A DNA stretch of 45,584 nt from Nitrosomonadales bacterium (lineage in GTDB: Bacteria; Pseudomonadota; Gammaproteobacteria; Burkholderiales; Gallionellaceae). The stretch is taken from positions 1 to 45,584 of the forward strand of contig JACPVZ010000078.1 in the NCBI GenBank assembly GCA_016197305.1. Reading direction: 5' to 3'. The notes under the pieces are model-generated. The model searched no databases, was not told the DNA's origin, and saw only the letters and a program-made list of their open reading frames with translations. Within the stretch, counting starts at the first letter, position 1, and every line of letters begins with the position of its first letter. Positions 1 through 45,584 of the stretch are shown one piece after another. The translations under genes and the position numbers were made by a program.

Positions 1-416
1 TAGGGTTCGCCGACCTCTTTTCGGACCAGGGCCTGCATGATCGTGCCGATAATTGGGGCGTCGTTCGGGGCGGCGGCGATTGCGGGGTCGTCGATCTTCC
101 CGCTTCGGAGTGCGAGGAAGGCGCGTTCGATGTAGTTCTTGGCCTCGCCGCGGCCGCCGACGATGATATCGTTGAGGGCGGCAAGGGCCCCATCGAAGTC
201 GTGGGTCCGCGCCAGCGCGGCGGCCAGGACGGACCTTGCGGCGTCATTGTCCGGCTCTTTGGCGAGGCATTGCCGGAGGCGCTCGATGGCCTTTGGGTAG
301 TCCCCTTTTTCCTGGCCAATGTGATGGATATCCAGATCATGCTGTTGCGCAGGGCTTAGCCGGTATAGCGATGCGAGGCCTGCGTGGTATGATGCGCGCC
401 TTGTCCAACGGTGCAT
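1..416 (-). CDS. TPR-like protein, partial at window edge
   Basis: On the minus strand a frame is open from an ATG at 416-414 to the window edge, about 138 codons, so the C-terminus lies outside. From about residue 33 the translation looks like tetratricopeptide helices: the stretch GDYPKAIERLRQCLAKEPDN is followed by a second helix pair containing DFDGALAALNDII. No catalytic motif is visible. TPR units usually mediate protein-protein contacts; the partner cannot be told. Codon choice differs from the neighbours (more CTC, fewer CTG). The first 25 or so codons lie antisense to the probable alaS promoter, so the true start is doubtful and the joint could be a contig chimera. The identity as TPR-like is moderately sure; the existence of an intact gene is not. 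Confidence 0.5.
   Translation of the reverse strand, partial: MHRWTRRASYHAGLASLYRLSPAQQHDLDIHHIGQEKGDYPKAIERLRQCLAKEPDNDAARSVLAAALARTHDFDGALAALNDIIVGGRGEAKNYIERAFLALRSGKIDDPAIAAAPNDAPIIGTIMQALVRKEVGEP
385..393 (+). promoter_or_regulatory. Probable extended -10 promoter of alaS
   Basis: The hexamer TATGAT at 388-393 matches the sigma-70 -10 consensus at five of six positions and is preceded by TGG, giving an extended -10. No good -35 hexamer lies 16-18 bases upstream, as is usual for extended -10 promoters. It lies about 43 bases before the alaS start codon, a normal leader length. Confidence 0.5.
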
Positions 417-435
417 TTGATACTTAGGGTGTGCA

Positions 436-3057
<2,622 letters not shown>

Positions 3058-3240
3058 GCTGACGGTTGGGAGTCTTCGCGAGGAAGATCGGCTAATGGCA
3101 CGAATCGGCAGCGTTTTTCCGGTTGGACAGGCTTGCTAGAATCGGCTTGACGGTGTAATGTCTGCGCCGAACCCACATTGGCAGCGCGTTCGTGAAAGTT
3201 TTTTGGCCTGCTGTGACCCGGGGAGAGCTCAAGGGGAAAA

Positions 3241-3696
3241 ATGCTGATGTACCAGAATCAATGGCGTCATACGGTGTTGCTGGTCGAGAACGACCCGTCC
3301 GAAATCCAGTTGGCACAGCGTGCGGCGGCGGAATGCGGTCACGAATTTTCCCTGGTGGTTTTGCAGGACGCGGACGCGGTGATCGATTGGCTCAACGATG
3401 ATGAGGCGCTGATCCGTAAATTGCCGCACATCATCATGATCAACCTGAGGTTACCCAAGCTGGACGGGCTGGCCGTGTTGCGCAAGCTGCGCATCGCCGT
3501 CGCCACCCGGGCAATCCCGATTCTGGTGTTCTCCGAAGAATATACCCAGGCCGATGTGTTGATGAGCTACCAGATCGGTGCGAACAGCTTCGTTGCCAAG
3601 CCGGGTGATCTGCAACAGTTCATCGAGTTCTTCTGTGAGCAGTTGCCCTACTGGCTGGAGCCCAGGCAGCGCAAGCTGTCGCTTGCCGGGCGCTGA
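3241..3696 (+). CDS. Stand-alone receiver-domain protein lacking the phosphoacceptor Asp
   Basis: This 151-residue single-domain protein has the CheY/Rcp1-like receiver fold: HTVLLVENDPSEIQLA at the N-terminus, IIMINLRLPKLDG in the middle, LVFSEE and FVAKPGDLQQF at the end. The usual phosphorylated Asp (LLDLxLP) is Asn in INLRLP, and the second acidic pocket residue is also Asn (VEND where family members have VEDD/VEDN). The switch Ser and the invariant Lys (AKPG) remain. It is therefore probably a pseudo-receiver working by protein contact rather than phosphotransfer. The ATG follows a good Shine-Dalgarno (AAGGGG); a second ATG at 3247 is possible. No output domain is attached and the partner is unknown. 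The 183 bases between it and alaS hold no other gene. Confidence 0.88.
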   Translation: MLMYQNQWRHTVLLVENDPSEIQLAQRAAAECGHEFSLVVLQDADAVIDWLNDDEALIRKLPHIIMINLRLPKLDGLAVLRKLRIAVATRAIPILVFSEEYTQADVLMSYQIGANSFVAKPGDLQQFIEFFCEQLPYWLEPRQRKLSLAGR

Positions 3697-3774
3697 CTTA
3701 TCGCTCCTTCCCTGTAATTAAACGGCCGTTGCACAGGCCTGCGTCACTGCGCGACGCCACTTCGGCAAGGTTGT

Positions 3775-5040
3775 TCAAGCGGACTGTTCGAAACTGTTCG
3801 ACCAGGCGAGCGCTTCGAGTTGGGCATGATTCACCGTATCGACATCGAGCGGTGCCAAGCCATCGAGTAATTCACTGGCGGTTTCCATGTCGTACTGTTC
3901 CAGCCGTTCGAGCAGGGATAGCAGCTTGCCAAGAACGCCGTCCCTGGATTCCAGGGCGCTGCGGATGTCGGCTGGGGGATTCAGCGGCGAGATGATTTCG
4001 GCGAGCGGCATGCCGAGCAGTGTGTCCATCAGTGACATGATCCCGACCATGAAGGCATGGTCTTCGAGTTCCTTGGAGTGCCCGCCCACGTGCTTTATCA
4101 GCAGCTCCATGCATTTGCCTCGCGTCGCGGCGAGTTGCAGCAGCGGGTCGGGAAAGGATGCCTTGCTGTCGTTGGTGTAGATCAGCAATTGGATCCAGCG
4201 CTGGAGCTGACGCCGCCCCAGTATCGTGATCGCGTTGGAAATCGAGGTGATTTTCCTGTGGGTACCCGAGGCTGCCGAATTGGTGAGGCGCAACAGGTTG
4301 AAGGGTAGCCCCGGATTTTGTTTGAATACCTGCTCGATCTCTGCGGTTTCGGCGTCGCTCATCACCAGTCCGAGCAGGCGCATCAGCGACAGTTCGGAGT
4401 GGGACAGGCGTTTGCCGGTGATGATGATGGGCTTGGCGAAGTGGTAACCCTGAAACAGGTGGAACCCCAGATCCATGCATTGCAGGGCTTCTTCGCGGGT
4501 ATCCACTTTTTCGGCGAGGAATTTGACCGGCCAGTTGCGCAGGTGCGTCAGCGTGTCGGCAAGCCCGTCCAGTCCCGACAGCTTCAGGTCGATCTTGATG
4601 ATGTCGATATGGTCGCGCAGCGGTTCGATGTGTTCTGAATATTTGTTGAAATCATCCAGCGCCAGCATATAGCCCAAGGACTTGAGGTGTTTGCAGCGCT
4701 CCACCACGGTGTCCGTGATCTCGATGCTTTCCAGCAGTTCGATGACCACCTGCTCCTTGGGTAGCAGTTCGAGCATGTCGTCCATCAGCAGCTTGTCATC
4801 GACATTGATGAAGCCGCGATACTTCCCCAATACGGTCTTGAAGCCCAGTTCATTGAAGGCATGGTTGATGACCGCGCTGCTGGCCGCGACACTGTCACTG
4901 AATTTCGCCAAATTTTTTTGGCATGAACGGAACAGCAGTTCGAAACCGGCCAGGTCCTGGTGACGATCCAGGATAGACTGCCGTCCGATAAAAAATTCTG
5001 CAGTATTGCCTGTACTCCTCGCCTGAGGACCAGGCTGCAT
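3775..5040 (-). CDS. EAL-HDOD signalling protein (YuxH type)
   Basis: This is a 421-residue two-domain protein. Residues about 15-205 form an EAL-type barrel starting FFIGRQSILDRHQDLAGFELLFRS; residues about 205-400 form an HDOD domain (LMRLLGLV, LLRLTNSAA, IHAL-like helix LGRRQLQRWIQLL). In the EAL part some acidic positions survive (FELLFR, IELLES, LDDF, IKIDLKL), but DDFG is DDFN and the NLS-type Asn of FINVDD is shifted, so c-di-GMP hydrolysis is doubtful. This agrees with the YuxH family, whose members mostly act as binding or scaffold proteins. It lies 40 bases downstream of the mutase gene on the same strand and may be cotranscribed. No strong Shine-Dalgarno is visible at the chosen ATG. 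The exact role is unknown. Confidence 0.88.
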   Translation of the reverse strand: MQPGPQARSTGNTAEFFIGRQSILDRHQDLAGFELLFRSCQKNLAKFSDSVAASSAVINHAFNELGFKTVLGKYRGFINVDDKLLMDDMLELLPKEQVVIELLESIEITDTVVERCKHLKSLGYMLALDDFNKYSEHIEPLRDHIDIIKIDLKLSGLDGLADTLTHLRNWPVKFLAEKVDTREEALQCMDLGFHLFQGYHFAKPIIITGKRLSHSELSLMRLLGLVMSDAETAEIEQVFKQNPGLPFNLLRLTNSAASGTHRKITSISNAITILGRRQLQRWIQLLIYTNDSKASFPDPLLQLAATRGKCMELLIKHVGGHSKELEDHAFMVGIMSLMDTLLGMPLAEIISPLNPPADIRSALESRDGVLGKLLSLLERLEQYDMETASELLDGLAPLDVDTVNHAQLEALAWSNSFEQSA

Positions 5041-5080
5041 GCATGGGCAGATGGTTGCCGAAAACGATCCGGATCAACGG

Positions 5081-6460
<1,380 letters not shown>

Positions 6461-6463
6461 TTT

Positions 6464-7477
6464 TTATCCTTGTAGGAGAGGCATTAATTTTTCCCAGACC
6501 AAGTCCGGGGTCAGTTGCATCATGCAGTTGAAATGCCCCAGCGGGCATACGCGCTTGAAACAGGGGCTGCACTCGATATCGAGCTTGATGACCTGGGCCT
6601 GTTCCGACAGCGGTGGGGTGAAGCGCGGGCTGCTCGATCCGAACAGTGCGAGCATAGGACGGTTCAGGGCGGCTGCAAGGTGCATCAGGCCGGAATCGTT
6701 GCTGATCACCATGCTTGCGCAAGACAGCAGAGCGATCGCGTCGCCCAGGTCCGTCCGTCCGCACAGGTTATCGCAGGTGCCGCCGGCGAGGCGGTTGATT
6801 TCATCCGCAACGGCCTGGTCCTTGCCCGAGCCGATCAGCCACACCGCGTAACCCTGTTGCTGCAAGCGCCGCGCAATTTCTGCATAGTAGGTTGCAGGCC
6901 AGCGTTTGGCCGGGCCGTATTCGGCACCCGGGCAGAATGCAGCGACCCGTCGATTCAGCGACAGGTTCAGCTTGCGTAAAGTGACATCGCGTTGTGCTGT
7001 GGTGATGGACAGCCTAGGTTCGGGCAGCGGGCGGGAGATTGTGTCTCTGGCTGTTTCGGCGAGCTGCGCGAAGCGCTGCACCATCAGCGGCAGCGCAGTT
7101 TGGTCGAGTTGGCGCGCATCGTTGAGCAGGCCGTAGCGCGATTCGCCGATGAAGCCTGTGCGCACTGGAATGCGCGCGAAGAATGGCACGAGCGCCGATT
7201 TCAGCGAGTTGGGCAACACGATGGCCTGGTCGTATTGCGCGGCGCGCAACTGTTTGCCCAGCCGGTAGCGTGTCAGTAGTTGCAGCGCGCCGTGGGGGAA
7301 GGGGTTGATGATTACTTCACCGACTTCGGGCATTGCGCGCAGCAAGGAGACGGTCCACGGCGGCGCCAGCACGTCGATGCGGCAGCCCGGATGGCGTTGT
7401 TTGAGGCGCATCAGCATCGGCTGCATCAGCATGCAGTCGCCTACCCAGCTAGGGCTGATGACGAGAATTTTTTGCAT
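6464..7477 (-). CDS. waaF: Lipopolysaccharide heptosyltransferase II
   Basis: A GT9-family glycosyltransferase that adds L-glycero-D-manno-heptose to the inner core of LPS at the cytoplasmic face of the inner membrane. It begins MQKILVISPSWVGDCMLMQP, the usual GT9 opening, and has the C-terminal donor-binding stretch ISNDSGLMHLAAALNRPMLALFGSSSP. The start at 7477 (337 residues) fits the family; a longer frame to 7507 adds ten residues (MCKGLDACYV) not seen in relatives. It overlaps no other gene but ends 3 bases before the mutase start. WaaF rather than WaaC is chosen from the overall sequence pattern and the FNCMMQLTPDLVW tail. Confidence 0.9.
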   Translation of the reverse strand: MQKILVISPSWVGDCMLMQPMLMRLKQRHPGCRIDVLAPPWTVSLLRAMPEVGEVIINPFPHGALQLLTRYRLGKQLRAAQYDQAIVLPNSLKSALVPFFARIPVRTGFIGESRYGLLNDARQLDQTALPLMVQRFAQLAETARDTISRPLPEPRLSITTAQRDVTLRKLNLSLNRRVAAFCPGAEYGPAKRWPATYYAEIARRLQQQGYAVWLIGSGKDQAVADEINRLAGGTCDNLCGRTDLGDAIALLSCASMVISNDSGLMHLAAALNRPMLALFGSSSPRFTPPLSEQAQVIKLDIECSPCFKRVCPLGHFNCMMQLTPDLVWEKLMPLLQG

Positions 7478-7634
7478 TACGTAGCAGGCATCAAGACCTT
7501 TGCACAACGTGGCGAGCGCGGGTCAGACAAGGAGAAAAGGGGCGAGAAACCGGAATGTATGCGGTTATACATGAGGATTTCGAACCACTTTTCGACGAAG
7601 TATCACCAAGCGCAGTAGTTGTGAAAAGGTCTTT

Positions 7635-7835
7635 CTAGTGATGTCCCTTGGGCAACTCGCCTTTGAATTTGTACAGCGTGCCGCAGTAAGGGCAGCGTGC
7701 TTCGCCGCCATGGTTCAGCGGGATCACGACTTTCGGATGGGCATTCCACAAGCTCATGCTGGGCATCGGGCAGCTCAGCGGCAGGTCGCGCGCGGTTACC
7801 TCGATATAGCGTTGTGTGATGTCTTGTTTGCTCAC
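7635..7835 (-). CDS. zf-CHCC zinc-finger protein
   Basis: A 66-residue protein with the small zf-CHCC fold related to the NDUFS6 subunit of mitochondrial complex I. The metal ligands visible are Cys in LSCPMP, His in NAHPKVVI and the pair CPYCG near the C-terminus. In betaproteobacteria such a gene commonly follows ilvE or LPS genes, as here, where it lies 12 bases downstream of ilvE on the same strand. Its biochemical role is not established. The 157 bases between it and the waaF start hold no gene and no clear terminator. Confidence 0.85.
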   Translation of the reverse strand: MSKQDITQRYIEVTARDLPLSCPMPSMSLWNAHPKVVIPLNHGGEARCPYCGTLYKFKGELPKGHH

Positions 7836-7847
7836 GTTCAGTTCTCC

Positions 7848-8768
7848 TTATACGTAACTCAGCCAATCGTTGTGTTGCGGGTGTTTTCCCGCGACGCAAT
7901 CGAAAAATGCCTGTTGCAGCTTTGCGGTGATAGCGCCGCGCGAGCCGATGCCGATGGTGCGGTGATCCAGCTCACGGATCGGGGTGACTTCAGCCGCGGT
8001 GCCGGTAAAAAACGCCTCGTCCGCACAGTAGATCTCGTCGCGGGTGATGCGCTTCTCGATTACCTCGATACCCATTTCCTTGGCCAGTGTGATGATGGAG
8101 TCGCGCGTGATCCCCTCCAGGCAGGAGGTCAGGTCTGGCGTATACAGCTTGCCTTTCTTGACGATGAAGATGTTCTCGCCGGCGCCTTCGGCAACGTAGC
8201 CATCCACGTCGAGCAACAAGGCCTCGTCGTAGTCGTCGTTGGCGACTTCCTGATGGGCCAGGATCGAGTTCGCATAGGTCGTCACCGACTTGGCGCGGCA
8301 CATATTCACGTTGACGTGATGGCGGGTGAAGCTGGAGGTCTTGATGCGTATGCCTTTCTGCATGCCTTCGTCGCCCAGGTAAGCGCCCCAAGGCCAGGCC
8401 GCGATCGCGACATGGGTGGACAGCGTCTTGGCGGCGATGCCCATCGCCTCGGAGCCATAGAAAGCGATCGGGCGGATGTAGCAGGATTTCAGTTTGTTGG
8501 CACGCACCACTTCGCGATGCGCTTCCAGGATCGTGGGCTTGTCATAGGGCATCTTCATCTGGAAGATGTGGGCGGAATTGAACAGTCTGTCGGTATGTTC
8601 CTGCAGGCGGAAGATCGCCGTACCCTTGGTAGCTTCGTATGCGCGCAAACCTTCAAACACGCCCATGCCGTAATGCAGCGTATGGGTCAGCACATGGGTG
8701 GTCGCATCGCGCCACGGCACGAGCTCGCCGTCATACCAGATAAAACCGTCGCGATTGGACATCGACAT
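7848..8768 (-). CDS. ilvE: Branched-chain amino acid aminotransferase
   Basis: A fold-type IV PLP enzyme of 306 residues that makes the last transamination step of Leu, Ile and Val synthesis. [32 protein letters not shown] at the N-terminus is diagnostic; the segment [18 protein letters not shown] carries the PLP Lys; [16 protein letters not shown] and [12 protein letters not shown] are the cofactor phosphate and substrate motifs. A good Shine-Dalgarno (AAGGAA) lies before the ATG at 8768; a second ATG two codons on is also possible. The gene is divergent from the adenylate cyclase, and the 221 bases between hold both promoters. Confidence 0.96.
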
Positions 8769-8895
8769 AGTGCAGTTCCTTGTAGTGGTGGGTCAATTGC
8801 AAAGGCGCGATTCTAACGTTTTCTGCGCCGGATATGAACAAGGACGGTTAAATTATCTGGCGCGAAGAGCAGGTTTTTGCAACGGCTAATTCGGG

Positions 8896-8901
8896 TATCA
8901 T
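8896..8901 (+). promoter_or_regulatory. Possible -10 of the adenylate cyclase gene
   Basis: TATCAT at 8896-8901 is a fair -10 hexamer in the divergent ilvE/cyclase spacer. The -35 region is only T-rich. If used, transcription would start near 8908, which would exclude the ATG at 8900 as a start codon and favour 8966 or 8990. Confidence 0.25.
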
Positions 8902-8989
8902 GGCTGCGGGTATCCGGTTATGGGCGCGCGCGGGTATTGGGTTGAGCTTATTGAGGGGCTGGAGGATGGCAAGTTTTTTTGAGGACAGC

Positions 8990-10243
8990 ATGCTGGAAAA
9001 TTATGCGCCGGAGGACAGGCTGCATAAGGATTTGCTGATTTTTGCCTGCGCATTCATGAATCTGGCCGTCGTACTGTGGCTGGCCATCTACTGGCTGATG
9101 GGGTTGCACTTTTCGGCCAAGGTCCCGCTGAGCTATCAGGTGGTGTCGGTGGCCTCGCTGCTGCATTATTTCAAGACCAAAAACTTTGTGGTGTTCCGCT
9201 TCGCGCAGCTGAGCCTGTTCCTGTTCGTCCCCTTCATGATGCAGTGGAGCATAGGCAGTTCGGTCACCGCCAGCGGCGTGATGTTATGGGCCTTGCTCGC
9301 GCCGATAGGCGCACTGGTGGTATCCGGCTGGCGTGACTCGGTACCGTGGTTTGTCGCATATATGCTGATGACCGTGATATCCGGGTTTTTTGACTATTAT
9401 CTGGCTACAGGCGTGAACAGCGGGGTGCCGATGAAGACCATCGGTTTCTTCTTCGCGCTGAATTTTGCCGCGATGTCCGCGATTATCTATTTCCTGGTCC
9501 GGCATTTTGTGATGGAGACCGACAAGATCAAGAGCCAGCTCGACCAGCAGCACCAGCTGCTCGCAGAGGAGCAGAAAAAGTCCGAGCGCGTGCTGCTCAA
9601 TGTGTTGCCCAGCAATATCGCGCAACGTCTCAAGGAGCACCATGGCCTGATCGCGGACGGACATGCCGACGTGACGGTGATGTTTGCCGATCTGGTGAAT
9701 TTCACCCAGTTGACAGAGTCGCTTTCCCCTGAGCAGATGGTTACGCTGCTCAACACGATCTTTTCCAGTTTCGACGAGATGAGCGAAAAGTACGGCGTGG
9801 AAAAGATCAAGACGATAGGCGATGCCTACATGGTGGTGGGCGGATTGAGCCGTGAACGCGTCGACTACACCCGCGATATCGCGAATCTGGCGCTGGACAT
9901 GCGCGAGTACCTGGCCACGCACCCGGAATTGTCCCGCTACCAACTGGGGATACATACCGGCATCGCCACCGGCCCGGTAGTGGCCGGCGTGATCGGGACC
10001 AAGCGTTTTATCTACGACTTGTGGGGTGACACGGTCAATATTGCCAGCCGTTTGACCGATGAGGCGCTGCAGGGGGTGATCCAGGTCGATAAAGTCACCT
10101 ACAACCGGATTCGCCATGAATTCATGTTTGACCCGCCCGCCACGATCAACGTCAAGGGCAAGGGCGAAATGACGATGTATCGACTGACCGGCATAATCGC
10201 CGAGACTCGCGATTCCGCTGCGCTCCGTACCGGCGCGGTCTGA
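8990..10243 (+). CDS. Membrane-bound class III adenylate cyclase
   Basis: It converts ATP to cAMP. Residues 1-175 hold about six membrane helices (LLIFACAFMNLAVVLWLAIY, then FLFVPFMMQWS, LLAPIGALVVSGW and others); a short coiled linker leads to the catalytic domain (about 205-400). Both metal Asp are present (FADLVNFT and IGDAYMVVGG), as are the adenine-selecting Lys (EKIKTIGD) and Asp (DLWGDTVNIASRL) and the transition-state Asn/Arg in VNIASRL, so ATP rather than GTP is the likely substrate. The start is chosen at 8990 because GAGG sits 5 bases before it. The ATG at 8966 directly abuts GGAGG with no spacer, and 8900 has no ribosome site. The stop touches the glnE stop in convergent orientation. 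Confidence 0.92.
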   Translation: MLENYAPEDRLHKDLLIFACAFMNLAVVLWLAIYWLMGLHFSAKVPLSYQVVSVASLLHYFKTKNFVVFRFAQLSLFLFVPFMMQWSIGSSVTASGVMLWALLAPIGALVVSGWRDSVPWFVAYMLMTVISGFFDYYLATGVNSGVPMKTIGFFFALNFAAMSAIIYFLVRHFVMETDKIKSQLDQQHQLLAEEQKKSERVLLNVLPSNIAQRLKEHHGLIADGHADVTVMFADLVNFTQLTESLSPEQMVTLLNTIFSSFDEMSEKYGVEKIKTIGDAYMVVGGLSRERVDYTRDIANLALDMREYLATHPELSRYQLGIHTGIATGPVVAGVIGTKRFIYDLWGDTVNIASRLTDEALQGVIQVDKVTYNRIRHEFMFDPPATINVKGKGEMTMYRLTGIIAETRDSAALRTGAV

Positions 10244-12952
10244 TCAGTTTTTTTCTAGCAGCAACTCCCAGAGCCTGACGCAGGGGACGGTGGAAACCTC
10301 GCTGTGCGCGATGCGGCAGGGCGTCACATTGTTCAGGCGCATGCGGTGCTGGGTCTGGCGCAAAGTGCGGTACAGCGTGCGTGTCTGCTCGGCAAGGTCG
10401 GCCGGTATCAGACCCAGCTCGCTGGACAGTTTGAGCAAGGCTAGGTTGCCGATATTCGCCGTCAGTTGCGGATATTGATGGGCATGGGCCAGCACCAGAT
10501 ACTGCACGATGAATTCGATGTCCACCATGCCGCCGCGGTCGTGCTTGATGTCGAACAGCCCGCTGCTGTTGGGGTGGCCGTCCAGCATCTTTTGCCGCAT
10601 CGCGACGATCTCTTGGCGCAGCGTGTCGAGATTGCGCTTCTGGCAGAGCACCTGCTGGCGGATATGCTCGAAGGCTTTGCCTACCTGTTCATTGCCGGCG
10701 CTGAAACGGGCGCGGGTCAGGGCTTGATGCTCCCACACCCATGCCTGCTGCAGCTGGTATTCGGCAAACGCGGAGACCGAGCTGACCAGCAGGCCGCTTT
10801 CGCCGTTCGGGCGCAACCGCAAATCGGTTTCATACAGCCTCCCCGACGAGGTATAGCTGCTCAACATCGTGTTGATGCGCTGCGCCAGCCGGGCATAGTT
10901 TTCTTGCGCGTTCGGGTGCTCGTCGTCATGGAGGAAAATCAGGTCCAGGTCGGAGGCGTAACCGAGCTCCTTGCCGCCCAGTTTCCCGTAGGAGATGATC
11001 GCAAACTGCGGTTGGTCGCAATGCCGTTTGCGCGAGGTTGACCAGCTCAGGTCGAGCACATGGCGCAGCAACAGGTCGGCCAGTTCGCTCAGGTGGTCGC
11101 TGAGTTTCTCCAGCGGCAGCAGGCCTTGCAGATCCATCGCCAGAAGATGGAAGGTCTGCTCCTGCTGTACATGCCGCAAGACGTCCAGCTGGCGTTCGGT
11201 GTCGCCGCCGCAATCGTTCAGCCGGTTTTGGATGTCCGTGTCGATTTGCGACCATAGCGGCGGCTGGTACAGTTCGCGCGCATCCAGCAGTTCGTCGAAG
11301 AGCGCCGGGTGCTGCGTCAGATATTCGCTCGCCCAGCTGCTGGCGGATACTAGCTTGACCAGGCGCTGCAACGCCTGCGGATATTCGGCGAGAAAGGCCA
11401 GGTAGGCGGCGCGGCGGCTGACACCTTCCACCAATGCGAGCAACCTGGCAAGGGTTGTGTCCGGATCGTCTGACTGTGCGCTCAGCGTGACGAATTGCGG
11501 GATCAGCCGGTCCAGCCGTTGACGGCTCAGTTCGGGTAATTGCCGGTAGCGGCTGCTGGCGTGCAATTGCTGCAGGCGCTGCATGCTGTCGGCAGGGGTG
11601 CGATAACCGAGTTGCTCCATGATGGCGGCCAGTTCATCGTCGCTCAGGTTTTCCCTCCAGAGTTCCGCCTCGCTCTTGACATCATGCTGTGTGCCGAAGA
11701 TCTGTTCGAACTGCCGGGTGACCAGGGCGCGATGGCGGTCGAGCTGTTCCATGAAGGCGGCGTAGTCGGCATAGCCCATCGCCTGCGCGATCAGCTGCTG
11801 GTCGGCGTCGTTGTCGGGTAGCTCCTGGGTCTGTTGGTCATCCAGGTACTGCAGGCGGTGTTCGAGGTTGCGCAGGAACACATAAGCCGCATCCAGCGCA
11901 TCGGCCACTGCTGGAGCAAGCTGGCCGTCCGTGGCCAGTTGCCGCAGCACACGCTGGGTCGGGCGGATGCGCAGCGCAGCGCTGCGCCCGCCGCGTATCA
12001 GCTGGAACACCTGCGCGGTGAATTCGATTTCGCGTATCCCGCCCGGGCCGAGCTTGATGTTGTGGAAGCGGTCGCGGCGCTGCACTTCCTGGCGGATCTG
12101 CGCATGCAATTTGCGCATCGAATCGATCGCACCGAAATCCAGGTATTTGCGGAAGATGAAGGGCTGCACCAGTTTGCTCAACTCGTCGATGTGCGGGCTG
12201 CCGGAAGGCGCGATCACGCGTGCTTTGATCCAGGCATAGCGTTCCCATTCGCGCCCCTGGCTGACCAGGTATTCCTCCAGCGCGGCGAAGCTCATCACCA
12301 GTGGCCCGCTGTCGCCGTAGGGGCGCAGGCGCATGTCCACGCGGAACACGTAGCCGTCCTCGGTCAGTTCATTGATCAGATTGATCAGGCGTCGTCCCAG
12401 CCGGGTGAAGAACTCATGGTTGCTGGTCTGGCGCGCGCCGTCGGTAGCTCCGTCTTCCGGGTAGACGAAAATCAGGTCGATGTCGGAGGACACATTCAGT
12501 TCGCCCCCGCCCAGCTTGCCCATCCCTATGACCAGCAATTCCTGGGCTGAGCCATTGCTCTCACCAAGCGGATCGCCGAACTGTTGCCGCAGCGATTGCG
12601 TCACGCAGGCCAATCCGTGCTGCACGCAGATTTCCGCCAAAGCCGTCATTGCCTGCATGACTTCCTGCAGATCGGCCAGACCGTTCAGGTCGCGCAGGAT
12701 CAGCTTGACCATCGCCTGTTTGCGCAGCAGGCGTATCGCACGCGCCAATTCCGCTTCGTCATTCAGGTTGAGGCCGGATGACTGCAGCCAGGATTGCATC
12801 TGTTCGCGGTCGCAGCAGCTGTCGTAGTGCTGCTGCAGCCATTGCAGCAGGCCGGGGTCGGCCTCCAGTACTCGCTGGGCATAGCGGCTGCACCGCAGGG
12901 TCTTTTGCAGCAGGCCGGAAAAGTCTGTGGGGGACGAATTAGCGGTGTTCAT
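10244..12952 (-). CDS. glnE: Bifunctional glutamine synthetase adenylyltransferase/deadenylylase
   Basis: This protein attaches and removes AMP on glutamine synthetase in response to PII and glutamine, tuning nitrogen assimilation. At 902 residues it has the usual two nucleotidyltransferase domains: N-terminal with GKLGGGELNVSSDIDLIFVY (about 150-170, deadenylylase) and C-terminal with GKLGGKELGYASDLDLIFLH (about 655-680, adenylylase), each followed by an arginine-rich LRLRP segment. Helical PII-response regions lie between. The ATG at 12952 has a weak ribosome site. A T-run at 10248-10254, just past the convergent cyclase stop, may help termination of the cyclase mRNA. Confidence 0.97.
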   Translation of the reverse strand: MNTANSSPTDFSGLLQKTLRCSRYAQRVLEADPGLLQWLQQHYDSCCDREQMQSWLQSSGLNLNDEAELARAIRLLRKQAMVKLILRDLNGLADLQEVMQAMTALAEICVQHGLACVTQSLRQQFGDPLGESNGSAQELLVIGMGKLGGGELNVSSDIDLIFVYPEDGATDGARQTSNHEFFTRLGRRLINLINELTEDGYVFRVDMRLRPYGDSGPLVMSFAALEEYLVSQGREWERYAWIKARVIAPSGSPHIDELSKLVQPFIFRKYLDFGAIDSMRKLHAQIRQEVQRRDRFHNIKLGPGGIREIEFTAQVFQLIRGGRSAALRIRPTQRVLRQLATDGQLAPAVADALDAAYVFLRNLEHRLQYLDDQQTQELPDNDADQQLIAQAMGYADYAAFMEQLDRHRALVTRQFEQIFGTQHDVKSEAELWRENLSDDELAAIMEQLGYRTPADSMQRLQQLHASSRYRQLPELSRQRLDRLIPQFVTLSAQSDDPDTTLARLLALVEGVSRRAAYLAFLAEYPQALQRLVKLVSASSWASEYLTQHPALFDELLDARELYQPPLWSQIDTDIQNRLNDCGGDTERQLDVLRHVQQEQTFHLLAMDLQGLLPLEKLSDHLSELADLLLRHVLDLSWSTSRKRHCDQPQFAIISYGKLGGKELGYASDLDLIFLHDDEHPNAQENYARLAQRINTMLSSYTSSGRLYETDLRLRPNGESGLLVSSVSAFAEYQLQQAWVWEHQALTRARFSAGNEQVGKAFEHIRQQVLCQKRNLDTLRQEIVAMRQKMLDGHPNSSGLFDIKHDRGGMVDIEFIVQYLVLAHAHQYPQLTANIGNLALLKLSSELGLIPADLAEQTRTLYRTLRQTQHRMRLNNVTPCRIAHSEVSTVPCVRLWELLLEKN

Positions 12953-13005
12953 AGGCTATGGCTTCAAGTTAGAATGGGCAGGGCTGCGTTGATTATAAAT
13001 CTCAG

Positions 13006-16000
13006 GTGCTGATTCAGGCGCGTTTTCATTCCACACTATCAATGTTGAACTCTCTCCCGGTACGCCTGCTTTGGCGCAGCCTGAACTGGCTGACGCGACT
13101 GACGCTCATCCTGTCGCTAGCCTTGGCCGTGCTGTTGTCGCTGACCATCATCCTGATGCGTTACTGGGTGTTGCCCAATGCCGAACAGTACCGCGACCGG
13201 ATTACCGCTTCGCTGGCGAACGCGACCGGCAATCCTGTATCCATCGGGCGGATTGAGAGCGACTGGCAGGGGGTATCGCCCCGTCTTGCGCTGAACGAGG
13301 TGCAGTTTCTGGACGAGCATGGCGTGCCGGCGCTGACGTTGCCACGCATAGGCGCGAGTGTTTCGTGGCTGTCGTTGCTGTACGCGGAGCTGCGCCTGTC
13401 CAACCTGGAGATCGACAGACCCGAGTTGCTGATCCGCCGCGATGCGCAGGGAAACAATTTCATCGGTGGCGTGGCGATGTCCAAAGCCGGTGGCGATAAC
13501 GATCTGGCCGACTGGTTGCTGCGCCAGTCGCGCATGCAGGTTCGCGACGCGCTGATCGTATGGGTGGACGAACAGCGCGCCGCGCCACCGTTGGTATTGC
13601 AGAAGGTCAATTTGCGCGTCGAGAGTTTTTTCAGTCATCACCGCTTCGCGATGCGCGCTCTCCCTCCGCAGGAGCTGGCGACACCGCTGGATGTGCGCGG
13701 CGATTTCCATGGCGACAGCTTCGATGATATGAGCCAGTGGCGGGGGCAGCTTTACACCTTGCTCGATTACACCGATATCACCGCATGGCGTCCCTGGCTG
13801 AACCTGCCGAACGAATTCAGTCAGGGGCGGGGAGCGTTGCGCGGCTGGCTGGGAATCGAGCAGGGCAAGCTTACCGAGGTGACCGCAGACATGGATTTGC
13901 GCGATGTGGTGACCAAGCTGGGGGCCGATGTGCCCGAGCTGGTGTTGCTCAGCCTGCGCGGGCGGGCCGGATGGAAAAGCGATGCACGCGGTCTGGAGGT
14001 CTTGACCAAAAGCCTGACGATGCGTCTGCAAAACGGTGTGGCGCTGCAACCCACCGATTTTTACTTTCATACCACCCGGAGCGACAGGGAGAAGCCGGTC
14101 AGTGCCGAGATGCGCGCCAACCGTTTGCAGCTGGAAAGCCTGTCCAGCCTGGCCGGATTCCTGCCGCTTGATGCCGGATTGCGCGCACAACTGGATGCCT
14201 ATGCGCCCAGGGGAAGGGTGTCCAATCTGAGCGCTCAATGGCAGGGGGCGCTGGGGGCACCGGATAGCTTCACCATCAAGGGGAAGTTCGACAACCTGGC
14301 GTTGCGTCAGGTGGGCAAGATGCCCGGCTTCTCAGGGTTGTCGTTCGATGTGGATGGCAGCGCAGACCACGGCAAGCTGCACATCAATGCCCGGCAACTG
14401 GAGGTGGATGCGCCGGGAGTGATGCGTGAGGCGCTTTCCTTTGCGACCTTGACCGGCCAGGTCGGCTGGCAGCACAGGCAGGGTGAGTTGCTGCTTGCCG
14501 CAGACAATTTTGCGCTGGCCAACAATGATCTGGCCGGTAATCTGTATGGCAGTTATCAGACCCAGCGCGGCACACTGGGTGTGCTCGATCTGACCGCGAA
14601 CCTGACGCGCGGCGATGTCAGGAGCACGTTCCGCTACACGCCGCTGGTCGCCGTGGAGATGCCCGGAAACGACTGGCTGAAGTCGGCGCTGCAGGCTGGC
14701 CATACCGAAGATCTGCGCATCCGGATCAAAGGCAACCTCAGTGACTTTCCGCCGGGTGGCGCAAAGGAGGTGCTGTTCGAGATTGGCGGTCATGCTCGTG
14801 ATGTCGCGATCGAATTCGACAAGAGCTGGCCGCGTATCGAGGGTCTGGACGGGGAATTGCTGATACGGGGCAACAGGCTGGAAGTGAAGGCATCTGCGGC
14901 GACGATGATGGGCGCGCGACTGCTCAATTGCAGCGCCACGTTGCCCGACCTGAAGAGTGCGGATTTGCCGCTCGAAGTCAGGGGCAAGGCGCAGGCGCCC
15001 GGCAACATCCTGCTGCAGTTCGTCCAGCGCAGCCCGGTGCGCGGCTATATCGACGGGTTTACCGATGGCATGAGCGCCAGCGGCAATGCACAACTGGAGC
15101 TGTATACCCGTATCCCGTTGCTGAGCAATAAACCGGTCAGCGTGTCGGGCAGCGTGCATGTGCAGGATAGCGACATCGATCTGGGCGAGGGCGTACCGCT
15201 GCTGCGCAAGACCAAGGGAGTGCTGTCCTTTACCGAATCAGGCATGCAGGCTCGCGATGTCACGGCGGAGATATTGGGCGGGGCGGCGACGATCAATGTG
15301 CAGAGCGCCCCGGGAGGCGCGGTGCATGCCAGTGTGCAGGGGCGCAACAATCTCGATGTGTTGCGCGGCAGCAACCCGCACCCGGTGTTGAAATACGTGC
15401 ATGGTGGTGCGGCGTGGAATGCCGACATCGAGGTGGTGAAAAAGAAGGCGCAGTTGCGGATCGACTCCACGCTGCAAGGCATCAGCTCCGATCTGCCGCA
15501 ACCGTTGAACAAGCGCGCCGGGGAAGTCATGCCCTTGCACATCGAAAAGCGCAGCATTGCCGAGGGGCAGGATGCGATCACCGTGCAGCTGGGCAAGCTG
15601 CTCGGCGCCCGGCTGGCGCGGCGTGAAGAGAATGGCGCGATGGTCGTCAAGCGCGGCACGATCAGCTTTGGCGGACAGGCAAAATGGCCGGATGGGCCGA
15701 CGGCTCCCGAGCGCCAAGCGGGTTACATGCGCGGCAAGGAAGGGGTGTGGCTGGTCGGGACGCTGCCGATGCTGTCCTTGCAGGGCTGGGGCGGGCTGTT
15801 GGGGGCGGACGGCGGCGGGCAGAGTATTTTGCCTGTCGTGGGGATGGATCTGCGCATCGCCAAGGTGAACGGTTATGGCCTGAATGTTAATGCACTGAAT
15901 GTCAGCGGCGGAAAGCGCGGCGATGGTTTTGTCGCTCAGCTGGCAAGCAGCGCATTGAATGGGGAGGTAGAGTGGCAGCCGCTAGGCGACGGGAAATTGT

Positions 16001-16926
16001 CGCTGCGTTTGCAGAACCTGCAGTGGGACGGTGGCGGTGAACAGGCGGCCGGCAAGGCACCATCCGCCGAGTCGACGACAGCTTCACCGGACAATCTGCC
16101 TGCGGTGCAGGTCGCAATCGAAAATCTGCAGGTGAAAGGCAGGCAGATCGGGCGTCTGGAGCTGCTCGGGCATCCCGACGGCCAGGACTGGCGGCTGCGC
16201 CGCCTGCGTGTCACCAATCCGGACGGGACGCTGACGGGCGACGGACTCTGGCACGGCGATGCCGCCAATACCCGGAGCAGTGTCAATCTGTTGCTGGAGA
16301 TCAGCGATGCCGGGAAGATACTGGATCGCTCCGGCTACCCGAATACGGTCAAGCATGGCAGCGGCAAGTTCGCGGTTGACGTGAGCTGGGCCGGGCGGCC
16401 CGATGAATTCAATTACGCCACGCTGGGCGGCACGCTGAAGCTGGATACCGGCAAGGGACAGTTCCTCAAGATGGAACCCGGCATTGGCAAGTTGCTGGGC
16501 ATACTCAGCCTGCAGGCATTGCCACGGCATATCACGCTGGATTTCAACGATGTGTTCAGCGAGGGGTTCCAGTTCGACAGCATCAATGGCAATGCGACGA
16601 TCAAGGCGGGCGTGATCGACACTCAGGATTTTCATATCGATGGCTCGGCCGCCAAGGTGACGATGAAAGGTTATGCCGACATGAACACCGAAACCCAGAA
16701 TCTGCGGGTTACCGTGCTGCCGACGCTGGGCGACAGCGTATCGCTGATAGGCGCATTTGCCGCCGGTCCTGCGGTGGGTATCGGATCGCTGATCATCAAC
16801 AAGATACTGGGGAATCCGCTCGATAAGTTGGTGTCGTTTGAATACAATGTCAGCGGCACCTGGAGTGATCCGAAAGTGGTCAAGCTGGGGCAGGCGCCGG
16901 TTCAGAACAAACAACTATCGGATTAG
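13006..16926 (+). CDS. yhdP: YhdP-family (AsmA-like) envelope lipid-transport protein
   Basis: A very large (1306-residue) member of the YhdP/TIGR02099 family, thought to form a beta-rich bridge carrying phospholipid between inner and outer membrane. One N-terminal anchor is visible (LTLILSLALAVLLSLTIIL, about 29-50), followed by a DUF3971 region and repeated beta segments; the AsmA-like C-terminus (LKLDTGKGQFLKMEPGIGKL, then FHIDGSAAKVTMKGYADM) is well conserved. The first codon is GTG at 13006; ATG at 13042 (MLNSLPVRLLWR) is an equally likely start since neither has a strong ribosome site. It leads a tight plus-strand group with the nitrilase and tldD, 6 bases before the next start. Confidence 0.93.
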   Translation: MLIQARFHSTLSMLNSLPVRLLWRSLNWLTRLTLILSLALAVLLSLTIILMRYWVLPNAEQYRDRITASLANATGNPVSIGRIESDWQGVSPRLALNEVQFLDEHGVPALTLPRIGASVSWLSLLYAELRLSNLEIDRPELLIRRDAQGNNFIGGVAMSKAGGDNDLADWLLRQSRMQVRDALIVWVDEQRAAPPLVLQKVNLRVESFFSHHRFAMRALPPQELATPLDVRGDFHGDSFDDMSQWRGQLYTLLDYTDITAWRPWLNLPNEFSQGRGALRGWLGIEQGKLTEVTADMDLRDVVTKLGADVPELVLLSLRGRAGWKSDARGLEVLTKSLTMRLQNGVALQPTDFYFHTTRSDREKPVSAEMRANRLQLESLSSLAGFLPLDAGLRAQLDAYAPRGRVSNLSAQWQGALGAPDSFTIKGKFDNLALRQVGKMPGFSGLSFDVDGSADHGKLHINARQLEVDAPGVMREALSFATLTGQVGWQHRQGELLLAADNFALANNDLAGNLYGSYQTQRGTLGVLDLTANLTRGDVRSTFRYTPLVAVEMPGNDWLKSALQAGHTEDLRIRIKGNLSDFPPGGAKEVLFEIGGHARDVAIEFDKSWPRIEGLDGELLIRGNRLEVKASAATMMGARLLNCSATLPDLKSADLPLEVRGKAQAPGNILLQFVQRSPVRGYIDGFTDGMSASGNAQLELYTRIPLLSNKPVSVSGSVHVQDSDIDLGEGVPLLRKTKGVLSFTESGMQARDVTAEILGGAATINVQSAPGGAVHASVQGRNNLDVLRGSNPHPVLKYVHGGAAWNADIEVVKKKAQLRIDSTLQGISSDLPQPLNKRAGEVMPLHIEKRSIAEGQDAITVQLGKLLGARLARREENGAMVVKRGTISFGGQAKWPDGPTAPERQAGYMRGKEGVWLVGTLPMLSLQGWGGLLGADGGGQSILPVVGMDLRIAKVNGYGLNVNALNVSGGKRGDGFVAQLASSALNGEVEWQPLGDGKLSLRLQNLQWDGGGEQAAGKAPSAESTTASPDNLPAVQVAIENLQVKGRQIGRLELLGHPDGQDWRLRRLRVTNPDGTLTGDGLWHGDAANTRSSVNLLLEISDAGKILDRSGYPNTVKHGSGKFAVDVSWAGRPDEFNYATLGGTLKLDTGKGQFLKMEPGIGKLLGILSLQALPRHITLDFNDVFSEGFQFDSINGNATIKAGVIDTQDFHIDGSAAKVTMKGYADMNTETQNLRVTVLPTLGDSVSLIGAFAAGPAVGIGSLIINKILGNPLDKLVSFEYNVSGTWSDPKVVKLGQAPVQNKQLSD

Positions 16927-16932
16927 GAAAAA

Positions 16933-17787
16933 ATGGCAGACGGGAACACCACACAGAAACGCATCGCCGCGCAGGCCAGGGCATTCAAGGTTGCGGCCAT
17001 CCAGATGGCCTCCGGACCGAATGTGGCGGGCAACCTGAGCGAGACGCGCCGGTTGATCGCCAAGGCGGTCGAGCAGGGTGCGAAGCTGGTGGTGCTGCCG
17101 GAGTTCTTCGCGATCATGGGCATGGATGACCAGGACAAGGTCAAGGTGCGCGAGCAAGCCGGGCAGGGGCCGATCCAGTCCTTCCTCGGCGAGATGGCGC
17201 GCCAGCACAAGATATGGCTGGTGGGCGGCTCGATCCCGCTGGCGGCCAGTACGCCGGACAAGGTGATCAACAGTTGCCTGATGTTCGACGAACAGGGCGA
17301 GCAAGTGGCGCGTTACGACAAGATGCACCTGTTCAATTTCGAATTGGGCAATGAGAATTACAACGAGGCCAAGACCATAGAGCCGGGCAACCAAGTGGTG
17401 GTGGTGGACAGCCCGTTCGGGCGCATCGGCCTGGCGATCTGCTACGACCTGCGCTTCCCCGAGCTATTCCGGGCGATGAAGAACGTGGACATCATCGTGT
17501 TGCCGTCCGCGTTCACCGAGACCACCGGCAAGATGCACTGGGAAGTGCTGGTGCGCGCCCGCGCGATCGAGAACCTGGCATACGTGATCGCCGCCGCCCA
17601 AGGCGGCTACCACGTCAACGGCCGCGAGACGCATGGCAACAGCATGATCGTCGATCCCTGGGGGCGCGTGCTGGACCGTCTGCCGCGCGGCTCCGGTGTG
17701 GTGATGGCCGACCTCAACCCGGCGTATCAGGCCAGCCTGCGCGCCAGCCTGCCGGCTCTGGCAAACCGCACGCTGTATCACTGTTAA
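16933..17787 (+). CDS. Nitrilase-superfamily amidase (deaminated glutathione amidase-like)
   Basis: This 284-residue carbon-nitrogen hydrolase has the Glu-Lys-Cys triad clearly placed: Glu57 in VLPEFF, Lys130 in [10 protein letters not shown] and Cys170 in [12 protein letters not shown]. The Cys-region sequence matches the Nit1/YbeM branch, which hydrolyses deaminated glutathione, a damaged metabolite. A good ribosome site (AGGA) precedes the ATG. It sits between yhdP and tldD with 4- to 6-base gaps, a gene order common in betaproteobacteria, so one operon is likely. Substrate is by analogy only. Confidence 0.93.
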
Positions 17788-17791
17788 GGAA

Positions 17792-19252
17792 ATGAGCTTG
17801 AACCTGACGATATCGCACGACACCCTGTTTGCCGCCGCGCAACAAGCGCTGCTGCATCCTTACGCCATCGAGGCGCGCCAGCTGGAAAAAGTGTTCGCCA
17901 GCATGATGGCGCACCAGCTCGATTATGCCGACCTGTATTTCCAGTACAGCCGCGCGGAGAGCTGGTCGTTGGAGGAGGGTATCGTCAAGTCGGGCAGCTT
18001 CAACATCGATCAGGGCGTCGGGGTGCGCGCCGTGAGTGGCGAAAAGACCGCGTTCGCCTATTCGGACGACATCAGCATGCAGGCGCTGGAGGCCGCGGCG
18101 CAGGCTACCCGTGCGATCGCGCGGCAGGGGGAGGCGCACAGCGTCCCGATGCTGCACCGCGGTTCGCGCCATGCGATCTACCTGCCGCATGACCCGATCG
18201 CCAGCCTCAAGGATGCCGACAAGGTCGCGCTGCTGGAGCGCATCGAAAGTTATGCCCGCGCGCTGGATCCGCGCGTGGTGCAGGTGATGGCCAGCCTGGC
18301 GGGTGAATACGAAGTGGTGATGGTGGCGCGCAGCGACGGGCTGATGAATGCCGACATACGCCCGCTGGTGCGTTTGTCGATCACGGTGATCATAGAGAGC
18401 AACGGCAAGCGCGAGCAAGGCGCGGCCGGCGGCGGCGGGCGCTTCGATTACGGCTATTTTGACGACGAAATGTTGCGTCGTTATGCCGCGCAGGCGGTGC
18501 ACCAGGCGGTGGTCAATCTGGACGCTGCACCCGCCCCGGCGGGCAACATGACGGTCGTGCTGGGCAACGGCTGGCCCGGCATCCTGTTGCACGAGGCGAT
18601 CGGCCACGGCTTGGAAGGCGACTTCAACCGCAAGGGCAGTTCGGCGTTTTCGGGGCGCATCGGCGAACGCGTCGCGGCCGAGGGGGTGACCGTCGTGGAC
18701 GATGGCACACTGGCGAACCGGCGCGGCTCGCTGCAGATGGATGACGAGGGCAACGCCACGCAATGCACCACGCTGATCGAGAACGGCATCCTGCGCGGTT
18801 ATCTGCAGGACTCGCTGAACGCGCGCCTGATGGGCGTGGCCCCGACAGGCAACGCGCGGCGCGAATCCTATGCGCACCTGCCGATGCCGCGGATGACCAA
18901 TACCTACATGCTGAACGGTGACAAAGACCCGCAGGAGATCATCGCCTCGGTGAAGCACGGCCTGTACGCGGTCAATTTCGGCGGCGGCCAGGTGGACATC
19001 ACCAGCGGCAAGTTCGTGTTCTCCACCGCCGAGGCCTACATGATCGAAGACGGCAAGATCACCCATCCGGTCAAAGGCGCGACGCTGATAGGAAACGGCC
19101 CGGACGTGCTGACGCGCATTTCGATGATAGGCAACGACATGGCGCTCGACCCCGGTGTGGGCACCTGCGGCAAGGAGGGGCAGAGCGTGCCGGTCGGCGT
19201 GGGCCAGCCTACGGTGCGGATAGACGGGCTGACGGTTGGAGGCACGGCGTAA
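17792..19252 (+). CDS. tldD: Metalloprotease TldD
   Basis: The TldD half of the TldD/TldE protease, which degrades unfolded peptides and matures some modified peptides; the catalytic HExxxH motif is seen as HEAIGH at residues 267-272. It is 486 residues, normal for the family, with the C-terminal signature [28 protein letters not shown]. An AAGGAA ribosome site lies directly before the ATG. The partner tldE (pmbA) is not in this window. A 742-codon antisense frame under this gene and its neighbour is an artefact of base composition. Confidence 0.96.
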
Positions 19253-19327
19253 TTGTTGCGGCACATACTCCTGACGGTGAAGAATGGTTCTTGTTGTTGC
19301 GGTAGCCTTTGATGCGCTCGCTCCAGC

Positions 19328-20443
19328 ATGAGTAAGGGACTGACAACGTTCAGGGCATTGGCGTTCTTTGCCATTTTCCTGTTTCACATAAACGGCCACT
19401 TCCGAATTCTGGGTGGGTATCTCGGGGTGCAGGCCTTTTTTGTGCTGTCCGGATTCCTGTTGACCCCGATATTGCTGGAGATGAAGGCTGGCCTGACTAC
19501 GAAAGATTTTTTCGTGCATTTTTATGGCAGGCGCGCGCTCAGGATATTCCCGCTTTATTACTCGTACCTGCTGATCGTTGCAGCCATATCGACAGTCGCA
19601 ATATCCCATTATGGGCAAGGCGTCTTGCTGCAGCTGGAGCGATTTGTCCGGGAGCTGCCCTGGACGATGACCTATACCTACGATTTTTATCATGCGAGCA
19701 ATTTTATAGAACATACCTATCTGGCCACCCATTTCTGGTCTTTGGCGGTTGAGGAGCAGTTCTATCTGGTCTGGCCGCTGGCGATATTTCTGATTCCGGC
19801 GCACCGCTTCAGGCGCTTCCTGTTGTGGGTGATTGTTGCGGGGCCGTTTATGCGGTTCGCCCTGGCGATAATCTCGGATGCCAATGTGCTTCCCTCGTTT
19901 CCCAAGACGGATATCTTTGTCTATGTGTTGCCTTTTTCGCATGTGGATGCTTTTGCGATAGGGGGATACTTTGCCTTATATGGGAAAAGCAGGCAGGCTT
20001 ATCTGGTGTGGCTATATGTCGCGGCTGTGCTGATGGTTGGCGTACTGACGAGCTGGATTTTCTCGCAGCAGGTGCAATGGGGCCAGCTGGGCTATGGGCC
20101 ATTCATGGCGGACTCATACAAGCATGTTTGGGGGTACACCCTGGTGAATCTGATGTTTGCCTATGTATTGGTTCACATCAGGGATAGAGCCTTTCTGCCC
20201 GTGTTTTTTGAAAATCCAGTATTGGTTTACCTGGGCACGATCAGTTATGGTCTCTATGTGTTTCATTATCCTGTGTTGGGCTTTGTGTATAAAGCGATGT
20301 ACGGCTTTCCTGATATCGTTCAAGTGCTGTCAGCCTTGTTGATCACGATCATGGTCAGCGCGATCAGCTATGAGTTCGTCGAAAAGAGGTTTATCGGCGC
20401 GAAAGACAAGTATTTCGCAAGGGGTGCGGGCAGGACTGCTTAG
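19328..20443 (+). CDS. Acyltransferase 3 family membrane protein (OafA-like)
   Basis: An integral membrane O-acyltransferase of 371 residues with about ten hydrophobic helices. It starts with the family His in LFHINGHF, has the RRALRIFPLYYSYL motif near residue 70 and the THFWSLAVEEQFYLVWP signature near 135. Relatives acetylate or succinylate sugars of LPS O-antigen, exopolysaccharide or Nod factors; the substrate here is unknown. Base composition is clearly more AT-rich than the flanking tldD and ribF genes, which suggests acquisition by transfer. It is not part of an obvious polysaccharide cluster. No strong ribosome site precedes the ATG. Confidence 0.9.
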   Translation: MSKGLTTFRALAFFAIFLFHINGHFRILGGYLGVQAFFVLSGFLLTPILLEMKAGLTTKDFFVHFYGRRALRIFPLYYSYLLIVAAISTVAISHYGQGVLLQLERFVRELPWTMTYTYDFYHASNFIEHTYLATHFWSLAVEEQFYLVWPLAIFLIPAHRFRRFLLWVIVAGPFMRFALAIISDANVLPSFPKTDIFVYVLPFSHVDAFAIGGYFALYGKSRQAYLVWLYVAAVLMVGVLTSWIFSQQVQWGQLGYGPFMADSYKHVWGYTLVNLMFAYVLVHIRDRAFLPVFFENPVLVYLGTISYGLYVFHYPVLGFVYKAMYGFPDIVQVLSALLITIMVSAISYEFVEKRFIGAKDKYFARGAGRTA

Positions 20444-20495
20444 CGGCCATCCAGTCATGCGTCGGTGAGGCTTCTCACGGTATAATTCGCCCGCT

Positions 20496-21422
20496 ATGCA
20501 GATTCTACGCGGACTTCATTCCCCAGATCGTCGCCCGGTTGCACTCACCATCGGTAATTTCGATGGCGTGCATCTGGGGCATCAGGCATTGCTGAACGAG
20601 TTGCGAGCTGCGGCCCAGGCGCGCGGACTGGAGGCTGCGGTGGTGGTGTTCGAGCCGCATCCTCGCGAGTTTTTCACGCCGCAACAGGCGCCGGCAAGGC
20701 TGAGCAGCCTGCGCGAAAAGCTGGAGTTCTTTGCCGGGATGGGCATAGACCGGGTGCATGTGTGCCGCTTCGATGCGCGCTTTGCGCAGATGAGCGCGGC
20801 GAATTTCATCAACGCGCTGTATGAAAAACTGTCGGCCAGATTCGTGCTGATCGGCGATGACTTCCGTTTCGGCAGCGGGCGCGGCGGGGATTTCGCGCTG
20901 ATGGAGATGATAGGCGCGCAACTGGGTTTTGAGGTGCAATCGGTGCGCAGCGTGACCCATGACGGCGTCAGGATATCGAGCACGGCGATACGCGCGATGC
21001 TGGTGGCCGGGCAGATGCGCACCGCGCAGCGTTATCTGGGGCGGCACTACAGCATCAGCGGCCGGGTGATACATGGCGACGGGCTGGGGCGCAAGCTGGG
21101 CTTCCCGACGGCGAATATCCAGATGAAACATAACCGCCCGCCGCTGACCGGCATCTACGTGGTGCAGGTGCATGGCGAGGGATTGGGCGTGTTGCAGGGG
21201 GTGGCCAGCCTGGGCGTGCGCCCGACCGTGAAGCAGGATGCCAGGCCGGTGCTGGAGGTGCACCTGTTCGAGTTCTCGCAGCAGATATATCGCCAGCACT
21301 TGCGCGTGGAATTCCTGCAGAAACTGCGCGACGAGGAGAAATACCCCGATGTCGACACGCTGACGCGCCACATCGCGCTGGATGTGGAGCATGCGAAAAC
21401 ATGGTTTGCGCAACACGAATGA
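20496..21422 (+). CDS. ribF: Bifunctional riboflavin kinase/FAD synthetase
   Basis: It phosphorylates riboflavin to FMN and adenylates FMN to FAD. The N-terminal adenylyltransferase domain has TIGNFDGVHLGHQALL (residues 20-35) and FVLIGDDFRFGSGRGGD; the C-terminal flavokinase domain has GRVIHGDGLGRKLGFPTANI (about 188-207). At 308 residues it is the standard length. It opens the conserved order ribF-ileS-lspA-ispH, with 72 bases before ileS. Confidence 0.97.
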   Translation: MQILRGLHSPDRRPVALTIGNFDGVHLGHQALLNELRAAAQARGLEAAVVVFEPHPREFFTPQQAPARLSSLREKLEFFAGMGIDRVHVCRFDARFAQMSAANFINALYEKLSARFVLIGDDFRFGSGRGGDFALMEMIGAQLGFEVQSVRSVTHDGVRISSTAIRAMLVAGQMRTAQRYLGRHYSISGRVIHGDGLGRKLGFPTANIQMKHNRPPLTGIYVVQVHGEGLGVLQGVASLGVRPTVKQDARPVLEVHLFEFSQQIYRQHLRVEFLQKLRDEEKYPDVDTLTRHIALDVEHAKTWFAQHE

Positions 21423-21494
21423 ATGCGGCGCACGCTTTCCCGGTCAACGATGACCGGACGCCGAACGACTGATTGAACGAAATGGCTGCCTGAA

Positions 21495-24374
21495 ATGACT
21501 GATTACAAGAACACACTGAACCTCCCGGATACCCCGTTCCCGATGCGCGGCGACCTCGCCAAACGCGAGCCGCAGATGCTGGCGCGCTGGCAGGCGCAGC
21601 AGCGCTATCTGAAGATACGCGCGGCCAAGCAGGGCAAACCCAAGTTCATCCTGCACGACGGCCCGCCGTATGCGAATGGCGACATCCACATCGGCCATGC
21701 GGTGAACAAGATCCTCAAGGACATCATCGTCAAGAGCAAGACGTTGTCCGGTTTCGACGCACCCTATGTGCCGGGCTGGGACTGTCATGGCCTGCCGATC
21801 GAACTGCAGGTCGAGAAGAAGCACGGCAAGGCGATTCCGCCGGCGCAGTTCCGCGAACTGTGTCGTGCCTATGCCAAGGAGCAGATAGAGCGGCAAAAGA
21901 AGGATTTCATCCGCCTAGGCGTGCTGGGCGATTGGGAGCACCCCTATCGGACGATGGATTTTCAGACCGAGGCCGACATCATCCGTGCGCTCGGCAGCAT
22001 CTACGAGCGCGGCTATCTGTACCAGGGCTACAAGCCGGTGAATTGGTGCCTGGATTGCCAGTCGGCGCTGGCCGAGGCGGAAGTGGAATACGAAGACAAA
22101 ACCTCACCCGCGATCGATGTCGGTTTCGAGGTCAAGGACAGGCTGGCGTTGAACAAGGCATTCGGTGTGTCGCTGCCGGGCGATGCGAAGGTGTACGCGG
22201 TGATCTGGACCACGACGCCATGGACCCTGCCCGCCAATCAGGCCGTGTGCGTGCATCCGGATATGCAATATGACCTGATCAAGACCCCCAGCGGCTATTT
22301 GATCCTCGCCTATGATCTGGCGACGCAATGTCTGGCGCGTTATCAGCTCGGCGGCAGTAACGACCGGGGCGACGGCATGGCCGCCACCTGCAAGGGGGCG
22401 GCGCTGGAAGGCCTGTCGCTGCAGCATCCGTTCTATCCGCGCATCGTGCCGGTCATCTGCGGCGAGCACGTCACGCTGGAGGCCGGTACCGGGCTGGTGC
22501 ATACCGCGCCGGCACATGGCCTGGACGATTACTTCGTCGGCCAGAAATACAACCTGCCGGCCGACAATCCGGTCGGCGACGACGGCAAGTTTACCGCCAG
22601 CACTCCTGCGATCGGCGATACGTCGCTGGCGGGTGTGTTCGTGTGGAAGGCCAACGACATCGTGCTGCACGCGCTGGAGGCAAGCGGACACCTGCTGCAT
22701 CAGGAGAAACTCAAACACAGTTATCCGCACTGCTGGCGCCATAAGACACCGATCATATTCCGCTCCACGCCGCAGTGGTTCATCGGAATGGACAATGTCG
22801 CTGCCGGAAAAGTCGATATCGAAAGCCTGGTGCAGGAAAAACGCTCGCATTCAGGCAGGGATGAGAAACCTGCCGGCGTAGCGCTGCGCGACCTGGCGAA
22901 TCGGGCGGTGGATCAGACCGAGTTTTTCCCGAGCTGGGGGCGTGCGCGCCTGGAGGCGATGATTCGTAACCGCCCCGACTGGTGCGTGTCGCGTCAGCGC
23001 AACTGGGGTGTGCCGATGCCGTTCTTCGTGCACAAGGACAATGGGCAGCTGCATCCGCGCACGCCGGAGTTGCTGGAAAAAGTCGCGCAGCGCGTCGAAC
23101 GCGATGGCATCGAGGCATGGTTCAGCCTGAATTCGGTCGACCTGCTCGGCGAGGACGCCGTGCATTACAAGAAACTGACGCATACGCTGGATGTGTGGTT
23201 CGATTCCGGCGCGACCCATGCGGCGGTTCTGCAACGTCGCGCGGAATTGCATGCGCCCGCGGATTTATACCTGGAAGGTTCGGACCAGCACCGCGGCTGG
23301 TTCCAGTCCAGCCTGCTGACCGGCTGCGCGATCGACGGCCGGGCGCCGTTCAAGGCCTTGCTGACGCACGGCTTCGTCGTGGATGGCAGCGGCCACAAGA
23401 TGTCCAAGTCCAAGGGCAATGTGATCGCACCGCAGAAAGTGTTCGACACGCTGGGCGCGGACATCCTGCGCCTGTGGGTGGCATCGACGGATTATTCCGG
23501 CGAGCTGACGATCTCCGACGAGATACTCAAGCGCGTCGTGGAAAGCTATCGCCGTATCCGCAACACCCTGCGCTTCCTGCTGGCCAACATCGCCGATTTC
23601 GATGTGCAACGCGACGCGATGCCGGTGGGACAGTGGCTGGAGATCGACCGCTATGCGCTGGCGCTGACACGAAAGCTGCAGGATGAAGTGTGCGCCGATT
23701 ACGGGCGCTATGAATTCCATCTGGCGGTGCAGAAATTGCAGGGATTCTGCTCCGAGGAACTGGGAGGGTTCTACCTCGATATTCTGAAAGACCGTTTGTA
23801 TACCGCAGGCGAAAAATCCATTGCACGCCGCTCCGCGCAGAACGCGCTACATCACATCGCGCACAGTCTGGTGCACCTGATCGCGCCCATCCTGAGCTTC
23901 ACCGCCGAAGAGGCATGGGAAACTCTGCAGGGCAGCGACATGGAGAGCCTGTTCACCGGGGAGTGGCATGTCCTGCCCGATGCTGGACTGGAAGACGCAA
24001 CGGTCGCTGCCTGGCAGAACATCGAGGTCTGGCGCGCCAAGGTCAACAAACAGCTCGAAGAGGCGCGCACCGCCGGCCTGATCGGTTCCGCACTGGCTGC
24101 AGAGGTGGATGTATATGCCGCCGGAGAGAATTATGAAACGCTGGCGCGCCTTGGCGATGACCTGCGTTTTGTCTTCATCACCTCGCGTGCGACGGTGCAT
24201 CGCGTTCCGCACGAGGCGCAAGCGCATATCGATGTGTCGGCCAGCCTGCACGACAAATGCGAGCGTTGCTGGCATTACCGCGAAGACGTCGGCGCCGATG
24301 CGCAGCACGCGACGCTGTGCGGGCGTTGTGTCAGCAACCTGTATGGCAGCGGCGAGGCAAGGGGATATGCTTAA
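21495..24374 (+). CDS. ileS: Isoleucine--tRNA ligase
   Basis: A class I synthetase charging tRNA-Ile, 959 residues. The HIGH motif is in [15 protein letters not shown] near residue 62, the KMSKS loop is [10 protein letters not shown] near residue 635, and the C-terminal zinc ribbon has [10 protein letters not shown] then CGRCVSNL, typical of the bacterial type. The CP1 editing domain ([14 protein letters not shown]) is intact. Its stop codon overlaps the lspA start (ATGCTTAA). Confidence 0.98.
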
Positions 24375-24843
24375 TCGCTGGCTGGGGCTGAGCGTGCTGG
24401 TGATCGTTCTCGACCAGATCAGCAAGCTGTGGATCAGCAGCCATTTCGCCTATGGCGAGGGTTTGCAGGTGCTCAGCGTGTTCAATCTGGTGCTGGCGCA
24501 CAACACCGGTGCGGCGTTCAGTTTTCTCAACGACGCCGGAGGCATGCAGCGCTGGTTGTTCAGCATCATTGCAATCGTCGCGTCGGCATGGATAGTCATG
24601 CTGTTGCGCAGGCACAGCGCACAGCCGCTGTTCGCGCTGGCATTGAGCCTGATCCTCGGCGGGGCGCTGGGCAACCTGATCGACCGCATCGCCTATGGCT
24701 ATGTGGTGGATTTTCTGTCGTTCCACTGGGACGAACATTATTTTCCGGCCTTCAACCTGGCCGACTCCGCAATCACCTGCGGTGCTTTTTTACTGATACT
24801 GGATAGCTTCAAGGAGAACAAACATGGAGCTGCTGCTAGCTAA
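24367..24843 (+). CDS. lspA: Lipoprotein signal peptidase II
   Basis: An inner-membrane aspartic protease of 158 residues that removes the signal peptide from prolipoproteins. Four membrane helices are visible. The two catalytic Asp lie in [15 protein letters not shown] and FNLADSAI. The start is [17 protein letters not shown] at 24367, preceded by AAGGGG; a frame opening at 24109 inside ileS is only an upstream extension. It overlaps ileS by 8 bases and ispH by 20, so translation is probably coupled. Confidence 0.97.
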
Positions 24844-25762
24844 TCCGCGCGGTTTCTGTGCCGGCGTGGACAGGGCCATCGAAATCGTCGAACGCGCGCT
24901 GGAACTGCACGGTGCGCCGATTTACGTGCGTCACGAGGTGGTGCACAACAAATTCGTCGTGGAAGGACTGCGTCGCAAGGGGGCGGTGTTCATCGAGGAC
25001 CTGGACGAGGTGCCGAGCGGCAGCATCCTGATCTTCAGCGCGCATGGCGTGCCGCAATCGGTACGCCGCGAAGCGGAGGCGCGCGGCTTGACGGTGTTCG
25101 ATGCGACCTGCCCGCTGGTGACCAAAGTGCATATCGAAGTGTCGAGGCTGCGCGAGCAGGGCAAGGAGATCGTCATGATCGGCCACAAGGGGCATCCCGA
25201 AGTGGAGGGCACGATGGGGCAGAGTGATGGCGGCATGTACCTGGTCGAATCGCCCGAGCAGGCGGCCTCATTGCAGGTTCAGGACGAACAGAACCTGGCC
25301 TATGTCACGCAGACCACGCTGTCGGTGGATGACGCCAGCAGCATCATCGCCGCGCTGAAGACGCGCTTCCCGTTCATCACCGGGCCGAAGAAGGACGACA
25401 TCTGTTATGCCACGCAGAACCGCCAGGATGCGGTCAAGATGCTGGTCAAGCAATGCGATGTGGTGATCGTGGTCGGCTCGCCCAACAGTTCCAACTCCAA
25501 TCGGCTGCGCGAAGTCGCGGCGAATGTGAACTTGCCGGCCTATCTGGTCAACGATGCCGACGAGCTGAGGCCGGAGTGGTTCGCGGGCAAGCAGCATGTC
25601 GGCATCACCGCCGGGGCGTCTGCGCCGGAGGTGCTGGTACAGGGGGTGATCGCGCGGCTGAGGCAGCTCGGCGCCGGTCAGGTCAGCGAGTTGCAGGGCA
25701 TCGTCGAGAACGTGGTGTTCCCGTTGCCCAAGACGCTGATCCCGATCAAGCCCGCTGTGTAG
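24824..25762 (+). CDS. ispH: 4-hydroxy-3-methylbut-2-enyl diphosphate reductase
   Basis: The last enzyme of the MEP isoprenoid pathway, giving IPP and DMAPP, with a [4Fe-4S] cluster. Its three Cys ligands are visible: Cys12 ([10 protein letters not shown]), Cys96 (DATCPLVTK) and Cys194 ([10 protein letters not shown]). Active-site His41 (VVHN), the [10 protein letters not shown] loop and SSNSNRL are also intact. At 312 residues it has normal length. The start lies inside the lspA 3' end after GGAG. Confidence 0.98.
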
Positions 25763-25811
25763 GCACGATGTTGCGATATGCGACCGGCCTGAACCACGGA
25801 TATCCGCAGCC

Positions 25812-26885
25812 TTGAGCGCGAATACGGATTTTCTGATCATCGGCGCAGGCGCGGTCGGGTTGACCAGTGCACTGGCGCTGCTGCAGCAAGGCTACCGTGT
25901 GACGCTGGTGGAGCGCGGTGCGGTCGGCCAGGAAGCATCCTGGGCGGGCGGAGGAATCCTCGCGCCGCTGTGTTCCTGGGATTACCCGGAAGCCGTCACG
26001 CTGCTGGCGCATCGCAGCATGGCGATGTTCGATGATGCGGCCTTCAGGCTGTATGCCGCCACGGGTATCGATATCGAACATCAGCATTCCGGCATGCTGG
26101 TGTTGCCGCCGTTTGATGAGCAACGGGCGCTGCAATGGTGCAAACAGCATTTTTTTGATTGCATCGCGGTGGACTTGGCCGGTTATCTGCCGACGCAGCA
26201 GGGCGCCGGCCTGTTGTTGCCGGAAGTGTCCCAGGTGCGCAATCCGCGTTTTCTGCGCGCGCTGCATGAGCGTGTCAAGCTGTTCGGCGGCGTGATCCTC
26301 GAACGGCAAGAGGTAGACAAATTCGATGTGTCCGGCGAGCGTGTGGCCGGGCTCCGCACTGCACAAGGCATGCTGCATGCCGGGTGTTACATCGTCACCG
26401 CAGGGGCATGGAGCACGGCCTTGCTCGGCGAACATGCGCTCGGCCTGGACGTGCGTCCGATACGAGGCCAGATGTTGCTGTTCAAATTCGACGCGCCGCC
26501 GTTCCAACACATCCTGGTGCAGGGCAGTCTGTATTTCATCCCGCGACGCGACGGCCATGTGCTGGTCGGTAGCACGCTGGAGGACGCCGGTTTCGACAAA
26601 TCCACGACGGTGGAAGCGCGTGACGGCTTGCTGCAGGCGGCGCGGGCTATTTTCCCGGATTGGCACGAAAGCGCTTTGCTCAGGCATTGGGCAGGCTTGC
26701 GTCCGGGCTCGCCGGACAACATCCCCACGATAGGGCGGCATCCGCGGCTCGCCAATCTATATGCCAATTGCGGGCATTTTCGCTACGGCGTGACGATGTC
26801 CCTCGCCAGCGCAGAACTCCTGCTCAACGAAATCGAAGGCGATCCGCAGCCATTCGCTATGGATGACTACCGCTGGCGGCCATGA
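25812..26885 (+). CDS. thiO: Glycine oxidase-type FAD enzyme
   Basis: A DAO-family flavoprotein of 357 residues beginning with the dinucleotide fold LIIGAGAVGLTSALALLQQG. In thiamine synthesis ThiO oxidises glycine to the imine used by ThiG. Supporting motifs are EASWAGGGILAPLCSW, GQMLLFKF, and the C-terminal RPGSPDNIPTIGRHP and GHFRYGVTMS segments. The only in-frame start after the ispH stop is TTG at 25812. No thiS/thiG lies next to it, so the assignment rests on family resemblance. Confidence 0.87.
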   Translation: MSANTDFLIIGAGAVGLTSALALLQQGYRVTLVERGAVGQEASWAGGGILAPLCSWDYPEAVTLLAHRSMAMFDDAAFRLYAATGIDIEHQHSGMLVLPPFDEQRALQWCKQHFFDCIAVDLAGYLPTQQGAGLLLPEVSQVRNPRFLRALHERVKLFGGVILERQEVDKFDVSGERVAGLRTAQGMLHAGCYIVTAGAWSTALLGEHALGLDVRPIRGQMLLFKFDAPPFQHILVQGSLYFIPRRDGHVLVGSTLEDAGFDKSTTVEARDGLLQAARAIFPDWHESALLRHWAGLRPGSPDNIPTIGRHPRLANLYANCGHFRYGVTMSLASAELLLNEIEGDPQPFAMDDYRWRP

Positions 26886-26915
26886 AGATGGATAGTCTGG
26901 GTAGAGTGGCTGGTC

Positions 26916-26921
26916 TATAAT
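26916..26921 (+). promoter_or_regulatory. -10 box of the tRNA-Thr gene
   Basis: A perfect TATAAT lies 10 bases before the mature tRNA 5' end. The -35 region at the expected spacing is poor. Confidence 0.5.
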
Positions 26922-26931
26922 GAACCCCCGT

Positions 26932-27007
26932 GCTGGAATAGCTCAGTTGGTAGAGCAACGCACTCGTAACGCGTAGGTCGGAGGTTCGATTCCTCTTTCC
27001 AGCACCA
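26932..27007 (+). tRNA. tRNA-Thr (anticodon CGT)
   Basis: A complete 76-base cloverleaf can be folded: acceptor GCTGGAA/TTCCAGC (7 perfect pairs), D arm GCTC/GAGC with AGTTGGTA loop, anticodon loop CTCGTAA with anticodon CGT reading ACG, T arm GGAGG-TTCGATT-CCTCT, and an encoded CCA end. The last anticodon-stem pair (31-39) is an A-C mismatch. It stands between thiO and a diguanylate cyclase gene. Confidence 0.96.
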
Positions 27008-27024
27008 GTTCAAATAGTGCGGAT

Positions 27025-27043
27025 GCCGCCCTGAGAGGGTGGC
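27025..27043 (+). other. Hairpin downstream of tRNA-Thr
   Basis: GCCGCCCT and AGGGTGGC can pair over 8 positions (one G-T) around a 3-base loop. No T-run follows, so it is not a standard terminator; it may protect the tRNA 3' trailer or lie in the leader of the next gene. Confidence 0.3.
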
Positions 27044-27061
27044 TGCGCTTGGGTGACAAAC

Positions 27062-28633
27062 ATGACGACGGGTGCAGTTAAGGGCAGGAAACGCCAGGTT
27101 CTGGCTGTCACCGCGATATTGCTCGTGGTGTGCAACGTCGCCGTCTGGTTGATGATGCAGCGCCAGTACCAGCACAACGCTCATGCCTCGATCGAACAGG
27201 AAACCACGCTTTCACAGCAGCGAGCGGACGATCTGGCCGACAGCATACGCCGCAACCTGAACTATATCGACGGCATACCGCAGCTGCTGTCCGAATTGAT
27301 ACGCGTCAAGGCCGCAGTCACGCGCTTTGGTGACAGTGCGGTTTCTCCAGCCTTGTCTGTGGAGAACAGGCGTGTGCGCTGGAACAACGACCGGGCGCTG
27401 AACGATCTCAGCCAATATTTCGAACATGTCAAAAGCAGACTGAGGGTGGACATCATCTATCTGGTGAATGCGTCGGGTGACTGTATCGCCGCGAGCAACT
27501 GGGATACGCTGGGCAGCACGGTAGGCTCCAATTTCGCGGAGCGCAGTTTTTTCAGGAGCAACCGCCTCGGCCAGCACGGCATGCAGTATGCGATGGGCAA
27601 GACCACGCATATCCCCGGCTTGTATTTTTCATCTCCGGTGATGATCAATGGCAAATTCATGGGGGCAGTAGTGGCCAAGGTCGATGTGCCCAATCTGTCG
27701 TTCCTGATCAAGCAGAGCGAGGCCTTTGTCACCGATTCCAATGGCGTGATCATCCTCGCGCATGAAAAAGAGCGGGAATTGTCGGCATTCCCCGATGCAC
27801 CGGTGACGCTGATGTCGGAACAGGACAGGCAGGCGCGCTATTTGCGCACCGAGCTGCCCGAGTTGCAGCTGCAACCCTGGGGTGACCGGTTATTTCCCGG
27901 GCTGCTGCGCATGCAGGGCAAGGACACACCGCAAATTCTGGCCGTTGCGGCGCTGCCCGAATTCGGCCTGAACGTCTATGTCGAAAGCGGCCTGAACGAC
28001 TACAAGCTCCTGCGCGAGCAGTATTTCTGGTTTACCGTGTTGCTGAACGCACTGGGTAGCACGCTGTTGCTGTCGCTGTGCGGCCTGGTGCTGTACTTCC
28101 AGTCGGTCAAGCGTTCGAAGGCAATGTTGTGGACACAGGCTAATTTCGACATGCTGACCGGTCTGCCCAATCGTGCGATGTTTAATGACCGCCTTGAGCA
28201 GGAGCTGAAGAAGGCCGATCGCGCCCGCCAGCTGCTGGGGCTGCTGATGATAGACCTGGACCGATTCAAGGAGGTCAACGACACACTGGGGCATGCGATG
28301 GGCGACCTGCTGTTAAAGGAGGCTTCGCGGCGCATGGTGCAGTGCCTGCGCGAATCCGATACCGTGGCGCGTTTGGGTGGCGATGAGTTTACTGTCATAT
28401 TGCCGATGCTGAGTGATGCCAGGGATACCGAAGAGGTTGCGCAGAAGATCATCGCGGCGCTGGCCTCGCCTTTTGATCTGCATGGCCATGTCGCCAGCGT
28501 GTCCGCCAGCATCGGCATCGCCATTTACCCCAATGACGGCCCTGCCATTGATAAGCTGGTCCGGGCGGCCGACCATGCGATGTACCAGTCCAAGCGCATG
28601 GGGCGCAACTGTTTTAGCTATTACGAAGGCTAG
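27062..28633 (+). CDS. Membrane diguanylate cyclase with periplasmic sensor (dCache-GGDEF)
   Basis: It makes c-di-GMP from two GTP. Residues about 11-31 form one membrane helix, about 35-315 a periplasmic dCache-type sensor domain, about 320-345 a second helix, and about 355-523 the GGDEF domain. The active-site motif is a perfect GGDEF near residue 439, with the inhibitory I-site RESD five residues before it, so an active, product-inhibited enzyme is expected. The ATG at 27062 follows GGTGA at good spacing; a GTG at 27053 is an alternative. The ligand is unknown. A GGDEF enzyme here complements the EAL protein at 37205-42349. Confidence 0.93.
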   Translation: MTTGAVKGRKRQVLAVTAILLVVCNVAVWLMMQRQYQHNAHASIEQETTLSQQRADDLADSIRRNLNYIDGIPQLLSELIRVKAAVTRFGDSAVSPALSVENRRVRWNNDRALNDLSQYFEHVKSRLRVDIIYLVNASGDCIAASNWDTLGSTVGSNFAERSFFRSNRLGQHGMQYAMGKTTHIPGLYFSSPVMINGKFMGAVVAKVDVPNLSFLIKQSEAFVTDSNGVIILAHEKERELSAFPDAPVTLMSEQDRQARYLRTELPELQLQPWGDRLFPGLLRMQGKDTPQILAVAALPEFGLNVYVESGLNDYKLLREQYFWFTVLLNALGSTLLLSLCGLVLYFQSVKRSKAMLWTQANFDMLTGLPNRAMFNDRLEQELKKADRARQLLGLLMIDLDRFKEVNDTLGHAMGDLLLKEASRRMVQCLRESDTVARLGGDEFTVILPMLSDARDTEEVAQKIIAALASPFDLHGHVASVSASIGIAIYPNDGPAIDKLVRAADHAMYQSKRMGRNCFSYYEG

Positions 28634-28731
28634 CAGCAGCCAGCGTTGCCGAACGGAGTTCTACGGCAGGGGTTGTCGGGCAACTGCCATATGGAAGGAC
28701 AGCAATTGATAAAAGTTTTCGTGGAGTCTGC

Positions 28732-29729
28732 ATGGCTATAGTTCAACATAATCAGCGCCGCCCGGTTCTGCGTTATCTGGCGTGGCTGGCGCTCATACTG
28801 TTGGTCGGGGCTGCGATTTGGTACTACACCCGCCCCGCTCCGCCGCAGGTACAGCTGGTCAGCGTGGAACGCGGCGTCGTCGAGGCGACCGTGAACAATA
28901 CCCGTGCCGGCACCGTCAAGGCGTGCCGCCGTGCCAAGCTGGCGCCGCCCGCCGGGGGGCAGATAAGGAACGCGGTTTCATCTCCACCGAGGGCATGGAT
29001 CAGCGCGCTGCGGCGGCCAAGGTGAGCCGCGCCGGCTGTGAGGCTGCACGCAGCCAGGTCGAACAAGGGAAATCGCGTATCGGCGTTGCGCGTGCAGGAC
29101 TGCAGCGCATGGTGTTGCGCGCACCGTTCGCGGGTGTCGTGGCGGATATCAGCGGCGAGCTGGGCGAATACGCGACGCCTTCGCCGCCCGGGATCCCGAC
29201 GCTGCCCGCGATCGATCTGATCGATGACAGCTGTCTGTTCGTCAGCGCGCCTATCGACGAAGTGGACGCGGCCAACATCAAGGTGGGGCAGGTGGCGCGC
29301 ATCACGCTGGACGCGATCAAAGGGAAGCCCTTCGCAGGCAAGGTCAAACGCATTGCACCCTATGTGCTGGAATTGGAGAAGCAGGCGCGCACCGTCGAGG
29401 TCGAAGTGGAATTCATCGAGGCACCCAGCGCGGAAAATCTGCTGGTCGGTTACAGCGCCGACGTCGAGATCGTTTACGACACCCGCAGCAACGTGCTGCG
29501 TATTCCGATGCAAGCGCTGCTGTCCGGGGAGGGGGTGCAACGATCCAGGCGCGTGCTGTTGCATCGCAGCGATGGCATTTTGGAAGAGCGTGCCGTGACG
29601 ACCGGGCTGGCCAATTGGGAGTACGCCGAGGTCACCGCCGGCTTGAATGAGAACGACCGGATCGTGATGTCGCTCGACCAGGCGGGCGTCAAGGCCGGGG
29701 TGCGCGTGCGGGCGGAAGCGAAGAGATAG
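28732..29729 (+). pseudogene. HlyD/MacA-type efflux adaptor, broken by internal deletion and frameshift
   Basis: The 5' part (28732 to about 28965, frame 1) encodes a membrane anchor and the start of the lipoyl domain, ending KLAPPAGGQI. The rest (about 28965-29729, another frame) resumes at ERGFISTEGMDQRAAAAKV and runs through hairpin, beta-barrel and membrane-proximal domains to a normal C-terminus. Compared with family members, some 55-60 residues between GGQI and ERGF are missing, including most of the lipoyl motif and the first helix of the hairpin, and the frames do not match across the joint. The following ATPase and permease genes are intact and start 8 bases after it. A functional adaptor is unlikely unless the deletion is an assembly fault. 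Confidence 0.85.
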
Positions 29730-29736
29730 CCGCCGC

Positions 29737-30417
29737 ATGATTCAACTGGAGAAGATTGCACGCAGCTTCACCGTCGGCGACCAGCAGGTCGCCGCATTGC
29801 GCGGCATCGATCTGCGTATCGCGGCGGGCGACTATGTCTCCATCATGGGCCCGTCCGGCTCCGGAAAATCCACGCTGCTCAACCTGATCGGCCTGCTGGA
29901 TCGGCCGAGTTCCGGCACTTACAGGCTGGATGGCGGGGATGTCACCGCGCTGGACGATGTGCAGCAGGCGCGGGTGCGCAGCGAGAAGATCGGCTTCGTG
30001 TTCCAGTCATTCCACCTGGTGCCGCGCCTGACCGCCGCGATGAATATCGAGCTGCCGATGATGCTGGCGGGTGTTCCGCCCGAAGAGCGCAAGGAGCGTG
30101 TGGCGAAACTGGTGGAGAACTATGGCCTGAAGGACAGGGCCGATCACAGGCCGGACCAGCTTTCCGGCGGACAGCGCCAGCGTGTCGCGATCGCTCGTGC
30201 CACCAGCATGAACCCGGCTGTGCTGCTGGCCGACGAGCCGACCGGAAATCTGGACCAGGCCACCGGCAAAGAAGTAATGGCACTGCTCGAAAATCTGGTT
30301 GAGCAAAAAGTCACGCTGATACTGGTGACGCACGATCCGTTGCTCGGCGGGCGGGCGGCGCGACAGATCAACATGGTGGATGGGCAGATCGTCAGCGAGA
30401 CGGGAAGAAGTGGATGA
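29737..30417 (+). CDS. ABC transporter ATP-binding protein (MacB/LolD type)
   Basis: The 226-residue ATPase of a type VII (MacB-like) exporter. Walker A GPSGSGKSTLLN (about 39-50), Q-loop FVFQSFHLVP, signature LSGGQRQRVAIARA, Walker B VLLADEPTGNLD and H-loop VTHD are all intact. It overlaps the first permease by ATGA, so the proteins are made together. Such systems use transmembrane mechanical force to move substrates from periplasm outwards with an adaptor and an outer-membrane channel; the substrate is not known. Confidence 0.95.
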   Translation: MIQLEKIARSFTVGDQQVAALRGIDLRIAAGDYVSIMGPSGSGKSTLLNLIGLLDRPSSGTYRLDGGDVTALDDVQQARVRSEKIGFVFQSFHLVPRLTAAMNIELPMMLAGVPPEERKERVAKLVENYGLKDRADHRPDQLSGGQRQRVAIARATSMNPAVLLADEPTGNLDQATGKEVMALLENLVEQKVTLILVTHDPLLGGRAARQINMVDGQIVSETGRSG

Positions 30418-31622
30418 GAGCGGTCGATGTCGCACGGTTCGCCACCGGCAGTCTGCGCGGCAGCCCGGCGCGCACGCTGCTGATGATGCTGGCGATGTCC
30501 ATCGGCGTGGCGGCGGTGGTGGTGCTGACCGCGCTCGGTGAAGGCGCGCGCCGTTATGTGGTCGACCAGTTTTCCTCGCTGGGCACCAACCTGGTGATCG
30601 TGCTGCCGGGGCGCACCGAGACCGCGGGCATAGGCCCCGGCCTGATGTCGGGGCAGACGCCGCGCGATATCACGCTGGACGATGCGGAAGCGCTGTTGCG
30701 CAGCAGCGCCATCAAGCAGATCGCGCCGCTGACGGTCGGTTCCGCCACGCTCTCGCGCGATGCCTTGAACCGCGAAGTGGTGGTGATAGGCTCGACTGCC
30801 AACCTGCTGGAGGTGCGCCACATGAGCATCGGCCTGGGGAAATTCCTGCCGCCGGGCGACATTCACGAGGGCGCTTCGGTGTGCGTGCTCGGCAACCAGA
30901 TGAAGCGTGAACTGTTCGGCAACGAGCAGGCAGTGGGCCAATGGGTGCGCCTGGGCGACCGGCGCTTCCGCGTGATCGGCGTGCTGGCATCGCAAGGCGA
31001 ATCGATGGGGATGCGCACCGACGAACTGGTGATCGTGCCGGTTGCATCCTCGCACCAGCTGTTCAATACGACGGGGTTGTTCCGCGTGCTGATCGAGGCC
31101 AAGAGCCGAGACACCATCGAGCAGGCGGTGCGCGATGCCGAACAGATCATGTTGCAGCGCCACAGCGGCGAGAAGGATGTGACGGTGATCACGCAGGATG
31201 CGGTGCTCGCCACCTTCGACCGGATACTGACCGCGCTGACGATGGCCGTCGGCGGCATCGCCGCAATCAGCCTGGCGGTGGCTGGCGTGCTGATCATGAA
31301 TGTGATGCTGATCGCCGTGGCGCAGCGCGTCAAGGAGATCGGCCTGCTCAAGGCGCTGGGTGCGCCGGGCAGGCGGATACGCAATCTGTTCTTTGCCGAG
31401 GCGGCATTGCTCTCCGGCATCGGCAGCGTGGCCGGGCTGGTGCTGGGTTATGCGGGCAGCTTCATCATCGGGCAGGTCTATCCCAGTCTGCCGGTTTCGC
31501 CGCCGTGGTGGGCGGTGCTTGCGGCCTGCGCCACCGCGCTGGGCACCGGCATCCTGTTCAGCGTGTGGCCGGCGCGGCGCGCGGCCCGGCTCGATCCGGT
31601 CGCGGCATTGGCGGGGCGGTGA
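30414..31622 (+). CDS. ABC transporter permease, FtsX/MacB family (first)
   Basis: A 402-residue permease with one N-terminal helix (TLLMMLAMSIGVAAVVVL), a large periplasmic MacB_PCD domain (about 45-270), and three C-terminal helices of the FtsX domain (MAVGGIAAISLAVAGVLIMN; AALLSGIGSVAGLVLGYAG; VLAACATALGTGILFSV), ending VWPARRAARLDPVAAL. Start overlaps the ATPase stop. It would pair with the second permease at 31767 as a heterodimer. Confidence 0.94.
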   Translation: MRAVDVARFATGSLRGSPARTLLMMLAMSIGVAAVVVLTALGEGARRYVVDQFSSLGTNLVIVLPGRTETAGIGPGLMSGQTPRDITLDDAEALLRSSAIKQIAPLTVGSATLSRDALNREVVVIGSTANLLEVRHMSIGLGKFLPPGDIHEGASVCVLGNQMKRELFGNEQAVGQWVRLGDRRFRVIGVLASQGESMGMRTDELVIVPVASSHQLFNTTGLFRVLIEAKSRDTIEQAVRDAEQIMLQRHSGEKDVTVITQDAVLATFDRILTALTMAVGGIAAISLAVAGVLIMNVMLIAVAQRVKEIGLLKALGAPGRRIRNLFFAEAALLSGIGSVAGLVLGYAGSFIIGQVYPSLPVSPPWWAVLAACATALGTGILFSVWPARRAARLDPVAALAGR

Positions 31623-31647
31623 TGAATACAGACATGACGTTGAATTT

Positions 31648-31761
31648 CGTCATTCCCGCGCAAGCGGGAATCCGGCTGATCGAACCAGCTCCGCGAAGCG
31701 GGACAAAGTCCAGCCGCATGTTGAATGAAAGCACCGGATTCCCGTTTGCGCGGGAATGACG
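31648..31761 (+). repeat. MITE-like element with 28-bp inverted ends
   Basis: The two ends (31648-31675 and 31734-31761) are inverted copies matching at 27 of 28 bases. Each end is itself a hairpin of the type ATTCCC-N8-GGGAAT, like the dRS3-type repeats described in Neisseria. A third hairpin (TCCGC-GAA-GCGGGA, about 31690-31703) lies inside. No target duplication is evident. It fills the gap between the two permease genes and ends 5 bases before the second permease ATG. It encodes nothing. Confidence 0.85.
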
Positions 31762-31766
31762 CGACT

Positions 31767-32966
31767 ATGCTATTACCCGACCTCGTCAAACTCACCAGCT
31801 CCAGTTTCCTTTCATACCGGATGCGCAGCTTCCTGACCGGGCTGGGCATCGCGATCGGCATCACCGCGGTGATCCTGCTGACCTCGATCGGCGAGGGGCT
31901 GCACCAGTTCATGCTGGCCGAGTTTTCGCAGTTCGGCACCAACATCATCGGGATTCAGCCCGGAAAGACGCAGACGCAGGGCGGCAACGTCGGCATCTTC
32001 GGCTCGGTCAGGCCGCTGACGCTGGAGGATGCCGACATTTTGCGCCGTCTGCCTTACGTGGAACATGTCATTCCCAGCCTGATGGGCAATGCCGAGGTGA
32101 AGGCGAATGGCAGGACGCGCCGTACCATGGTGCTGGGCGAAGGGCGCGACTTCGGCAATGCATTCACGATGAAGGCGCGCAGCGGCGGCTTCTGGACGGA
32201 TGAAGACAACGAGCAGGCGCGCGCGCAGGCGGTGATCGGCGCCAAGATACAGCAGGAGCTGTTTGCCGGGATGAATCCGCTGGGACAGTATCTGCGGGTC
32301 GGCGGGCAACGCTACCGCGTGGTCGGTGTGATGGAGTCGAAGGGGCAGATCCTGGGCATGGACATGGACGATGCGGTGTTCATTCCGGCGGCGCGCGCGA
32401 TGGAGCTGTTCAATCGTCCCGGCCTGATGGAGATACACGTCAGTTACCGCGCCGATGTCGACGCGAACACGGTCATCCGCATCCTGACCGAGCGCCTCAA
32501 GGCGCAGCACGGCCGTGAAGATTTCACGATCATCTCGCAGGAAAAGGCGCTGGAGGTGCTCAGCTCGGTGCTGAACATCCTCACCTTCGCGGTCGGCGCG
32601 CTGGGCGGTATCTCGCTGCTGGTCGGGGCGGTCGGGATACTGACGATCATGACGATGGCGGTCACCGAACGCACCGCCGAGATCGGCCTGCTGCGCGCAC
32701 TGGGCGCGCAACAACGCCAGGTGCTGGTGCTGTTCCTCGGCGAGGCGATGTTGCTGTCCGCGCTGGGCGGATTGGCGGGACTGGCGCTCGGCGTGGGCAT
32801 CGCGCAGGGGCTGCATCTGCTGTTCCCGGCGCTGCCGGTGCATACGCCATGGCTGTTCGCGGTTGCCGCCGAACTGACCGCGGTCAGCATCGGCCTGGCG
32901 GCGGGTGTGACACCCGCGCTGCGCGCTGCGCGGCTCGATCCGGTGGAGGCGTTGCATGCCGAATAA
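31767..32966 (+). CDS. ABC transporter permease, FtsX/MacB family (second)
   Basis: A 399-residue permease of the same design as its neighbour: N-terminal helix (MRSFLTGLGIAIGITAVILL), periplasmic MacB_PCD domain, and a C-terminal FtsX domain with three helices, ending ALRAARLDPVEALHAE. The start is ATG at 31767 (LLPDLVKLTSSSFLSYRMRS); an in-frame upstream ATG at 31725 lies inside the repeat element and is not credible. The repeat leaves only 5 bases before the ATG, so no usual Shine-Dalgarno is present other than bases supplied by the repeat end. Confidence 0.93.
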   Translation: MLLPDLVKLTSSSFLSYRMRSFLTGLGIAIGITAVILLTSIGEGLHQFMLAEFSQFGTNIIGIQPGKTQTQGGNVGIFGSVRPLTLEDADILRRLPYVEHVIPSLMGNAEVKANGRTRRTMVLGEGRDFGNAFTMKARSGGFWTDEDNEQARAQAVIGAKIQQELFAGMNPLGQYLRVGGQRYRVVGVMESKGQILGMDMDDAVFIPAARAMELFNRPGLMEIHVSYRADVDANTVIRILTERLKAQHGREDFTIISQEKALEVLSSVLNILTFAVGALGGISLLVGAVGILTIMTMAVTERTAEIGLLRALGAQQRQVLVLFLGEAMLLSALGGLAGLALGVGIAQGLHLLFPALPVHTPWLFAVAAELTAVSIGLAAGVTPALRAARLDPVEALHAE

Positions 32967-33084
32967 GAACTTCGCGGAACAGGCGCCGATCCTAGGGGGG
33001 CGCATGGGAGAGCCTTGCTGAAAGTTTGCAGTAGCTCAGGCGGAAAATTGCTGGTATCGTTCCAAAAAAACTCAGGGAGAGTTT

Positions 33085-33231
33085 ATGGTAGTCGATACCC
33101 GCTTCGAGCGTAGTTGTCTGTGTGACGAATTCATCGAACTCTGGCTGCACGCCTTGCCGCCAGCTCTTCCGGAAAAACTGCCGGCGCAACTCTCCCATCC
33201 ATACGCCTATCGGTTCCTGAAACAAAAATGA
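33085..33231 (+). CDS. Small ORF translationally coupled to the sensor kinase (48 aa)
   Basis: A 48-codon frame with ATG at 33085 and stop at 33229-33231. A strong Shine-Dalgarno (AGGGAGA) stands 6 bases before the ATG, and the stop overlaps the kinase start as ATGA, the same coupling used by later genes of this cluster. The product begins MVVDTRFERSCLCDEF and ends YAYRFLKQK; it has two Cys close together, is mostly acidic and hydrophobic in the first half, and has no membrane helix. I recognise no family. It may be a small regulator of the kinase or a leader peptide. The ribosome site and coupling make translation likely; function is unknown. Confidence 0.6.
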   Translation: MVVDTRFERSCLCDEFIELWLHALPPALPEKLPAQLSHPYAYRFLKQK

Positions 33232-35945
33232 TGCCAGCTGCGATCGCGCCTGTTATCGTCGTCGAAGACGATGCGCAATACGCCGGCTGGCTGCAGAGCG
33301 TGCTGGAAAATGCCGGTTACCGTGTCGAGGTGTATGCCGACACCGGGGCTTTTCGTGACGCCCTGACACATGCGCCGCATGCGGCGCTGGCGGTGATCAT
33401 GGACATGATGTTCTCGGAAGGCGAGGATGCCGGCGCGCGACTCGTCGCCGAGCTGAAGGAGTCGTCTCTCAAGGAGGTGCCGGTGATTTTTGTGTCGGCG
33501 CGGCGGGACATGGAGGCCAGGCTGGCCGCACACCGTGCCGGCGCCGTCAGCTACCTGACCAAACCGGTAGACACCGAACACCTGTTGGGCGTGATAGGCG
33601 GATTTGTGGATCATGAACAAATACAACCCTATCGCGTGCTGCTGGTCGATGACTCCAGGTCGCAGCTCGCTTTTCATGCCCATGTTTTGCGCACCGCCGG
33701 CATGGAGGTGCGCGAAACGGATAACCCGATGCTGGTGTACGACATCCTGGAAGATTTTGCCGCCGAGATAGTGTTGCTGGACATGTACATGCCGCAATGC
33801 AGCGGCGTTGAGCTGGCAAGCATGTTGCGCGACGACCGTCGCTATGAGGGAATTCCGATTGTCTATCTGTCGAGCGAGACGAGCATTGCGCGGCAAGTGC
33901 AGGCGCTGGGCAGCGGAGGCGATCACTTTCTGGTCAAGCCGGCCGATCCGGAGCAGCTGGTTACGGTCGTTCTGAAGCGCGCGCGGCAGTTCCGCCGCGC
34001 CAACGAGATGGAGGAGCAGTTGCGTGCCGCGCAATATGCGCAGGAACGCAAGCGGGAGGCGCTGGACGCGCATGCGATTGTCAGCATCGCGGATGTCGGC
34101 GGCAACATCATTTACGTCAATGACAAATTCTGTCATATCAGCGGCTATACACGCGAGGAGCTGATGGGCAGCAATCACCGCATCATCAAATCCGGTGTCC
34201 ACTCTGCCGGGTTCTACGCGGACATGTGGCATACCATTACCGGTGGTGACATCTGGCAGGGCGAGGTGTGCAACCGGGCCAAGGATGGCAGACTGTACTG
34301 GGTGGAAAGCACCATCGTGCCGTTTCTGGACGAGCACGGATTGCCCTACCAATACATCTCGATGCGCACCGATGTCACCCGGCTCAAGCATTCTGAATCC
34401 GAAAAGGAACAGACGCTGGGGCGCCTCGAAGAAGCGCAGGCACGCGCGCAACTGGGCAACTGGACGGCCGACATGCTGACCGGCGCACTGCACTGGTCGA
34501 AGGAGATATTCCATATCTTCGGCCATGACCCGGACGGTTTCACGCCCAGTGTCGAGGCTTTCCTGCGCGCCATTCACCCCGACGATGTCGAACTGGTCAA
34601 GGAGAGCGAGCGGCGTGCCGCCACCACCGGCCAACACGACGTGGTGCATCGCATCGTCCGCCCCGACGGCGAAATCCGCTATGTGCATGAACTGGCCCGT
34701 GGTGAGTTCGATGCACAGGGGCGGCTGGTCCGGTTGTCCGGCACCGTGCAGGATGTGACCGAGCTGAAAATGGCCGAAATTGAGCTGTTGCAGGCGAAGG
34801 AACAGGCCGAGGCTGCGAGCCGAACCAAGAGCGAGTTCCTGGCCAGCATGAGCCATGAGCTGCGCACCCCGCTGAACGCGATACTGGGCTTCTCGCAGTT
34901 GCTGGACATGGATGCCGATCTGAATCAGGAGAATCGTGGTCATGCACGGGAAATCCAGCGCGCCGGGCAGCATTTGCTGGCACTGGTCAACGACATGATC
35001 GATCTGGCCCGTATCGAGGCAGGCAAGCTCGAATTGTCGATAGAGCCGGTGCAGATCGCCTCGGTGATGGAGGAGAGCCTGTCGATGATGGAATCGCTGG
35101 CCCGGAAATCCGGCATCAGGCTGATCGAGAAACGCTGTGAGAAAGACGACCTCACGGTGCATGCCGATTATGTCCGCCTGCGCCAGGCGCTGTTCAACCT
35201 GCTTTCCAACGCGATCAAGTACAACCGGCCTGAAGGCAGCGTCTGCCTGGCCTGTACTTGCGATGCTGGCCGTTTGCGGATCAGCGTGGCCGATACCGGC
35301 CCCGGCATCCCGCTGGATATGCAGGCGCGCATTTTCAACGCCTTCGACCGGCTGGGCGAGGAACGCGGCGATGTGGAAGGCACCGGCATCGGCCTGGTGA
35401 TCACAAAGCGCATTGTCGAGGCGATGGGCGGACGCGTGGGTTTCGAGAGCACGCCGGGGCAGGGCAGCACTTTCTGGATAGAGCTCGCGCTGGGCAGCGG
35501 CGCAGCCGAGCAGATCGCCGCTCCTGCTGTCGTTGCCGCGCTCACTCAAACCGGTAAGCACAGGATTAAATGCAAGGTGCTGTATGTCGAAGACAACCCG
35601 ATGAACGTCCGCCTGATGCAGCAGATCATGTCTGCCCGCAAGCAGCTGGCATTGATGCTCGCGGATACCGCCGAAAGCGGCATCGCGCATGCGCAAGCCG
35701 AGTTGCCCGGGTTGATCCTGATGGACATCAACCTGCCCGGCATGGATGGCTATGCTGCGCTGGAGGCGCTCAAGGCCGATGCGCGCACGGCGGCGATTCC
35801 GGTCATCGCGATCAGCGCCAATGCGATGAAAGGCGACCGGGAGCGCGGCCTGGAGGCGGGCTTTTGCGAATATCTGATCAAGCCGCTGGATGTGGCGCAG
35901 TTCCTGGCGATACTCGATCAGTTTTTTGATGTCCCCAAGGAGTGA
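33228..35945 (+). CDS. Hybrid sensor histidine kinase REC-REC-PAS-PAS-HK-REC
   Basis: A cytoplasmic kinase of 905 residues with no membrane helix. Domains in order: receiver 1 (8-130, IVVEDDAQ and VIMDMMFSEGEDAG), receiver 2 (136-255, LLVDDSRS and VLLDMYMPQCSG), PAS 1 (about 275-390), PAS 2 (about 400-515, HPDDVELVKESE), HisKA with phospho-His in SMSHELRTPLNAILGFS (about 540-555), HATPase with NLLSNAIKYNRPEG, DTGPGIP and GTGIGLVITK (640-755), and receiver 3 (779-900, LYVEDNPMN and LILMDINLPGMDG). All three receivers keep the Asp. It starts within the small ORF stop and is followed by a binding-protein gene, so it probably belongs to a shared phosphorelay. ATG at 33231 is an alternative. Confidence 0.94.
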   Translation: MMPAAIAPVIVVEDDAQYAGWLQSVLENAGYRVEVYADTGAFRDALTHAPHAALAVIMDMMFSEGEDAGARLVAELKESSLKEVPVIFVSARRDMEARLAAHRAGAVSYLTKPVDTEHLLGVIGGFVDHEQIQPYRVLLVDDSRSQLAFHAHVLRTAGMEVRETDNPMLVYDILEDFAAEIVLLDMYMPQCSGVELASMLRDDRRYEGIPIVYLSSETSIARQVQALGSGGDHFLVKPADPEQLVTVVLKRARQFRRANEMEEQLRAAQYAQERKREALDAHAIVSIADVGGNIIYVNDKFCHISGYTREELMGSNHRIIKSGVHSAGFYADMWHTITGGDIWQGEVCNRAKDGRLYWVESTIVPFLDEHGLPYQYISMRTDVTRLKHSESEKEQTLGRLEEAQARAQLGNWTADMLTGALHWSKEIFHIFGHDPDGFTPSVEAFLRAIHPDDVELVKESERRAATTGQHDVVHRIVRPDGEIRYVHELARGEFDAQGRLVRLSGTVQDVTELKMAEIELLQAKEQAEAASRTKSEFLASMSHELRTPLNAILGFSQLLDMDADLNQENRGHAREIQRAGQHLLALVNDMIDLARIEAGKLELSIEPVQIASVMEESLSMMESLARKSGIRLIEKRCEKDDLTVHADYVRLRQALFNLLSNAIKYNRPEGSVCLACTCDAGRLRISVADTGPGIPLDMQARIFNAFDRLGEERGDVEGTGIGLVITKRIVEAMGGRVGFESTPGQGSTFWIELALGSGAAEQIAAPAVVAALTQTGKHRIKCKVLYVEDNPMNVRLMQQIMSARKQLALMLADTAESGIAHAQAELPGLILMDINLPGMDGYAALEALKADARTAAIPVIAISANAMKGDRERGLEAGFCEYLIKPLDVAQFLAILDQFFDVPKE

Positions 35946-35948
35946 TTG

Positions 35949-37208
35949 ATGCAGGCCGAGCAAGCCCCTGAACATGGCCGAGTGTCGACGAGATTCAAGC
36001 CTGTGCTTCTTGTCGGCGGGCTGCTGGTGGTGTTGGCTGTCTATGGCCTATGGGGGCAGCCGACGGCCAGCAAGCCGGTCCGGATCGGCGTGCTGCACTC
36101 TCTCACCGGCACGATGGCGTCGAGCGAAGCGAAGCTGGTGGATGCGCTTCATCTGGCGATAGAGGAAGCCAATGCCGCGGGCGGCATCAACGGGCGAAAG
36201 ATAGAGGCATCGGTGGTGGATTGCCGCTCCGATGCGGCTTATTGCGCACAGCAGGCCGAGCGTCTGATCGTGGAAGAAAAAGTCAGCGCATTGTTCGGCT
36301 GCTGGACCTCGGTATGCCGCAAGGCCGTTAAACCCATCGTCGAAAAACATCGTCATCTGTTGTTCTACCCGCTGCAGTACGAAGGGCTGGAGCAGTCGCA
36401 CGATATTGTTTACACCGGTGCGGCACCCAACCAGCAGCTGATCCCGATGGTGAACTGGGCGTTGCAGAATTATGGCAAGCGTGCCTACCTGATCGGGTCG
36501 GATTATGTGTTCCCGCGCGTTGCCCACCAGACCGCGAAAAAATTGTTGCTGGCGCATGACGGAAAGCTGGTCGCGGAACGCTACGTGCCGCTGGGAGAGC
36601 GGGATTTCAGCGCGCTGGCACGCGATATCGCGGCGCAACATCCGGATTTTGTGCTGAACACGCTGAACGGCGACAGCAACCAGCATTTTTTCCGCGCCTT
36701 GCACCAGGCGGGAGTGCGTGCCGAGGATATCCCGGTGTTCTCCACCAGCATCGCCGAGACGGAACTGGCGGCGATCGGGCCGGAGCTGGTCGCGGGGCAT
36801 TATGCGGCGTGGAATTATTTCCAGAGCCTGCCGGGTGAAGAGAACCGCGCCTTCGTCGAGGCCTTTCGTCGCCGCTTCGGTCAGCAGCGGGTGCTGGACG
36901 ACCCGATGGAGGCTTCTTACATCGGGATGCGGTTGTGGGTGAATGCGCAGCGCAGCGCGGGCACGCTGGATATGGCGACCGTCAAGATGGCGCTGGGGCA
37001 GCAGACGTTGGCGGCGCCGGAAGGCATCGTGGCGGTGGATGCCGACACGCGGCATCTGTGGAAGCCGGTGCGCATCGGTCGCGCACGCGCCGATGGCCAG
37101 TTCGAGATCGTCTGGGAGTCGGGGCACGGCATCAAGCCAGCCCCCGTTCCATACTTTATTCCCTATGCAGAATTGAAAAACCTGACGGCAAGCGGGAGCG
37201 CGCAATGA
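35949..37208 (+). CDS. UrtA/AmiC-type periplasmic substrate-binding protein without transporter
   Basis: A 419-residue type I periplasmic binding protein close to urea/short-chain amide binders: RIGVLHSLTGTMASSEAKLVDA, LFGCWTSVCRKAVKPIVE, LFYPLQYEGLEQS and GSDYVFPR are family hallmarks. A hydrophobic helix near residues 17-37 anchors or exports it; no lipobox is seen. The ATG at 35949 follows AAGGAG; the TTG at 35946 is less likely. No ABC permease or ATPase genes for uptake follow. It sits between two sensor kinases and overlaps the next one by ATGA, so it is more likely a ligand receptor for the kinase system than a transport protein. Ligand (urea, amide or amino acid) is by resemblance only. 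Confidence 0.9.
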   Translation: MQAEQAPEHGRVSTRFKPVLLVGGLLVVLAVYGLWGQPTASKPVRIGVLHSLTGTMASSEAKLVDALHLAIEEANAAGGINGRKIEASVVDCRSDAAYCAQQAERLIVEEKVSALFGCWTSVCRKAVKPIVEKHRHLLFYPLQYEGLEQSHDIVYTGAAPNQQLIPMVNWALQNYGKRAYLIGSDYVFPRVAHQTAKKLLLAHDGKLVAERYVPLGERDFSALARDIAAQHPDFVLNTLNGDSNQHFFRALHQAGVRAEDIPVFSTSIAETELAAIGPELVAGHYAAWNYFQSLPGEENRAFVEAFRRRFGQQRVLDDPMEASYIGMRLWVNAQRSAGTLDMATVKMALGQQTLAAPEGIVAVDADTRHLWKPVRIGRARADGQFEIVWESGHGIKPAPVPYFIPYAELKNLTASGSAQ

Positions 37209-40200
37209 AAATATCCACGCGTCTGGTTTTGTCGTTCATGCTGGCGGCGGTGCTGCCGCTGGCGTTGTTCAGCTATTTTAATTTGCAGCAGGACGAGGCG
37301 ACGCTGCGCACAGAGGCGCTGGGCAGGATGTCGGATCTGGCCGACAAGAAGACGATGCAGGTCAAGAGCTATCTCGCCGAACGGCTGCAGGATGCAGCGT
37401 TCCTGGCGCGTACCCCGGAGGTGATGGAAGGGCTGGCGAACCTGTCGAGAGAATATCCCAGGCGCAACGCGGCGGGGTATATCCGAGAAAATGACGGTCT
37501 GCACCGGTATTTCAGCCGCTATGTCGAAGAGCGCGCGCTGTTCCATGACATGTTGCTGATCAACCCGCAGGGGGAGATCGTCTATAGCCAGAAGCACGAA
37601 GCCGACTTCGCCACCAACCTGTCCAGCGGGCCGTGGCGCGGTTCGCAATTGGCGCGCGCTTTTCGCGACGCCTGCATGACGCTGGAGCCGGTGTTCTCCG
37701 GTTACGAGAGCTACCAGCCGTCATCCGCCCCGGCGGTGTTCATCGCCGTACCCGTCATGGTGGGTGGGAAGTTCAAGGGGGTGATCGCGGCGCAGCTCGA
37801 CAACAGGCTGTTCTACCAGGTCGCAACCGATGCGACCGGGCTGGGAGTGAGCGGCGAAGCCGCGTTCGCGCAGTGGGATGGCGAGGAGATGCTGTACACC
37901 ACGCCGCTCAAATACCAAGCCGATGCCGCGATGCGACTCCGGATCGGGCAGCAGGAAGCCAGGCCGACACCGATGTTCGGCGCGCTCTCCGGCAATTCCG
38001 GCGCGGGGGTAAACCCCGATTATCGCGGCACGCAAGTGGTGGCCGCATGGCGTTATCTGCCGGAGCTGGATTGGGGGATGGTGGTCAAGATCGACGCGGA
38101 CGAGGTGTTTGCATCCATCTATCGGCAGCGCAGCTTGATGCAGAGCGTATTGTTCGGATTGTTGCTGTTCTCCGGGTTGCTGGGATACCTGTTCGCCCGC
38201 CAGTTCAGCGTGCCGCTGCGGGGGCTGGCGCAGACTGCCGATGCGCTGGCCCAGGGCAACATGGGCGTACGGGCAGACGAATCCGCGACGGGTGAACTGG
38301 GCTTGTTCGCCCGCACCTTCAACCGCATGGCTGACAAGCTGCAAGAGTTGCACCGCACGCAGGAAGCGCGCATCGAGCAGCGTACCGCCGAGCTTGCACA
38401 GCGTGTGCAGGAGTTGCGTGTCAAGGACGAAGCCATCGCCTCCTCGATCAATGCGATCGCGCTTGCCGGACTGGACGGCAAGATTTTTTATGTCAACCGG
38501 GCATTCGTCGAGCTGTGGCGCTTGCCGGCCCCGGAAGACGCCATCGGGCGCTCGCCGGCCGAATTCTGGGATGAGCCGCAACAGGCGCGGGCGGTGATGG
38601 AGGCGCTGCAACAGCAGGGTCGCTGGCGGGGCGAATTAACGGCGCACCTGCATGACGGCACACTGGCGGTGATGCAGTTGTCGGGGTGCATGGTGAGGGA
38701 CGAACATGGTGAGCCGATGTGCATGATGGGCTCGTTCGTCGATGTTACGGAGCGCAAGCGCATCGAACTGGCTTTGCAAGGCGAGCGCGACTTTGCCAAA
38801 CATCTGCTCGAAGCGGCACCGGTGATCATCCTGCTGCTCGATACACGGGGGGCTATCCAGCACGTCAATCCCTATTTCGAGCAGCTTACCGGCTACCGGG
38901 TGGGCGAGGTGACAGGCAAGGAATGGCTGGCCACTTTCCTGCCGGAACGCGACCGGGATCATGTCTGTACGCTGCTCCAGGCGGTATTGAATGAAGCCAG
39001 GATGAGCGGCAATGTCAGCCACATCGTCACGCGCAGCGGCGCGGAGCGCAAGATCGAATGGAACACACAGCCGATGCGCGATGCGCAGGGCAAGGTCACG
39101 GGCATGTTGTGCATAGGCCAAGATGTGACCGAACGCGTGACGAACGAAAACTTGCTGCGTATCAGCGCGGAACGCCTGAACGAAGCGCAGCGCATCGCCC
39201 GGGTGGGCAGCTGGGAGCTGGATCTGGTACGAGGCGCGCTGAGCTGGACGGATGAAATATTCCGCCTGTTCGAGATCGACCAGGGCAAATTTTCCGCAAC
39301 CTATGAGGCCTTTCTCAACGCGATCCATCCCGACGACCGCGACATGGTCAACGAGGCTTATACCCATTCGCTGGAGACCCGCGCACCCTACGAGATCGAG
39401 CACCGCCTGCTGATGAGCGATGGCCGGATCAAGTGGGTCGAGGAGCGCTGCTCGTCGGAGTTTGATGACGATGGCAAGCCGCTGCGCTCGGTCGGCACAG
39501 TGCAGGACATCACCGAGCGCAAGCGCTACGAGGCTGAGCTGATGCGTTTCAACGAGGAGCTGGAGCATCGTGTGGCGCAGCGTACCGCGTTGTTGCAGGC
39601 CGCAAAGGAAGAAGCCGAGGTGGCCAGCCGCAGCAAGAGCCTGTTCCTGACCAGCATGAGTCATGAACTGCGCACCCCGCTCAATGCCATCCTTGGCTAT
39701 GCGCAACTGATGCAGCTCGATAGCGATCTGCCGGCGCATGTGATCGAGAATGCGCGGGAGATCAGGAGCGCCGGGGATTATTTGCTGGTGCTGCTGAACG
39801 ATGTGCTCGATCTGGCGCGCATCGAATCCGGGCGCATGGAGATACAGGTCGAATCTTTCAGGCTGTCCGAGGTGCTGGCCCAGTGTCATGCGCAAAACAG
39901 CCAGGCCGCGCGCGCGCGCAACATTGCGCTGGTGGATCAGCGCGGTTGCGATGCGACCGATGTCGTGGCGGACCGCCGCCGCACGCTGCAAGTATTGAAC
40001 AACCTGGTCTCGAATGCGATCAAGTACAACCGCGAGGGCGGGAGCGTCAGGATATCCTGCGGCGCCGGGATGGAAGGACGCATCAGGATCGCGGTGACGG
40101 ATACCGGAGCAGGCATCGCGCCCAGCCTGCAGGCGCAGCTCTTCCAGCCGTTTAACCGGCTGGGGGCGGAGATGGGCAAGATACAGGGAACCGGTGTCGG

Positions 40201-42349
40201 TCTGGCCATCTCGCGTCGCCTGATCGAAGCGATGGACGGGAGTATCGGTGTGGACAGCGTCCAGGGCGAGGGCAGTACTTTCTGGGTGGAATTGCCGACC
40301 GAGCGACGGGCGGTTGCACGGCATGAGCAGATGCCGCAGCGTGCGGCGCCGAACAAGGTACCGCGGGTGCTGGTGGCCGAGGATTATGCGCCGAACCAGA
40401 ATTTGCTGCGTGTGCAGTTGCAGGCGTTGGGATGCGAGGTGGAGCTTGCATCCGATGGCGCCGAGGCGCTGAGCAAGTATCGCACCGGCCGTTATGACCT
40501 GGTGCTCACCGACCTGAATATGCCGAAGATGGATGGAACGGCATTAGCGATGGCGATACGGGAAGACGAAGCCATCCGTGGCGGACATGTCCCGATCGTC
40601 GCAATCACTGCGGCAGCGGTTTCTTCCGAGCTGAAGCGTTGCCGTGCGGCAGGCATGGACGACACGCTGACCAAGCCGCTCGCGCTGGACAAGCTGCGTG
40701 ACACGCTGTCGCGCTGGCTGGGGGCGGCGGTGGCTCAGGCTGCATTCGATCAGGAGCAGGCCGCCAAGGAAGGCGGCGATGCTGTGCTGAATCTCGATCA
40801 TCTGTACCGTGCGATCGGCCATGCCAATTTCGGCGAGGCGCGCAGTCTGCTGGACACCTTCATCAGCAGCGCTGCCAAGGGATTGGCACAACTGGACAAA
40901 CAACCGGGCGATCTGGTTGCGGTGTCGCACGAGATGCACAGACAGAAATCATCGGCGTTGACCATGGGCGCGCTGCACTATGCCCAGCTGGCGGATGATC
41001 TGGAATGGCGCAGCAAGGGCGGAGACGTTGCCGGCCTGGCAGGTGGCCTGGCAGCGTTGCGCGATGCGCTGGGCCAGATCAAGCTGGCTGTGGAGCATCT
41101 TCAGGAAGACGGCGAGACCGGGCTGCCTCGGGAAATGGATGCCGCGGTGATCAACCACCGTTCCGCATTGGTCGTAGACGACGATCCGGTGGTGTTGCAG
41201 CAGATCACCAGCCTGCTGGGCAGGCTGGGCATGACCAAAGTGCTGGTCGCCGGGAATGGAGCTGAGGCCATCCGGGTGCTGGCCGAGTGCGCAGGCAAGG
41301 TCGAGGTGCTGTTCTGTGACCTGAACATGCCGGAAATGGACGGGGTCGAGCTGATCCGCGAGTTCGGACGGAGGGGGTTTGACGGTGGCGTGATCCTGAT
41401 CAGCGGTGAGGATGAAAAGGTGTTGAGCACGGTTGGCAGGCTGGCCGAGCTGCAGGGGCTGCGTGTATTGGGGCAGTTATGCAAGCCGCTGACACCCGCG
41501 CAGATCGTTCCGATTCTTAACCATCCGGCGACACGCCGCAGAGTACAGCGCCCGGCGCTGGTTCTGCCCGCGGTATCGCCGGATGCAATACGCGCCGGCA
41601 TGGCCGGAAACGAATTCGCGATCTGGTTTCAGCCCAAGGTGGATTCCTCCGGGCTGCGCGCACTCGGGGTCGAGGCGCTGGCGCGCTGGAGGCAACGGGA
41701 TGGGCGTTTCATTTCGCCGGAAATATTTATCACCGTTGCCGAGCAGGAGGGGGTGATCGGCGAGTTGTCGCAGCACCTGCTTGCGCTGGCATTGACCGAG
41801 GGCGCGAGGCTGTTCGAGGCCGGATTCCCGCTGGAGATCGCGGTCAACCTTTCCGGGAGATGGTTGAGCGATTTGAATCTGCCGGACTTTATCCTCAAGC
41901 AAACGCTGGCAGCCCATCTGAAAGTCGATCACGTGATGCTGGAAGTGACCGAAACCGGGGTGATGGAAGACCTGACGACGGCGCTGGATGTGTTGACCCG
42001 GCTGCGCCTGAAGGGGTTCGGGTTGTCGATAGACGATTTCGGCATCGGCTATTCGTCTTTCGAGCAGCTTAGCCGCATTCCCTTCACCGAGATGAAGCTG
42101 GATCGCAGCTTTGTCTCGATGGCCAATCATGACAGGGCGGCGCGGGCTATCCTGGAAGGAAGCATGGACATGGCGCGCAAGCTGGGGCTTTCCACCGTGG
42201 CCGAGGGGGTGGAGACCGAACAGGATCTGGAACTGGTGCGCACGCTGGGTTGCGAACGGGTGCAGGGGTATCTGATTGCCCGGCCCATGCCGGTGGAGGA
42301 GCTGATCGACTGGCTGCGCAGCGAAAAAAATACCGGGATGGAATCATGA
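37205..42349 (+). CDS. Giant hybrid histidine kinase with Hpt and EAL output (dCache-HAMP-PAS3-HK-REC-Hpt-REC-EAL)
   Basis: A 1714-residue membrane protein. Order: helix (about 8-27), periplasmic dCache sensor (30-300), helix (about 313-332), HAMP (about 335-385), three PAS domains (405-518, 530-645, 655-775), HisKA with SMSHELRTPLNAILGYAQ (about 820), HATPase (NNLVSNAIKYNR, GTGVGLAISRR), receiver 1 (1050-1175, LVLTDLNMPKMDG), an Hpt domain (1195-1300) with phospho-His in MHRQKSSALTMGA, receiver 2 (1317-1438, VLFCDLNMPEMDG) and an EAL domain (1462-1708). The EAL set is complete (VEALARW, VNLSG, LEVTETG, IDDFGIGYSS, MKLDRSF, EGVET), so c-di-GMP hydrolysis is expected. The start at 37205 overlaps the binding-protein stop; a frame extension to 36935 lies inside that gene and is rejected. 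Confidence 0.93.
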   Translation: MKISTRLVLSFMLAAVLPLALFSYFNLQQDEATLRTEALGRMSDLADKKTMQVKSYLAERLQDAAFLARTPEVMEGLANLSREYPRRNAAGYIRENDGLHRYFSRYVEERALFHDMLLINPQGEIVYSQKHEADFATNLSSGPWRGSQLARAFRDACMTLEPVFSGYESYQPSSAPAVFIAVPVMVGGKFKGVIAAQLDNRLFYQVATDATGLGVSGEAAFAQWDGEEMLYTTPLKYQADAAMRLRIGQQEARPTPMFGALSGNSGAGVNPDYRGTQVVAAWRYLPELDWGMVVKIDADEVFASIYRQRSLMQSVLFGLLLFSGLLGYLFARQFSVPLRGLAQTADALAQGNMGVRADESATGELGLFARTFNRMADKLQELHRTQEARIEQRTAELAQRVQELRVKDEAIASSINAIALAGLDGKIFYVNRAFVELWRLPAPEDAIGRSPAEFWDEPQQARAVMEALQQQGRWRGELTAHLHDGTLAVMQLSGCMVRDEHGEPMCMMGSFVDVTERKRIELALQGERDFAKHLLEAAPVIILLLDTRGAIQHVNPYFEQLTGYRVGEVTGKEWLATFLPERDRDHVCTLLQAVLNEARMSGNVSHIVTRSGAERKIEWNTQPMRDAQGKVTGMLCIGQDVTERVTNENLLRISAERLNEAQRIARVGSWELDLVRGALSWTDEIFRLFEIDQGKFSATYEAFLNAIHPDDRDMVNEAYTHSLETRAPYEIEHRLLMSDGRIKWVEERCSSEFDDDGKPLRSVGTVQDITERKRYEAELMRFNEELEHRVAQRTALLQAAKEEAEVASRSKSLFLTSMSHELRTPLNAILGYAQLMQLDSDLPAHVIENAREIRSAGDYLLVLLNDVLDLARIESGRMEIQVESFRLSEVLAQCHAQNSQAARARNIALVDQRGCDATDVVADRRRTLQVLNNLVSNAIKYNREGGSVRISCGAGMEGRIRIAVTDTGAGIAPSLQAQLFQPFNRLGAEMGKIQGTGVGLAISRRLIEAMDGSIGVDSVQGEGSTFWVELPTERRAVARHEQMPQRAAPNKVPRVLVAEDYAPNQNLLRVQLQALGCEVELASDGAEALSKYRTGRYDLVLTDLNMPKMDGTALAMAIREDEAIRGGHVPIVAITAAAVSSELKRCRAAGMDDTLTKPLALDKLRDTLSRWLGAAVAQAAFDQEQAAKEGGDAVLNLDHLYRAIGHANFGEARSLLDTFISSAAKGLAQLDKQPGDLVAVSHEMHRQKSSALTMGALHYAQLADDLEWRSKGGDVAGLAGGLAALRDALGQIKLAVEHLQEDGETGLPREMDAAVINHRSALVVDDDPVVLQQITSLLGRLGMTKVLVAGNGAEAIRVLAECAGKVEVLFCDLNMPEMDGVELIREFGRRGFDGGVILISGEDEKVLSTVGRLAELQGLRVLGQLCKPLTPAQIVPILNHPATRRRVQRPALVLPAVSPDAIRAGMAGNEFAIWFQPKVDSSGLRALGVEALARWRQRDGRFISPEIFITVAEQEGVIGELSQHLLALALTEGARLFEAGFPLEIAVNLSGRWLSDLNLPDFILKQTLAAHLKVDHVMLEVTETGVMEDLTTALDVLTRLRLKGFGLSIDDFGIGYSSFEQLSRIPFTEMKLDRSFVSMANHDRAARAILEGSMDMARKLGLSTVAEGVETEQDLELVRTLGCERVQGYLIARPMPVEELIDWLRSEKNTGMES

Positions 42350-43533
42350 TGGAAGACACAGTAAAACAGCAGCAGTCAGGCAATGCCGCGCTCAGGATAT
42401 TGGTGGTGGACGATACGACGGCCAACCTGAATCTGCTGCGTGCAGCGCTGACCAAGGTGGGACATAGCGTGATTACCGCGACCAGCGGCGAGGAGGGGCT
42501 GCGGTTGTTCGCCGAACAGCAGCCGGACTTGGTGTTGATGGATGTGATGATGCCGGGCATCGGCGGCATCGAAGCCACCAGGCGGATACGTGCCCAACAT
42601 CCCCTGCATTGGGTGCCCATCATTTTCATCAGCGCGCTCGATCAGCTCGATGACATGGTACGAGGCCTGGAGGCGGGAGGCGATGATTACCTGGCCAAGC
42701 CGGTCGATTTGAAGTTGTTGATGGCGAAGATCAGGGCGATGCAGCGTATCTCGGTGCTGGAACGCAGCCTGAGCGAGGCCAACGCAGAGCTCAGCGTCTA
42801 CCATGAGGCCTCCGAGCGCGATCTGGATATGGCGCGCGAGCTGATGGAGCGCGTGATGACGGGATCTTCGATGCAGGTAAGGGGCATCGAGTCCTGGGTG
42901 CAGCCGACCACGAACCTGAGCGGCGATATGGTGATTACCCAGAGATATCTTGCCGACCGCGACTATATGCTATGCGCGGACGCGATGGGACATGGCTTGC
43001 CTGCCGCGCTGCCGCTGATGCCGCTGGCGCAGGTATTCGCCGCGATGACGCAAAAAGGATTTACCGTGTCGGCAATCGCACGGGAAATGAACGTGCGCCT
43101 GAGGAATCTGCTGCCGGTCGGAAATTTTGTCGCGGTCACGCTGTTGAGCGTGGATCGAGCCAACCGGGTCATGGAGCTCTGGAACGGCGGCAGTCCGGAC
43201 GCACTGTTGCTGGATGCCGGCGGCAACGTGGTGCGCCGGTTAAAGTCGCGTCATCCGGCCATCGGCGTGCTGAATGCGAATGAATTCGATGCCAGCACCG
43301 AGACGTTGCAATGGAACGGGGAAAGCTGGCTGATGTGCCATACCGACGGGCTCACCGATGCGTCCAATGCCCAAGGTGAAGAATTTGGCATGGCGCGCGT
43401 CCTCGCCTCGTTGCAGGGCGGCGATCCATTCCAGTCGCTGCGGCGGGCTGTCACCGGGCACCTCGACGGGCATGCGGCACACGATGATATTTCGCTCGTG
43501 GCCGTTAGCCTGGACGGTGCGGAATGCGTTTAA
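42346..43533 (+). CDS. Receiver-SpoIIE/PP2C phosphatase (RsbU-like response regulator)
   Basis: A 395-residue response regulator. Residues 15-130 form a receiver (ILVVDDTTANLNLL, LVLMDVMMPGIGG, YLAKPVD), then a coiled linker, then a SpoIIE-type PP2C Ser/Thr phosphatase (170-390) with the metal residues in NLSGDMV, CADAMGHGLPAAL, HTDGLTDA and HDDISLV. Such proteins usually dephosphorylate a STAS anti-sigma antagonist, but no STAS or anti-sigma kinase gene lies in this window. The start overlaps the preceding stop as ATGA; an extension to 42250 is rejected. It is the last gene of the signalling cluster. The 128 bases after it hold only a short hairpin (43571-43583) without a T-run. Confidence 0.94.
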   Translation: MMEDTVKQQQSGNAALRILVVDDTTANLNLLRAALTKVGHSVITATSGEEGLRLFAEQQPDLVLMDVMMPGIGGIEATRRIRAQHPLHWVPIIFISALDQLDDMVRGLEAGGDDYLAKPVDLKLLMAKIRAMQRISVLERSLSEANAELSVYHEASERDLDMARELMERVMTGSSMQVRGIESWVQPTTNLSGDMVITQRYLADRDYMLCADAMGHGLPAALPLMPLAQVFAAMTQKGFTVSAIAREMNVRLRNLLPVGNFVAVTLLSVDRANRVMELWNGGSPDALLLDAGGNVVRRLKSRHPAIGVLNANEFDASTETLQWNGESWLMCHTDGLTDASNAQGEEFGMARVLASLQGGDPFQSLRRAVTGHLDGHAAHDDISLVAVSLDGAECV

Positions 43534-43661
43534 GCCGGGCGGGAGCGAAGTGGGCAGGGCGCCTGGCGTTGCTGGCAGCCAGCCCCGGCGCAATGTCAAG
43601 GTCGGCAGATAAGGATAACGTCGCTGCGCAGGCTGGCCGCCCCATATCGTCGGCATTTAGC

Positions 43662-44501
43662 CTACTGCCGGGGCGACAGTCTCAGGCTGAGCACGCCGCC
43701 GGTGAGGATCAGTCCTATTCCGGCCCAGCCGCTCAACGGCAGCGCTTCATTCCACAGCAGCATGCCGAACAGGCTGGCGAACACCACGGTGCTGAACGAC
43801 AGGCTGCCGGCCACCAGGGTCTTGCCGGTGCGGTAGGCACGGGTCATCGCCAATTGCGCCAGCGTCGCGCTGCCGGCCAGACCGAGCAGGATAGACAGGC
43901 CGGTGGCGCTGATCGCATGGATTGTGTCGAACAGCATCAGCACGCCGCTGATCAGCGATGAGATCAGGCTGAAGTAGAACACCACGCGCCATTCCGGTTC
44001 TCCCAGCACGCCGAGCTGGCGCACGTTCAGCATCGCGATGCCGGCCAGGAAGCCGGAGATCAGCCCGAGCACGCCGGGGATCAACTGGTCGCGTTCCAGC
44101 GTCGGATGCAGCAACAGTACGACGCCGACGAAGGCCAGCACGATCGCGAACACCAGCGGCGCATGGAAACGTTCCTTGAGCACCAGCATCGTCAGCAGCG
44201 TGAGGAACAGCGGCGAGGTGTAGTTCAGCGTGACCGCGCTGGCCAGCGGCAGCACGGTGATGCAATAAAAGAACAGCAGCAGTGCGATGGTGCCGGAAAG
44301 GCCGCGCCACAGGTGGCCGCTCAGGTGCGCGGTGCGCAATGAGCCGCGTTGCTGGCGGGTGAGCGCATAGACCATCAGCAGGCCGAAGAAGGAGCGGTAG
44401 AACACCAGTTCGAGATTGGTGAAATACGCCGCGCCGAGTTTGACGAACACGCCCATGCAGCCGAACAGCAGGCCGGCGACCAGCATCCACAGCGCGCCCA
44501 T
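43662..44501 (-). CDS. DMT-superfamily (EamA) transporter
   Basis: An inner-membrane protein of 279 residues with ten hydrophobic helices in two EamA repeats (first ALWMLVAGLLFGCMGVFVKL to VGVVLLLHP; second GVLGLISGFLAGIAMLN to LILTGGVLSLRL). Relatives export amino acids, metabolites or drugs; substrate unknown. The ATG at 44501 lies only 7 bases from the end of the second repeat element, which replaces the native upstream region. It converges with the phosphatase gene. Confidence 0.9.
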   Translation of the reverse strand: MGALWMLVAGLLFGCMGVFVKLGAAYFTNLELVFYRSFFGLLMVYALTRQQRGSLRTAHLSGHLWRGLSGTIALLLFFYCITVLPLASAVTLNYTSPLFLTLLTMLVLKERFHAPLVFAIVLAFVGVVLLLHPTLERDQLIPGVLGLISGFLAGIAMLNVRQLGVLGEPEWRVVFYFSLISSLISGVLMLFDTIHAISATGLSILLGLAGSATLAQLAMTRAYRTGKTLVAGSLSFSTVVFASLFGMLLWNEALPLSGWAGIGLILTGGVLSLRLSPRQ

Positions 44502-45403
44502 GTTAGGCCGTCATTCCCGCGCAGGCGGGAATCCAGTGAGTGGAAGAATCCCCCGCGTAGCGGGGACGAAACCATAAAAGCATTTTGAATAACCAGGGTG
44601 CCGGGATACCACTCGACCATGATGTTGGGGTAATAGGTCAGCCAGATCGCGCCGTATTTCGGCAGTTTCCCGCCGTGGTAGCGCAGCACCTGTTCCTGCC
44701 ACTTGCCATATACCGGGCTGCCCGCCTTGCGCAGCGCGTTGCTGATGCCGACGGTCTGCACGCTGTACTGTTCGCCGAACTCCCATTTGAGGTCGTCGCA
44801 ATCGACGAAATTGCCCAGGCCGGGATGGAACGGCACGACGTGGTAGTCCTCCAGATATACCTCGATGAAGGTCTTCCAGTTGAACGCGTATTCGTCTACC
44901 TCGACGCGATCGAGCATATAGCCGGAAAAATCCAGGTCCTGCATCACGCCGATCTTGCCCAGGTCCCTGGCGATGTCGCGCGGGCCGGAAAACAGCAGGC
45001 CATTCCAGTTCTGCAGCGGGCTCTTGTTCAGGTTCAGGCAGGGATTCTGCGGAAAATGCGGGGCGCCGAGCAGTTCGCCATTGGTCTGGTAGGTCCAGCG
45101 ATGGATGGGGCAGACGATGTGCTGGGTGTTGCCACGGCCCTGCAGCATCGTGGCCTGGCGATGGCGGCAGATGTTGCTGAGTAATTCCACGCCGTGCGCG
45201 TTGTGCACCAGCATCTGCGCATTGCCGTCCAGCACGTGATAGTCGCCCGGATTGGGCACCATCAGCTCATGGCCGACATAGTTCGGGCCTTGCGCGAACA
45301 GCAGGCGCTGCTCCAGCTCGAGTATTTTGGGGTCGAAGTACCAGCTCAGTGGCGGCTGGAGAGGAACCTGGGTGAGTTGTTTGGTCGTGCTGATATCGGA
45401 CAT
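44375..45403 (-). pseudogene. Rieske-type ring-hydroxylating oxygenase alpha subunit, 3' truncated
   Basis: The frame begins at ATG 45403 (MSDISTTKQLTQVPLQPPLS) after a good ribosome site (AGGAAG). A Rieske [2Fe-2S] centre is complete: Cys79/His81 (CRHRQ) and Cys98/His101 (CPIHRW). The mononuclear iron ligands His188 and His193 are in EDYHVVPFHPG. Native sequence stops near residue 271 (YPNIMVEWYPGTLVI); the frame then reads through the repeat element (44509-44592) and out of frame into the transporter gene, ending at 44375. Family members are some 370 residues, so about 100 C-terminal residues are gone, with the region that should supply the carboxylate iron ligand. The remaining protein is probably inactive. 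The original substrate is unknown. Confidence 0.85.
44509..44592 (-). repeat. Second, partial copy of the MITE-like element
   Basis: The end at 44509-44536 matches the 28-bp end of the element at 31648 closely (ATTCCCGC-GCAG-GCGGGAAT hairpin). An inner hairpin (CCCCGC-GTA-GCGGGG, 44551-44565) lies at the same 19-base distance as in the first copy, and GCATTTTGAATAA echoes GCATGTTGAATGA of that copy. The opposite inverted end is missing. The element marks the point where the Rieske gene loses homology and lies 7 bases before the transporter ATG. Confidence 0.7.
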
Positions 45404-45517
45404 ACCCACATCTTCCTGGCAAAAAGGTGAATACGGTTGTGAAACGGACCGCGATTGTCCCCTAAAACGCGGGTCGAGGGCAACAAGAACTTGGGCCGGG
45501 AAGGGGCATTGAAACAT

Positions 45518-45542
45518 CACACTGGGCTTTACGCCCAGTGTG
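45518..45542. other. Perfect 10-bp stem-loop at right edge
   Basis: CACACTGGGC and GCCCAGTGTG pair perfectly around a 5-base loop (TTTAC). Neither side has a clear T-run. It lies about 115 bases upstream of the Rieske start and could be the terminator or 3' end of a gene beyond the window, or an upstream regulatory hairpin. The 181 bases right of the Rieske start hold nothing else I can support. Confidence 0.5.
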
Positions 45543-45584
45543 TGTGGCGCAATGAATTCAACTTGGGGTTACACCTTGTAGTGG

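Follow-up and report, generated by a model that had tools for sequence, protein, structure and literature searches.

A binding protein with a urea-type pocket and a mosaic hybrid kinase in a candidate c-di-GMP phosphorelay of a Gallionellaceae genome

Control of c-di-GMP by a periplasmic binding protein is described for the NspS-MbaA system of Vibrio cholerae, in which the ligand state of a polyamine-binding protein controls the membrane receptor that governs the messenger (PMC8967002). In Pseudomonas aeruginosa, the phosphorelay sensors of the PvrSR/RcsCB systems and the PvrR phosphodiesterase are described as controlling biofilm formation and dispersal (PMC3842833), and the HptB-HsbR-HsbA-HsbD pathway as joining a phosphorelay to both a partner switch and c-di-GMP (PMC5085249, PMC6482189). 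For Dechloromonas aromatica, a region for urea transport and nitrogen fixation is described in which an UrtA gene has genes for a histidine kinase and for a CheY-like receiver close by. A binding protein gates a hybrid kinase in LuxP-LuxQ and in TorT-TorS, and the HsbR/CrsR partner switch employs a REC-PP2C protein with an RsbW-type kinase domain.

The window analyzed here is the entire contig C46, 45,584 nucleotides long, of a draft genome from the Gallionellaceae (1,990,822 bases in 169 contigs, 79.7% complete, 3.7% contamination). Positions 33085-43533 hold a tight co-directional cluster on the plus strand, made up of a 48-codon ORF, a hybrid kinase (HK1), a binding protein (SBP), an HK2-REC-EAL fusion and a REC-PP2C protein. 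Its features, and the gene that bounds it downstream, are as follows.

33085..33231, plus strand: orf48, 48 aa; AGGGAG, a good Shine-Dalgarno-like match, precedes the ATG; ATGA overlap into the HK1 gene
33228/33231..35945, plus strand: HK1 hybrid kinase, 904/905 aa; REC-REC-PAS-PAS-HisKA-HATPase-REC by Pfam
35949..37208, plus strand: SBP, UrtA/AmiC-type binding protein, 419 aa; N-terminal hydrophobic anchor-like segment; nine of nine urea-pocket residues
37205..42349, plus strand: HK2, whole ORF, 1714 aa; dCache-HAMP-PAS3-HisKA-HATPase-REC-Hpt-REC-EAL
37205..38344, plus strand: HK2 input half; dCache at aa 34-294 and HAMP at aa 329-381; type of the same-genus GGDEF-EAL receptors
38345..42349, plus strand: HK2 output half; PAS-PAS-PAS-HisKA-HATPase-REC-Hpt-REC-EAL; G007 type from kinase core to EAL
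42346/42349..43533, plus strand: REC-SpoIIE (PP2C) phosphatase, 394/395 aa, by Pfam; without an RsbW kinase domain
43662..44501, minus strand: membrane-protein gene, the first after the cluster, whose product we take to be EamA-like

An earlier note on this DNA had reported ATGA overlaps at three junctions and a 3-base gap at a fourth, and these were found (at 33228, 37205 and 42346, and behind 35945). Its domain tally also agrees with Pfam, which places six Response_reg stretches (3+2+1), PAS folds at five places (2+3), two HisKA/HATPase cores and single EAL, SpoIIE, periplasmic-binding, dCache and HAMP domains in the cluster, with the Hpt match below the cut-off; no DNA-binding domain is among the Pfam families listed, in line with the lack of a DNA-binding output stated there. 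The cluster itself exists, with four protein genes rather than the five announced, unless the doubtful orf48 is counted, and the EAL phosphodiesterase that had been listed as a gene of its own is the C-terminus of HK2, with no stop between kinase and EAL. The gene overlaps suggest co-translation, and the fixed-ratio synthesis read into them goes further than they do. Orf48 belongs to no Pfam or NCBIfam family, has only chance-level matches among the relatives' loci compared, and shows an atypical GC3 of 0.57 vs 0.75-0.87 for the genes of the cluster and six further genes of the window; it was therefore dropped as a firm gene and may be a leader peptide or a chance ORF. A scan for promoters and terminators returned as many sites as shuffled sequence and no promoter-like site on the plus strand, and no Rfam family was found in 32900-33300. 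Elsewhere, the window encodes a dCache-GGDEF protein (27053-28633, 526 aa) upstream of an exporter set of the HlyD/MacB type (28782-32966), a single-domain receiver adjoining an opposite-strand EAL-HDOD protein (3241-5040), and a protein with an adenylate/guanylate cyclase catalytic domain (PF00211; 8900-10243).

As in NspS-MbaA, the binding-protein gene of the window adjoins and overlaps the receptor gene (ATGA at 37205). However, NspS binds polyamines, whereas the window SBP has an UrtA-type fold and a urea-type pocket; MbaA contains GGDEF and EAL directly, whereas the window receptor has a kinase-REC-Hpt-REC relay and no GGDEF. LuxP-LuxQ and TorT-TorS likewise have a binding protein gating a hybrid kinase, but belong to other binding-protein families and have other outputs. 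The locus shares phosphorelay sensors and a phosphodiesterase with PvrSR/RcsCB, although its REC-EAL is fused to the kinase, and the abstract of PMC3842833 mentions no binding protein for that system; the score against the PvrR family NF052596 is 304.9 bits, below the cut-off of 580. Unlike in the HptB-HsbR-HsbA-HsbD pathway, the window PP2C has no RsbW-type kinase domain, no STAS gene adjoins it, and the messenger enzyme is an EAL protein rather than a cyclase. With the UrtABCDE urea transporter, as described in PMC10392092, the SBP shares its family and its pocket residues; in contrast, no permease or ATPase gene adjoins it, its neighbors being the two kinases, with the receptor coming next. 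Our literature search, which covered open-access papers, found no report of an SBP-receptor pairing of this kind.

We consider it somewhat better than an even bet that the cluster forms a relay from an extracellular ligand to c-di-GMP with a second, Ser/Thr branch, and that its sensor cassette was swapped into a relay of the type found in G007, a relative from another genus. Urea or a small urea-like amide would bind the anchored UrtA-type SBP in the periplasm, and the SBP, whether loaded or empty, would dock on the dCache domain of HK2, with the signal crossing the membrane via HAMP. HK2 would then autophosphorylate and pass the phosphate to its first REC and on to its Hpt, from which it could reach two receivers, the fused one that gates the EAL phosphodiesterase and the one on the PP2C phosphatase. 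HK1, with its PAS sensors and terminal REC, may feed into the same Hpt. The sequence itself shows the anatomy, the conserved order, the pairing of SBP and receptor, the pocket residues and the mosaic, whereas we infer the ligand, the docking, the direction of each of these transfers, the sign of control and the target of the phosphatase. In the window lineage, the SBP and dCache-HAMP cassette would have taken the place of the input half in a phosphorelay of the G007 type, with the join near the HAMP end.

The pairing of SBP and receptor is widespread. At a threshold of E<=1e-90, the SBP gave 47 matches in 45 of 150 family genomes, and the neighborhoods of all 47 were inspected, with the interrupted receptor frames of G134 and G022 counted by domain. 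A dCache receptor adjoins the SBP in 46 of them. The receptor contains GGDEF in 38 and EAL as well in 37, the contig ending in the remaining one (G128); these 37 were read as GGDEF-EAL by domain comparison, with three confirmed by Pfam, and Pfam scans of five receptors plus one neighboring REC-EAL gene bear out the domain readings. Seven receptors are of the histidine-kinase type, and three of their loci include EAL, as a fused REC-EAL (the window and G007) or as a separate REC-EAL gene (G047). At three others, G056 (first copy), G062 and G064, single-sequence domain queries found no c-di-GMP domain, and these three of seven kinase-type loci count against a c-di-GMP relay. Three of the 47 matches are not judgeable: G039, where the kinase is cut by the contig end; G019, cut after dCache; and G073, with no dCache. 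In total, of the 44 judgeable pairs in the family, 41 end in a c-di-GMP domain, mostly by the direct GGDEF-EAL route, which gives the c-di-GMP branch independent support. As a control, GGDEF or EAL occurs in 7 of 290 other ORFs of at least 150 aa at 28 of these loci, ORFs chosen by length and some of them surely not genes.

Beyond the family, an order-level search recovered the SBP in 10 of 300 genomes. Seven of these lie outside the family, and at all seven loci a dCache adjoins the SBP and GGDEF or EAL is found in the receptor or an adjoining gene (upstream in G275). At class level the SBP was matched in 70 of 369 genomes; in 5 of the 29 loci examined (L247-L275) a dCache stands directly downstream, with SBP identities of 44-53%, and some of the remaining 24 look like transporter-type UrtA. 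The best reading of these neighborhoods is that SBP plus dCache-HAMP constitutes a portable sensor, similar to NspS-MbaA in logic, that would usually drive a GGDEF-EAL protein directly. The GGDEF-EAL receptors of the family are closer analogues of NspS-MbaA than the window receptor is.

The relay itself is conserved in fewer genomes. PP2C orthologues (E<=1e-92) occur in 5 of 158 family genomes, the source genome included, and the complete cluster in 3. The gene order given in the earlier note recurs in G007 and G017, both of another genus: HK1, SBP, HK2-REC-Hpt-REC-EAL and PP2C follow one another, EAL fusion included, with one extra hybrid kinase in each between HK1 and SBP. The SBP/HK2 junction is ATGA in both, and the HK2/PP2C junction is ATGA in G007 and a 1-base overlap in G017, whose contig ends inside HK1 with the cluster otherwise kept within its reach. 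The G017 SBP (L035 6044-6691) is 215 aa long, its middle, including the pocket, lost in frame, with open neighbors. In G007 the stretch between HK1 and SBP also holds a phosphonate-type binding protein (PF12974), and a HAMP-PAS hybrid kinase comes directly after it, which makes a second binding-protein/kinase pair within the cluster (L034 1653-4775). The multistep-phosphorelay set of HisKA, REC, Hpt and terminal REC, with its phospho-residues, is present in the HK2 proteins of the window, G007 and G017, and all three keep the Hpt histidine (MHxQKSSA) and the EAL motif residues, the catalytic and phosphoacceptor meanings of these motifs being those we presume. By Pfam (cut-off 24.6 bits), the Hpt scores 22.6 in the window and 23.8 in G017, both below, and 26.3 in G007, above. 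HK2 contains EAL and no GGDEF, and the EAL stands behind the phosphorelay; HK1, in which no membrane domain was found, ends in a REC without an Hpt, leaving HK2 with the only Hpt of the cluster. Because the order is conserved, the sole Hpt sits on HK2 and the RECs keep their signature residues, the simplest reading is a single relay that serves two outputs. The single path with two outputs proposed in the earlier note holds to that extent: its c-di-GMP branch is backed by the 41 of 44 loci above, and its Ser/Thr branch by a PP2C present in 5 of 158 genomes.

That rarity, set against a sensor pair in 45 of 150 genomes, bears on a rival reading in which the EAL branch is the real, conserved output and the PP2C is a loosely attached rider on a partner system of its own, with no split path. 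In G136, of the same genus as the window, the cluster is reduced to a 112-aa EAL end and an intact PP2C of 66% identity (L033 11137-12656); the EAL piece is 70-72% identical to the window across 93-105 aligned residues and takes an unsupported position in the EAL tree, and an SBP-dCache-GGDEF-EAL pair lies elsewhere in the genome (L201). G106 has a distant PP2C (46%) in a different gene setting and was rejected as a member of the module on both grounds. These two settings indicate that the PP2C can stand without the relay. A profile search of contigs with the PP2C alignment gave, among the matches listed (80 of 576 loci), mostly the receiver part alone and was for that reason left out of the counts. 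Against a mere rider, the PP2C gene overlaps the HK2-EAL gene in each of the three full clusters, and the phosphoacceptor site of its REC is preserved, the PP2C and receiver residues being invariant in four proteins. We regard the rider as unlikely, if a contender, and continue to prefer the two-output relay. A possible target for the phosphatase is found on contig C119 of the source genome, where a gene that we take to be CheB-like, a STAS protein (103 aa, YLDSSALG) and a REC-SpoIIE-HATPase_c_2 protein stand in a row (L037, 6345-9504) that looks like an HsbA/HsbR-like partner switch. The cluster itself contains no STAS; the genome has three STAS matches, one of them beside this REC-SpoIIE-HATPase_c_2 paralogue, and by analogy with HsbA-HsbR that STAS protein may be the one on which the PP2C acts.

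The SBP belongs to the Peripla_BP_5 / UrtA-like proteins and scores 452.2 bits against the UrtA family of NCBIfam (TIGR03407), below the cut-off of 492.75. Nine residues are described around urea in UrtA: Trp120, Ser122, Tyr141, Gln144, Glu146, Tyr190, Phe192, Asn246 and Ser274 (PMC10392092). Placed through alignment with 8hic, using a numbering offset of our own, all nine are intact in the window SBP and in 47 of 61 aligned SBP rows; of the other 14, G017 is without the region and 13 deviate at one to three of the nine positions. Urease alpha turned up in 2 of the 12 genomes searched for it and not in the incomplete source genome, in which UrtB gave three weaker matches and none above the cut-off. 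The pocket is thus kept, yet the UrtA score falls short of the family cut-off, no transporter genes adjoin, and urease and UrtB are scarce or weak, a combination that favors a signaling role for urea or a near analogue. The most likely ligand is urea or a small urea-like amide.

The same low UrtA score, and the same urease and UrtB results, could also mean that the pocket has drifted and that the SBP senses some other small amide or metabolite. AmiC, an amide sensor, is among the relatives of the SBP, which adds to this case. The nine pocket residues, conserved in the window and complete in 47 of 61 rows, speak against drift, and we think a ligand other than urea improbable, while giving it real weight; urea or a urea-like amide remains the ligand assumed below.

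The origin of HK2 was traced by comparing it piecewise with 47 receptors. The dCache piece is closest to G128 (69%; cut after GGDEF) and only 39% identical to G007, which ranks 39 of 47. From the kinase core onward, G007 is nearest throughout: 65% for the core (rank 1 of 12), 54% for the first REC (1 of 12), 48% for the Hpt (1 of 2), 63% for the second REC (1 of 9) and 74% for EAL (1 of 36), where the next receptor beyond G007 and G017 reaches 36%. The PAS pieces are mixed, the first (with HAMP) nearest G163 and then G141, the others nearest G386 and then G007. Identity profiles of G128 and G139 cross that of G007 at about aa 380-400, the end of HAMP. The border is unequally sharp between relatives, because the first PAS is nearest G163 and the GGDEF-EAL receptor G141 stays 50-65% similar until about aa 500. 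HK2 is, on these comparisons, a mosaic of a same-genus GGDEF-EAL-type input up to about the HAMP end and a G007-type output from kinase core to EAL. This origin, like the urea-type pocket and the wider sensor family, had been overlooked in the earlier note.

Phylogenies agree with the piecewise comparison. In the dCache tree (48 rows), the window falls in a starred set of 17 together with 16 GGDEF-EAL receptors, and an AU test rejects window, G007 and G017 as one dCache clade (p 1.5e-48, 48 rows); the grouping of window and G007 is likewise rejected for the SBP (p 6.5e-4, 53 rows). Output type, kinase or GGDEF-EAL, switches at least five times on the dCache tree and at least four times on the SBP tree, counting starred branches alone and with the cut G019 labelled GGDEF-EAL in the latter. 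Each of the four HK1 pieces, compared with 274 loci, has its best match in G007 or G017. The exchange therefore has a border on either side and extends from the SBP up to and including HAMP. Since the dCache tree places G007 and G017 among other kinase-type receptors, the window is the likelier recombinant, a direction that tree position and parsimony suggest.

A mosaic in a draft genome of 169 contigs could also be a misassembly, a same-genus sensor pair having been joined to a G007-like cluster. Several same-genus genomes have the SBP-GGDEF-EAL pair between an MDRREA gene and an lplT-like gene; on contig C59 of the source genome (L244 4102-4159) these two genes are less than 60 bp apart and the pair is absent, so that this site is empty. 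Both junctions are nonetheless in frame, one of them at a domain boundary, and two junctions would be needed, because HK1 upstream is also nearest G007/G017. The GC of the cluster pieces is alike (0.61-0.62), though the GC3 of dCache-HAMP is slightly higher, 0.81 vs 0.75-0.77. An artefact appears quite improbable to us, and recombination is the reading retained. That the cluster is a decaying remnant without present function is very hard to credit: it lies in pieces in G136 and its SBP is internally shortened in G017, but the ORFs of the window are all open and their catalytic and phosphoacceptor motifs, with the meanings we assume for them, intact. The weak Hpt match, the pocket loss in G017, the mixed PAS region and the rarity of the PP2C branch stand as counterpoints to the relay reading.

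The genome of Gallionella ES-2 is described as holding 46 sensory genes of the GGDEF/EAL type (PMC3770913), and the family is rich in such proteins. Within this setting, the kind of each part of the cluster is already known and the logic of the pairing is that of NspS-MbaA; the new elements are the use of a urea-type pocket in this capacity, outputs that were exchanged repeatedly, and a naturally chimeric receptor for which both parental types are available. Fusing receptors at HAMP is a classic way to build chimeras in the laboratory. A natural chimera whose binding protein moved along with the receptor half is evidence that the two work as a single functional unit, and together with relatives of both parents it forms a ready set for testing HAMP signaling to unlike outputs. 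It also brings a predicted ligand, urea, to a class of c-di-GMP receptors whose SBP occurs in 45 of 150 family genomes. The outputs paired with the sensor are GGDEF-EAL, kinase plus REC-EAL, and kinase-Hpt-EAL with a phosphatase. We therefore offer, tentatively and at somewhat less than even confidence, the view that extracellular urea may be a signal rather than food for these probable iron oxidizers, that SBP and dCache-HAMP would have been re-plugged near the HAMP end into different c-di-GMP outputs, and that the window may hold a natural chimeric receptor whose sensor and co-receptor moved together.
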